Origin: Porodaedalea pini
Taxonomy: Eukaryota > Basidiomycota > Agaricomycetes > Hymenochaetales > Hymenochaetaceae
Direction: 5' to 3'
Assembly: GCA_002794775.1 (NCBI GenBank)
Contig: NBAY01000066.1
Coordinates: 162,031-226,030 of the forward strand
DNA length: 64,000 bases
Shown here: in pieces, positions 1 to 64,000 of the stretch
Layout of the letters: each line of letters starts with the position of its first letter
Position numbering within the stretch: position 1 is the stretch's first letter
Made by a program: the position numbers and the translations under genes
The notes under the pieces: model-generated
Seen by the model: the letters and a program-made list of their open reading frames with translations, nothing else
What the model was told of the DNA's origin: nothing
Databases searched by the model: none

Positions 1-413
1 CCTCCTGATATTCGCCCCACTCTTTGGCTTCCTCAAAATACGGCCATTTTTAGCTGTGCATTTTCGACTAAACTGGATTTCAGCAACACCGCACACGGCA
101 GGCGCTGGCAGGAATGCATTACGCCACCTGAATAAGACTGAAATCTCGATTTCGGTGAACTGCACTGATCGCTTTCTTGCTATCCCGTGGACTAGACGTT
201 CTGCTTTGTATGTTTCGTAGGCTCATTAGTGTATATTCAATGGAAGCCTCCCGAGTTCTAGATGGGTCAACTAAAACGGTACAGGTTACGGCAACGAGAA
301 TCAAGTCTTTGATTTTGTCCCTACCGAGGGTTTACTGATTAAATAGAGTACGTTGAACAAAGTTCGCAAAGCTCGGCTTTCATTGCCATGACGCGACGAG
401 ATTGTGAATATGT
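1..413. other. No gene recognised
   Basis: No open frame longer than 61 codons and no recognisable domain, RNA or repeat was seen. The segment leads into the degenerate direct repeat that begins near 414. Confidence 0.4.
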
Positions 414-2090
414 TTGTTTACGCGTTGTTTATGTGCCTTTGTGCAGCGATGGTCTGACAGATCCATCTTCGTCTAGGAGCGCAGTTATCCTACTAGTTAT
501 GTGTAATTAGTCGTGCACGTATGCCTTTGCAGATATATTATTGCAGAGGCGATGGGACCTTGCTATTGAGTATCTACACCAATCCGGATCGCGACTCCAA
601 TCCTAAGCCATCCCGGACGAGGACGCGAGACGAAATGGTGCTGTACAGACACTAGTATAAGCTCAAAAGCGCGCAGAAATCATCCAATATTCAAGCTACA
701 CAGTATTCGCGAGAAGAGGCCGTACTCATGAAAAGGTCAAGATACCTGTTCTCCGCTACATTCGAAATGTTCATACGTTTACAGTCGTCACCTGTCCACC
801 ACACTTATCCAAGTCGTACATCATCCAGGCATAGTTGTGAACTCGTCATCGTAAAGCACGCCATGGACTCGTTTCGTTCTACAGTTCTTTTTGGATGTGG
901 CTTCATGCTCGCGCTGACTTTCGCGAGGATGACAGGAACGCCAAGGCCAGAAAGCTCGCCTCGCGCGTTCTGGGCTGAGTCAATGCCTTCAAAGACAATG
1001 GGGTATGAGAACACTGAAAGGAACCGAAGAAAGACAGTGGCGTGAAGCTTGGTGAGAGCGGAAGGGCCTTCGACTCTGCGGAGGCGAATGAGAGAAGTGA
1101 ATGACGATGACGCATAGACGCTCGATGCCTCGGACACGAAGACGGACAAACGCAGAGACACACAGAAGGCGTGTCCGCATGCATGACTGTGGTGCTTGCG
1201 CGGTCTGGAGGCGCTGAGGGTAAGGGAGGCGGGGAGAAGGTACAGCATCTTCCTGAAACGTAGAATAGGACACGGAACCGCGTTACAGGGCAAAGAAGGT
1301 CAGATGAGTCGAGCAGAAGCAGGGGTTGGAGCACTGGAAGCAGTATCCGTAGATCGGTAGTTAATATTGGGGAAACAAGGACTCCGTAGAAGCTAGATGG
1401 GGTGTCTTATACCTTGTCCCCTCGAGTCATTAGATAGCTTCGACCTTCGACGCGTGCACGAGGGGTACGACGCGCGTGCATCCATGCAACTGGCCGGTGA
1501 CTATTGTGCTGTACATTTATGTTTTCTTCGAGACCGTAAGGCTGACATGAGGAGGTAGCGTGGTTTTGATCGATAAACCTTCGCAGGCTAGCGACTTGGA
1601 GAGCGTCCAGAGCAAAGCAAAGCATAGCGTTTATGTTGTGCATTTTCATTCATTCTGCGCCCAATAATGGCGAAGTGGTCTTCAGCTTAACACGAAGTCC
1701 GGCCGTTGGATTATTCATACGTTGATTATTGTCCTAGAGAGGACATCACGTACATGCTTTAACTAGGAGAGGAATGAGATGGAATGAGGTGCTTTGCTCT
1801 TGATAAAGCCGACAAATTAACGCAACGTACGCACCAGCATTCAATCGACTGTGCGTCTTCGATTCCTTGGAGGAACTTAGGGCAGAAGTTATTGAAGCCT
1901 TTTTTCCTCTTGAAGCTCGAGACGCTGGTTGTGCCAATGCCCGCTCGGTGACTTGGTCAAACAAGTTTGCGTTTGAAGACGAACCACTGGCATACCTCAT
2001 CTAAGCTGAACTGCAACACGTGCAAACGTGTCTGCGCGTGCGAGCCGAGCCACGACACACTACGACACGACATGCACAGAAACTTCTCCC
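414..2090. repeat. Degenerate 1.7 kb direct repeat, copy 1
   Basis: Long stretches match 9,233-10,925 in the same orientation. Examples are the block around 414-460 (against 9,233-9,280), the block around 1,180-1,330 (against 9,975-10,140) and the block around 1,940-2,080 (against 10,745-10,920). Small insertions, deletions and substitutions are scattered throughout. Frames here read on both strands but share no recognisable domain, so they are treated as non-coding. Copy 1 reaches into the 3' part of the FunK1-like relic at 1,957-2,448, while copy 2 lacks the N-terminal part of that relic. This suggests a segmental duplication rather than a defined transposon; no terminal repeats or target duplications were identified. 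Confidence 0.6.
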
Positions 2091-2448
2091 ACATTCCATC
2101 CGAGTTTATGAGTCCTTCGCCCCTCAAAGATGACATGACATCCGTAACATTGATTCCGTCCTTCAATGGAGGAAGGAACGTGTCAACGAAGAAGTCCATG
2201 TCCAACTCCAGAATAATGTAGCCAAAGTCATCTTTCATTGCAAGATGCCTCTCTTTAGAAGTGCCATTTCGAAAACTATGGGAATTAGTCGAATGAGGTT
2301 TTGCAGGCGTGTCTCCAACCGAGTGATGAGGCGGTCCCGAGTTTTCCGGAGTCTTAGGCCGATCCAATTCAATGGTTTCGTCTGTCGTAGTCGATAAGTC
2401 AGCCGTGGTTCGAGCACCTTTGTTTTCGATAGGTGCAATGGTCGACAT
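1957..2448 (-). pseudogene. FunK1-like protein kinase N-terminal relic (tentative)
   Basis: An ATG at 2,448 opens a 163-codon minus-strand frame. Residues roughly 80-120 read DMDFFVDTFLPPL followed by DGIN and a Gly/Asn-Asp-Gly-X-Trp segment. This resembles the region just before the kinase fold in basidiomycete FunK1 proteins, where a pattern of FL-PPLP-G-D precedes a short Trp-containing helix. The frame probably crosses an intron after residue ~122, since a GT...CGCGCAG pair is present. No kinase catalytic motif (HRD, DFG) follows, so the gene is truncated by the repeat that begins at 2,090. The assignment rests on one short motif and could be wrong; a short lineage-specific gene is the alternative. 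Confidence 0.35.
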
Positions 2449-2879
2449 CGCGGAGGAGAGTTGGGTCTTTGAGCGTGGCTTCAGCGCGATGTCACATTTG
2501 CGCGTATGGCTGTCACATCACTAAGCCCTTGAAGGCTTTTCTTGCTTTTCATTTCTTGTTTTCTCAACAAATGCCTCAAATTTTCAGCTTATTTCACGGC
2601 TTTGTTGTGTGTTTACAAATTAATAAGCCATCTCAGGTATCTCGAACCTGAACGGCCTGTCCACTTGTCAACTGAGTAGGACTCGGAGAAGAGTTCCCAA
2701 GACGAACTTGAACGCGGTTGAAACAACGTAACTCAGAGGATTTGAAGTGCATTTATCTCTCTCTGGCACTTCTATGTGGACATAATGTTAGTCATACCTT
2801 GCCTCTGTTAGTTCAGCAGTGGACTAGCCTGACTCCACGCTTGAGACCTCAGGTTTAAGTTGAGGTTCAGACTAGGTCG

Positions 2880-3126
2880 GGACTCCGACTTGAAGGCATC
2901 GCCTTTTATCCATATAAACCAAGCACTTCCGAAACAATGCCCCTCCTCACTTAACTTCCTACCGCCATTTCCCCACCTGCGCGATTTACGCTATCTCTCC
3001 CTTTGTCCATCGAATTGACTTCGAAATGTGTTCTGCCTGTACTTCTTCACGCGTGTCCATCCTCGGCCTCTGGGTAAGCACATCTCCCCCGGACCTCCTT
3101 TCTCCACGCCCATACTGACTCACATC
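2880..3126 (+). promoter_or_regulatory. Putative promoter and 5' leader
   Basis: A TATA-like sequence (ATATAAA) lies at about 2,914-2,920, some 210 bases before the chosen ATG at 3,127. It is followed by a pyrimidine-rich leader, typical of strongly expressed fungal genes. No other conserved site was recognised. From 2,449 to 2,880 nothing else was seen. Confidence 0.35.
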
Positions 3127-4980
3127 ATGTCTCAGCCATATATGTCACTTGTCGATGGCCACGCTGGCGTGCCCTCCACGATTCCAAACATCACAAACGA
3201 GACCGACGAGCTCGTTCGCTCAACCAAGACTTCCGCTGGCGGAAATTCCCTTTCCTCGCTCTCCCAGGAACCCCATGACGCCGTTGACGGCGAACCGGGT
3301 TTATCCATTCAGATTTTGACGCATAATATGTCCACCGAGGACATCGCAAGGGCAGACAAGACCATGCATTCGAATGAAATCTTCGCAGGCGAAGAATCCT
3401 CAACGCTACCTACTTTGGCAATGAACAACGCCGAGGTCATCATTACTGAGGTCAATTCTTCCTCGGCTCGTCTCGCGACCGCCGACAACATCGCGAGTGA
3501 AGTCAAGATCCACATTGAAATGTTGACTGAGCCCTCCGCAGGCGAGGACTCTCCGACGCTGTTGTCGTGGAAGTTTGACGGCCCCGACGAGGAGGCCGGT
3601 TTGGGGATGCATCCTTCTTACTCGTCACTTTCCGTGCATAAGAACGTTTTTCGCGCGCCCAATACTGGTGCATCCATCAAGCCTCAGCTGTCGCGGATCA
3701 TCGAGGTCGACGAGGACGAGTCGGCTCTCGCACCAATGGGCGCGGCTGCAGACACGTTCGTATACAAGGAGGCCAACGACGCCGAGCCGGTGCTCGTGGA
3801 TCGGCGTGCTGAACCCATTGCGCACGGGTTGCTGGGGCTAGGTCTCATCAACGTCCCCGAAGTCCAACGTATACTGTCGGCCGCCACGCTTTCGGTGCCG
3901 CCGTCGACCTCCGCTCCGATCGAGTCGAGCTCGTCGACGATCGCTCATGACTTCTTCCAGAAGTTCATCGGTGCCCAAGGGATCGGACTGGGCTTAACGA
4001 CACATCCTTCGTTACGGCCTGGTGCTATGTCCACCCAGTACTCTTCGGTAGCAGATAATACGTTACGAGATATAGATGTCCTTGCTGGCGAAGACTCCCC
4101 GACGCTACGTCCTTGGGCGTCGGACAGTTCCGAGATCACTATCACTGAAGTCCACTCTTTTGACTCACCTCGCCGCGTGGACTACGAGGACTTCGTATGC
4201 GAAATCAAGATCGAGGTCGAACCTTCAGTTGAGTCCTACACAAGAAGGGACCCTCCGACGCTGCTTCCTTGGACGTCGGACAGCACCAGGATTACTATCA
4301 CTGAAGCTCACTCATCGTACTCGCCTCGCCTCATAACCGAAGAGGACTTCGTGTGCAAGATCAAGATCGAGGCTGAACCTTCCGCCGAGCTATATGCAGG
4401 ACGTAGCTCTCCGACACTACTGGTGAGGAGATCTGATGGCCCCGCCGAAGGTGCATCCGACCTTGGCACGCAGTTCTCTCGTTCATCATTCTATGGATTT
4501 GGACACCCTTCCATGTCTGGGGCTGCCATCAGTTCTCAGCTGTCACTGATCATCGAGGTTGACGAGGACGAGGATGTCCCGCACGAGTCGACACCGGCAC
4601 TAGCGGAGGTGAAGCGCACCATCCCGGACCTGATGGGCGACATCCCCGACACGTTCACACAAGAGGAGGTCATCGAAGCGGAGAAGATCATCGAACAATT
4701 ACGCGCTGAGTCGACTGCGCGCGGCGTGCCAGGACTCGGGCTGATCAACGTTCCTGAACTGACGCTGATGTTGTCTGTCGACACGCTCACGGTGCCGCCA
4801 TCGACGTTAGTTCCGTCGGAGTCCAGCTTCCGGACGATGCCGGTTGACTGGATGGGACCCGCACCTGCGCCTGAGCCGGTGATGCGCCTCCCGAGGGGAA
4901 TGCAAGTACGGATGTTCTTCGCTGACGTTGTCGACTGGGTGAAGGGCACGATGGTGTGCTCGGGCACGGAGGAGACGTAG
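3127..4980 (+). CDS. Repeat-built acidic Ser/Thr-rich protein, unknown function
   Basis: A single uninterrupted 617-codon frame. The ATG at 3,127 (MSQPYMS) was chosen because the in-frame opening further upstream, at 3,028, is only a GTG. No known domain, signal peptide or membrane segment is visible. The protein is built from diverged internal copies. A module with the core PTL(L/R)PW...ITITE...SP followed by an acidic FVCxIKIE segment recurs around 3,395-3,520, 3,540, 4,080-4,230, 4,245-4,390 and 4,395. A second module starts with LSxIIEVDEDE, contains GLGLINVPE and ends VPPST; it occurs at about 3,684-3,945 and 4,540-4,830. Frame maintenance over 1.85 kb of duplicated sequence suggests selection. 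A guanine run follows the stop at 4,983-4,996. It is probably a lineage-restricted gene; its function is unknown. Confidence 0.65.
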   Translation: MSQPYMSLVDGHAGVPSTIPNITNETDELVRSTKTSAGGNSLSSLSQEPHDAVDGEPGLSIQILTHNMSTEDIARADKTMHSNEIFAGEESSTLPTLAMNNAEVIITEVNSSSARLATADNIASEVKIHIEMLTEPSAGEDSPTLLSWKFDGPDEEAGLGMHPSYSSLSVHKNVFRAPNTGASIKPQLSRIIEVDEDESALAPMGAAADTFVYKEANDAEPVLVDRRAEPIAHGLLGLGLINVPEVQRILSAATLSVPPSTSAPIESSSSTIAHDFFQKFIGAQGIGLGLTTHPSLRPGAMSTQYSSVADNTLRDIDVLAGEDSPTLRPWASDSSEITITEVHSFDSPRRVDYEDFVCEIKIEVEPSVESYTRRDPPTLLPWTSDSTRITITEAHSSYSPRLITEEDFVCKIKIEAEPSAELYAGRSSPTLLVRRSDGPAEGASDLGTQFSRSSFYGFGHPSMSGAAISSQLSLIIEVDEDEDVPHESTPALAEVKRTIPDLMGDIPDTFTQEEVIEAEKIIEQLRAESTARGVPGLGLINVPELTLMLSVDTLTVPPSTLVPSESSFRTMPVDWMGPAPAPEPVMRLPRGMQVRMFFADVVDWVKGTMVCSGTEET

Positions 4981-5061
4981 AAGGGGGGGGGGGGGAGGGG
5001 GGAGGGGGAAACGGGAAGCGGAGGAGAGTACTGCCGGAGAGTGGAGGAAGAAACCGCGCGT

Positions 5062-5547
5062 CTATTGCTGATCTGGAGTATGGCATGAGGGCGCTATAAA
5101 AGATGAGTTAATTTTGTTGTTCTTTAACCCCTTTCTATTGGCGAGGAGCCGGTACTTGTGATCTACAGAGAGGGTGTTGGTCACTCCCTCTCCGTCGACC
5201 ACGAGTGGCGGCTCCCCGCTGCCCTCACGCTCCCGAGGCTGAGTGCCCTGCTCGGAAGTTCCGGCCACTCCTCCGAGCAGATCAGCTAACTTCGGGATCA
5301 TGAGGGTTTCCTTCCCTTTCCCCATCCCTTCCTTTTTGATTTGCTCTATGCGCGGCTTCGGTTGGTTGGCTGGCGTGGGCAAGAGTGAATGCCTTGCCCT
5401 CGTCGGTTGTTCTGGCTGGGGTTGTCGCAGCGCTTTGCAAGTTGCTGACCGTTCTAATCTATTCCCAGGTTTCACCTCGTCGGTGCTGTTGTCGTCGTTC
5501 GTTGCTGGTGATAGCGTCGATGACAGCGCCGACAGCACCTCGCCCAT
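5062..5547 (-). CDS. Hypothetical 161-aa protein
   Basis: A minus-strand ATG at 5,547 (MGEVLSALSS) opens a 161-codon frame ending at 5,062. It is tail-to-tail with the repeat-built gene, with only ~80 bases between the stops. The product is hydrophilic and Pro/Gly/Glu-rich in the middle (a QPQPEQPTRA stretch), with no recognised domain. The upstream DNA (5,560-5,600) is A-rich with poly-A runs. It may be a small lineage-specific gene or a chance frame in moderately GC-rich DNA. Confidence 0.25.
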   Translation of the reverse strand: MGEVLSALSSTLSPATNDDNSTDEVKPGNRLERSATCKALRQPQPEQPTRARHSLLPTPANQPKPRIEQIKKEGMGKGKETLMIPKLADLLGGVAGTSEQGTQPREREGSGEPPLVVDGEGVTNTLSVDHKYRLLANRKGLKNNKINSSFIAPSCHTPDQQ

Positions 5548-5837
5548 CGACCGTGCTCCTTCGAAAAAAAAAACCCCCCGAAATCGAAAAAAAAAGTCGA
5601 AAAGGTCAAAATCAGAATGAAACGAAATCACTTCGAGCTTTCGCTGGTCGTTTCTAAAGAAGTCAAAGCAAAGCAAAACAAAACAAAGATCTTACAAGCT
5701 CTCGAGGACTGGCGCCTCTTTTCTGCCTCTGGACATCTCGGATGCCTAACTACCACTACTTCTAATATCTTCGGTCGCTCTTCCTAACAATCGCTATTGC
5801 TATCTACCTGTTATCAACTCTTACGGCTTTCGTGGAC

Positions 5838-6120
5838 CTTCCTTTCTTCTCTCTTTCTCCTCTCTTTCTCTTTCTCTTTCTCCTCTCCTTCTGCTTCTCT
5901 TTTTCTCTTTCTTTTCCTTTTCCTTTTCCTTTTCCTTTTCCTTTTCCTTTTCCTTTTCCTTTTCCTTTTCCTTTTCTCTTTTCTCTTTCTCTCTCTTTCT
6001 CTTTCTTTCTCTTTCTTTCTCTTTCTCTCTTTCTCTTTCTTTTTCTTTCTCTCTTTCTCTTTCTTTTTCTTTCTCTCTTTCTCTTTTTCTCTTTCTCCTC
6101 TCTCTTTCCCTTCTCTCTCT
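5838..6120 (+). repeat. Polypyrimidine low-complexity tract
   Basis: About 280 bases consist almost only of C and T. There is an inner block of about ten TTTTCC units (5,911-5,970) and outer CTTT/CTCTTT variants. Frames on both strands stay open only because of the composition (Leu/Phe/Ser on plus, Glu/Lys/Arg on minus), so no protein is called. Mirror-symmetric pyrimidine tracts of this kind can form triplex (H-) DNA. Confidence 0.85.
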
Positions 6121-6850
6121 GCTAATAGATTGTGTTCTTATCCTACGGCTCGCAATCATGTATTGACTCGGTACGGACACTTTTGGGCTTTCATATTTAT
6201 TTTCATTTTCCTGTCTTGATGACTATCATGTTTATGTTGCGCTTTCTTATCATGTATTCCATTCTTCTCGTTTATGTGCGCTTGGAAATTGTATTTGCAT
6301 TTTATCATACTGCATACTATCGAGTGACTTGGAATTGTGATGCTACGAGGAACGGGTGAAGATCTAGAAGCATGCATGTTTGAGATTGAGATTGAGTGAC
6401 GAAAGTGCATCTTACACCAGACTATACTTATACGATCAGTTTGCCTTCATTCATATTCATTTTGATTATACCGAATGTTCATTTAGCGATTCCTTCCGTA
6501 CTCCGACTTCTACCATTTGCTCAAGCATCTTCCAGCACGCCATGAATCACATGTGTCCCGTCTCAAGGACTGTGCTGTATATAATCCTTTCTCTACTGCT
6601 ATTTGATACAAAGATCCTTGTTCAAACCATTGGATTACAAATTCTAAGCTATGCCGGTCAAGTGCCACTTGTTATGCAAATATTCATAGTTATTTTAATT
6701 TATAGTCTCATTAAAAAGGTTTGGTGTGTTTCGCCAGCCGACGCAGCGAACAATACCGCTGAAATACAGTTTGGTCGACAATATTAATGCACAACTAAAA
6801 CCGCCTGCGGTTTGAGGACACCAAGGTGAGCGAGGACCGGGAAGAACCCA
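6121..6850. other. No gene recognised
   Basis: AT-richer spacer after the pyrimidine tract. A 135-codon plus frame at 6,380-6,787 shows no domain and no supporting codon pattern, so it is not called. Confidence 0.4.
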
Positions 6851-6906
6851 TAAGAGTAGTTCATGCTGTCCACCAAGAATTTATCGGTGTTCACCTAAGA
6901 CCCAGT

Positions 6907-7620
6907 TCATAAAGGCGTTGTCGTCAGGGGAGAGAGGGAAATGGATACAATGCGATCCGTACGTGCTTCAAAGTACCCATAGACAACCTCCCGGCTTTGT
7001 ATATCCGAGATCCTAATCCTACTGTCGTCAGAAACTAAGATGATTAGCGCGCCACCAGACGAGAAAGCAACGGATGAAACATTGGCCGTGTGGTCTTTTA
7101 AATGTCCAGAAACGTCTTCCACACTCTTCACCAAACTCTGATATGTTTTGTCGTAGGAATCCGAGACGATCTGCATGTCATCAAGAGAATGTCATGGACT
7201 GGATACCATAAGCAAGGCCTTCGAAAAGCCCGGAAACGAGTCGTCCGTTCTCTGAGTTCCAGATCCTATCGCCTGAGCCCGAAACAATTCGCCTGCCATC
7301 AGGCAAGAAGTCGACAGATCATATGCCTGCCGTGTGCTCCTGAAAGGACCCAGAAAGGACCTTCCCACCCATTGCATCCCAAACTCTAACTGTCTTGTCA
7401 TCAAAACTCGAGACAAGATGCGTGTCGTCGGGCGAGAAGGCGACACACAAGACACCATGGGTGTGCCCTTTGTCCAGGAACGACCTCACCATTCTCAGTG
7501 TCTCAAATTCTGACCGTATGGTCGTTGGAGTAAAGCGAACAAGAGAAACCGGTCGAACGTCCAATTCTGCACGTCTGTCTCAGGACGCAACTTCGTTCCA
7601 AAAGAACGTTGAAACTGGTT
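6907..7620 (-). pseudogene. Broken WD40-repeat gene (NWD/HET-E type)
   Basis: The minus strand holds at least three adjacent WD40 units split over two or three frames. The clearest reads VAFSPDDTHLVSSFDDKTVRVWD followed by GGKVLSGSF (about 7,500-7,400), the canonical fungal beta-propeller unit. The next (about 7,320-7,190) has DFLPDGRRIVSGSGD, but stops and frameshifts interrupt it. The last (about 7,110-6,960) reads SSVAFSSGGALIILVSDDSRIRI. Such regular units are characteristic of the C-terminal repeats of fungal NACHT/WD40 (HET-E-like) proteins. No NACHT P-loop is found nearby, so only the propeller end survives and it is not functional. Confidence 0.7.
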
Positions 7621-7629
7621 GACCGTGAT

Positions 7630-9232
7630 CTAAACCAGCCATCAGCGACGACCTCGTCATCCAGAAGACTAGAAGATACACACTAACTTGAAGTCCGTTG
7701 TCGCAAATCATCCCTCAAATTGCTCCGACCACGCCATGTCACGTCGCCGAGTACTGCATGCCAACAATAGATAGCTTAGACGACGTTGCCTTCCCCGTGC
7801 GAGCTCACTGTGTGGTCAAGTTTGTGCGATTTCTGCCAGAAAAGGGAAAGAGAAGTGAAATGAACGCACGGCCAGCAGATCCAAGCCCACGCCAGACCAC
7901 CCTTCACAAGGCCTAAGATCGCGCTAACGTAGTTGGTTTGACGAGTGTTCGACGAGTAAGAACCATCCGCAGTTGACTGGACATAGAACGAGAGAACAGC
8001 TCTTTGCCCTGGGCCTTCTTATCTTCGCCATCCAGGCCAGCGAGCGCCTCCCCGGAGACGAATACGTCTAGTTGATCGCCAGTAGATTTGGAGCAATATA
8101 CTATAAGGGAGTCTGCTATCAGACGAGAAACGCTTCAAGGGAGGGAAAAAGACTTGCATTATGGTTCCTGCCCAATAAGACTAGCAGCGCGGGTACGCTC
8201 CACAGCATGAAGAGTAGCCTCCCAACCGCGAACACCTCCTCCTAAACCCTGCCCGTCCCATCGTCACGCCTCAAGTTATGTACGTATGTTTCGCTATTCC
8301 CGTACAGCGTGCTCAGATAAATATACGACGAGACGTTATGGATAGCCCACTCCGCAAAACTAGTGTTGAATGCGGCGAGTGAATGATAAAATCGGCGAAG
8401 GCAAAGAACAACGGTCGAAGCTCTTCGGGTCCGTTAGTGGCAATGTTTTTTGTCGCAGTATCGCATGAAAGCACGACTCCTCGTGTCGTACGGCCCTCAC
8501 ACCAATAATGCATCAATGCTATCCCAGCTCCCGGCAAGCGCGAGTACGGATGCGTGGATATCACCGTCCGTGAGTGTGGCTTCCCCATGGCTCCCATGCC
8601 AGGGTAAACTGTGCTGAACCTGCTCCGTCCTCACTCCGCCAGCGTACGAGCGACGAGCAGTACAAGTAGGTTGGATGCGAGTGGGCTATCGTGTACCTCT
8701 CGACGATAATGGGTTAGTCAATCCATCTGCATGGTCATTCGCGCAGCTCGACAGGTCGTATGCTCGAGTTCGACGTTGGCAAACGGTGCTAGTATGCTAT
8801 ATTTATGTACCTGGCGCATTCGAGGATCGCTTACAAGACGCGGAAGCGTAGAAGTAGAACGTGTCGCTGTGAAAAAGGCGAAGAGGCCGATGTTTATTTC
8901 TTAAAGAGCATCGGAATCCGTTACAAGCAAATGGATGGCGAGCAATGAGACGAGACAAAACTTCAAGAATTACTGTTACTCACCCTCGTTAAGCTTAATA
9001 GCACGACCGACGCAGCTTCGAAAACCGAAGGTGGAGCAAAGCCGTATTGTATATCACAGCCAAAGCATACGAGCTGACCTCTCTGTCGATTGTCGCAATG
9101 ACTGTATTGAGCACGTATATAGCCTGGAGGCTACGGGGGGACCATTCAAGTTTGCAACTGCGGGTGACCCAAAACATAGTCACGTGAAGGAACTGACCGG
9201 GCTTTGGTGCGAACAATCAATGCACGACTCTC
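7630..9232. other. No gene recognised
   Basis: About 1.6 kb with only short frames (at most 94 codons) and no domain, RNA gene or clear repeat. The codon pattern is not gene-like. Confidence 0.4.
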
Positions 9233-10925
9233 TTTGTTTACGCGTTATTTACGGGCCTTTGTGCAGCGATGGTCCGACGGACACCTCGTGCTTCCATTTT
9301 CGTCCAGTCATGCACATTTGATCGTGCACGTATACCTCTGCAGATCTTATACTTATTGCAAAGTCGACGGAACCTTGCTACTAATACTAGTATTGAGCAC
9401 TCAGTCCTGATCGCGACTCCAATACCTTCCCGGATTAGGACGAGAGATGTCGAAAGACGATATATAGTGCTGTACAGACAGTAATGCAAATCTGAATGTG
9501 CAGAAATCATCCAATATTGAAGCCATACAGCGTTCGCGAGAAGAGTCCACATTCATGAAAAGCTCAAGTCACCTGTTCTCCGCCATACTCCAAATATTCA
9601 TACCGTACATATAAAGTCGCGACTCGTCTATCACTCCAATACAAACAGCACATCACCCCTCAACTTGCTGTCGCAAAGTGCATCATGGAGTCATGGACTC
9701 GTTTCCGTTTATGTTTCTTCCTTGATGTCGCTCATCCGTGTCCGCTTTCGCGAGGATGTCAAGAGTGCCAAGGCCAGAAGCTCATCCTCTTCGTTGTAGA
9801 CTGAGTGAATGTCTTCGAAAACGATGGGTAAGAGAAGACTCGAAGGAACTGAGGGAAGACAGTGACGTGAGGCTTGGCAAGCGCTGAAGGGTCTTTGGCT
9901 TTACGGAGGCGGCAGAAGTGAATAGTGACAGCACACTGCCGCTCGATGCCTCGGACACGGAGGTGAGTCCACGCGCATGTCCGCGGTGCTTGCGCGGTCG
10001 GGAGACGCTGAGGGTGAGATAAACGGGACGAGGGGTGTGCAACGGCTTCCTGAAACGTAGAGTCTCACACGAGGCTGCACTACAATGCGCGGAACCGGAA
10101 GGTCAGATGGGTCGAGCAGAAGAGAAGCTTGGAGCGCTGAAAGGAGTCTTCGTAGGTCGGCAGCAGTTAATATTGGGGGAAACAAGGACTTCGAGAGAAC
10201 TAGATCGGGCTTTATAGGTCGTTTCCTCGAGTCATTAGATGGTTGATCAGCTTCGACATGCATGCACAACGAGGGGGATAATGCGCATGTGTCCGTGCGA
10301 CTATTGCGCTGCGCATTTTCTTTTTCTTCAGACTTTCCTAAGAAACCGCAAGGTTGACATGAGGAGGCAGCGTGGCCTTGATTTATAAACTTTCGCGGAC
10401 ATGAGCGTCCAGAGCAAAGCAAAGCATAGCTTTTACGTTGTGCATTTCCATTCATTTTGCACCCAATAATGGCGAAGTGATCTTCAGCATAACACGAGGT
10501 CCTGGCCGTTGGACTATTCGTACGTTGTTTATAGTCCCATCACCGTGCATATACGTCAAGGAGGAAATCACGTACATGTCTTAACTAGGATAGGAATGAG
10601 AGTCTTGATAATGATAGCCTCGACAAATTAACGCAATGTACGCATCAGCAGTCAATCGATTGCGCGTCTTCGATTCCTTGATGGGATTCAGAGCAGAAGT
10701 TATTGTAGCTTCTTTCCCCCTGAAGCTCGGGACGCTGGTTGTGCCAGTGACCGCTCGGTGACTTGGTTAAACAAGTTTGCGCTTGAAGTTGAAGACGAGT
10801 CACTGGCATTCCTCACCTGAACTGCAACACGTGCAAACGTGCGCCTCCGTCTCTGCTCTTCTAGTTCTACTGCGCATGCGAGCTGAGCCACGACACACTA
10901 CGCCGCGACACGCACACATGCACGG
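9233..10925. repeat. Degenerate 1.7 kb direct repeat, copy 2
   Basis: Partner of 414-2,090, same orientation. Shared blocks include the start near 9,233, the block near 10,020-10,200 and the end near 10,745-10,920. The copies have diverged by many substitutions and small indels, so the duplication is old. No coding potential is recognised. Confidence 0.6.
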
Positions 10926-11317
10926 AGGCACAATGCACGCACGGGCCTCGTGGGGTGACTGGGGCAGAGGGTCCGAGTCATACTAATAAGCTCGCTTCGT
11001 GGCTCCAACCAAGCCCCTCATCTCTCTCTTCACCCTCCAAGTCACCTCTATCCGTCGAACGACGAGTCAAACAGCAGTAGGAGAAAAGGATAGAAAGCAA
11101 AGTCAAAGGCATCGAGATGGCAACGCTTGTGCAACGTACTACGTCAGTGGAACTTTATAGTCCAAAGGTGCGACTCGTCTCGTCTGTTTGCTTCACATTC
11201 CATCTCGTTTCTACGGCGTGCATTACGAGCGGCTCGGGCTCGCAATGTGCAATATGTTCCATTTCCTTGAGATGCAGTGAATCAGACTGACTTCTCTTAC
11301 AGCAAGATAATTCTACG
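10926..11317. other. Intergenic spacer and leader of the 11,318 gene
   Basis: Contains no recognised gene. Short upstream start codons are present (for example at 11,117). A 3'-splice-like TTCTCTTACAG at about 11,293-11,303 just before the ATG at 11,318 may end a 5'-leader intron. Confidence 0.35.
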
Positions 11318-12009
11318 ATGGATGCAGATGCAGAGATGTGCCGCTTGTTCGGGTCTTTGAACCTCACAGCGTGGGCTCCCATCGAGTCGCAAGCACTTAG
11401 CGAGGGCAAGCAGGTACGCTATATATATCTTTCTTTGGTTAAGGGAGAACTACTTATCGTTGTCTTGTCTTTGCTTAGCCTATCGCCAAGGATGTGCCTC
11501 AACTTGTACAGCCTGAGGAGGACGCACCGATGGCAATGGAGGCCGAGATGACGGAAATGACGGACGGGGAGGGCAATGTGCAGGTGAGCCCTCTCCGTTC
11601 CTCCTCGCGCTCCACATACCCATTCTTTGAGATTTACGAGCCGACCTCCGCAACGCAGTTTATTGAAACCTCCTCAATGCCCGCCTCCAAGTCGGAAGCG
11701 GATGCACCAATAGAGGGCTGCGCCCTCCTCCAAATGCTTTGTGCACACTACGCGCCCACGCTTTCGCGGCTCCACTGTAGCACACGGGACCCAGACTTCA
11801 ACCTGCTCGAGACGATCCTCGCGCACCGCGAGGCGTTCGTCGCGTTTCCGTACGGACATCGTGCGTGCAGCAGTGCCCTCACCAAAGTGGCTTTGCAGAT
11901 CGAGCGCCGACACAACGCGGAGCTTCCCTACGGAGCGGAGGGCGATATCGACACGGCGATCGCGTTGCATAACGAGGCGTGGTTGATGAGTGGGTGGTAC
12001 AGCACCTAA
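11318..12009 (+). CDS. Hypothetical 208-aa protein, two exons
   Basis: Exon 1 is 11,318-11,413 (32 codons, MDADAEM...EGKQ). A 65-nt phase-0 intron occupies 11,414-11,478 (GTACGC...TGCTTAG). Exon 2 is 11,479-12,009, ending LMSGWYST. The join is in frame and restores one reading frame of 209 codons including the stop, which supports a real gene. No known domain is recognised; the C-terminal half is compact and Cys/His/Leu-rich (ALLQMLCAHYAPTLSRLHC) and looks helical. A second, optional in-frame 75-nt intron (11,584-11,658, GTGAGC...ACGCAG) could be spliced without changing the frame. Function unknown. Confidence 0.6.
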
Positions 12010-12351
12010 CTCCCCCTAGTTTTTTCGACTCCGTCTTCAGTATCAGTATCGGATTGTATACCAATAGCTATTGTACTGTATAGTGTACGCCAGTCTTCGG
12101 TAGACTTTTGTCTTATACCATAAATATATGCCACGATTTTCTCAGGAATTTCGGAGAGCGATCACGTGCACTCTGAACGACGCGCACACTTTCGACTGCT
12201 TGTGTGTTGTCTCCCACAAGAAAGAGCAGCCACAGCCCTTCTCTGCCCTCCACCATCTGTTTGTGCATGTGGCAAGAAAGGAATTCCGACAAGCAAATAC
12301 GAACCAGATCCAAACAATCGAGCTTCAATAGTGACTTCCAGACCAGCAGCG
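12010..12351. promoter_or_regulatory. Intergenic region between two same-strand genes
   Basis: Contains the 3' end of the 208-aa gene and the promoter and leader of the BRCT gene. A TATA-like ATAAATATA lies at 12,120-12,128. In-frame codons run upstream of 12,352, but the only upstream start is a GTG, so the ATG at 12,352 was taken as the start. Confidence 0.35.
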
Positions 12352-15300
12352 ATGCGGGGAATCCCTGGCACAGAGATACAGACTCAGATGCAGAATCAGA
12401 ACCAAAACCACAAACGGACGCGCTCGCAGCTCGCGCTCCCGGCGTTCAACGTCGTGTATGACCGCTCGCCACTCAAGCACGCACGCGACGCCGTGCGCCG
12501 TGCTAATGCGCGCTTCTCGCAGTCGCCTGGGCCGGCCGACACGGATGCGGACGACGCGAACAACGGGCGTCCTGAATCTGGGCTTGAAGGGGAAGTCAAC
12601 GCGGAGATGGACGACGCTTCGCCGCGCGTAGGGATTGATTCTGGTAGCGATACGTTTAAACAGTCTGAGCGTAACGTTGGCGGGCAAAGAGATGCGATGG
12701 TGGGCGAGGTGGAGTTTGACATGCAGCCGAGCACTGGGATGGAGGACGAAGGCTTGTCCTCGGCGCGAGGATCGCACCTAAATGCTTTCGATTTCACGGG
12801 CGGTGCAAGTGATGCTCACCCGAAATATCCTAAACGCGCTCGTTCGGCGTCCTTTGACGAGGCCTCTTCGCCATCGCCTTCTGGCTCGGACGCAAATGCA
12901 AGTGGCAACGCGTCCTCTGGACCTTCCATTGATTCTCCCCCTCACCGGTCCATCGAAAGCAATTCAAACAATGGCAACGCTGCTCAATCCAGTGCATCGA
13001 TGTCATCTTCGGATTCAACTCCAATCATGAATGGCTCATCTAACCCCAAACGCGCTAAACTAGCAGCACAAGGCACACTCGACGCGTTCTTCGCGCGTCC
13101 TTCCCCTTCCCCCTCTTCCTCCTCCTCCCAACCCTATCCGACGGGAAAACAAACCAAGGCATTGCCAAGCAAAGCCACGACAGCGCGCCGCATCTTCAGC
13201 GACGCCTCCTCTAGATCCTCCTCTCATCCCGACTCCTCCACGCCGACACAGGGCAGCACGCCGAGGCTAGGGGAAGGTGCGGCTGAGATTCTTGTGACCC
13301 CAACGATCAAACAGCTCCGTGCGATCCCGTCGCTGGATCTGCGTACGGTGACGCCGAGTCCGCGCAAGCGTATGTTGCAGCTGGGCCACGGAACGCCTGG
13401 CACAAAGTCGCCGCTGAAAGCAAGGGCGGTAAGTGCAGGTGCGGCGCTGACGCTCGGTCGCTCCGAGGCCGTTGATGAAGGCCATGACGAGAATACCAGT
13501 GAGCACAAGGAAGAAAGCAAACGGGCTGCAAGTGTGCGTTTTGTTGTAGTTGAACTTTTTTTTTTTGACTAAATACATCTCGATTTCTAGGAACCGCATG
13601 AGGATACAGAACTGGCACAACAATCGCGGAGCCAGACTCCCCCTCGCACAAGTATGCAGCCCCTCCCTCCGACTTCGTCGGTCATCGAAGGAGAGGAAAC
13701 GGAGACACACACGATGGACATCGATAGCGACAGCCGTTCTGCGAACTCATCCGTCAACCGAGTGTCCGCAACAGCACCTACGACCGAACAAGTTCCACCG
13801 TCAATTACTGTCTCTACATCCACCTCCACCATCACCCTCTCTTCTTCCAACCCCGACGGCACGGCGCAACGACGCGCCTCCCCCGCCCCGCCTGCCCGTG
13901 CCGGAGTTTCCAGCGTAGCGCCAATGCCTTCGACTCCACGACACAAGATTTTCCCCTCTCGACCCCTCCCATCTGGAAAGAGCCACCTGTCAAGGTTACT
14001 CAGCATGTCACCCCTCACGCCGATTTCTGGTGTTCGTCCTGCACGACAGGATAGTGATGAGTACGATTATGAGGAGGAGGAGCGGGCTATGCGAGAGGAA
14101 GTTAGACGGGCGGATGTTAAGGAGGCGGCGAAGCTGGCCATGCAGGAGGAGGGGGAGACGGAAACCGCCTTGGAGTTGCCCATAGCATCCGTAGGGTCTT
14201 CATCGGTAGTTCCTGCATCTGCACCGGTACCTCCCGTTGAACTTGCTCCCGCTTCTGCCACCATCGCCAGTAAACCCAACTCCAAGGGAAAACATAAGGG
14301 CAAGGCATTGTCTTCCGCTTCTCGCGTCGCCGCTGACGCTGCGGGCATCAAGAAACGCAAGAGCTTAGTCTCGATCTCGAGTACAACGCCGCGCATGCGA
14401 CTCACACGCGCAACCGTACTCCGGCAGAAGGCAGTACAAGCGCAGATGCGTACGCCAAAGGAGGGCAAGAGTAGGCCTTCCCTCTTCGGTACAAAGGATG
14501 CAAGCGTGACGGGAGGGTTAGTTGAGGACGGCGGTGAGAAAGGCAAGGAGACTGCGAAGGAGGGTAATGGTAATGTCAATGGAGACAAGCATTCTGAGCC
14601 CCAGCCACAGCGATCTCCGCGCAAGACTTTCGTCCTTACTGTGCCCTCCTCACTTTCTCCTCGCAAACCAGGCTCTGTATCTAGCTCTGCCAATTCCTCT
14701 ATCACATTGAGGTCAGCGCCGGTCGAATCGGGGCCGACGAAGCCGTTCACCTTTTCTCTTTACCCGCCTTCAGTTAATGATGCCGCCGCGACGGCGCGTG
14801 CACAGCGGGCCCTTAGCAACCTCAGCTCCGCACTGGATAAACTTGCGATGCCACCGCCCTCTAAACCGAACACTTCTTCCGCTTCGAGGACCGCGTTCGG
14901 CAATGAGCAGTTAAGGCGTCCTGCGAGCGAGCAGAGGGAGCGCATACGTCCGGCGACGAGTCTCGGATTTACGCGAGAAATGAGTGTGCCTGTGTCCGGT
15001 ACGAGGAACAAGGAAAGCGGACGGCCGAGAGCTTTGAGTCGAGCAGGCTCCGTGGACCCAGCACATGTGAAGAAATCATTCCTCCCGCCACCGCCGCCTC
15101 CCGCGTTCGGCTCTTCATTAGTCAAGGAGAAGGGGAAGGCAAAGACTTTCGCCAATGCATCGAGAACAGCGCCTGTTGCGTTTGGATCGGGCGGCTGTAA
15201 GCCTGATGGTGGTGGAAATGGTCAACCACACCCTCCGTCGAGCTTCCGCTTTGGATTTGGTTCTAGTGGGGGTGCGCCCGGCGTGTTTGGCCGGCCAATT

Positions 15301-16862
15301 CCACGTATTCGGGCGAGCCAGAAAACGAGTCTCGAGACCGTGCAGGGGAGTCCTGTCAAGGGAGGGCCTCTGCCTCCGGCGTTCACAGAGGGTTATGAGG
15401 ACGAGATCGTAGCTGTAGACAGAGTTGAGAAACATAGAGAGAGAGGCGCCGACGGAAACACCTCATCCGCTTCTCATCGGTCTTTAGATCTCCAGTCCCC
15501 TGAAGGAAATGCGAACGGGGACACTAGTTTGAGCTCCGCAGAAGGCAACGATGCACACGCTGTGGCGGACAACGCAAATGCGACGACAAGCGGAAGCGGG
15601 AAGGAGCTGAAGCGAATTAGCAAGTTGAATGCGTCGCGTCGCGCGTCGATGGCTTTTTCTGCATTGTCACAATCACTTGGGACGTCGCCCGATATATTCC
15701 CCTTCCGTGCCACTCAAGATTCAAGTGCGAATACTGACACCACAGACAAGCAATCTCCGGCAGAGCCTTCGAACGCTGCTAAGCAGCGCACCGTGAGTGC
15801 GACCTTCTCTTCATCGACCTCCTCTCGTCCTGTACGTGCCGCCGCTCCACGCTCCTTCGCCTTCGGATACCCGGGACTCGGGCGCACGCAAAGCGAGACT
15901 GCTGTCAGCGCCAATGCACGATCGTCATCCGTTACGCCTGTCGGCGTCAGCGAGTCCGACAGTGAAGGAACGGCGAAGAGCGGCAGTAAGAAGAGTGGTG
16001 GCGGATCGATGGGTCGGACGAAAATGCCAGGATCTCTCGATATACTCAATCAGTGCACGATCTTCGTGGACGTGCGAACTGAAGAAGGCGAAGACGCAGG
16101 AGCGTTGTTCGTTGATATGTTGCGTGGACTTGGAGCGAAGGTATGTTTACTCAATCCATGTCACAGATACGACGTTAATTTCTTTTCCTACCTTTCCTCA
16201 AATGCAGGTGCTCACACGCGTCGGCCAGACGTGCACTCACATTGTGTATAAGAACGGGCTAGCAAGCACGTTGACACGATACCGGTACGAACTCTTCTGC
16301 CTATTCTCTTTTCCTTGCTTTTGCTTATTCACCCTTTCGGTATTCAAATCCAGGCTGCTTGACGAACCTCGTCCTAGTGTTGTCGGGATAGGCTGGGTCG
16401 TCGAATGCGTGGAAAAGCGCGCACGCGTGGAAGAGGCACGCTTCTTTGTCAATCTGGAGGAAATCAACGTCGCTGGGACGCTCAAGGTATATATCTCAAA
16501 GTTTCAGTGTTTTCTTTCACTGACACGTTTCATTCTGCAGCGTCGTCGCTCGTTTCTTCCGAAACAGATATCTTCATCATACGCCACGGGCCCGATGGAC
16601 GCTTTTTTCAACGGCTCCGGCACCGGCGCATACGTAGCAACAACTACACACCAAGTGCCGAAAGCCGACTCGGATCGTAAGTCTTACTCCACTCCCAATC
16701 TCAATTAGCCGTGCAATGTATCACACACTAATGGCATGCACAGCCACAAGCGAAGACGGCGAAACAAGCCAAGAGCGTGTGACCTTCGGTGGGAGCGGCC
16801 TTAGTTCCAACATTCATCCGCTCGAGCGGGCTAGAAGGCGCAGCATCATGGTTTCCCGATGA
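12352..16862 (+). CDS. BRCT-domain protein with two PIP-box-like motifs (microcephalin-like)
   Basis: Six exons can be built with phase-consistent short introns. Exons are 12,352-13,533, 13,591-16,140, 16,208-16,284, 16,354-16,486, 16,541-16,676 and 16,744-16,862, giving about 1,398 residues. Residues 1-1,200 are low-complexity Ser/Pro/Ala-rich and probably disordered, with basic clusters (PKRAR, KKRKS). A single BRCT domain spans about 1,206-1,310: LDILNQCTIFVDV, the glycine-rich RGLGAKV turn, THIVYKNG, and the conserved tryptophan in GIGWVVECVE. BRCT domains bind phosphopeptides in DNA-damage and replication proteins. A canonical PCNA-interaction motif, QGTLDAFF, lies at residues 240-247, and a second degenerate one, TGPMDAFF, at 1,330-1,337. 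The combination suggests a nuclear, PCNA-associated role in replication or checkpoint control (inference). A decayed copy of the 3' half lies at 19,335-20,110. Confidence 0.85.
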
Positions 16863-17416
16863 ATTCTCGTCTGAATTGTTTTTTATTGCGTTTGCATTAC
16901 GACCTGGCGACGATAATAGACGAAGATCATCTAACGCAACCTTTTCTTGTTCTGCGCATCGTTTCCAACATTCGTTTTGTTTTTTTTCGCAACCGGAGGA
17001 TCAATTATGAAGTATAATACTCGGCCTCGGAGGCCTGGAGGAGTGTCCGGGCGTAGAAACGTACTTTTAGCAATGTAGTCTTAAACCCTCTTGGATACAA
17101 TGCTTATTCCTTTGTACTCCATATCCTTGCCGAAATCAAATTTGTCTCAATACATTGTAGTACATGCTCATAGAGTTTTACGAGAAAAGACAACGTTATC
17201 CCTCCGTTCTTATTCGCATGATTGGATTTACTTTATTGGCTAGGCCGAAGCAGCAATAGCTTTAATCGGCACAGCTTATTACCTCGACCTGTCTCTGGAG
17301 GCACAAACACGTCTACAAACAAAGATTATTCTTGCTTATGCGGTTGAGATTTTGCTGAACTCAGATGACCAATGAATTTACCAAGGGACGGCTATGTAAT
17401 ATCAACTTTAATTACA
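16863..17416. other. Convergent intergenic region
   Basis: Lies between the stop of the BRCT gene and the stop of the minus-strand NmrA-like gene. A T-rich run (16,978-16,988) and AT-rich patches suit 3' ends of both transcripts. No gene seen. Confidence 0.4.
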
Positions 17417-18541
17417 CTACTGCTCACGATAGAACTCCCTAGCGTACTCCTCCAGAGAGCGCAGCTTCAAGTCTGGGTAAAGCTCCTTCGCATCCAGCGC
17501 CCCTCCAAACTCCGCTTTCTTCGCATTTTCTATCGTATTGTCGCCACGGATATACATACTCAGCGAATATTCCCAGACCGCATGCTCCACGCCTTGGGCT
17601 CTCTCCATGTTCGCCAACACTTCCTCCTCGCTCACATGGATCGGAGTGATCTCCTTGCCGGAAACACGTCTCGCAATATCAATCATCTCGTTTTGCGTCA
17701 GTTCTTCGGACCATAGGAAGATGTAGCGATTGAAGGTGCGGGGGTCCCGAAGGATGTGGGGGACGAAGCGGCCCATGTCCTGTAAATCGATGAAGGCGTT
17801 CTTCACGTTGCCGGTGACGGTTATATGCTTAGGGAGCTCCTCCAAGATAGGATCCAGTCCTGACTTGTATAATCCTGGCTTGTCGGAGCCGACTATGGGA
17901 AGCAAAAACCTTGCAGAAGTTCAGCATTGTCACCACCAAATAGAGACTGGCCGACCCAGTTCAGAGGACTTACCACATGGCACAGTCGATGAACGTGTAC
18001 CCAATCCCCACTTTGTATATATAATCGTGAATATCAAGTTTCTGATATAAGAAATATTGTAAGAATAGTAGTCCTCTGGCAGAAAGTGAGAAAACGACAA
18101 CGATCCTACCTCATCATGAAGCTTTCGAACTCCACGCTTGCACGCGGGAGCCCAATCGCACGGAACGAACCGCTTGACACCTGCCTTCTTCGCAGCATCA
18201 ATGAGCGGATACTGCAAATGCAAATCGAAGTGCATGATAGCCGATAGGACAATGTCGATGTCCTTGAGCAGTGCTACGAGCTGTTCTTCTGTGGCAGTTC
18301 CAATGTCGATTTCTCGAATCTCCACGCCCCGAGACTTTAGATCCGCAACCGCTGGCTTCTGTAGAGACGAGCTGCGGATGGCGGCGACGACGCGCTGATG
18401 AGTTGGGGTCGATTAGCTGCTTGTACAAAAGGCGAGTGCATAGTAGAAACCCACGAAATCTGGTTCCGGCAGCAACCCGTCAACGAGGCTTCCTCCAGCT
18501 TTCCCGGTCGCGCCAATGACCAATACTGAAATTCTGCTCAT
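17417..18541 (-). CDS. NmrA-like / isoflavone-reductase-like NAD(P)-binding protein
   Basis: Four exons on the minus strand: 18,541-18,455, 18,394-18,110, 18,041-17,974 and 17,909-17,417. Introns are 60, 68 and 64 nt, and the join is a clean 310-residue frame. The N-terminus MSRISVLVIGATGKAGG carries the GxxGxxG dinucleotide-binding loop of an atypical short-chain dehydrogenase, directly after the first beta strand. Further family features are VLSAIMHFDLHLQYPLIDAAKKAGVKRFVPCDW (about residues 75-110), the segment typical of NmrA/isoflavone-reductase proteins where the substrate pocket begins, and a C-terminal helical region ending EYAREFYREQ. Length matches the family (about 300). Members are either NAD(P)-dependent reductases or redox-sensing regulators; which applies cannot be told. 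It is convergent with the BRCT gene and the start ATG is well placed. Confidence 0.88.
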
Positions 18542-18780
18542 ACTGAAGATGGACACTTTTCTTCGCGATAATCCTGCCCGTATTTATAGTAAATTACACG
18601 GTAGCCGTTGACAGTATTAGCATCACAAACCTCTCTCTGAAGTTCAGCGTGATTGCGTGTCAGTAGTCAGCCTCGCCCGCATCGGAAGAAGCACAACAGA
18701 TATCCATGAGAAAGGAGGGATTAAGGAAGGATTCGCTGTGTTGATGTTGTTCCTAGAATCCTACCGGAAAAGTCATATTT

Positions 18781-18930
18781 GAATAGGGACTGCAGTGGTA
18801 TCCGTGGGAGTGGGAATTTCAACCGCGGATTGAATAGAAAAACCGCGGTACCACTCAATCCGCGGTCGAAATTCCCACACCCACGGATCGCTTAAACCTC
18901 TTGCGGATACCACTGCAGTCCCTATATTCG
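18781..18930. repeat. 150-bp imperfect palindrome (MITE-like)
   Basis: GGGACTGCAGTGGTATCCG at the left end (about 18,786) is mirrored by CGGATACCACTGCAGTCCC at the right end (about 18,904-18,922). An inner pair around CCGCGGATTGA and TCAATCCGCGG brackets the centre. It could fold into a long hairpin. No protein is encoded. A small foldback element or a snapped-back duplication are both possible; no clear target duplication was found. Confidence 0.7.
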
Positions 18931-19334
18931 GACAATGAAACTTTGAGAGCAAAGAGGATTAACATTTGGAGTCCCAATGCACGTGATATATTATAGTCAT
19001 ATTTATCACCTTTCATTGTCTGAATACGACTTTTCTGGCTGAAACAACACAAACACAACCCTCCCGATATCCTTTTTTCACACAGCTAAATTCAATTATA
19101 TTTATTGTCATCGAAGTGTCAATCAACTCCTTCCCTCCTAACTTGATCTCGCATCTTGGGCGAGGTAAGTACAGTAGCAAAGCTCACAAACAAAAGACCA
19201 GTGGTTGAGTATGCGCGGGTCTCCAAGGACAATCGTACCTTGACTCTATCCAGGCACTCACTTCAATACATAGGCTCCCAAGTTTCGTCTGCGCTTCCTT
19301 GGAGCTTCTCTTTGCGCATCAACAACCCGGCCCG
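18931..19334. other. No gene recognised
   Basis: Spacer between the hairpin and the BRCT-derived pseudogene; only short frames (up to 67 codons) without domains. Confidence 0.4.
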
Positions 19335-20110
19335 TACCACGTAGTCGGGCGAGCTAGAAGACGAGTTTTGAGATCGTGGAAAGGAACCTCGTCAGGGGTA
19401 ACCTCTGCTGCGGGCATTGACAGAGGGGATGAGAAATCGTGGTTGTAAAGGAACAAGGAGACAAAGACGTAGATGGTAACACCTCGGCGACAATTTGCCG
19501 CTCTACAAACCTTTAGCCTATACCAGGAAATGCGAACGGGGACATGGACACGAACTCAGCAGAAAGTACCAGTGCTGCGGGCGATGACCGGAGGAAGCAA
19601 GAAGGAGCTGAAGCGAACTGGCAAGTTGAATGCCAGTGCGCATCGGCCAACATGCATTCGCACCGTGCATAAGAACAGGCTCGTAAGCATATTAGCATGA
19701 TACCGGTTCGGTCTCCTCTCCTTCTCTTCTCTTCCCCCTTGTTTTTGCTTACTTACTCTTTCGCTCGATTTTTTCTCTATTCCAATTCTGATTCAGGCTA
19801 CTGGATGTATGTAAGAGTGCTATATAGATTACGTCTGCCTTTCTATCGCGCCGTTCTGTGCTCTTTAGCTTTAGCTTTCACTTCGGACGCACACCGCTTT
19901 GTGCCTCCGGCAGACCTATAGGACTGGTTCTACCGAAGCCTGTGCAATCCAAGCTTACACGACCCACGACAGTTCTACGATGAATCTCGTCCTAGTGTTG
20001 ATGGGATAGGCTGAGCCGTCGAATGTGTAGAGAAGTGCATACGCACAGAAGAGGCACGCTTCCAAGCCAGCCTTGAGGGAGTCAATGTTGCTGGGATGTT
20101 TAAAGTATAC
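19335..20110 (+). pseudogene. Decayed partial copy of the BRCT gene (3' half)
   Basis: Blocks match the BRCT gene in order and orientation. About 19,345-19,500 corresponds to 15,310-15,470, and 19,525-19,640 to 15,510-15,640 (including AAGGAGCTGAAGCGAA). About 19,640-19,790 corresponds to 16,215-16,360, including the intron-flanking GATACCGGT, so intron DNA was copied. About 19,980-20,107 corresponds to 16,365-16,490. Several blocks, including the start of the BRCT domain, are missing, and stops interrupt the frame (TGA where the parent has the BRCT tryptophan). It is a DNA-level duplication about 4 kb downstream of its source. Confidence 0.8.
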
Positions 20111-20404
20111 CTCTTCCATCAGGAAGAACCTCCCAGATGGAAAACAGTGGAATTGCTAGAATCAGTTGGAATTTCTGATTGATTCCGGCTGATTCCATTC
20201 CATCTAATTTTATAAGGACGTTCCGTATTCGACGTATTCCATTGTATTTCACCTATATTCTGGATCTTTCTCTGATATTCTCTTAGCATTCAAATCATTT
20301 CTTTGTGCATTCCGAAAGTTGTTCAATATAAACTATGCCATTCCTTATTCATTCCATACATGTCCATAGCTACTCGACACCTACTTGATAAACAGGTCAT
20401 GGAG
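20111..20404. other. No gene recognised
   Basis: AT-rich spacer of about 290 bases between two gene relics; includes a GGAATT/ATTCC-rich stretch near 20,150-20,240. Confidence 0.35.
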
Positions 20405-21265
20405 CACACCAGGAAAATCACTGTGAATCATGGCCATGATGCTGATCGTAGGTACGGCAGCCTCCAGCTCTGCGAGTGCTATTGGCGCCTTCACGCCCGT
20501 ATCACGTCGCACAAAAAGTGTCTGCTTCATTTGGATGTCGACCGAGTTTGAAGTGAAGTGGATAAAAAGCCATTTGTAAGATCACATGCAAACCGAGGAA
20601 TAAGGAACAACTGTATTTTCACGCCTTCTGTTCCAGGAGTGCAGTCGTCCTGTACATCTGCCTTTGCGTGGGTACCAGCTTTCCTGAGCACAGTGGTCGT
20701 ATAACCCCTGCTTATTAGTACGCACGGTGATACTGCAGGGGACAATGATTGCTTAGATGCTCACGATGCGTGGTGGGAGAACAAGACCCTTGTTGCCGCC
20801 GTGAATCATGACCGTGATTCTGATCGTGCACGTGCCTCGGCCCCACGAGTTCTGCCATGCAAATAATTTGCCACCATTCGGACCTGTACCTTACGGATCA
20901 TCCGGGTCTTTGACCGCAATGTTAAACATCTCTGGCTGCAAGAAGTTTTGGCCAAGGCAGTGCGACGTTGCAGCTTGGATGCCATGGCCAGTCGGAGAAA
21001 TGAAGCCTTCCACGGTCGTTGTGTACAGACCACCCGTGAACTTCTTCTCGGACTTGACGCCGGGGATAACGGGTACGGCAAGCAGTTCCTTGTACACGCA
21101 ACGATATAAGTCAAGAATTTCCCGTAGTTCAAAGTGTCAGCCTCCTTCGTGAGATGCACAGTGTGGCCTTTTTGCAATAGGAATTTGAGCGTATGGAGGA
21201 ACGGCTGGGAGCTCTTGAAGTCCCAGCACACAACACTGATCCACTGGTTGAGCTTGAGTAGTAAA
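20405..21265 (-). pseudogene. Prolyl-tRNA synthetase fragment (cytosolic/EPRS type)
   Basis: Read on the minus strand from about 21,265 downwards, the class II catalytic region is clear although split over frames. It begins KLNQW...VVCWDFKSSQPFLHT and then HLTKEADT. Next come [28 protein letters not shown] and the signature [15 protein letters not shown] (canonical GIQGATSHxLGQNF), then LFAWQNSWG and NKGLVLPPRIV. After a possible intron it continues AGTHAKADVQDDCTPG and later QTLFVRRDTGVKAPIALAELEAAVP (about 20,530-20,440), the region following the anticodon-binding part. The enzyme normally charges tRNA-Pro in the cytoplasm. Here the N-terminal portion is missing and frameshifts and stops are scattered, so it is a captured or duplicated fragment, not a working gene. 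Confidence 0.88.
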
Positions 21266-21349
21266 TCATGATAGCTCTTGATTCATTCGGCATGGTAGTG
21301 ATACAGGGTCGTTTCTGTGGTCGGACAGATTGCTATGGGCTCCTCAACC

Positions 21350-21875
21350 TCAGAGCTTCCTCTGAAGACGCTGTGGAGATCCTGATGCCGCTGGCCTCAG
21401 AATCGGCTCTATTAGGTTTGACTTGACTCAGGACAGTCTTACAAGTATCCCTGACGCATTTCAGGACAGTTTCAGTGTTTGGCAGTATTAACTCAATGCA
21501 TACAGCTTGGTTCTGCACCGGTGAGCCACTGAAGTCCGTTTTGGGTCACATCTGGTATTGTTCTGAGCCTCCCGAAGCCTAATTACTCATGTTCTTGAGT
21601 TACGGCTCCGAGTTCCGGCTATTTGGTGTTGTTTGGCTAGAGCCTCCGGTCTGTCTTTGTGTCCTTTGTACGCCGCTCAGAGGCTCAACCCTCTGTTGGT
21701 TATTTAAACACTCATGTAAATGTCTCAAAAATACAAGTTTAGTTCCCCTGAGTCAGTCCCAGTCTTTAGTTCTCGTCTCCGTCGCCGTTCAGTGTCGTTC
21801 CGTCCGTTCCGTCTTGAGTCCCATTTTCGGCCAAATCTTGCTTTCGCTATATCGCCCTCAGTTCTTATCCGTTTC
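21350..21875. repeat. ~520-bp direct repeat, copy A
   Basis: Matches 25,075-25,563 in the same orientation, with many C/T and G/A differences; copy B is poorer in CpG. It includes the block with GAGCCTCCGGTCTGTCTTTG and a TATTTAAACACTCATG TATA-like site (about 21,700). This could be promoter/leader DNA or an LTR, but no TG...CA ends with target duplications could be fixed. Confidence 0.65.
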
Positions 21876-22418
21876 CCGAGCTCTCTTCAGATTCTTGATC
21901 TCGTCGAAAATCGCTTTCGAACACTGTCTTTTCTTGCACGATTCCGAGCCCACGTCGTAGAGCTACGAAAATAGCTTTTGGTTCCGGGAGTTCCGTGTGT
22001 TCTGCCAGCCGCAACCAGTGCAACTGCTATATCTCCGTCAATTCTGCATCGCGTCTCGAGGTCTTTTCAGATTCAGAATCGTCTCGACGAATAGTATCGA
22101 TTCCTGTCTTCACTGGCGAGTTTCCGAGCCCGGGTTGTCAAGATCGTAGTTGCTCTTTGTTCTCCAACCGCATTTAGGCACGTTTTGCCGGTCGTCCTTT
22201 GTACTCGTGTCCTCGAGTCGACACCTAGCCCCGAGCATTCTATTACACTTCCCCACACTTCCTGACACTATCCCCTCCATCAGACACATTAGAGTGAACC
22301 CCCAGTGGCCGAACTCAACCAGGTCCGAGTCTGCCTGTAGACCCGTACAGTCACCTTTCAACGCATATGTTATGTCGAGTTGGAAATCGAAAAAAAAACC
22401 AAACATGTATGCCCTGGT
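21876..22418. other. Continuation of copy A; no gene recognised
   Basis: Pyrimidine-rich, leader-like DNA that follows repeat copy A. In copy B the equivalent is cut off by the element at 25,563. It ends where the CTTCAGGCTACCCC terminus of the next element begins. Confidence 0.4.
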
Positions 22419-23616
22419 GACTTCAGGCTACCCCTAAAAGTAGGCTAATTCTTACACACAGATAATTAGCCTATTAGGGGTCAGGTTTGGGCGTACCCAA
22501 TTTTCTGGGTGCGAAGTATGAGAAGCTCAAAAAGAATAGTTGATTGTATTTAAATATGCTCCAAGAAACATATCCAGTCCTTAGTTTTGTGGGTGAGGGA
22601 AAAGTTCGGAATGGAGAGTGAAATGAGAGGTGATACAGTTCATGTTTCATGAAACTCAAAACAAATCCAAGAAACACAGAGCAGTTTTGCATGTATTTCC
22701 TCTCCCCCTTCAGAACTTTCCTCTAACTCTGAGATCTAGCACCTGATTACATTTATTGTAGTCATTAAAAGTATTAATATTTATTTTATAGAGCTTCCTG
22801 AGATTTGGAATAAAGCAACAACATGAATATATGCTTTCTCTGAACTTCTAAAAACCATGATTTTTGATGTTTTGCAATTCACCCAGCCCAACCACTGAGG
22901 CTGGAAACTTGTAAATTTACAGAAACATATACATATCCATTCTGGATATGCCCAATATTTTATGTGCCATCAAAGTAAAAAATGGGAACAGGATATACAA
23001 AACACTCAGATTCAGGAGATCTCATGAAGTCACCTCCTTCTCTATTATGAAGTCAGTTCATGTCTGATTGGCTTGAAACCTTGCATACATACATAATGTA
23101 ACACTTACTTCATGACAGAATAGGTGTCAGGCCTTTCAGAATATATTTTACTTTTATGTATGCTTCTGGAGGCCTGGTACTGCATGTCAAGATTACTGTT
23201 GTATTTATGACTCCATAAAAAAATGTGTTGAATGTGTGATTCTTGGATATGCTAGAGATACATACATAATAAAACAATTCCATATTTTTTTGTATTTTTA
23301 AACGCGTCTGTAGAATTGTTTTGAGGCCAACAGCTGAGACTTTCGAGATGTCCAAAAGACTTAGAATGCTTTGATTGCTTGTTTAAGATGTGTTGATTGG
23401 CCAAATCAGGCAACACAACTAACATGTTGTCATTGTTCGTGTCATTTCATCTTCACCATCAACAACAAGCTCAGGTGTCCAACTAGCCACACACTCAAGG
23501 TAAGCACAAAAAAAAATCATAAAACTTATCTAAATATACTAATAATTACTTTTCAGCATTTTTTTTGCTTGCCTGAAGGGACAGAACACAATGAGCTCAC
23601 CAAGACACCACCAGCC

Positions 23617-23985
23617 ATGAAGTGTCAACATCACTGACCTGGTGATGGGCCAGCAAAAGATAATCAACATCGACAATGAGCATTGTTACTGCATTTTCCA
23701 TGGCAAGAAGATGTCCCAGGTGTCCCCAGCGACTTGCTCAGTGATGAGTTCAGAGGCTATGTCTTCTGCATCTCTGGTGGAAACAATGAGCAGGACTTCC
23801 CAATAAAGCAGGGTGTACTCATTCCTAATTGCTTGCCTTCTCCTTTCTGCTGGTCACTCTTGCTACCATCTCTGCTGCACTGGTGAGAAAGTGCAAGCCA
23901 GTCCATGGCTGCATCATCGGTCACAATGTTGCTGTCCTCTCTCTCATCATTGTCAGGCAGGGAGGGACTAGTGACATCTACTGAA
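23617..23985 (+). pseudogene. Ribosomal protein S6 (eS6) 5' fragment, CpG-eroded copy
   Basis: After the ATG at 23,617 the sequence reads MK then, after a frameshift, NITDLVMGQQKIINID. This corresponds to the eS6 N-terminus ([21 protein letters not shown]). It continues FHGKKMSQ and, in another frame, [27 protein letters not shown] (eS6: [27 protein letters not shown]), then the GRGHSCY-like and VRGCI..SLIIVRQGG segments. eS6 is a small-subunit protein. The match ends after the VRQGG segment, about half of eS6. A GT...AG intron precedes the start codon (about 23,499-23,556). Relative to the arm copies at 36,602 and 34,687, most CpGs are mutated. Confidence 0.88.
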
Positions 23986-24119
23986 ACCATCGAGCAGTTC
24001 AACTTTCCTCACCCTGTTCACCTGGGATGCATTCCTCACCCCTTCCTTCTGCCCTCGCCAATGTTCCACATGCCTCAACATTGATATCAGCCATTTTCCC
24101 ATCTGCATTTCTCACTGTG

Positions 24120-25040
24120 CACTTTGGTGAATGTGATGCAACCATTGTGTCTGAGAAGGATCTTGTTCTAATCAAAACATTCACAGTGACCTCTTCTCAC
24201 ACATCAACTCCACCTGTCCTTTGACACTCACAGATGCTCATCAATGCCCAGAGCCAGAGAGCCCACCACAGCAAATATGGCCACTGTTCATGCCCTGTGC
24301 CATCCCCACCCCCATCCGCATCAGCATTTGATATCATCATTGAGTGCCAGCTCGAACCACTCACCCTTCTGGCACGTGCACCACGCAACGTATGCCCTAC
24401 CTCCACCTGCAAAATTGTCTTCTGCATCTGCTGCTGCCACAGCATCTACCTTGAGTTCTGTAAGCATCCCCCTTCTTTCCCCCTGATCTCTGATACTTGA
24501 GTGATGAGCAGCTGTTGATCAGTGTCTTTTTCTCTATCGTATTTTTTTCCTCTGACCGCACCAAAAACATTTGACAAAAAAACAGACATTGGCAGTCCCA
24601 CATGCACACCACTCGCACCACCCCATGCCAGCAGCACCCCCACCAGCAGTTGACACTTACTATGGGCATGAAGACACCAGCAAGCTCTGTGCATGCTTCA
24701 TCAGCCATACCTTCAACTGTCCTGAGATCCTTCCTCCATCATCCTCCACCTCTTCCACATCATCCTTGACCACAGTCATCTTGCCTGCCCCCCACTACTG
24801 CAATGGCAGGATCAAGAGGGGCACCAGTGATACCGAATATGCTTGTGCACTTTGTTGCATACATGCTGCATCGCACTCACCTTGCTGTTCACACATGAGA
24901 TGTAGTGTCCTGCAGTTGGTGCTCTGCTACATCAGGGTGGTGCAGGGGAAGGTGACGGGGTGAGCCAGAGTTGGATAAGAGGGAAGGTGAGGTGTCTCTC
25001 TCGTCAAAGGCAAATACCTCTTCAGACACATCCAACTCCT
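24120..25040 (+). pseudogene. Pho80/PCL-type cyclin fragment, CpG-eroded copy
   Basis: Shares with the arm copies the segment reading VSEKDLVLIKTF (about 24,150), the block CSVLQLVLCYIRVVQ (about 24,900) and the block around 25,020-25,060. Between these lies extra DNA absent from the arms. It reads YYGHEDTSKLCACFISHTFNCPE (about 24,660-24,725) and, in another frame, LVHFVAYMLHRTHLAVHTRD (about 24,845-24,900). These look like the region before and at the start of the first cyclin-fold helix of basidiomycete PCL cyclins. PCL cyclins activate a Pho85-type kinase. Multiple frameshifts make it non-functional. It preserves more of the cyclin than the arms do, so the arms probably carry an internal deletion. 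Confidence 0.65.
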
Positions 25041-25074
25041 GCAGTCTTCCAACAGAACTGACATCAATGGACCC

Positions 25075-25563
25075 CTCCGACAGATTGTGCTGTGGAGATC
25101 CCAATGCTGCTGGCCTTGGAATTGGCTCTATTAGGTTCAACTCGACTCAGGACAGCCTTACAAGTATCCCCGATGTGTCTCAGGATACTTTCAGTGTTTG
25201 GCTGGATTAACTTGACACATACAGCTGTTTTTGGTCAGGTCTGGTATTGTCCCGAGCCTCCCAAAGCTTAATTGCTCATGTGCCTGAGTTCCGGCTCTGA
25301 GTTCCAGCTGTTTGGTATTGTTTGGCTAGAGCCTCCGGTCTGTCTTTGTGTCCTTTGTACGCTGCTCAGAGGCTCAACCCTCTGTCAGTTATTTAAACAC
25401 TCATGTAAATGTCTCAAAAATACAAGTTCAGTTCCCCTGAGTCAGTCCCAGTCGTTAGTTCTCATTTCCATCACCATTCAGTGTTGTTCCATCTGTTCTG
25501 TCTGTTCCATCTCAAGTCCAGTTTTCAGTCAAATCTTGCTTTTGCTATATCACCCTCAGTTCT
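25075..25563. repeat. ~520-bp direct repeat, copy B
   Basis: Partner of 21,350-21,875. It shares GAGCCTCCGGTCTGTCTTTG and TATTTAAACACTCATG and is CpG-poorer than copy A. It is cut off at its right end by the short inverted-repeat element that starts at about 25,564. Confidence 0.65.
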
Positions 25564-25841
25564 ACTTGAGGTAGTGGGCCATTGGGATGGCAAGCTATGA
25601 TTACTGTTTACTGAATAGTAAATAATTCACTAATGAGAATAATGTTTTAGTATAACTTTCAAGCTTTAGTCTTCTCATATAAAATGAAAGACACAGAAAA
25701 CAGTAATCATAGCTTGCCATCCCAATGGCCCACTACCTCAAGTAGTATAATTTGCAAGCTTTAGTCCTCTCATATAAAATGAAAGACACAGAAAACAGTA
25801 GTTGTAGCTTGCCATCCTAATGGCCCACTACCTCAAGTGCT
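25564..25841. mobile_element. MITE-like element with duplicated right end
   Basis: The left terminus ACTTGAGGTAGTGGGCCATT (about 25,564) is mirrored by GGCCCACTACCTCAAGT at 25,725-25,741 and again at about 25,821-25,838. The ~100 bp right end, including the AAGCTTTAGTC..TCTCATATAAAATG block, is therefore present twice in tandem. The termini start like those of the giant foldback element (CACTTnAGG), which may mean a shared transposase. No coding capacity. No target duplication was seen, consistent with rearrangement after insertion. Confidence 0.75.
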
Positions 25842-26169
25842 AATGTACTCCAAAATGATTTCTAACTTATTGCATGAGGCACAAGAATGCCGTTTGTACA
25901 GAAACTCAATGCAAATATACTTACTAAAACACCGACAGCATTCAAAAACTGATTAAAATTTCTCCAAAAGGTGCAATTCGAGAATCCAGAGCGATCCGAT
26001 TCAGTAGATAAGAGAGGGATATGAACATGCCAACAAGTGATTTCGGTGATGAGGGCATCTGCCCAGAGCAAGGAGTGACTGAACATGGGAATAGGGTAAA
26101 AGAAAGAAAGAAAAAGAAAAAGGGCAGGAATCCGAACTTAAATATGTTCCTAGATTCACAAGTCCGAAT

Positions 26170-26892
26170 GACAGCATCTACAACATACAGCACCTGCTGT
26201 GGCCTCACAAAGAGACCTCGGTATTCCACGTTCGACACGTCCGACACTGACGGCGACGTGCCACGGAAACGCTTCTTGCGGTCAATGCTGAGCTGCTTCC
26301 CCTCGCACTTCGTGCCCTTCCAGCCACTAATAACGCTAGTTCTTAGTTATTCGTCAAATCAACGCGTTGCCGGCGGGTCATGCATTCGTCGTTGCCCCAT
26401 TCCGATGCCAAAGTCCCGACATCGAAGTAGCACACGCCACCCCACGAGCCGTCATTCCACTGGCGGCCCTCGAGCTGATCGTCTGCCCAAGCATTGCCCA
26501 CGGACACCTCGACACCGACCCAGGGCCCGCTCTCACCCTCACCCTCGCCGATATAACGGGCAGACGCACGGAACCGCTTCCACTTTGAAGTAATGATACG
26601 TAGAATGCCGATGTCCAATGTAGCGCCACGGGGTTGCAGCATGACCGTCTCGCCTGCAGACGCCGTCTCCCCCGCAGGCACTCGATTGAGGGTAATGGTG
26701 TCATTCGAGTCCTTGTGCCGAGAATTGTAATTGATCCGTTGTCACTCGATCGCAGAGATCTGTCATTCGCGATGATGACATCCGCCCGCCCTTTCCCCTT
26801 CCCCTTCCCTTTAATCGTCAATGTACTGCCTGTATTGGGAGGATCTTCAGGGTCAATATTTTCCTTAGATGGCATTTTTCGCAATGGCAAAG
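26170..26892 (-). pseudogene. CAP-Gly-domain gene fragment
   Basis: The minus strand from 26,892 opens with KMPSKENIDPEDPPNTGS, a possible authentic N-terminus (ATG at about 26,872). A frameshift near 26,700 passes into VMLQPRGATLDIGILRII. The CAP-Gly fold follows: RYIGEGEGESGPWVGVEVSVG, then GRQWNDGSWGGVCYFDVG (about 26,560-26,420). After a stop and a frameshift it ends with YRGLFVRPQQVLYVVDAV (about 26,225-26,170). The elements GxWVGVE, NDGSxGGVxYF and GLFVRPxQV define CAP-Gly domains, which bind the C-terminal EEY/F tails of tubulin and EB1-type partners. The gene has a nonsense codon and frameshifts. It is in the same orientation as the neighbouring RPB1 and PRP8 fragments and abuts RPB1 without spacer. 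Confidence 0.8.
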
Positions 26893-28244
26893 CTTTCCGC
26901 GATACGGCCAGCAACGTAGTTCATCGTAAGTTTCCTGTCAAGCATCTTCGAGCAATCGAGCTCAAGATGAAGTAGCCATGGCGACTGAAGATGAAGACCC
27001 GACTCAATTTCCTCGTCGGAGATGGCGAAGAATGCATCAACAAACTCCTTATCCTCCTCAATGATCTTCGTACTTGAATCAGGATCGTAGTAGATCTCGA
27101 CCGCCGCTGTAACGGTACGCAATGATGTGTACACAAGTTCTGTTTGCACCGACTTGGCCCTCGTGTCGACACCAGCAATTTCTGGATCTAGGTACACGGA
27201 GTCTTGATATTCATGGCGACGTTGATGATTTCTTTAAGACGCGGCACACGGAGCGTGATGTTTTTACTCGAAACACCAGCGTAATGGATGGTATTTAGTG
27301 TCATCTGCGTCGCCGGCTCACCGATCGACTGGGCAGCGAGTGTGCCGCACATCTCGCCCGGATGAGCGACCGACTGGTTGAACTTTGTCTCCACCTCGGC
27401 CAAGACCCAGTCAAACGCTTCTCTGTTGAGATGGAACTCCTCTAGGACTGGACGCGTGGCAAAAGTCGCTCGAAGGTACATGCGGAATGCAACAGAAACG
27501 TTCTCGGCAGCCGCCTTTATTAAAAGATCATCGCCGCGCACAACGATGAGGCGGTCTGCCAGTTGCTGCACCTGCTCAATGATGTAAACCGGCTCCAGAT
27601 CGCTCGGTTTTCTGCGGTCGATATGGAAAATCTAAGTTGCGTTCTGCACGATGCGGTTCAGGTTGACAGGAAGATAGTGGGTAGTGGAACTGTCACGGCC
27701 CGGGAAAATGAATTCACGAGGCAATTTATGATCCTCATGAAGACGGTCATATTCCTCATCGAGTTTTTGCTGGAGCTCGAGGGATGAGTCATCGATACCG
27801 ACTTGCAAAACACCAGGAAGGAATCCACCCTTCGGGTCAGTGACGTCGACCCGAAAGCGATGTTCGAACTCGCGATCATTGATACCAAACGTTTTGATCA
27901 TTTGCCGTTCAATAAAAGCACCGTCCATACCATCCTCGCCATACACGAATTGGATCAGGTCACCCAGTGAGTTTCGTACAGTCCCGTCGTAGCAGACAGC
28001 CACGTCTTCGAGTGCCTTTACAAGTCGACACTGAATGTAACCAGTCTCGGCCGTCTTGACAGCGGTATCGATCAAACTTTCGCGACTAGCCATAACGTGG
28101 AAGAAATACTCTTGCGGAGTTAATCCACGAAGATACGAGTTCTCAACGAAACCGCGCGCCTCTGGACTGAAGTCATCCTTCGTAAAGTGAGGTAGTGTGC
28201 GATGCCTGAAGCCAAACGAGATTCACTTCCCTTCAACGGCTAGC
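26893..28244 (-). pseudogene. RNA polymerase II largest subunit (RPB1) internal fragment
   Basis: The minus strand reads RPB1 almost continuously. It starts [46 protein letters not shown] (28,235-28,110), then [43 protein letters not shown]. After [11 protein letters not shown] comes one nonsense codon, then [14 protein letters not shown]. It continues [25 protein letters not shown], the conserved trigger-loop neighbourhood, and NIKTP, has a small deletion/frameshift near 27,205, and ends YVAGRIAESF at 26,895. Identity to RPB1 is very high, so the copy is recent. Defects seen are two nonsense codons (one a likely CGA to TGA) and one frameshift. RPB1 is the catalytic subunit making mRNA; both ends and the CTD are missing here, so it is a captured fragment. 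Confidence 0.93.
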
Positions 28245-30068
28245 ATCTCTCGTTGATTATACCCAATAATGTTGTTGTTTGTTGGATCCGGATTCGCGTT
28301 GAGGTAACGTTGTATAAGGTCACGTGATCCCTCGGCGGTGAAGCGAGATAAAACATGCAAACGATCAAATCAACGAGAATAGAGACGGACTGGATGGCGT
28401 GTCTCGGTCGCAGAATCACGGTACTGCAGGGAATTGTTGGGCAGTTGTGGGAGACCTGCCATTTCACTTGCGCGTTGCAAGCCGAGGATGAGAAGATCGA
28501 GAACAAGATCATAGTATTGGAAGACAAAGGCAGAGAACTGCAGACCGCGGATCATCCCGTATGTGTTCGTATGTGCCATATCTTTGTAGGTGAGAACACA
28601 GTTATTATTCGCTGTGATATAGTCCGCAAGATTATGGTCGAGAATAAGACGAAGCAGACGGTTGAGAAGGGTCAGGTCAATCTTTTCGTAGATTCGACAG
28701 TACGGTTTCCATCATCACTACGCATTCGCCCTCTTTGTCTCCCAGATGTCCGTAAAGTTATTGATACCCTGGCACCACTTGTACACCAGAAGGGGAGGAG
28801 GTTCGGTGTCCGCACTTGTCAGCCTCAAAGAATAAGAACTGGTCAAAATATGCTTCTGTAATCTTCTCAACGGGTTCGATGTCGTAGCAAGGGATGAGCT
28901 TGTCATATGTGTCGAAGAACCCAATGTCTGCCTCTTTGAAGGCCTGCTGAGTGAGCAAGAGACGCTTGATCCTAGACAGACCTGCACGCGAATCAATTAG
29001 CTACACTCTACGACCAATTAGAAAAAAAATATACATTCGTGTGGGTTGTCATACGCCTGCTCAATGAGAGCAAGCTCCTCACGCTGAGATTGGTTAAGAC
29101 GACCTTTGACGCTGTGCGCCTCTTTCAACTTCTCAAGAGCCAACACGAGCAACTTCGTGTCATGCTTGTACGAAAGGGGACTGCATGGAAACATCAATGA
29201 GAATTACTTAAAGACATAGTTAATTGAATCTTACGGGAATGGGATGGGTGCAATTTCCGACTCTCAAGCCAGTGGACCGTCAATGTGTAGATCGCAACGG
29301 CCTCCTCAGCACTAACGTAAGGACCATCTTTGAGGTAAGCATGCTGACGCTCCTGCTCAACTTTCAAGTACAGTCGAGTAAGACGCCCTAAGTTCTTCTT
29401 GACCACAGCCTTGTCGACAATCGCACCGCGCCTGACACGCTCGCGAATGTAGTGCGCAACCGAGCACCACCAGTCCGCCTTGCTCTTGATGTACCGCAGG
29501 ATGATGTTCTCGATTGCAGTCGGCATGCCCGGGACCTTCCATGGAGCTGTAGAATAACGCTTAGTACGCAAAGTCCAGATTCAACCAAACGACGTACTGT
29601 TTGCCTTCCAGCAGTGCCACGCTTCCGACAAGTCCTGCAAGATAGTCTTCGCCTTGTTCTGCTTGATCGACTCCGGCATCATATCAAGAATATCGTGCAT
29701 CACGGCAGTGCGTAATTCCAAGTCATAGTGCGATTCGACACGCTGCTTCGTGACCGGCTTTGCGATGCCCTTGCTGCTGAGACCCTCGAACTGACGCGCA
29801 AGCAAGTTTCCGAGCCAGTTCTCAAGCAGTGGTACAATTCCACGCATGAAGAAGAGCCACACTCGCCAGCCTGGAGCCCCAAACCCACAGCCTGGGCCCT
29901 TACCAACAGGTCCTGTATTGAAGCGATAGTAGATTAGATGATTGAGATCTTTGCACGTCCGGACCTGACGCACAAGTTTGTACTTGTAACGGTACATCCC
30001 GGTGAGCGCGCCGATATGTGCGAAAATATACTGCAATGCATCCGCCAGTTGGAAGGCATCCACATTAG
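28245..30068 (-). pseudogene. PRP8 (U5 snRNP splicing factor) fragment with retained introns
   Basis: From about 30,068 the minus strand reads [19 protein letters not shown], then [19 protein letters not shown] and [11 protein letters not shown], and continues through [13 protein letters not shown]. The order of PRP8 is kept: [79 protein letters not shown], and [22 protein letters not shown] at about 28,250. Introns are still present, for example 29,595-29,548 (GTACGTC...CTACAG), 29,233-29,184 (GTAAG...TGCAG) and one ending near 28,980 (GTGCAG). PRP8 is the core spliceosome scaffold; this is a middle piece of a ~2,300-residue protein. The start is within ~30 bp of the nested foldback insertion and the end joins RPB1 in frame. 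Confidence 0.93.
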
Positions 30069-30077
30069 AGCTCTTTC

Positions 30078-30142
30078 GCAAATCATTCCGGGCCCACAAC
30101 ACGGCAGGAAAATCCGGGGTTTTCCATGAGGAAGGAGTATAT
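30078..30142. mobile_element. Left remnant of outer ~0.8 kb palindromic element
   Basis: CACGGCAGGAAAATCC at 30,100 is the inverted partner of GGATTTTCCTGCTGTG at 48,654-48,669. GCAAATCATTCC occurs directly at 30,078-30,089 and 48,669-48,680, a candidate target duplication, although ten extra bases separate it from the left terminus. The element was then split at GAGTATAT by the 10.75 kb foldback and at GTAAG by a gypsy element. Its body is 40,891-41,564 and its right end 48,578-48,669. Confidence 0.7.
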
Positions 30143-30479
30143 CACTTCAGGCTACCCCTCTGAGCAGACCAAGTAGGTCTATTCATACACACAACTAATT
30201 GACCATTTAGGTATTGAGCCTAGGCATGCCCAATCCGCTGGGCACTCCCAGTGGGTGCGGGTTGGGTGTGCCCAATTTTTTTTACTGTGGGAAAGTTGGG
30301 TGCACCCAGATCATTTGGGCACTCCCAACTGGGCCTGCCCAGTTTTTGGGCACACCCAGTGGGAGTGCCCTGGGAGTGCCCTGGGAGTGCCCAGATATGT
30401 CACTGTCACTGACTGTCTGGGGGACTTTTGGGTGCACCCAGTTTCATTTTTTGCTAGAAATTCTGGGATCATCACAAAT

Positions 30480-31540
30480 GCTGTAATTTTTAGTTTTAGA
30501 CCCTAAACCTTGGTGTATTTGTTACTATTTAGACTATGAAAAATTGACTGCATGAGTTGACCCTTGCTGTGAGCTATGTTAGGGTTGGTAATGATCTAGG
30601 ATAGAGATTGGTATCATTTTATCTATGATTATGACTGTAATTTATAGCTATATCCTACTGTTGAGCTCAGATCATCATGGTATATAGTACAAAAGGCTCA
30701 TGTGACAATCAAAATATGCAAAATGCAGAAAATATATGGAATATATGAGAGACTTATGGTATATGTTGTTCAAAATTATAGATAGACTTTACCATATAAC
30801 ATTCAAGACAAAGAATTGAAACAATAAAACAAATTATGTTTGACCTGATGAACTGAAGGAAACAGATAGTGGATATGTACAAGTAAACTAGATACTTGTA
30901 CTGTAGAAATTAAGCAAATAATGATAAGAAAAAAGGATAGAATGAAGAACCAGCTCTTATCAAATCAAGAACTCAGCTGACTAGCCTTCTTGCAGCAATG
31001 ATCAAGCTCATCATTCTGACAGTATATGCTTGTATCACTCTAGATAATAAACAGAGAGGCTATGCAAGGGTTGAATAGGGTTCAAGCAGGAACTCAATAC
31101 CAAGATGGCAGTGCTTGAACCATAAGTTCCAACTAAACTGTGCTCCACTCCTTCTGGAAACTGTGCAGTCTGCCATTCTGATCAACAGTGTGTCAAATGA
31201 CATCTTCCCTACAACATGAGGCCCATCATCTCAGTGCCACTGGTACATATTATGCATCAACATGAACCAATTCATGTCTGCAAACCTATTGGATCCATTT
31301 GTGCCTCACTGGGGTAAACCCTATCACTGTACAGCTGCCAGAATATCTGGCTGATTGCCTGTAGCTGGCACATGTCCCTCCATTCAGTGCATGTTTCATC
31401 TTCTCGTTCTGGCAGCCCACACTCACATCTGTCCCACCAAATATGACTAAAGAATTTTCAAGAAGTATACAGGTGTGATCCAACTGTCTGACCTGCAAAA
31501 GACTATCTGACTACTGCACAATGTGGATGATCCTATTGTT
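30480..31540. other. AT-rich non-coding backbone, left arm
   Basis: About 1 kb of AT-rich, CpG-poor DNA with no frame over 70 codons. It is preceded at 30,225-30,475 by irregular TGGGCACTCCCA/GGGTGCACCCA motifs. It is mirrored in the right arm at 39,493-40,553. Confidence 0.6.
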
Positions 31541-31733
31541 TGGGAGCCCCCAACTGGGAGTGCCCAATTATCTGGGAGCCCCCAACTGGGAGCCCCCAAT
31601 TATCTGGGAGCCCCCAACTGGGAGCCCCCAATTATTTGGGAGCCCCCAACTAGGAGCCCCCAATTATTTGGGAGGCCCCAACTGGGAGCACCCAATTATT
31701 TGGGAGGCCCCAACTGGGAGCCTCCAATTATTT

Positions 31734-32085
31734 GGGAGTGCCCAATTGGGAACACCCAATAATTTGGGAGTGCCCAATTGGGAACACCCAATAATTTGGG
31801 AGTGCCCAATTGGGAACACCCAATAATTTGGGAGTGCCCAATTGGGAACACCCAATAATTTGGGAGTGCCCAATTGGGAACACCCAATAATTTGGGAGTG
31901 CCCAATTGGGAACACCCAATAATTTGGGAGTGCCCAATTGGGAACACCCAATAATTTGGGAGTGCCCAATTGGGAACACCCAATAATTTGGGAGTGCCCA
32001 ATTGGGAACACCCAATAATTTGGGAGTGCCCAATTGGGAACACCCAATAATTTGGGAGTGCCCAATTGGGAACACCCAATAATTT
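31734..32085. repeat. 32-bp tandem array, 11 copies (left arm)
   Basis: Eleven perfect or near-perfect head-to-tail copies of a 32-bp unit with core GGGAGTGCCCAATTGGGAAC followed by ACCCAATAATTT. Each unit is itself partly palindromic (CCCAATTGGG). Preceding DNA (31,543-31,733) holds diverged relatives (GGGAGCCCCCAACTGGGAGC). Because 32 is not a multiple of three, all frames stay open over the array, giving false proteins. Only three copies remain in the right arm. Confidence 0.93.
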
Positions 32086-32129
32086 GGGAGTGCCCAGTTG
32101 GGAGTGCCCAGGGAGTGCCCAATATTTGA

Positions 32130-32797
32130 AAATGCCCAGTTGGGTCTCTTTTTTATTCCTGCCCAGGAATCTTTTTTATTTTATTTTTGAAATAGAAATC
32201 ATTATGTCATGAAAATTAGAATGTGTCTAGAATTGAAGCCTTGGTGATTCTACAGAGAATTTCTTCATCCTCACCTGTTGCCTCCAGTTTTGCAAGTGTG
32301 GCACCAGACTGGCCCTCGGAGATCTCCTATGATGAAAGTTTTGATATGATGTATTGTAAGATGGATGCAACTGTCTTACTCTCCACTGGTGATACACAAC
32401 ACTTACTCAGATCAAAATATCCTTCTGTGTATAACAAATGAATGACTGAGACAGATACAACAGATACAACAAGAGACAGACCCTTCTCCTTGTCCACATG
32501 CAGGATGACAACAATCTCTTTCCTTCTGACACGGATCAACCTTTGAATCAAATGAGTTCACCTGCAAGAAAGTTCCAAGAATAGAATCATCCCTTCAATG
32601 TTGTCACATTCAAGCTGCATACATCATGAATGACAGTCAGTATTAAGTTGCAATGGCCTCTGACCCAATGCTCAAGCCTGAGTTGGACAAATAGTTTGAA
32701 TCTGTACTCCATGCGGTACTCCATACACTATTGGTACTGTTATTGAAATTGTAGATAATAATAGCTGCATGATGCTGCACTCAGCATCTTGAGCATT
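32130..32797. other. CpG-poor backbone, left arm
   Basis: No gene seen. AT-rich with almost no CpG, ending where the CpG-richer duplicated cyclin-tail units start. Mirrored at 38,492-39,159. Confidence 0.5.
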
Positions 32798-33573
32798 GAT
32801 TCACCAAGCAAGAGTGGCAAGTACAAAAAGCACAGTGTTGGCTCTTTGAGTAGGACAGGCGTCGGGTCAGTCAACAATGATGTCCTTGACGTAAAGCGGA
32901 AAAAAGTAATGTTCATTGTGCACTGAGCGCTGCGTGCTAATGATCATGAGAGGTGGACCTGCAAACAAGAACGGCAATGATCCTGGGGGATCAATAGCAG
33001 GGCGGCATACTTTGCACGGCTGCACCATCTGGCAGCATACCAGCATGCCTGAGCTCTGTTCGCAAACCTTGCCTTCATCTGCGTACGGCCGAATTCCGGA
33101 CTGTTTGCATCGGGCAAGGGTGGACTCAGGAAGTGCTTCGCGTCGCGCGCTGCAGATTGTTGGCAACAAACCAAACGCGATCGTTGATTCACCAAGTGAG
33201 AGTGGCGAGTACGACAGGCATAGTGTCGATTTTTTGAGCGGAACGGGCATCGGTCAGACGACAATGGTGTCTGTGACGCAAGCATGGAAGAAAGGAATGT
33301 TTGCTGTGCACTGAGAGCCGCAATGACCGCGAGAGGTGGAGCAACAAACGAGAACGGCAACGATCCTGGGGATCGATAGTGGGGCAGCACGCTCCGCACG
33401 GCCGCATCACCTGGCAGCGTCGCAGCACGTCTGAGGTACTCCGTTTGCCATCCCTGCCTTCGTCTGCGTGCGGCCAGACTTCAGACTTGCGCCTGCATCT
33501 GACAAGGGCGGACTCGGGAAGTGCCTCGCGTTGTGCACTGCAGAAACCGGAGACGATCCAAATGCGATCGTAC
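32798..33573 (-). repeat. 388-bp tandem duplication of cyclin-tail DNA, left arm
   Basis: Two similar units start at 32,798 and 33,186, both beginning GATTCACCAAG. They share blocks such as GAGAGTGGCGAGTAC/GCAAGAGTGGCAAGTAC and the GATCCTGGGG stretch. The inner unit (33,186-33,573) keeps CpGs, while the outer has lost part of them. On the minus strand they follow directly from the cyclin fragment and read LGESTIAFGLLP- and KSEGTIAFGSSP-type segments, suiting a repeated low-complexity C-terminal tail. Confidence 0.7.
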
Positions 33574-34164
33574 CCTCGCTTTTCGCGTGTTGCATGATGC
33601 CCGAGTTCTCTCCCCATGGTGGCGCCGCGCTCTTGACGATCCAGAGACGCCACCCAAGCGCATCGCCCAGTGCACGTTCGCAGTGTCCAACCTCCCGCGG
33701 TAGGAGACCGGAGAGCTTTTCCCATGCTCGATTCGAATAGCATCGATCCTGTAAGAATTTAAATACCAGAATGAGTGCGGCGAGGAGAGTGCGGCGAGGG
33801 AAGAGGTGGCAGCGGTGTGAGCGGGTTTGCCGGAATCTTACGACGCTCGTCGTTAGACTGCCTTTGAATCTGCATCTGTTGAGTTAATGGAAGCGAAGCA
33901 TCCATCGGGAGGACTGTCGACACACACGATGCGACCTGTTCGACATCGGTTCCGTTGGAAGACCGCAGAGGTTGGATGTGTCCAAAGAGGTATTCGCCTG
34001 ACTCCCGTGCCTCTCCTCTCCTCCACGAGCTCCGACGCTTCCTCCCGCACCACTTCGATGTAGCAGAGCGCCGACTGCAGGACGCTGCATCTCGTGCGTG
34101 AACGGCGGAGAACACCCTGTGCGAATGTTTTGATCGGAACGAGATCCTTCTCGGACACAACGAT
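33574..34164 (-). pseudogene. Pho80/PCL-type cyclin fragment, left arm
   Basis: Inverted copy of the right-arm fragment (37,125-37,715). The minus strand holds [29 protein letters not shown], the first cyclin helices, then a lower-similarity stretch, then FKFLQDRCYSNRAWEKLSGL and PREVGHCERALGDALGWRLW, the later helices of the fold. Frame changes between the blocks mean no intact product. Confidence 0.8.
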
Positions 34165-34313
34165 TGCGTCGCGTTCGCCGAAGTGCTCGATGAGAAAGAC
34201 GGATAGGAAAACGGCTGACGTCGATGTTGAAGCGTGTGGAGTGTCGGCGGGGCAGAAGGAAGGGGCGAGGAATGCGTCGTAGGTGAACAGGGCGAGGGAA
34301 GTTGAACCGCTCG

Positions 34314-34687
34314 ACGATTTCGGTAGATGTCGCCAGTCCCTCCCTGCCTGACAATGACGAGAGAGAGAACGGCGACGTCGCGACCGATGATGCAGCCACG
34401 GACCGGCTTGCACTTTCTCGCCGGTGCGGCAGAGACGGTAGCAAGAGTGACCAGCAGAAAGGAGAAGGCGAACGGTTGGGAATGGGTACACCCTGCTTCA
34501 TCGGGAAGTCCTGCTCGTCGTTTCCGCCAGAGAAGCGAAAGACGTAGCCTCTGAACTCATCACCGAGCGAGTCACCAGGGACGCCTGGGACATCTTCTTG
34601 CCGTGGAAGATGCGGTAACGACGCTCATCGTCGATGTCGATCGTCTTTTGCTGGCCCATCGCCGGGTCAGTGATGTCAAAACTTCAT
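34314..34687 (-). pseudogene. Ribosomal protein S6 (eS6) fragment, left arm
   Basis: Inverted copy of 36,602-36,975. Read on the minus strand from the ATG at 34,687: MKF, a one-base insertion, then [28 protein letters not shown], a frameshift, and [19 protein letters not shown]. It lacks the C-terminal half and is not translatable as S6. A GT...AG intron of about 60 bases lies upstream, in the leader. Confidence 0.9.
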
Positions 34688-34929
34688 GGCCGGTGGCGTC
34701 TTGCAGAGCTCGTCGTGTTCTGCCCCTTCAGGCAAGCAAAAAAAAATGCTGAAAAGTAATATTTAGTGTATTCAAATAGTTTTCATGAATTTGTTTTTGC
34801 TTACCTTGAGTGTGTGGCCGGTGGGACACCTGAGCTCGTTGTTGAAGGTGAAGACGAAACGACACGAACAACGACGACGCGTCGGTTGTATTGCCTGATT
34901 TGGCCGATCGACGCGTCTCAAACAAGTAA

Positions 34930-35485
34930 TCAAAGCATTCCGTGATCTTCGGATATCTTGAAGGTCTCAGCTGTCGGCCTCAAAACATCTCTACGGACGC
35001 GTTTAAAAATACAAAAAAATATGGAATAGTTTTATTATGTATTTATCTCTAGAATAGCCAAGAACTACGCGTCCAACGCGTTTTTTTATGGTGTCATGAA
35101 TACAACAGTAATCCTCACATGTAGCACTAGGCCTCCAGAGGCATACACCAAAGTAAAATATGTTCTGAAAGGCCTGACACCTATTCTGTCATGAAGTAAG
35201 TATTACACTATGTATGTATGCAAGGTTTCAAGCCAATCAGACAAGAATTGACTTCATAATAGAGAAGGAGGTGACTTCATGAGATCTCCTGAATCTGAGT
35301 GTTTTGCATATCCTGTTCCCATTTTTTACTTTGATGGAGCATAAAATATTGGGCATATCCATAATAGATAGTTCTATGTTTCTGTAAATTTACAAGTTTC
35401 CAGCCTCAGTGGTTGGAGCTGGGTGAATTGCACAACATCGAAAATCATGGGTTTAAGAAGTTCAGAGAAAGTATATATTCATGTT
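34930..35485. other. AT-rich inner arm, left
   Basis: No gene. Contains ACGCGT-rich flanks (around 35,066-35,085) and then AT-rich DNA shared with 22,830-23,370 and with the right arm (35,804-36,359). Inner arm boundary at about 35,485. Confidence 0.6.
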
Positions 35486-35803
35486 GTTGCTTTATTCCAA
35501 ACCTCAGGAACTCTATAAAATAGATATTAGTACTTTACATGACTACAATAAATGTAATCAGGTGCTAGATCTCAGAGTTAGAGGAAAGTTCTGAAGGGGG
35601 AGAGGAAATACATGCAAAACTGCTCTGTGTTTCTTGGATTTGTGTCGAGTTTCATGAAACATGAACTGTATCACCTCTCATTTCACTCCCCATTCCGAAC
35701 TTTTCCCTCACCCACAAAACTAAGGACTGGATATTTTTCTTGGAACATACTTAAATACAATAAACTAATTTTGTTGAGCTTCTCATACTTTGAACCAACC
35801 AAA
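35486..35803. other. Central spacer of the giant foldback
   Basis: About 318 bp not repeated in inverted form within the element. Its reverse complement matches about 22,490-22,830 in the eroded single-arm relative. The spacer therefore represents the original element sequence that lay beside one arm before the arm was duplicated as an inverted copy. The short frames here are not considered genes. Confidence 0.8.
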
Positions 35804-36601
35804 AACATGAATATATACTTTCTCTGAACTTCTTAAACCCATGATTTTCGATGTTGTGCAATTCACCCAGCTCCAACCACTGAGGCTGGAAACTTGTAAA
35901 TTTACAGAAACATAGAACTATCTATTATGGATATGCCCAATATTTTATGCTCCATCAAAGTAAAAAATGGGAACAGGATATGCAAAACACTCAGATTCAG
36001 GAGATCTCATGAAGTCACCTCCTTCTCTATTATGAAGTCAATTCTTGTCTGATTGGCTTGAAACCTTGCATACATACATAGTGTAATACTTACTTCATGA
36101 CAGAATAGGTGTCAGGCCTTTCAGAACATATTTTACTTTGGTGTATGCCTCTGGAGGCCTAGTGCTACATGTGAGGATTACTGTTGTATTCATGACACCA
36201 TAAAAAAACGCGTTGGACGCGTAGTTCTTGGCTATTCTAGAGATAAATACATAATAAAACTATTCCATATTTTTTTGTATTTTTAAACGCGTCCGTAGAG
36301 ATGTTTTGAGGCCGACAGCTGAGACCTTCAAGATATCCGAAGATCACGGAATGCTTTGATTACTTGTTTGAGACGCGTCGATCGGCCAAATCAGGCAATA
36401 CAACCGACGCGTCGTCGTTGTTCGTGTCGTTTCGTCTTCACCTTCAACAACGAGCTCAGGTGTCCCACCGGCCACACACTCAAGGTAAGCAAAAACAAAT
36501 TCATGAAAACTATTTGAATACACTAAATATTACTTTTCAGCATTTTTTTTTGCTTGCCTGAAGGGGCAGAACACGACGAGCTCTGCAAGACGCCACCGGC
36601 C

Positions 36602-36975
36602 ATGAAGTTTTGACATCACTGACCCGGCGATGGGCCAGCAAAAGACGATCGACATCGACGATGAGCGTCGTTACCGCATCTTCCACGGCAAGAAGATGTC
36701 CCAGGCGTCCCTGGTGACTCGCTCGGTGATGAGTTCAGAGGCTACGTCTTTCGCTTCTCTGGCGGAAACGACGAGCAGGACTTCCCGATGAAGCAGGGTG
36801 TACCCATTCCCAACCGTTCGCCTTCTCCTTTCTGCTGGTCACTCTTGCTACCGTCTCTGCCGCACCGGCGAGAAAGTGCAAGCCGGTCCGTGGCTGCATC
36901 ATCGGTCGCGACGTCGCCGTTCTCTCTCTCGTCATTGTCAGGCAGGGAGGGACTGGCGACATCTACCGAAATCGT
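36602..36975 (+). pseudogene. Ribosomal protein S6 (eS6) fragment, right arm
   Basis: The ATG at 36,602 in a GCCATGAAG context gives MKF. One extra T then shifts to [20 protein letters not shown], closely matching the eS6 N-terminus. FHGKKMSQ follows, then in a new frame [29 protein letters not shown], then [20 protein letters not shown] and [22 protein letters not shown]. The similarity to eS6 stops there, about half-way. eS6 is a 40S subunit protein and target of TOR signalling. A leader intron (GTAAGC at about 36,485 to TTTTCAG at 36,540) is retained. It keeps CpGs that the 23,617 copy has lost. Confidence 0.92.
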
Positions 36976-37124
36976 CGAGCGGTTCAACTTCCCTCGCCCT
37001 GTTCACCTACGACGCATTCCTCGCCCCTTCCTTCTGCCCCGCCGACACTCCACACGCTTCAACATCGACGTCAGCCGTTTTCCTATCCGTCTTTCTCATC
37101 GAGCACTTCGGCGAACGCGACGCA

Positions 37125-37715
37125 ATCGTTGTGTCCGAGAAGGATCTCGTTCCGATCAAAACATTCGCACAGGGTGTTCTCCGCCGTTCACGCACGAGAT
37201 GCAGCGTCCTGCAGTCGGCGCTCTGCTACATCGAAGTGGTGCGGGAGGAAGCGTCGGAGCTCGTGGAGGAGAGGAGAGGCACGGGAGTCAGGCGAATACC
37301 TCTTTGGACACATCCAACCTCTGCGGTCTTCCAACGGAACCGATGTCGAACAGGTCGCATCGTGTGTGTCGACAGTCCTCCCGATGGATGCTTCGCTTCC
37401 ATTAACTCAACAGATGCAGATTCAAAGGCAGTCTAACGACGAGCGTCGTAAGATTCCGGCAAACCCGCTCACACCGCTGCCACCTCTTCCCTCGCCGCAC
37501 TCTCCTCGCCGCACTCATTCTGGTATTTAAATTCTTACAGGATCGATGCTATTCGAATCGAGCATGGGAAAAGCTCTCCGGTCTCCTACCGCGGGAGGTT
37601 GGACACTGCGAACGTGCACTGGGCGATGCGCTTGGGTGGCGTCTCTGGATCGTCAAGAGCGCGGCGCCACCATGGGGAGAGAACTCGGGCATCATGCAAC
37701 ACGCGAAAAGCGAGG
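37125..37715 (+). pseudogene. Pho80/PCL-type cyclin fragment, right arm
   Basis: [19 protein letters not shown], then [20 protein letters not shown] (37,130-37,255), corresponds to the first cyclin-fold helices of PCL-type cyclins. FKFLQDRCYSNRAWEKLSGL (37,524-37,583) and PREVGHCERALGDALGWRLW (37,587-37,650) correspond to helices 3-5, with the typical (F)LQDRxYSNxAWxxLSGL and LGWRLW patterns. The part between (37,300-37,520) is a variable loop with LTPLPPLPSPH. At least two frame changes prevent an intact product. PCL cyclins act with Pho85-type kinases. The extra ~650 bp in the 24.1-25.0 kb relative suggests an internal deletion in the arms. Confidence 0.82.
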
Positions 37716-38491
37716 GTACGATCGCATTTGGATCGTCTCCGGTTTCTGCAGTGCACAACGCGAGGCACTTCCCGAGTCCGCCCTTGTCAGATGCAGGCGC
37801 AAGTCTGAAGTCTGGCCGCACGCAGACGAAGGCAGGGATGGCAAACGGAGTACCTCAGACGTGCTGCGACGCTGCCAGGTGATGCGGCCGTGCGGAGCGT
37901 GCTGCCCCACTATCGATCCCCAGGATCGTTGCCGTTCTCGTTTGTTGCTCCACCTCTCGCGGTCATTGCGGCTCTCAGTGCACAGCAAACATTCCTTTCT
38001 TCCATGCTTGCGTCACAGACACCATTGTCGTCTGACCGATGCCCGTTCCGCTCAAAAAATCGACACTATGCCTGTCGTACTCGCCACTCTCACTTGGTGA
38101 ATCAACGATCGCGTTTGGTTTGTTGCCAACAATCTGCAGCGCGCGACGCGAAGCACTTCCTGAGTCCACCCTTGCCCGATGCAAACAGTCCGGAATTCGG
38201 CCGTACGCAGATGAAGGCAAGGTTTGCGAACAGAGCTCAGGCATGCTGGTATGCTGCCAGATGGTGCAGCCGTGCAAAGTATGCCGCCCTGCTATTGATC
38301 CCCCAGGATCATTGCCGTTCTTGTTTGCAGGTCCACCTCTCATGATCATTAGCACGCAGCGCTCAGTGCACAATGAACATTACTTTTTTCCGCTTTACGT
38401 CAAGGACATCATTGTTGACTGACCCGACGCCTGTCCTACTCAAAGAGCCAACACTGTGCTTTTTGTACTTGCCACTCTTGCTTGGTGAATC
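37716..38491 (+). repeat. 388-bp tandem duplication of cyclin-tail DNA, right arm
   Basis: Mirror of 32,798-33,573. Units are 37,716-38,103 and 38,104-38,491, both following the cyclin fragment on the plus strand. The outer unit is poorer in CpG than the inner one. Confidence 0.7.
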
Positions 38492-39203
38492 AATGCTCAA
38501 GATGCTGAGTGCAGCATCATGCAGCTATTATTATCTACAATTTCAATAACAGTACCAATAGTGTATGGAGTACCGCATGGAGTACAGATTCAAACTATTT
38601 GTCCAACTCAGGCTTGAGCATTGGGTCAGAGGCCATTGCAACTTAATACTGACTGTCATTCATGATGTATGCAGCTTGAATGTGACAACATTGAAGGGAT
38701 GATTCTATTCTTGGAACTTTCTTGCAGGTGAACTCATTTGATTCAAAGGTTGATCCGTGTCAGAAGGAAAGAGATTGTTGTCATCCTGCATGTGGACAAG
38801 GAGAAGGGTCTGTCTCTTGTTGTATCTGTTGTATCTGTCTCAGTCATTCATTTGTTATACACAGAAGGATATTTTGATCTGAGTAAGTGTTGTGTATCAC
38901 CAGTGGAGAGTAAGACAGTTGCATCCATCTTACAATACATCATATCAAAACTTTCATCATAGGAGATCTCCGAGGGCCAGTCTGGTGCCACACTTGCAAA
39001 ACTGGAGGCAACAGGTGAGGATGAAGAAATTCTCTGTAGAATCACCAAGGCTTCAATTCTAGACACATTCTAATTTTCATGACATAATGATTTCTATTTC
39101 AAAAATAAAATAAAAAAGATTCCTGGGCAGGAATAAAAAAGAGACCCAACTGGGCATTTTCAAATATTGGGCACTCCCTGGGCACTCCCAACTGGGCACT
39201 CCC

Positions 39204-39299
39204 AAATTATTGGGTGTTCCCAATTGGGCACTCCCAAATTATTGGGTGTTCCCAATTGGGCACTCCCAAATTATTGGGTGTTCCCAATTGGGCACTCCC
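39204..39299. repeat. 32-bp tandem array, 3 copies (right arm)
   Basis: The same 32-bp unit as in 31,734-32,085, inverted, but only three copies. The difference of 256 bp between the arms equals exactly eight units, so contraction or expansion happened after the arms formed. Confidence 0.93.
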
Positions 39300-39492
39300 A
39301 AATAATTGGAGGCTCCCAGTTGGGGCCTCCCAAATAATTGGGTGCTCCCAGTTGGGGCCTCCCAAATAATTGGGGGCTCCTAGTTGGGGGCTCCCAAATA
39401 ATTGGGGGCTCCCAGTTGGGGGCTCCCAGATAATTGGGGGCTCCCAGTTGGGGGCTCCCAGATAATTGGGCACTCCCAGTTGGGGGCTCCCA

Positions 39493-40553
39493 AACAATAG
39501 GATCATCCACATTGTGCAGTAGTCAGATAGTCTTTTGCAGGTCAGACAGTTGGATCACACCTGTATACTTCTTGAAAATTCTTTAGTCATATTTGGTGGG
39601 ACAGATGTGAGTGTGGGCTGCCAGAACGAGAAGATGAAACATGCACTGAATGGAGGGACATGTGCCAGCTACAGGCAATCAGCCAGATATTCTGGCAGCT
39701 GTACAGTGATAGGGTTTACCCCAGTGAGGCACAAATGGATCCAATAGGTTTGCAGACATGAATTGGTTCATGTTGATGCATAATATGTACCAGTGGCACT
39801 GAGATGATGGGCCTCATGTTGTAGGGAAGATGTCATTTGACACACTGTTGATCAGAATGGCAGACTGCACAGTTTCCAGAAGGAGTGGAGCACAGTTTAG
39901 TTGGAACTTATGGTTCAAGCACTGCCATCTTGGTATTGAGTTCCTGCTTGAACCCTATTCAACCCTTGCATAGCCTCTCTGTTTATTATCTAGAGTGATA
40001 CAAGCATATACTGTCAGAATGATGAGCTTGATCATTGCTGCAAGAAGGCTAGTCAGCTGAGTTCTTGATTTGATAAGAGCTGGTTCTTCATTCTATCCTT
40101 TTTTCTTATCATTATTTGCTTAATTTCTACAGTACAAGTATCTAGTTTACTTGTACATATCCACTATCTGTTTCCTTCAGTTCATCAGGTCAAACATAAT
40201 TTGTTTTATTGTTTCAATTCTTTGTCTTGAATGTTATATGGTAAAGTCTATCTATAATTTTGAACAACATATACCATAAGTCTCTCATATATTCCATATA
40301 TTTTCTGCATTTTGCATATTTTGATTGTCACATGAGCCTTTTGTACTATATACCATGATGATCTGAGCTCAACAGTAGGATATAGCTATAAATTACAGTC
40401 ATAATCATAGATAAAATGATACCAATCTCTATCCTAGATCATTACCAACCCTAACATAGCTCACAGCAAGGGTCAACTCATGCAGTCAATTTTTCATAGT
40501 CTAAATAGTAACAAATACACCAAGGTTTAGGGTCTAAAACTAAAAATTACAGC
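39493..40553. other. AT-rich non-coding backbone, right arm
   Basis: Mirror of 30,480-31,540; no gene recognised. Confidence 0.6.
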
Positions 40554-40890
40554 ATTTGTGATGATCCCAGAATTTCTAGCAAAAAATGAAACTGGGTGCA
40601 CCCAAAAGTCCCCCAGACAGTCAGTGACAGTGACATATCTGGGCACTCCCAGGGCACTCCCAGGGCACTCCCACTGGGTGTGCCCAAAAACTGGGCAGGC
40701 CCAGTTGGGAGTGCCCAAATGATCTGGGTGCACCCAACTTTCCCACAGTAAAAAAAATTGGGCACACCCAACCCGCACCCACTGGGAGTGCCCAGCGGAT
40801 TGGGCATGCCTAGGCTCAATACCTAAATGGTCAATTAGTTGTGTGTACGAATAGACCTACTTGGTCTGTTCAGAGGGGTAGCCTGAAGTG

Positions 40891-41564
40891 GAGTATATCA
40901 TGGAGTGTTTAGTGGGGCTCATATAATTTTGGCAGGAAAAGCCTTACATGGATTGTGTATTCTCAATCAATCAAAATTTGCAGAAATTATGCTTTATGTA
41001 TCTAGAATTGATGGCCATCAAGAAAAGTATTTCTGAACTCAGTGTCTACAATCTACTTTGCCAAAGGACAAGATAATTCTGGGCTTCTGAATCTCCATTG
41101 TCTGTAAGAAAGAGAATGGTGGTTATTAGATTTAGAATCTGTAAAGTCTTGGACACAAAGGAAGGAGGCTCATTGGATTTAAAATCCACATAGACTCCTT
41201 GCATGAATGGAAGGTCTCTCTCAGATTTGGTATCTATGCTGAGTTGATTATATGCTAATCATGTGATCCATAGATACCAAATCTGAGAGAGATCTTCCAT
41301 TCATGCAAGGAGTCTATGTGGATTTTAAATCCAATGAGCCTCCTTCCTTTGTGTCCAAGACTTTACAGATTCTAAATCTAATAACCACCATTCTCTTTCT
41401 TACAGACAATGGAGATTCAGAAGCCCAGAATTATCTTGTCCTTTGGCAAAGTAGATTGTAGACACTGAGTTCAGAAATACTTTTCTTGATGGCCATCAAT
41501 TCTAGATACATAAAGCATAATTTCTGCAAATTTTGATTGATTGAGAATACACAATCCATGTAAG
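40891..41564. mobile_element. Body of the outer palindromic element
   Basis: Nearly perfect inverted arms of about 300 bp. The left arm runs from 40,943 (TTACATGGATTGTG) to about 41,243 and the right arm from about 41,262 to 41,564 (CACAATCCATGTAAG), with a short ~20-bp loop. The flanking arm DNA (GGGGCTCATATAATTTTGGC at about 40,916) is mirrored beyond the gypsy insertion at 48,595-48,615. Joined with 30,100-30,142 and 48,583-48,669, the element is about 0.8 kb, a long palindrome without coding capacity. It is transposase-dependent by inference. Confidence 0.85.
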
Positions 41565-41929
41565 TGTCAGGACTCGAACCTTTCCTTTCTTTTATTTTTC
41601 TTTTATCATTCCTTTCCTTTTAATTGCTCCTTTTCATTATATTTAATCATCTTTTTAATCATTTCCCACACTCCTTCCACCAGACCTTCATTTGTTCCAT
41701 TCCAAGTTACATAAACTATACAGTACTTAGATAATCCAGTCTCACAATTGGTGTGAATAAAAGGTTTGAGGAACTCGCATGAACACTTGTTCTGCTTTTC
41801 CTCTTACCTTCGCGACGACCTAGCCTGAGTATAGCATGTCCCGAGTCCCCGCTCGAGTATAGCACGTCTCAGACGACAGTTAGCAGAGGCCTGCCCAGTC
41901 CAAGTCATCTCCCGGACTCCCACCTAACA
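41565..41929 (+). repeat. 5' LTR of chromovirus 1
   Basis: 365 bp, TGTCAGG...TAACA. Pyrimidine-rich U3 start; inserted directly after GTAAG at the inner end of the palindromic element's right arm. Confidence 0.95.
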
Positions 41930-42642
41930 TAAAAGCAGAACCCCACCTGGGCTCATCCCCAGCGTACGTCGTCGCTGTCGACTCACCTTCACTCAGTCTA
42001 GAGGAGCGCTCCCCTCGACGGACTTGAAGTGTAAACCCCCTAAACAACAACCCTCAACCCTGCCTGGACGTTTTCGGATATTTGCGTATTACTTGATGCC
42101 CTGATTGGGAAACTCTCTCCCACCCTGGCTCTCCGCATCTCCCTTTGGTGGAGAAGCCACTTAACTTGGACGTGGGTGACGTTACATGTACAGTTGTCGA
42201 CGTCATTGTTGATTGTTATCACTGTCGCCTCCTTCCGTCTCATTATCAACCTCGCTGACGAACCCGTTCAACGTTGGCATAACCCCGGATCGAATGCGCA
42301 ACCAATCCCTGTCCCTCCACCATCGTCAAGATAGATCTCACCAACGAACAGCAACGGGCCCTCCCTGCATCAGCCCGTTGGGATCCAGACCGACCAAGTT
42401 ACGTCGTGACCAACAACAGCAGTGTTACATACGACATCTGGTGGAGTGAGATCCGGCATAGCTAGTATTCAACGAACGAAGAAGGAAGGAGAGCTAGGTG
42501 GCCCCCAGCTGTCCTGTCGTCACCTGCACCGTCAACGTCCACCGTCAACTTACCATCAACTCCAGGACCCTACCGTGAGACTCATAGAGATCTTTTGCTG
42601 CCAACCCCTCCTGAACCTTTGACGCCTACACCTGAACCCGCA

Positions 42643-43305
42643 ATGTCAGCAGGAGGTTTCAGTCAGCAGCAGATGGAGCAGATCGCGGCCATCGTCGCGA
42701 ACGCCTTTACCCATCAGGCGAACAACGCCCCGGCACCAGTCATGGCAGCTAATCCCCCGACCCCCAACATCGACATCGCCCGGCCATGTGAATTCACTGG
42801 CGGCGACGACTATCTAGACTTCAGACGTGAGGTCCTCCTCTTCGTCTCTGCAAACCCAAATCGATACCCCACGTCAGAAAGTAAAATCTACGTGGCTCTC
42901 TCCTACCTAAAGGGTGGCAATGCGGCAACGTGGGTGCAAAACTACATGGAGGAGTCGATGACAGCGGGCATCGTAACCTTCACCAACAGTTGGACAAGGT
43001 TCCAAGAGCGCCTAGATGCCTCATTCGATGACCTGAACCAGAAGGAAAAAGCATTAGCGGAATTCCAAACCAAGGTTCAGAAGGACCTCACTGCCGATGA
43101 ATTCTTCCAGAAGCTTGACGTCGTCATCACAAGAGCAGGATTGACAGATGACAGCATTATCTGTGACCACCTGAAGCATGCGATGAACATCAAGGTGGTC
43201 CGCGGAGTACTGAGGTCAATGCCAGTCCCAATGACATATGACGCCTGGAAGAAGAAGGCCATCGAGATCGATTGGGGTGAACAGCAGATCCACGCAATCC
43301 AGTGA
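42643..43305 (+). CDS. gag: Gag capsid region, chromovirus 1
   Basis: The ATG at 42,643 (MSAGGFSQQQMEQIAAIVANAF) gives 220 residues. It has the typical gypsy capsid pattern: ARPCEFTGGDDYLDFRREVLLF, then Y-ALSYLKGGNAATWVQNY and WTRFQERLDASFDDLNQKEKA. Gag forms the virus-like particle that packages element RNA. A stop at 43,303-43,305 precedes the nucleocapsid part. The zinc knuckle CWICGKLGHFKDAC (CX2CX4HX4C) lies just downstream at about 43,467-43,510 in a frame broken by TGA codons, so full-length Gag is not made. An in-frame non-ATG opening at 42,595 was not used as start. Confidence 0.88.
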   Translation: MSAGGFSQQQMEQIAAIVANAFTHQANNAPAPVMAANPPTPNIDIARPCEFTGGDDYLDFRREVLLFVSANPNRYPTSESKIYVALSYLKGGNAATWVQNYMEESMTAGIVTFTNSWTRFQERLDASFDDLNQKEKALAEFQTKVQKDLTADEFFQKLDVVITRAGLTDDSIICDHLKHAMNIKVVRGVLRSMPVPMTYDAWKKKAIEIDWGEQQIHAIQ

Positions 43306-43856
43306 GGTTGCACGTTTCCACTTCCACCACACCAGCCTCAGCAGCAGGCACCCCCGGCTTGCCGTCCTATCATGACCCCCCACGTCGACAAACATGACAT
43401 GACTGGCATCACCTTCAGAGGAGCTGGCCAGCCAATGGACGTCTCGATGAATGAGGTGCAATGACGACGGGCATGCTGGATCTGCGGCAAGCTTGGTCAT
43501 TTCAAGGACGCATGCCTGCAGAGGAAGACAATCGTGCAGCATATGCTGCAGATGATGGCACCCAGCGAACATCGCCTCCTCGCTGATGAGCTAGGAGCAA
43601 TGAAGGAGTCGGCCTTTGAGGAAGTCGTAGACACTCAAAAGACGACGGTGGAGGACTATGTGGAGGAAGAAGGTGATGACAAAGAGGTCGTCGACTCGCA
43701 GGATTTTGCGAGTGGTCAGGCATAGCCACCAGGGCGACTGACCGAGAAGAACAAGGGGCCTCATATCCGGACTCAATAAAATATAACCAACCGTCTGTAC
43801 AATACGTAGATGCAAACAACATCAATGGTTTTTCCGATTACGAAGCCCCCACCGGT

Positions 43857-45641
43857 GTGAATGAAGAGGACAAGTACAAACAGCTGTTCGTGAGGGGAAC
43901 TGGCAGACGCCAGCTGGACCTCCTCCTGAACATCAGATACAATGTGGAGAGTGAAGCAAAAGAGGTGGATGCACATGCCCTCATGGATTCGGGGTGTACA
44001 GGATCGTGCATTGACGTGAGGTTCATCAAATGGTATGGGTTGGAGACCAAACATTACATCAGACCCCTCGCGGTGCTCAATGCAGATGGCACGCACAACG
44101 AGGCTGGTTTGATTGAGAAATATGTTGATGTCGAGCTGATAATTGGACACCACAAGGAAAGAATTGTCCTTGCGGTAACATCCCTGGCATCGTCAAACAT
44201 CTTCCTTGGTTACAACTGGCTTCGACGACATAACCCAGAGGTTGACTGGAAAGTGGGTTTAATTGAATTCACCCGTTGCCCAGAAGAGTGCACAATCGAA
44301 AACGAGGCCGTGGAAGAAATGAGGAGGGTGAGAGAAGTGCAAATGGACAAGGCGTCCTGGCCTGCATATCTCAACGACTATGCCAACGTCTTCTTGGAGA
44401 AAGGATTCAAGAAGCTACCGGAACACCGCCCCTGGGACCACGTCATCGACCTGAAGCCTGACTTCAAGCCTAGCAACTGCAAGATCTATCCGTTGATGCC
44501 GACGGAACAACAGTCGCTAAAGGACTTCCTTGAAGAAAACCTGAAGTTGGGCCATATACAAAAGTCGATCTCACTGATGGCGTCGCCTTTCTTCTTCATC
44601 AAGAAGGCCGACAAGTCCCTATGCCCAATACAGGACTACCAGAAGCTTAATGAGAGAATGATCAAGAACAAGTACCCTCTCCCCCTCATTGACGAACTTG
44701 TCGACAAGGTCAAGAAGGCGAAGTTCATCACCAAACTTGACCTCCGATGGGGATACTACAATGTCCAGATCCATGAAGGCAACGAGTGGAAGGCAGCTTT
44801 TCACATGAATATGGGTCTCTTCGAGCCGACAGTCATGTTCTTTGGTCTTTGCAATGCACCCGTGACATTCCAGGCCTTTGTCAACCACATCTTCAAGGGA
44901 CTAATCTATGATAACTTGATCATCATCTACCTTGACGACATTCTCATCCTCTCTCAAACTCTTGAGGAACATATTGAGATGTTGAGGCGTGTCCTTCAGA
45001 TCTTGCGGGAAAACGGTCTATACCTGAAGCCAGAGAAGTGTGAGTTCGACGCCAAGGTCATGAAATACCTTGGCCACATTGTCGGTAATGGCGAAATCAA
45101 GGCTGACCTGGCGAAGATGGAAGCGATTGCAGACTGGCCAGTCCTGCGAAACCTCAAGCAGCTACAACAATTTCTCGGCATGGGCAACTGGCTGCAACGG
45201 TTCATCAAGGACTACAGCAAGGTGGTCCATCCACTAACGTCGCTAACAGGCAAGAAGGACTGGGTATGGGAGACCGAACAGCAAGAAGCATTCAAGGAGT
45301 TGAGACGATGTCTCTGCTCACCTCCAGTCCTGGCCATCGTGAACGATGAGGGCCCTTTCCGCGTCGAGGCGGACTCATCAAACTTTGCGCTTGGAGGTGT
45401 GTTGTTGCAAAAGCAGGAGGGCAAGTGGAGGGTAGTCACCTACAGGTCCAAAGCGCTCCTACCAGCAGAACGAAACTATGAGATCTATGACAAGGAGATG
45501 CTCACGATTGTTTCGGCACTCAAAGAGTGGAGACAGTACCTTCTTGGTGCCCATCACCGAATTGAGATCTGGTCTGATCACGCCAACCTCACCTACTTCA
45601 GGTTGGCACAAAAGCTGAGCTATCGACAAGCTCGCTGGTGG
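43857..45641 (+). pseudogene. pol: Protease-reverse transcriptase-RNase H, chromovirus 1
   Basis: An open frame of nearly 600 codons. The retropepsin active site ALMDSGCTGSCID is at about 43,980. The RT has SLMASPFFFIKKADKSLCPIQDYQKLN, TKLDLRWGYYNVQI and the catalytic YLDDILIL (about 44,930). RNase H has FRVEADSSNFALGGVLL, NYEIYDKEML and WSDHANLTYF with its acidic residues present. It copies element RNA into DNA inside the particle. The frame begins at a GTG and has no nearby ATG, as expected for a polyprotein continuation. At 45,642, after the codons for ARWW, a solo LTR interrupts it and adds a foreign tail. Confidence 0.93.
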
Positions 45642-46528
45642 TGTAGAGTACCGACGAGCGGCCAACCACTGCAGATCCCTCTAGAGGCCATCCGTTGCAT
45701 GTTCTGACAGCTATTGACACGTACCGGACTCAGAATGATTTGCCCGACGCGTACCAGACACAGGATGATATGCCTGACATCACATCAGCGGATCACTAGG
45801 GAGATCCCCCTGGCAATTCGGGACGTACCAGAAAGCTTATGTCATCGGAGTCAGTTGGGACACGTACCAGAGATCTGCCCGATGATGGATGACGACTCAC
45901 CGATTGGAGGATCTCAGTTCCGGTGGAGCTGTGATATGACCGGATGATGGACCAAGGCAAATGGGGAAGTTGTCGCATGGACAGGTTTTCTTTTGATTTT
46001 CTATGTTTCTCTTACATTCCAAATGTTTTCTCTCCGACGCTCTATGTTTCACCCGGTATGCACATTATACTCACTTTGGAATAATTTTCCTGTAGATAGA
46101 TCTCTTGCACCTTGTATTTAGGGACTTCCCTGTCGTAGGTAGCAAGGGAGGAAAATACTACCACAGAGTTCCCCTCAGATAGGGCAGCTTCTGTGCGTGC
46201 AGTTAGTCTCCGCAACAGTTAGTTTCGTGGCAATCTCGTCTTTGGTCTCATCTCTTGTCTCGCTCTCGCTCTAGTCTCTATTATCACTATCATCTCGTAC
46301 CGGAGTTGATATCTCGCTCATTCCGGCTCAGTACCAACACTTACATCAGGTCCAGAGCACCTTACAGTATTGACACGTACCGACATGTACTGACACGTAC
46401 CGATGCGTACTGACGTGTACCGAGATTTTTCCTGCACTCATACCGAGCTTATAATTACTTCATAACTCAACGGAAACACATCCCCAAATGAACTACCAAT
46501 CCTAAACAACCCATATACAGGATCTACA
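45642..46528 (+). mobile_element. Solo LTR of the third gypsy family
   Basis: 887 bp beginning TGTAGAG and ending GGATCTACA, like the LTR at 60,654-61,900. They share the GATAGATCT, CCTCAGATAGGG, ATCTCGTACCGG and TTGACACGTACCG blocks. It is flanked by GTGG (45,638-45,641) and GCGG (46,529-46,532), a 4-bp duplication with one transition. Removing it and one duplicate restores the pol frame across ARWW/TELEEFDFHLEH. It arose by insertion and later LTR-LTR recombination. Confidence 0.88.
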
Positions 46529-48131
46529 GCGGACAGAACTCGAGGAATTTGACTTCCACCTCGAGCACAAGTTGGGGAAGACGATGGGCAAAGCAGACTT
46601 ACTGTTGCGTAAGACCGGCTACGATGAAGGGAAGGATGATAACGACGGTGTCATGTTCATCAAGGAGAAGTGGCTGAATCGTGGAGTGGTGAGGACATCG
46701 CGTGATGAGGTGTTAAAACGAGTGGGTGAAGCGCAGAAGGCGCAGAACAAGTCAGAGAGGCCGACAGGAATGACAAAGGTTGATGGTTTGTGGTGGATGA
46801 AGGGCAAGGTATACGTCCTGTCGACGATCAAGGAATCGGTGTTACAGGAGTGTCATGACTCAGTATTGGCTGGGCATCCAGGAGCATCAAAGACGGTGGA
46901 ACTTGTCTGTCGAGACTTCTGGTGGGCGTCGATATTCTCCGACATCCGAGCATACGTCTGAGGATGTGATCGCTGTCAGCAAACAAAGGCTCTGAGAGCG
47001 TCGAGGTTGAGACCACTCCATCCGAATATGGTCCCCAAAGCCCCTTGGGAAATCGTCACGGTCGACCTCATCAGAGAGCTTCCAGAATCGAAGGGACACA
47101 ATGCGATTTGCATCTTTGTAGATAGATTCTCGAAGCAGATGCATGCGATTCCAATGACGACAAAGCTGTCAGCAGAAGGCATGGCTCAGTTGTACTGCGA
47201 CCACGTCTTCCGCCTCCACGGCCTACCCAAGAAGATTATCCATGACCGTGGCATGCAGTTCGACGTGTCGATGATGAAGGAACTATACAAACTCCTGCAC
47301 ATCAAAGGCAACCCGTCGACAGCATATCACCCGCAAACAGATGGACAGACAGAACACGTTAACCAAGAGCTTGAACAGTACCTTAGGCTCTTCGTTAACC
47401 ATCAGCAATTGGACTGGAAGGACTGGCTCCCTCTCACAGAGTTCGCATACAACAACCGTGAACACTCAGTGACAAAGATGTCTCCCTTCTACGCGAACAC
47501 AGGACGTCATCCTCTGAGCTTTGACACAGCACGGACTTCATCCACTAACATGTCAGCAGAAGAATTTGCAAAACACATCAAGGAGACTCATTGCATTGTG
47601 AAGGACAACCTGGTCAAGGCAGCTGATGACATGAAGCGCTACCATGACCAGACAGCAGGGGTATCAATGGAGTACCAGACCGGCAACAAGGTCTTCCTGG
47701 ATGGTTGGAACATCAGTACAGATGCACCGACAAAGAAGCTAGCAGACAAGTGGTACGGACCCTTCGAAATCATCGACAAGGTGGGCACGAGCACGTACAA
47801 GCTCAAACTCCCCAAGCGATGGAAGAAAGTCCACCCCATCTTCAACGAAGCCCTGTTGAAACCTGCCATTGAACCATCCTTCGAAAGCCAGAAACAACCT
47901 CCACTGCCACTGCCCGACATCGTTGACAACAAGGAAGAATACGAGGTTCAGGAAGTTATCAACTCACGTCTGCACCAAGGAAAACTACAGTACCTCGTCA
48001 AGTGGGTCAGATACAACAAACCGACTTGGCAGCCGGAGATGGACTTTGGCGAGAATGCAAAGGAGGTGATCATGGAGTTCTACCAGAAACACCCTGGTGC
48101 TTCTCGAAAACTCAACATTTCTTGCCAATGA
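46529..48131 (+). pseudogene. pol: Integrase and chromodomain, chromovirus 1
   Basis: Continues pol after the solo LTR: FDFHLEHKLGKTMGKADLL, then the HHCC zinc-binding part (HDSVLAGHPGASKTVEL...GCDRCQQTKA). A TGA at 46,962-46,964 lies just before GCDRCQ. The integrase core carries the DDE residues (VTVDLIRELP; HDRGMQFDVS; TDGQTEHVNQELEQYL). The C-terminus has a chromodomain, EEYEVQEVINSRLHQGKLQYLVKWVRY with TWQPEMDF, which directs integration to marked chromatin. The frame ends at 48,131. One nonsense codon is the only defect seen in this part. Confidence 0.93.
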
Positions 48132-48212
48132 CTCCGTCCACTCTTCATAGACACCGAGCCAGATGACCGTGACCTTGGTTGGTCGGGACGCCCAACCTTG
48201 AGGGGGGGGTAA

Positions 48213-48577
48213 TGTCAGGACTCAAACCTTTCCTTTCTTTTATTTTCCTTTTATCATTCCTTTCCTTTTAATCGCTCCTTTTCATTATATTTAATCATCT
48301 TTTTAATCATTTCCCACACCCCTTCCACCAGACCTTCATTCGTTCCATTCCAAGTTACATAAACTATACAGTACTTAGATAATCCAGTCTCACAATTGGT
48401 GTGAATAAAAGGTTTGAGGAACTCGCATGAACACTTGTTCTGCTTTTCCTCTTGCCTCCGCGACGATCTAGCCTGAGTATAGTGTGTCCCGAGTCCCTGC
48501 TCGAGTATAGCACGTCTCAGACGACAGTTAGCAGAGGCCTGCCCAGTCCAAGTCATCTCCCGGACTCCTGCCTAACA
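48213..48577 (+). repeat. 3' LTR of chromovirus 1
   Basis: 365 bp, same ends as the 5' LTR. A run of eight or more G just upstream (48,202-48,209) forms the polypurine tract. Confidence 0.95.
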
Positions 48578-48669
48578 GTAAGGCTTTTTCTGCCAAAATT
48601 ATATGAGCCCCACTAAACACTCTGTGATATACTCCTCCCTCGCGGAAAACCCTGGATTTTCCTGCTGTG
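48578..48669. mobile_element. Right remnant of outer palindromic element
   Basis: After the GTAAG duplicate, the sequence is the inverted partner of 40,891-40,947 and then of 30,100-30,142 (CTCC..GGAAAACCC.GGATTTTCCTGC). This proves that the two large insertions split one element. Confidence 0.8.
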
Positions 48670-48680
48670 CAAATCATTCC

Positions 48681-49159
48681 ATCCCCCTTTCTGATGTAAG
48701 CCACGCCAAGTGTAAACTTTATTTGTAATACATCAAGTGGCGGCATTGCAAATTATTTCCCATGGTTCGTCACACTGAGTCACAGCCTGCCTATTAGAGA
48801 AAGACAGTGCCATAGCTAACATCTCGTAGCTCTAGCTTTGCTTCTGGTGGCATCTATGGCACTCTTTTCTCAAATTACTGATATACAAGATCTTAATTAT
48901 ACATTACTGTAAATTCCTGATATTTCTGATAAATAAAATGCAAAAAAATGTGCAAAGAATACTACAAACTTGAACAGATCCAAATTGGTAATGATGGATC
49001 TGCATGATAAGAGATGCGTGTCTGATGCTGTCATCTTGTTTCCTGCCACCATGACAGACAACTCACTGCCTCAGTTGCTGCAGCTGCTCACTCTTGCAGC
49101 ACCTATCTTGCTTGCTGATACTGCTCAACCTCCTCCTGGACTGTTACCTCCCTCTCAAG
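48681..49159. other. No gene recognised
   Basis: About 480 bases between the outer palindromic element and chromovirus 2; if the outer element was inserted here, this was originally adjacent to the PRP8 fragment end at 30,077. Only short frames. Confidence 0.4.
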
Positions 49160-49164
49160 TAACT

Positions 49165-49537
49165 TGTCAGCGATAGACTACAGATACACAAGAGGTAACC
49201 AGGTCACATGGAACTCAGTCAAAGGAGAGGAGGAGAGAGAGAGAGCAGTGAGCCAGGAGAGCTGACACAGCGCAAGGAGGAGAGACAGCTTCTGGACATA
49301 GCCAGGTAGAATTGACCAGGTTGAAACTAAGCGATAAATACAGGAGGACTGCCTACTTATATATCCTTCAGAGGCTGCACACAGACTAGGGAACTAGATG
49401 CTATATACAGATATATGAAAGAACATTATGGAATGTCATAGAACAATGGCGTCATAGGGTCAGTCAGCGAGTAAGGATAATGTAAGAAGGATCATAATGA
49501 ATAGGGAGTAAGCAAGAATAAGCATGATTAGTAATAC

Positions 49538-49568
<31 letters not shown>

Positions 49569-49614
49569 AGGGAAAGTGATAAAAGAATGAAATAATTAAA
49601 AAATGTCTATGACA
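49165..49614 (-). repeat. 3' LTR of chromovirus 2
   Basis: 450 bp (plus strand TGTCAGCG...CTATGACA), with six ATAAG units near the end. Confidence 0.93.
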
Positions 49615-49626
49615 TGACCCTCTCCT

Positions 49627-49978
49627 TCAAGGCAAGTGTTCCAATCGCCCATGTTCCCTACCCTGAAACTTACCAGCCCACCACTGTGCCACTCCTTCCT
49701 GTCTCTCAGGCTCTGTCATCTCAAATATGGGTCGGAACTTTAGTTGTGACATTTCTAAAGTGTTGAGGATATGAGGAGCACTTGGAGTTGACTTATGAAA
49801 TTCGTTGATGGCCTTTTGAGAGTTCGTCAAATTCTCAATCGGTTCCCAGGTGCACTCTTTGTTCGGGTACCCTTTCCAGTGTACGAGGTATTTGAGCTTT
49901 TCTCGCACTAGCTTGGAGTCAACAACCTTTTCGACCTCATATTCTGGCACATTGTCAATGATCTCAGGTGGGGGTGGA
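49627..49978 (-). pseudogene. pol: Chromodomain end of chromovirus 2 pol
   Basis: Reads PPPPPEIIDN, then VPEYEVEKVVDSKLVREKLKYLVHWKGYPNKECTWEPIENL, a textbook chromodomain with the aromatic cage residues. It ends near the 3' LTR. It is separated from its integrase by the 2.2 kb insert. Confidence 0.9.
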
Positions 49979-49984
49979 GGATCT

Positions 49985-52170
49985 CATTTTTGTGATGTAC
50001 CAGCTCTGGAGCTCCCGGCTTCACCAGGAACTCCACTGGCCATCAATCTGAGTTTTTTAGGCATTGCTTAATCTGAGTTTTTTTTGGTTCTTCAGACTTA
50101 ATTAATGCAATTTCTCATCTTAAAAGCTATACCTATTCAAAGTTCCTTGCTGGCCATTAGTCTAAGCTCTTAGAACAATGCTTCATCTTAGTTCACATGA
50201 TTCTTCAATTGCAAAACTATATATCTCACATACATATGCTTGAAAGCAATCTGAATTTTTATTATATGATATTCTATTTACAACAAAACCTCACTAAGTA
50301 CAATATTGGTTGTTGAGAACTTAAAGATAGAATAAGTCTCCTTCAATGGAGAGACATAGTGCATAATACCTGCTTCTCATATCTTCATTTAAAATAGAAA
50401 AAAATATTCTTTACACAATATAGATATGTTAGGACACCTTATATAATATTTATAAAAGGCTATAGGTATAGGCCTGCTAGAGTATTCTTACTACTTCTAA
50501 CATGCTGTTGACTTCCTATACATCATGACTTAACTCTGATGTATTGAGTGTCTGACATTCCAAGACACAAACTCTGAAACACAACTATGTAGCTGTACCA
50601 CAATTATGAGGAGTCCAAGTCTGAGACTCAGTGGCAGCTTCAGACCCTTGGAGTCTGGCACATTATGTTCAGTTCATGCCATTTTTACATTCTCTTTACT
50701 GCCCAACTCATCCAAAGCTTATATGCACTTATACTGAGTTGTGCTATGTATACTCTGGCATGAGCCAGGCTAATAGTTTACATGTTCTGAGAGTAATTTT
50801 CAATGGACTCCAACTGGTTGGTTTTCTACTGAAATTTATTTTATAATACACATGGAGAAGATAGCAGAATATTTTTCTAATTGACTTATTTTATTCAGCA
50901 TTTTTCCTAACTTTTTCATATGAGGAATAAGTTGTTTGAGCTCAAAGTATAAAATTGATTGTAGATGATTTGCATGCTGCTGCTTTGAAGTTACTGCTTC
51001 TAGCCATCAAAATTTCAAGAGAAGAGCAATAAATAATTAAACTATTTTTCCCCTAATTTTTATGAATTTTTTTCATATTTTTTTTTTTCAATTTTTTTAT
51101 AGCCATTTTCATAAGTCCTGCAACACGTGCATGTCACGTGAAGTGAGCCATGTCAGAGCCAAAGTGTCAAAAAATTAGAATGAATGCCTATTTTCTCTGT
51201 GAATTCTGCACAGAACCTACTCATTAAGTACTCAAAAAAAAGGCATGGTTCTCAGGAGAAGAAATATGTAAAATAGGGAGCAATAAATTGACTGTGTAGG
51301 CAGGTAGAGATCAAACAAGTGCAGCTGGTCTGTTCTCTCACCCATTTCCACTGAGATTCAAAAATTATGGCTCCCCTACATCTACCTATAAAATTCTTTC
51401 CTGTGTCTGTAAATTAAGTATATGACTATATCAACATCTCCTGAAAGTTTGAAGCCAATCCATTCAGTATTCATGGTCCAGCAGCAAGATTTGTATTCTA
51501 CACTGCAAGATCTGTTGTGAGAAAAGGAGGGTGGAAAGAGCTTGAAGTGGAACACAAATCTTGCTGCTGGACCATGAATACTGAATGGATTGGCTTCAAA
51601 CTTTCAGGAGATGTTGATATAGTCATATACTTAATTTACAGACACAGGAAAGAATTTTATAGGTAGATGTAGGGGAGCCATAATTTTTGAATCTCAGTGG
51701 AAATGGGTGAGAGAACAGACCAGCTGCACTTGTTTGATCTCTACCTGCCTACACAGTCAATTTATTGCTCCCTATTTTACATATTTCTTCTCCTGAGAAC
51801 CATGCCTTTTTTTTGAGTACTTAATGAGCAGGTTCTGTGTAGAATTCACAGAGAAAATAGACATTCATTCTAATTTTTTGACACTTTGGCTCTGATGTGG
51901 CTCACTTCATGTGACATGCATGTGTTGCAGGACTTATGAAAAAGGCTGTAATAGGGGAAATGAGTTGATTGAGCCTACACAGTGGTCTGCTCATGGATGT
52001 GTGCCCATAGGCAGACATCATGTGATGATCTGCATGCTGCCGCTTTGAGCCATCAAAATCTTCGGAGCTGACCAGAGCATGTGATGACTGAAGAAGGAAA
52101 AAAGAAGCATCAAAACATTAAAAGTCCGAATTTAGTCAGCATGTGGCTGTGTCAAAAGTAGGGGGTTGCA
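49985..52170. mobile_element. 2.2 kb insert with large foldback
   Basis: Interrupts pol between KPQYP (integrase end, 52,185) and PPPPPEIIDN (49,975). AT-rich with no recognised gene. It holds a palindrome with arms 51,099-51,494 and 51,554-51,952 separated by about 59 bp. A short direct repeat (GATGAT.TGCATGCTGC) lies outside the arms at about 50,965 and 52,023. Exact ends and target duplication were not resolved. Confidence 0.75.
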
Positions 52171-52171
52171 T

Positions 52172-53257
52172 TTAATAATAAGGATACTGCGGCTTGTTGT
52201 ACAGGGAGAAGAGTACTTCATTGAAAACCAGATAGACTTTCTTCCATGTACGTGGAAGTTTAAGCCTATATGCTGATGTACTGATTTTCTTTTCAATGAT
52301 GAAAGGCCCATAGTGTTTGTCTCCCAACTTCTTCATAGGATGATCTGTCTTTAAGTGAGTTCCTTCGAGCATAACCTTATCCCCAGGTTTATACTCAATG
52401 GATTCTCCCTTTGTCCTGTTGTAGAAGCGTTTCATGGTTTCAGCCGCATGTTTCAATGCTGATTTGGTCTCCTCTCTGATCTTGGCCATTTGGTCAGCAA
52501 ACTGCTTAGCAGATTCATTGGTCAATTCACATCTGAGATTTGTGCCCTTGTACAGGTGCCTCCCATGGTTGACAAAGAAGGGTCATGATCCTGTTGACAT
52601 TTGTTCCTTGTTGTTGTACACAAATTCTGCTAGTGCCAGCCATTCTGCCCAGTCCAACTGATGGTGGTTAACAAAGAGATGAAGGTACTGTTCAATCTCT
52701 TGGTTTATCCATTCTGTCTGACCATCCATCTGTGGGTGATATGCCATTGACGGGTTTCCCTTGATGCCCAATAATTGGTATAGTTCGTTCATGAACTTGG
52801 ACTCAAACTGTGATCCTCTGTCATGAATAAACTTGCCCAGTATGCCATGTAGCCTGAAGACATGGTCTCGGTAAAGCCTCGCTATTCCTTGCAATGTTAC
52901 ACTCACAGAGGTAGGGATTGCATGCACCTGTTTACTGAACCTGTCAATGAAGACACAAATCGCATTATGCCCATTGGACTCGGGGAGTTCACTGATCAGG
53001 TCTGCCATGACAATTTCCCAAGGACCTTTTGGGATTTCATTCAGATTCAGAGAATTATGTGGTTTTGCTTGGTGTGCCTTGGTACGTTGGCATGCGTCAC
53101 ATCCCTCAACATACATTTGAACATCTCGCTGGATTCCTGGCCACCAGTAGTTGCACGTGATCAACTTATGGGTCTTATAGCGTCCTGGGTGTCCTGCGAG
53201 TGTGCTGTCATGATGGTTTTGAATGATGTCTTCTTGGAGTTTTTGGTCTTTTGGCAC
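52172..53257 (-). pseudogene. pol: Integrase of chromovirus 2
   Basis: Minus strand: the HHCC module HHDSTLAGHPGRYKTHKLI with EGCDACQRTKAHQ, then the DDE core (VMADLISELPE; HDRGSQFESKF; MDGQTEWINQEIEQYL). A frameshift or stop follows near 52,590, then RFYNRTKGESIEYKPGDKVML and KLPRTWKKVYLVFNEVLF. The core residues are kept, but it is split into two frames. Confidence 0.9.
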
Positions 53258-53559
53258 ATAGATCCTGCCCTTTCACATCAGCAAACCTTCTTCTTCCTCA
53301 TTCCACTCTCATTCCTTCCACTCTAATGCCTTCACAACTGCTCTATCCCTGTTGTTTCGTGCCCTTTTAATTTGTTTAACAAAGTCTGTATCCAGTGCTT
53401 TTAGCAGTGTTTTGTTTATGAATAGGTCCGGCTTGAGCAAAATGATGTCAATATTGTCATTCTCCCCCCTCTCATGGTCCACTCATCTCAAGAGGAGGTC
53501 AGCCTTAGTCATCAGGGCACCTAGTTTATGGAACAGTTTGAAGTCATAGTCTGCTAACT

Positions 53560-54952
53560 CCTGTAGCTATCTCGCTTGTTGGTGGTTAATCTTCTGGGGT
53601 TTTTGGAAATACTGGAGGTTGAGGTGGTCCAACCAGATTTTGAAAGTCTGTGTTGCTCCTAGAAGATATTGTCGCCAGTCATCTAATGCACACATGATCG
53701 CAAACATCTCTTTGTCATAGATTTTGTAGTTGCGCTCTGCTTGGCTAAGTGCTTGCGATCAGTATGCAATTGGATGCCACTTTCCATCAATGAGTTGAGA
53801 CAGAATGGCGCCATTAGCAAAATGCAACAAATTGGCCTCCACCCAAAATTGATCATCATCAGTAGGCACTGCGAGTATGGGTTCCTCACAGAGCTTCTGC
53901 TTTAGATGTTCAAAGGCCTCCTGTTGCTCCACCTCCCACTTCCACTCTACATCTCCGGTCAATACTGTCAGGGGCTTTGTGTAGTGACTGAACGCTAGGA
54001 TAAAGCGGCAGTAGTAGTTGCAGAACCCAAGGAAAGACTATAGTTCTTTCTTATTCTTAGGGACTGGCCAATCTTTTACACCTGCCACTTTGGCTGGATC
54101 CATACAAATCTGTCCGTTGCCAAGGATATGCCCAAGATAGTTCACGGTCTCTTGAGTGAAGCTGCACTTTTCTGGCTTTAAGAACAACTTGTTTGCTCGC
54201 AACACTTCTAGAACTTGTCGGACGAGTTTGTCATGATGTTTGTGAGTTCATGCAAAGATCAGAATGTCATCCATATAGACTATGACGTGTCTATCATTGA
54301 TGAGTTCTTAGAAGATCTCGTTCATGAATCCTTGAAAGGTTGCCGGTGAGTTTGTGAGACCGAAGAACATGACCATTGGTTCAAATAGACCGCAGTTTGT
54401 CCTGAAGGTGGCTTTATGCTCATCACCCTCTCGAATCCAAATGTTATTGTAACCCCATTGTATGTCAAGTTTTGTGAAGAATTTCGCCTGCTTTGTCTTG
54501 TCAATGAGTTCTTGGATTAGCGGTAACAGGTATTTGTTCTTAACTGTCATGTCATTGAGCTTGTGATAATCCTGTACAGGGCGAAGCTTGCCATCCTTCT
54601 TTTTGATGAAGAAGAAGGGGGATGCCATCTCAGATTGAGAGTTGCGAATATGGCCAGTTTCTAGGTTTTCGGTGAGGAATTTGTTGAGTGCTACCTGTTC
54701 TGATGAGCTGAGCAGGTAGATTTTACAGTCAGAGAGCTTCGAACTTGGTTTGAGTTCAATAGTGTGATCCCAAGGGTATCTCTCTAGTAATTGATCGAAT
54801 TTCTGTTCACTGAATACGTCCACAAACTCTTTTACATAGTCTGGGACTTCTTCAAGCACCTGTTGCCTGACCTTCAGTGCTTTCCTTGGATCGGACTTAA
54901 TGAATCTGTCCCAATTGAAGAGAAAGAGCTGATCACCATCTTCAAGTTTCAC
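53560..54952 (-). pseudogene. pol: Reverse transcriptase-RNase H of chromovirus 2
   Basis: RT blocks: SEMASPFFFIKKKDGKLRPVQDY, FFTKLDIQWGYNNIWI and the catalytic VYMDDILIF (about 54,260). Stops follow immediately after ILIFA and elsewhere (for example at about 54,040). RNase H: DDQFWVEANLLHFANGAILSQ, RNYKIYDKEMFAIMCAL and WLDHLNLQYF. In these the first and last catalytic acids are partly altered (EAN for EAD). Many nonsense codons are of the CAA/CGA to TAA/TGA type. Confidence 0.9.
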
Positions 54953-55024
54953 CAGATCAAGGTTTTTGTTGGGATCTGCGTCAATGTCCTCTAGACCACA
55001 GATATAGCCACATACATTAGGGCA

Positions 55025-55519
55025 TCAATCAAATTTGATTGTAGACTTTTGCCAGTCGATGTTGGGATTGTGCAGCTTTAACCATTTGTGTCCAATGAAC
55101 ACATCTGTTTTCCCTAGATCTGTAACTGCAAAGTGGATACACTCTGAATGATCCTTAATCATCATGCACATTTCCACAAATTCTGTGATCAAACTGTCCT
55201 TATTGAGTGTGCCGTCAGCATTATAAACTCGGATTGGGATGGGTGTCTTTTTTGTCCTGATCTGATGTTTTTCGATGAAGGATTGGTTGATACATGAGCC
55301 CGTGCAGCCACTGTCCAGTAACGCATCTACCTTGAACTGACTACCGGTGTTGGTCATTTGAAGGAGAATTGGTACCATGAGCTGTTGCCCCCGAGACCCT
55401 CTTATGAACTGTTTCGGACCCCTCAGGTCCCTAACAGCTGCCACAGCATCTGATTCTTCTAGTGCAATGATCTGATGCACTGTCTCTTCATTTGCTTCAG
55501 CATGCCTCTGCTGTTTCAT
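55025..55519 (-). pseudogene. pol: Retropepsin of chromovirus 2
   Basis: Contains VDALLDSGCTGSCINQSFIE (active-site DSG) followed by YNADGTLNKDSLITEF and the C-terminal FIGHKWLKLHNPNIDW, the usual protease of this gypsy group. A stop at 55,025 separates it from RT. Confidence 0.88.
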
Positions 55520-55950
55520 TCACACTTGGAGGGTTGTCAAAGCATTTTTGAGTTTATCCTCCTTGAGATGCCGTACAACCCATGGTGCAGTAAAGAGGAT
55601 AGGATGGTCTCTTCAGGATTTCCTCTCAGCTTGTTTCAATGAGTTTTCATTTTTCACGGATTTTGGTTCAGTTCTGGCCAAGGAAGAAATAGAATTAAAA
55701 GTTTGGGAAAAGGATTTTACATGATTTTCAGATGCAGAAATGGAACTGTATGACAAGATGGGAATATTGTTACATGCCAGCATATCTATACTACTGACTA
55801 CTGGTACAGGAATAGAAGGAGTATTTTTGCGAGTGACATTATTTTTTACATTTTTTTGTGTTTTATCTACTTTATTTACTGAGTCCATAGAATTATCAAA
55901 ATTGGCCATTTGAAAAACCAAAACTGAACCTATCCCAGTCAGTGCTGTGT

Positions 55951-57042
55951 TCACTGCTGGGGCTCTGCAAAATCCAACTCCTGCTCAAAGCATGCCTTCT
56001 CTTCTTCCTCTGTGAAGTCTGACTCCTTGAGTGTCACAGTCTCATCTGCCCAGACTTTTCTCTTTTGTGGCTCTATCCCCATCAACACAGCCCTTATCAC
56101 TATATTTTTCTTTGGACTATTCCTCTGTAAATGTCCAGGCTCTCTGCAGTAGTAGCAGACTCCTGACTTCCTTAGCTCTTTGAGCGATACGTCCATCGGC
56201 TTCCCCATACCTCTATATGTGACTCCAGTGGCATTGCGCCTTTCAGGGATCTTAGGTGCAAATGAAGGAGTGGGTTTAGATGGGGGTACCTGAGGTCTGG
56301 GTGGAGCAGAGTGCATTTGTTCGATCACCCTCATCTGGTGTCTTGCATTGTCAAACCGAATGGCTTTCTCTTGCCAGCCCTTGTATGTGGTCAGGGCTGG
56401 GTCGCTCATGTGGATTCAGTACATGATTTCTTTATCCAGAGCTTTTGTCAGTTTGTGGATGAGGGTGTCATCATTCTTGGCATCATCATCATATCCTGCT
56501 GCACGGTCATAGATGTTGAACTGCTGGAAGAATTGGTTGGCAGTGATATCTCAGGTGTGCTTCCAGCTATCCAATTTCTGCATGGCATTTTGGCACTCAT
56601 TTGGGTCTCCAAATGCCCCTTCTAGCTGTTCTTTGAATTTCTGATAGTTTACGAGTGAAAAGATCAGATATCCATCCATCTTGATGCTCTCTAAGAAGTT
56701 CTGGGCCCAGAGTGTGGCCATGCCTTCTGTCATGAATGATAACACAAAAAGGAAGTAATCCTTGTCATTCATGAAGTCCCCTGCATTTGCTTTAATGTAT
56801 AGGGTAATAGCACATTCGAACTTCTTGTAGTCTCACCCATTGAACACCTTGGGTTTGGCAATATATCTCCCTCCACCACTGTTTGTCGTTTGGGGAGGGG
56901 GAACAGGTACTGCTGAGGCTGCTGGCGTGGGGGTTGCCAACAGTCCCAGGCTATGCAGTGTGTTGATGATTTCCTGCATCATCGCATTTGAGATTGCTGG
57001 TGCTCCTGTGGCTGCTATGATGGGAGTTTGGGGTTCTGACAT
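55951..57042 (-). pseudogene. gag: Gag of chromovirus 2
   Basis: Starts MSEPQTPIIAATG at 57,042 and runs to a stop at 56,833. It then continues in the same family pattern (FVLSFMTEGMATLWAQNFLE; YQKFKEQLEGAFGDPNECQNA). After two more stops comes KGWQEKAIRFDNARHQMR and a zinc knuckle CYYCREPGHLQRNS, in which the last cysteine is replaced by serine. About 350 codons in total, four segments, non-functional. Confidence 0.88.
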
Positions 57043-57899
57043 GCTGGGTGATGGTGCTGGTGGTGAATGGGGTGGTTGGAGGGCTTGTAACTCATTGTCT
57101 AGGCATACGAGATCATCGTCTGTCAGCAGTGGTAGGTTTTCAAGGATGGTATCAGCAGTATCTTCCGGTGAGGTATGCTAACGGGGTGCTGCTGAACTTG
57201 ACACTTAGTTATATGGGTGTGGAGCCAGCTCAAATCAGAAACAACACTGCCAGCTGACAGGTGGTGCGGACACCTGCAGATCTGATTGAGAGCTGTAACA
57301 AAACTCCAGATATGGTGGTCGACTTTCACTTGCTGATCAAACCCAGATCTTCCTCTGTGAAGACTCCAACGGGCACCAAGGAACCTTTCCAAAGATCACC
57401 CCCAAGGCCTGGTAGTTACTCTTGAGTGGGTTGGACTCAACGTTACCTCCTCTCAAATGAGCGCTGGTTGATCAAATAGAAAGAGGACGGCAGGTTGTAA
57501 AATGAGTGAGTGTAATAATGAAAGTAAGGATTTAACAACATATCAGCCTGATTGATGCACGTGAGATCGATCTAAGAACTGGTGTGGGTCAAAGTGATTG
57601 TAGTCGGGGTTGCAGTTCAAGTCGTCGGATGTGTTGGATAAGAATTGTTGGTTTATAGTTCAGGATTGTGGACAGGTAGTGGACGGTTTTGAGGTTGTTG
57701 GACAAGATAGGGATTAAGAGTGATGATGATGGAGATCAGGAAAAGTTTGATGGTGAAGGTGATTTGCAGGGTACAGGTAAGAGTGTAGAGGGTAGCATGA
57801 TAAAGAGATCATTGTTGGTAGGATACGCGAATGTTCAGAGCCAGCTTGGCGTTTGATGACTGAGAATGCGCAAGGCAGTAGAGGTAAGTTTTGACCTTG

Positions 57900-58339
57900 T
57901 GTCAGCGATGGACTATGGATATGCAAGAGGTAACCAGGTCACATGGAACTCAGTCAAAGGAGAGGAGGAGAGAGAGAGAGCAGTGAGCCAGGAGGGCTGA
58001 CACAGTGCAAGGAGGAGAGACAGCTTCTGGACGTAGCCAGGTAGAATTGACCAGGTTGAAACTAAGCGATAAATACAGGAGGACTGCCTACTTATATATC
58101 CTTCAGAGGCTGCACACAGACTAGGGAACTAGATGCTATATACAGATATATAAAAGAACATTATGGAATGTCATAGAACAATGGCGTCATAGGGTCAGTC
58201 AGCGAGTAAGGATAATGTAAGAAGGATCATAATGAATAGGAAGTAAGCAAGAATAAGCATGATTAGTAATACTAGATAAGATAAGATAAGATAAGGGAAA
58301 GTGATAAGAGAATGAAATAATTAAAAAACATCCATGACA
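57900..58339 (-). repeat. 5' LTR of chromovirus 2
   Basis: 440 bp; four ATAAG units; differs from its partner mostly by transitions. Confidence 0.93.
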
Positions 58340-58636
58340 TAACTTCTGTAGCCATAAAGTCACCTTCTTCGAAGCTCTTCAAGTTAAAGGCACTTTTTAT
58401 AGCACATGCTTTGCATCATCGCAGCTCACATTTCTGAGCATATCCCTGTATTAGTGGGCAGCATATTACTATGAAATGGTTGAAGAAGATGCCTAGGTCA
58501 GAGTGTAGATAGCATTTCTGGTGTGTATTTTGTCTTTTCAATAAATAATCATTTAATAATTATAATTAAAGCTTTTCATTTTGAGATATAAAGCAACTTC
58601 TAAGTGCACTTGATATTCCAGAGATTGTAGTTACAC

Positions 58637-59463
58637 AGGCACATCATACTTTCTCTGGAGTTGAAGCCCTCTGTCTGCTTCTTGCCAGATTTTGCACTGC
58701 TGAAGAGCTCTACCTTCTTACCATGCTCTACAAGCACTTTATGTGCATATATCTCAATGAGTGCTGGTCACATCTCCTCAATTTCAATCATGTGGGCCTA
58801 TTTAAACAGGCAAATCTTGTCAAGTACGCACATGCATTCCATAATGAAGGTGGCACCCCACTTCCTCAACTCATTGCACTCATTGATTGTACTATTTGGC
58901 ACATCTCACGTCCATGCCTCTTTTAGCATGTTGCTTATAATGGCCATAAGAAGTATCATGTGCTTAAATATCAGGCATTAATGCTTCCAAATGGTCTTAT
59001 TGGGCATCTCTATGGTCCTATCAAAGGAAGATGGGCTGATCCAGCCTTACTGGCTGATAGCAGGCTCTTGGAGAAGCTGGAGCAATATGCATGAGTCTCC
59101 CATGCAACAGATGGAACTCCAGTCGAGGATCAATATTTTCAGATATATGGTGATCTAGCATATGGGGTCTCTCCTATCATGCTCAGTCTATTTTCAGGAG
59201 CAGGTGAGTGAACAGCACAGGAACAGGATTGGAATGCGTGCATGGCAGCTATACAAATTGAGGTCGAGCATAGTTTTGGGGGTATTGTCAATTTCTGGCT
59301 ATTTTTAAATGCATTCTTGAAGATGAGGCTGTTTTCCTCTCCTGTTGGAGTTTATTACTGTATGGCTGTCATACTAACAAATGCTTTGAATTGCCTTCAT
59401 CCTAATCAAACAGCACAATATTTTAATTGTGATCCTCCTTCCCTACATGAATATTTTCACGAC
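58637..59463 (+). pseudogene. PIF/Harbinger-type DDE transposase relic
   Basis: The reading frame restored across stops gives FSGVEALCLLLARFCTAEEL, then LIDCTIWHISRP (first catalytic D; normally IDGTI). It continues YNGHKKYHVLKYQALMLPNGL and GRWADPALLADS, then GDLAYGVSPIML (second D; normally GDPAYG) and IEVEHSFGGIVN (the catalytic E). The end is LTNALNCLHPNQTAQYFNC. These blocks match the DDE superfamily endonucleases of basidiomycete Harbinger-like elements. In-frame stops at about 58,924, 59,092 and 59,210 inactivate it. The enzyme would cut out and insert its element at 3-bp targets. Terminal inverted repeats were not identified. Confidence 0.85.
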
Positions 59464-59764
59464 TAGCAGAAAATAGCTGAATTATAAAGATATACAGAAG
59501 AATAACAATATGCACATCATTACATCAATAATATATTAAAGATTAGTTTATGCATTGTATGAAAGCAGTCGAAGAAAGCAGGGGTATATTTGAAGAGATA
59601 GGCAGGCATTGGAGATCATGTCTATTGCATGCTTCCCAGACAGAACATGATCATGATGTTTGCAAAGCAAGTTTGTTTGCAACCTGTGCAAAAAAATTAA
59701 TAAAGTTGTTATGGAACATGGTGAGATGGTCCTAAGAGTCCTTGTATACTTCCAAACTCTGCTT

Positions 59765-60505
59765 TTACAGATGCAAAGTCTCCCTGATGAGTGAGATTTG
59801 TTTGGTACTCTTCTCAATCATCTCGGGTTCAAAAAGTCGGGTTTTTGCTGTATCTGCATCAAGCTGGACCTTAATAGCCTTAAGCTCGTTATTGTGACAT
59901 TGCCATTTTGTCTGATGCTGAGAGCCAGATGCATCTTTGATAGTATTATCCTCAGATTTGCTTTCATCTGCATCATCACAAGAGTGCATCAAATTACTGG
60001 CATTTGAGATATGCATCATCTCTGGTTCTTATATAAGTCACAATACTATTTGATCATTAGTATCCCTCACTATTTTTCTGATTAGTTTGCACCTTGTCTT
60101 CACTGTCACTGATCTCACTGTCATGGCAAGGGTGGACAGACAGCTCGACATTAGTCTGGACAAGAGCAAGTGGATGGTGGCATTGACCCTTCATTGATTG
60201 TGCACAGATCAGCTCTCCACCCTTGAGGTTCTCATTGGCTTTCTATAGTATAATAATAAATAAGTATAGAATGAAAGCATAATGTCATTGCAGCAAAGAT
60301 GGGATAGACACCAGCATTAATAAATGAAACTGGCCATATGCAGGAGAATAAAGACAAAAGCATGAATACTTACCTTTGCAGCCTTGGCTTTCTCTGCATC
60401 AGTCTTCTCCTTGTATACATCACGATCATGACAGAGGCAATCCAAGAGGGTGGAGATGTTTATTCCTTCTGTACCAGAAAGTGCTTCCTGAATGACCTTG
60501 GTCAT
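59765..60505 (-). CDS. Hypothetical coiled-coil protein, opposite the transposase
   Basis: Minus strand: MTKVIQEALSGTEGINISTLLDCL (start 60,505) runs to EKAKAAK, then an intron (GTAAGTATTC... from about 60,373 to ...ATACTATAG near 60,245). KANENLKGGELICAQSMKGQ follows and continues to a stop near 60,045. A further frame, DDADESKSEDNTIKDASG...KAIKVQLDADTAKTRLFEPEMI, ends at 59,765. The product is charged and helical with no known domain. Its position beside a Harbinger transposase, transcribed the opposite way, fits the accessory second protein of such elements, but no Myb/SANT signature is visible. Confidence 0.35.
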
Positions 60506-60653
60506 CTGAGATGGATCCTAAACAAAATAAAAGAGAAGATTGGAATCAGCAGAGTACGTGATTCCAAAACTTTACATACCTCATGTCATTTCATGACTTG
60601 TGTCAATTTCTTCCTATATACTTCCTGCGTATGATTCATTCTGCTGGTGGCAG

Positions 60654-61900
60654 TGTAGAGCCGTGCCGGTCATCCCATCACCACCGATCGCCCCAGAAGC
60701 ACTCGAGAACTGGTTCCAACGTGTACCGATCAGTACCGGACTGAATCTGATCGGTCTGGTTTTGAATCAGAACCCCACAATCGCATCAGCAACACGTTCC
60801 AAGACCTCCGAATGCATATCAGAACGTACTGGAGATCTTATCTGGACGATTAGGGACACGGTCACATGGAGCATACAGCCAAGACACGTACCGGACTGCT
60901 GTCCGACGACAGGAGCCACGTACCAATTGGACGATCTGAGTTCTGGTGGAGCACCGGTATGGTCGGTGTAGAGCTGTGCCGATTGTCCCATCACCGCCGA
61001 TCACTCCAGAAGCATTCAAGAACTGGTTCCGACGTGTACTGATCAGTACCGGACTCAACCCAATCGGTCCGGTCTCGAATCAGAACCTTGCGATCGCGTC
61101 ATCAGCACGTTCCGACACCTCCGAAAGCATACCGGAACGTACTGGAGATCTTATCTCGATGATTAGGGACGCGGTCACATGGAGCATACAGCCAAGATGC
61201 GTACCGGACTGCTGTCTGACAACGGGAGCCACGTACCGATTGGACGATCTGAGTTCTGGTGGAGCACCGGTGTGATCGGACGCAAAGCGGACGTTTTTCC
61301 TCATTATGATTTATGTTTTTCCTATGTTCTTCTGATTTCTATGCACTCTATGCGTGCCTCTATGACCTATGACTTTTCCTTTCGACTTCTCTATGTTTCA
61401 ACTGATATGCACAGTATGCCCGTATGGAAATTATTAACTGTAGATAGATCTTTGGACTTAGTATAAATATGCACCCCATGTCGTAGGTAGAGGACAAGTC
61501 AGTTCTACTGCAGAGTCTCCCTCAGATAGGGTAACTTAAGTGCGATCCGTCTTAGTTCTCGTAATCTTGTAGTTGTTCCATCTTTGTCTTAGCATCTCGT
61601 CTCTCAAAACCGTCTCTTGTCTCATACTTCGTAACTCGAACCTCGTCGCTCGTCATGATCACATCGTACCGGTGTTGATTACCCGCGCATACCAACTCCG
61701 TACCGGTCAAACCACAGACCCGACAGGAGTTCCCAACCTTTGTTCTCGATATTGACACGTACCAGTGCATACCGAAGCGTACCGACGCATACCGGTACGT
61801 CGAGTGATCTCACCGCAGTCTACCCCTAACCTCCCAGAGCAACGCGATCATGTCCCCAAAAGGACTGTTGATCCCAGACACCCCTAAGTCAGGATCTACA
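60654..61900 (+). repeat. 5' LTR of gypsy element 3, with internal tandem duplication
   Basis: Begins TGTAGAG and ends GGATCTACA; related to the solo LTR at 45,642-46,528. The first 314 bp are duplicated in tandem (60,654-60,967 and 60,968-61,281), both starting TGTAGAGC and ending near GGAGCACCGGT. The solo LTR has one copy. The LTR is unusually rich in GTACCG/CGGTAC-like hexamers. The putative primer-binding site starts right after (61,903, TGGAGCCCACC). Confidence 0.85.
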
Positions 61901-62409
61901 AGTGGAGCCCACCGCGAGGGGGTTAAACGTGTCGCAATCCTCACATCCACCGCATTCGTCGCGTGGGACATCTCAGCAGACTATTGAACCCCCTCATCCA
62001 TATCGAACTGCTAACGCTTGGCAGCGTAGACGCCGTATCAAAGAGCGTGCTACAGATTCGGATTCAGAGTCCGTAGAGCGTTACCTTGATTCGGACTTAG
62101 AACAACTTAACACGTCATTCGACTCCGGAGCGCAGTCTCCCTTCTCATTAATCAGCTCGTCCGCAGTTCCATCGACAGTCCCCTCAGCCCCATCGACTAG
62201 CTCGTCACCACTAACCGAGCTCGAGAGCAACAACCCAGACAATACCACTCAGCTCGTCTTACCGGATCCTAGTTCGTCCGTACCGGGACAGACATCTTCA
62301 CCCGTTGGTACGTCGTCAGTTCCGTCGAACCCAGTTAACACACAGGCTACGCGGCCCCGGACATCGACCGTAGTAGCTCCGGCACAGCCAGTACCCCCAG
62401 TAAGAATCA

Positions 62410-63257
62410 TGTCAAACCGTCCTCCACATCACGGAGCCAGAGACGCTCCCTTCTTTGATGGACACAACCTGTTAGACCTTCCTCGGTACTTCAAGGATAT
62501 CAAATATATCGCGACCGACTGCAACTTAGACGACGCGGCGAAGATCCGGTACGCAAAGTATTACGCTTCGAGTTCCGTAGCTGAGCTGTGGGATACCGCC
62601 GATGGTGTCGGTATGGGAGCGAACGATTGGACGAAGGCGAAAGAGGCGATTATAGCATTCTACCCAGCATTGGCGCCCAGCGTGCACTTCACCCGGGAAG
62701 ACCTCAACAGGCTCGTCGAAGGTTGGAGGAGTAAAGGAATACAGTTGAGGAGGATTTCGGAGAGTATAAGAGAGAGTTCATGGTGAGGTTGAAGTATTTG
62801 GAATGTAACTCGATCGTTTCAGCGGAGGAAGCGGCACGCGCGTTCGTTCGAGCCTTTACGGGCAAGATGAAGGACAGGTTACAGCAATGCCTAGAAACGA
62901 AGGAGGCTGACCTGTCCCCAGGCAAACCGTATACGATCGATTTGGTGGTAAAGCACGTGGACTACATCCTGGCCGGTACGGTTTTCGACAAACGTACCGA
63001 TGACTCGAGCGCCCGACCTGACGAATCAGTCAAAGGTAAAGTCGAAGGAAGTGGATATCGGTACGGTGTGGGAAGCAGTCAAGAACATTCAGGTTCAGGT
63101 ACAGTCACTTGGGCGAAGACTGCTGCCAGCGACGACGTCCCAGAGGAGTCCCGGGTGTGCGTTCTGTGGCGACACGAGCCACTACATTAGGTCATGCCCG
63201 AAGGTGCTGGAGTATATCCAGGCAGGCAAGTTTGTGAGGGATGCAAATGGAAGGTGA
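62410..63257 (+). pseudogene. gag: Gag of gypsy element 3
   Basis: The first in-frame ATG is near 62,410 (MSNRPPHHGARDAPFFDGHNLLDL); a non-ATG open stretch precedes it from 61,902. Capsid features: DLPRYFKDIKYIATDC, AKIRYAKYYASSSVAELWD, and WTKAKEAIIAFYP. A frameshift near 62,775 leads to VRLKYLECNSIVSAEEAARA and a second near 63,100 to the zinc knuckle CAFCGDTSHYIRSC (CX2CX4HX4C, about 63,155-63,200). Gag of this type packages the element RNA. The product is broken in this copy. Confidence 0.85.
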
Positions 63258-63719
63258 TGCTACCGAACGGAGGGTTCGTACCAAGCACGGCGGTGGTAAT
63301 AATTTGATGGAAAAGATAGACTTGTTGCATCAGGAGACCAGTACGGCCTCGGTTAACCTCATAGAGGTGGCGACGTCGATAACAACGGGCACCGAAGTGT
63401 CGGAAGGTCCAGCGATGATGGCCGAAATTGTGGAGGAAGTATCGGACGAAGAGTTGGAAGTGGCGCAGTACAAAACGTTGTTGAACGAAGCGAAGAAGCG
63501 AGCGTCGGCGGCAAAAAGCCAAGTTCGATGGAGTCGAGATACCGGTACGACCGAAACCTGGTCCAGCGAACGTACCGACGACCTCGAATGTGAAACCGAG
63601 CGTACCGAAGCCAGTGGGTAACCTGAACATTCCCCCGGTACATGGTCGGTAATGTCAACCTCGTCGAGTCGGACCAGGAAGGGAGCGAAGTCGTGGAGTA
63701 CCGAGTGGTACCGGAGTCA

Positions 63720-64000
63720 TTGGCCCGGTTCTCTTAGAGTCGGGACCGGCGGCACACAATGTGCTTCCCATCCGCGTAATTAAGGTATTGATCGAGGACG
63801 CCGTTGAAGCAGAAGCCATACTCGATCAAGGGGCAGTGGTGTGCATCATTCGGGAAGACGTGTGGGAGAAGCTAGGAATTCATTTAGATCCGGATCACGC
63901 AATGACGCTCGAAGCCGCAGACGCGGGGAAGTCATCGACATTGGGAAGGATTCGAGATGCCAGATTCAGGGTAGCGGGTGTGGATTTGAAGTTGCAGGTT
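63720..64000 (+). CDS. pol: Retropepsin-like protease start, gypsy element 3 (partial)
   Basis: Reads LIEDAVEAEAILDQGAVVCIIREDVWEKLGI, then LEAADAGKSSTLGRI. It is the position and fold pattern of a gypsy aspartic protease, but the active-site triplet is DQG rather than DSG/DTG. The frame is open to the window end, so RT and integrase lie outside. The interval 63,258-63,719 holds an acidic linker (EIVEEVSDEELEVAQYK) in more than one frame. Confidence 0.75.

Follow-up and report, generated by a model that had tools for sequence, protein, structure and literature searches.

A KDZ-superfamily foldback element lacking its own transposase in Porodaedalea pini: a mobile giant palindrome whose arms probably evolve in concert

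The window analysed here is a 64-kb stretch of the Porodaedalea pini genome, and its alignment with itself reveals a palindromic element of 10.75 kb at positions 30143–40890 (C66:192173-202920). The element begins with CACTTCAGGCTACCCC, ends with the reverse complement of this sequence, and is bounded by an exact 8-bp target site duplication, GAGTATAT, at 30135–30142 on the left and 40891–40898 on the right. Its left arm (30143–35485, forward strand, 5343 bp) and right arm (35804–40890, reverse strand, 5087 bp) make up 97% of the element and enclose an asymmetric centre of 318 bp (35486–35803, forward strand). Over an arm-to-arm alignment of ~5.1 kb only two substitutions separate the arms, 22 and 43 positions from the end, and the net difference of 256 bp in arm length corresponds to eight units of a 32-bp minisatellite, which tandem-repeat analysis resolved into 17.7 units in the left arm (31539–32103) and 9.8 units in the right arm (39185–39498). 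Long inverted arms that form most of the element, tandem repeats within both arms, and a target duplication outside them are all features of foldback elements. An earlier note on this DNA had described inverted 5-kb arms that are not quite identical, the exact 8-bp duplication and a 318-bp centre, and the alignment bears this out, including the two substitutions near the end and the eight array units. The note had also called the centre non-repeated; its length and asymmetry stand, but alignment of the centre to its reverse complement shows it to be an inverted repeat that is old and has decayed, lying beside arms that are ~100% identical. Rfam gave no match above gathering scores within the window.

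As in Pack-type elements, fragments of host genes lie inside the element. A ribosomal protein S6e gene fragment is found at 34337–34716 in the left arm (reverse strand) and at 36573–36947 in the right arm (forward strand), with 84.6% identity over 389 bp and 84.8% over 382 bp, respectively, to the locus of the full host S6e gene on C81; the fragment scored 38.0 bits against a Pfam cut-off of 26, confirming the S6 cargo proposed earlier. The closest named match to S6e is from Phellinidium pouzarii (Hymenochaetales), at 96% identity over 83% of the query. Each arm also contains a cyclin-like open reading frame (33407–33883, reverse strand; 37406–37882, forward strand), the left-arm translation being the same as that of the right-arm frame that was scanned. 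This frame fell below the Pfam cut-off (E 0.016; 16.1 vs 21 bits), so that of the PCL-cyclin cargo previously suggested a cyclin-like frame in each arm is retained and the PCL-cyclin identity is doubtful. Part of a 632-aa ORF at another genomic locus matches the frame at 78% identity, and the genome contains many relatives of it (150 of 393 candidates were scored). Fragments of Hsp90, ACPS (presumably derived from a fatty acid synthase) and DENND11 occur in copies of the family and, like S6e, exceed their Pfam cut-offs. The Hsp90 fragment is present in both arms of all 20 carriers listed (40 of 44 candidates scored). Because in copy C3 it splits the S6e fragment at a point where S6e is uninterrupted in the four other copies compared, the Hsp90 cargo arrived later, and it is mirrored.

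The end pattern matched 57 places in the genome and none in a reversed control, and 23 paired copies were obtained. Exact target duplications flank 18 of these (8 bp in eight copies, 7 bp in ten), and two, C14b and C25, have no duplication. About 230 bp are conserved at the ends, with 93–98% identity between the window element and 10 other copies. Empty or related empty sites were found for seven of the eight loci queried (40 of 1068 candidates scored), with junction matches at 97–100% identity for four copies. These copies, duplications and empty junctions support the earlier view that the foldback element, with its gene-fragment cargo, is genuine and non-autonomous and moves as a single unit. 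The evidence comes from the assembly, in which consensus polishing could remove small arm differences; moreover, the assembler struggled here, since six contigs (C38, C63, C85, C162, C168 and C19) stop within copies, two of them (C38 and C19) approximately at the centre, the end of C19 having been placed inside a copy from its S6e fragment. Such contig ends would fit an artefact in which pooled reads made the arms look identical or missed-adapter reads created the palindrome, an explanation made very unlikely by the different flanks of the two sides, which carry 7–8 bp duplications in 18 of 23 paired copies, by the 50 inverted pairs marked by the S6e fragment among the genome contigs, with no same-strand neighbours, and by the preservation of arm differences at the ends and in array length, from which the earlier note had argued against a hairpin artefact. 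A simple assembly hairpin is rejected on the differing, duplication-bearing flanks.

One of the 23 paired copies (C28:3533-25584), which has the same ends and the duplication ACTTGTAT, encodes a KDZ transposase (PF18758; 204 bits against a cut-off of 26.6), and upstream of this domain lies a match to CxC1, a cysteine cluster of the kind that marks the KDZ superfamily, by a narrow margin (28.7 vs 26.9 bits). Because of this copy the family, judging from its coding content, belongs to the KDZ (Kyakuja-Dileera-Zisupton) superfamily rather than to hAT or P, and the window element, in which the profile search found no KDZ transposase match, is a non-autonomous member. The transposase gene that the earlier note had envisaged between the same ends thus exists, and the hAT or P origin that it had suggested is not supported, the sole transposase that the KDZ profile search revealed between these ends being of KDZ type. 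The duplications, eight of 8 bp and ten of 7 bp, are of the lengths that characterize KDZ elements (8 bp, or 7 bp in Kyakuja). TET/JBP genes gave a single genome match, which scored below the cut-off and lay in none of the 23 paired copies. Fungal KDZ transposons described in the available portions of two papers comprise Cryptococcus KDZ1-3 and the Kyakuja, Zisupton and Dileera families, some of which carry TET/JBP genes while others are transposase-coding elements of 9–11 kb (PMC12810828, PMC12730594). The C28 copy has the KDZ domain and CxC1 cluster in common with them, and duplications of 8 bp are likewise reported in those portions, with 4–8 bp for KDZ2/3 and 7 bp for Laccaria Kyakuja (PMC12810828, PMC12730594). 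The terminal inverted repeats of Cryptococcus KDZ elements are given there as 139–241 bp, against the ~230 bp conserved here (PMC12810828). The CA..TG ends are as in Kyakuja, which the 7-bp duplications also recall, but Laccaria Kyakuja is described in the same portions without terminal inverted repeats, unlike the present family, and the window element differs from the KDZ elements described there in consisting to 97% of mirror arms that hold host gene fragments and lack a transposase (PMC12810828, PMC12730594).

Matches to the centre were 94–100% identical at all 40 places scored (52 candidates), and one palindrome was therefore amplified; since the inner arms in addition differ by up to 12% among copies, the palindrome is old. 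In seven aligned copies the border between arm and centre is constant within a few bases; in C20 it is shifted by ~43 bp. It is highly improbable that each copy represents a new inverted duplication, produced repeatedly by faulty gap repair: this would give near-identical arms without conversion, and the common centre is absent from C57, C3, C28, C162 and C25, but the asymmetric centre, which is the same wherever it was scored (40 of 40 places), and the shared border speak against it. The earlier note had proposed that a single-arm element became a dimer when its cargo was already in place; as a recent event this is rejected on the old common centre and on the Hsp90 fragment, which was added afterwards and is mirrored.

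In 19 copies compared over 653 columns, 125 variable sites were concerted between arms, none was arm-specific and two were discordant; five copies compared over 4708 columns gave 50 concerted sites, no arm-specific ones and seven other variable sites. The inner arms showed no difference within 18 of the 19 copies, and between the window element and C29 they differ at 79 of 640 sites, with 16 of 317 differing in the centre. Across arms of 4–7 kb, the two arms of a copy are 1–17 substitutions apart (eight copies). Kilobase changes are mirrored too: a 1.3-kb difference sets the window element apart from C57/C69, and the two arms of every one of these copies agree on it. Extra stretches of ~5–6 kb in C69, C19 and C45, however, are confined to a single arm. 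The near-identity of the arms points to continuing homogenisation and not to youth. A recent dimer that spread too fast for its arms to diverge would make homogenisation unnecessary and would fit the 100% identical junction match of C29, but it is scarcely credible when inner arms up to 12% apart among copies do not differ within 18 of 19, a relation that refutes it for the 19 copies compared. Judging from C29 and C40, whose arms differ at 2 of 640 sites and centres at 16 of 314, exchange between copies is also probable, and dating is complicated by it.

Within the terminal 140 bp, 11 sites were discordant and nine concerted, against two and 24 at 141–240 (16 copies; Fisher 7e-4, with the 140-bp boundary picked only after the within-copy arm comparison was seen). 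Contigs C120 and C168 represent one insertion, their flanks showing four differences in ~1980 bp, and their centres lie in opposite orientation (315/319 flipped vs 175/319 direct). A C168-specific change (5872), the only post-insertion change checkable in both arms, is present in both arms of C168; the change at 2423 is confined to one arm of C120, and C168 shows single-arm differences near the contig end. With reads shorter than ~6.6 kb, the flipped centre of C168 might have arisen through a mis-join. Alternatively, a hairpin or snap-back intermediate at each jump might allow one arm to be copied anew from its partner, giving every new copy identical arms at the outset, as the almost identical arms and mirrored kilobase changes of the compared copies would allow, the more so if the four copies with junction matches at 97–100% are young. 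Such copying at transposition is nonetheless unlikely, in that hairpin copying ought also to have evened out the last 140 bp at the ends as well as the centre, yet these remain asymmetric, and in that a change arising after C120 and C168 separated sits in both C168 arms.

The interpretation preferred here, and considered quite probable on these sequence comparisons, is that of a non-autonomous KDZ foldback element behaving as a mobile giant palindrome whose arms evolve in concert by ongoing arm-to-arm recombination. The KDZ transposase of full-length relatives would move the palindromes as a unit, and after insertion the two arms would recombine with each other. Non-crossover conversion would carry point mutations and indels, as well as gene fragments that had just been captured, between arms, so that each capture becomes a mirrored pair, and crossover or template switching would occasionally invert the centre in place. 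Conversion is predicted to weaken near the outer ends and to cease at the centre, which would explain why differences persist in both. It may be suggested, very tentatively, that the mirror build is the element's way of life, the arms serving as mutual repair templates and as a trap in which fragments of host genes are doubled, and the asymmetric centre being kept as an aid to long-palindrome survival; transcripts across the centre would then be kilobase hairpins that include fragments of essential genes (S6e, Hsp90) and might enter RNA silencing, and the elements would form a transposon class evolving by intra-element concerted evolution.

With dozens of copies at different places, the family offers a natural replicated experiment on palindrome recombination, in which the sequence can show how fast the process runs and over what tract lengths, how the ends affect it, how large mirrored insertions can be, and where the centre has flipped. 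The family brings KDZ into the range of foldback elements and shows captured genes doubled in mirror image, and mirrored capture may matter for genome stability and hairpin-triggered silencing in fungi. A literature search, covering mainly titles and abstract starts, with most subscription journals outside it, found no KDZ foldback family, no Kyakuja with foldback structure and no palindromes with long TIRs that evolve in concert.

Pack-type elements and gene-capturing Helitrons carry pieces of ordinary host genes; compared with these, each capture examined here is a mirrored pair. In the ampliconic palindromes of mammalian Y chromosomes, gene conversion maintains the near-identity of the arms on either side of a unique spacer, but those palindromes do not transpose, unlike the present elements. 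The available portions of two papers show that Drosophila foldback elements and Galileo share with the present family long inverted arms that contain tandem repeats, long forms that are mostly non-autonomous, extension of the terminal inverted repeats and suspected recombination among copies (PMC3573991, PMC4079207). The longest Galileo repeats given there are 1.26 kb and 95.2% identical, against arms of 4–7 kb with 1–17 substitutions here, and Galileo belongs to the P superfamily, whereas the present family is KDZ with captured host genes (PMC3573991, PMC4079207). Yeast inverted repeats, as far as the available portion of the source describes them, bear both signatures as well, homogenised arms and an inverted spacer, but there the repeats are short and template switching is involved, whereas here the arms are kilobases long and reside in mobile elements (PMC8604942).

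The window element lies at 30143-40890 of the window (G000:C66:162031-226030 in the genome searched, which comprises 53.3 Mb in 201 contigs) and is formed by two arms and a 318-bp centre, with GAGTATAT flanking each side. The inverted arms, the 8-bp target duplication and the centre length claimed in the earlier note are all borne out, but the centre, given there as non-repeated, is not plainly so: it is an inverted repeat that has decayed, sharply bordered by the identical arms in the seven copies compared. The arms were also said to differ by substitutions near their ends and by eight array units, and whole-arm comparison places two substitutions at 22 and 43 bp from the end, the array difference being a net one of eight 32-bp units. 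A genome-wide search for the KDZ domain (PF18758) placed no transposase in the window element, which is therefore non-autonomous, as previously proposed. Adjoining it on the minus strand (26865-30069) are fragments of Rpb1 (domains 5-7) and Prp8 (RRM_4, PROCN), head to tail, a stretch that resembles either a chimeric pseudogene or a second element of the gene-capturing kind; the insertion point of the palindrome itself seems to be a small repeat next to the Prp8 fragment. The window also holds a lone relic (22514-24185) with 86-88% identity to the element's inner arm, an S6e (ribosomal protein) fragment and no partner arm, and two small foldback repeats, one at 40943-41564 (296-nt arms, 100% complementary, 30-nt spacer) and one at 51097-51951 (405-nt arms, 97% complementary, 45-nt spacer). 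Such near-perfect palindromes may be a general feature of the genome.

Copies of the family, named here by their contigs, were recognized by a 33-base end pattern with up to three mismatches, which has 57 matches genome-wide (reversed control, 0), forming 23 facing pairs and 11 unpaired ends. Target duplications, expected at other copies by the earlier note, are exact at 18 of the 23 pairs (8 bp in eight, 7 bp in ten); one pair has a 6-bp duplication, two have 7 bp with one mismatch, and in two (C14b and C25) the duplication is missing. Contigs C85 and C63 each have an unpaired end with the flank AACAATG, probably a single copy divided by a contig break; 39 of 40 flank bases are identical at the unpaired right ends G000:C14:146846 and C54:149323, which perhaps go back to a single insertion copied as part of a larger repeat. 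Locus L118 (C24:51800-59900; one arm fetched) has family arms and centre, but its terminal repeat is ~76% identical, its start still being CACTTCAGG; C24 is a second end subfamily. The empty sites that had been proposed as a check were sought within the same genome with the joined flanks of eight insertions (40 of 1068 candidates scored), and junction-spanning sequence was found for all except C57: at high identity for C29 (100%), C35 (99%), C19 (98%) and C69 (97%), whose empty sites may be the other allele, at 87-94% in several places for C28, at 86-91% in many for C3, and, for the window element, at C1, C10 and C12 with 96-97% identity over about 145 bp.

A transposase gene between the same ends is present in one of the 23 paired copies, C28:3533-25584, which has the duplication ACTTGTAT and contains exactly one (C28:19200-19916) of the genome's 77 KDZ matches. 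Its ORF scores 204 bits against a cut-off of 26.6 and has 705 matching proteins, the best among the 120 listed reaching at most 60% identity. The ORF upstream matches CxC1, a cysteine cluster associated with KDZ transposases, narrowly above the cut-off (28.7 vs 26.9). The other 76 KDZ matches lie outside the paired copies, several with long open frames. Published descriptions give Cryptococcus KDZ elements 8-bp (4-8 bp) duplications and TIRs of 139-241 bp (PMC12810828), and Laccaria Kyakuja CA..TG ends and 7-bp duplications without TIRs (PMC12730594).

The family is marked by the S6e gene fragment, which had been reported in each arm of the window element and recurs genome-wide in inverted pairs. 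At least 113 rows (150 of 193 candidates scored) merge into 108 loci: a single complete host gene, at C81, and 107 fragments. Of the fragments, 100 are arranged as 50 inverted minus/plus neighbour pairs and seven are unpaired; no same-strand neighbours within 15 kb occur among the 107. The closest named protein among the matches listed is from Phellinidium pouzarii (Hymenochaetales; 96% over 83% of the query). Pair spacing is 2.0-2.4 kb in 28 pairs, 4.26-4.37 kb in 17, and other in five (C162, C59, C3, C50, C78). A 1059-bp Hsp90 fragment occurs at no fewer than 40 places (40 of 44 candidates scored), which correspond to both arms of 20 copies, the 17 wide-spaced pairs plus C59, C3 and C50; the added spacing, about 2 x 1.07 kb, fits an Hsp90 piece in each arm. 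Since the S6e fragment is interrupted by this piece in C3 and continuous with the host gene there in the window element, C57, C69 and C29, Hsp90 was added later. ORFs recurring in both arms also contain DENND11 fragments in C57 and, besides Hsp90, an ACPS fragment in C3. C57 and C69 share a 1.3-kb stretch, bounded by 390-bp direct repeats, that the window element lacks, and in each of these three copies both arms have the same state. Large stretches of about 6 kb in C69 and C19 and of about 5 kb in C45 are present in one arm only; this lack of mirroring may reflect a size limit or a recent origin.

The centre, full-length or nearly so, recurs with 94-100% identity at all 40 places scored of 52 candidates (two of these, C120 and C168, being one insertion) and in 12 of 13 further copies whose middle was fetched, the exception being C25; other middles are found in C57, C3, C28, C162 and C25. 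In C20 the arm-centre border has moved about 43 bp into the centre. Locus L028 (C162), around 3850-4000 and close to the contig start, is an almost perfect palindrome whose arms are practically contiguous, which reflects either a lost centre or mis-assembly.

With arms A and B assigned by the centre, five copies aligned over 4708 columns gave 50 variable sites at which both arms agree and none separating A from B, besides six single-arm changes, one mixed and six gapped columns. Over 653 inner-arm columns, 19 copies gave 125 agreeing, no separating and two disagreeing sites (both in C40), the remainder being invariant (512) or gappy (14). Without homogenisation, arm divergence within a copy should about equal that between copies; the window element differs from C29 at 79 of 640 inner-arm sites and its own inner arms not at all, and whole arms of a copy differ by 1-17 substitutions in eight copies. 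Agreement weakens in the terminal 140 bp, with 11 discordant and nine concerted sites in 16 of the 19 copies (C45, C121 and C144, with an interrupted end or not fetched, were left out), against two and 24 at bases 141-240; because the 140-bp cut was chosen after the discordant positions had been seen, the Fisher P values (7e-4 against bases 141-240, 1e-9 against the inner arm) are descriptive. Recombination-based conversion predicts such a loss of exchange near homology borders. C29 and C40 differ at two of 640 inner-arm sites and at 16 of 314 in the centre, and exchange between copies therefore probably also occurs.

Copies appear to be truncated by the contig end on six contigs; C38 and C19 end about 1.0 kb past the S6e fragment, about at the palindrome centre. 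C120 and C168 carry one insertion (flank of about 1980 bp with four differences, three identical end alleles), and their corresponding arms differ by three substitutions: the change at 5872 is shared by the two arms of C168, that at 1352, which lies in the array region, by the two arms of C120 (where the second C168 arm is uncovered), and that at 2423 is confined to one arm of C120. The C168 centre is inverted relative to C120 (315 of 319 positions match flipped, 175 of 319 direct), a flip seen in the assembly that needs read support because the contig ends inside the second arm, with single-arm differences there. Template switching between inverted repeats has been described as leaving two signatures together, homogenised arms and an inverted spacer (PMC8604942).
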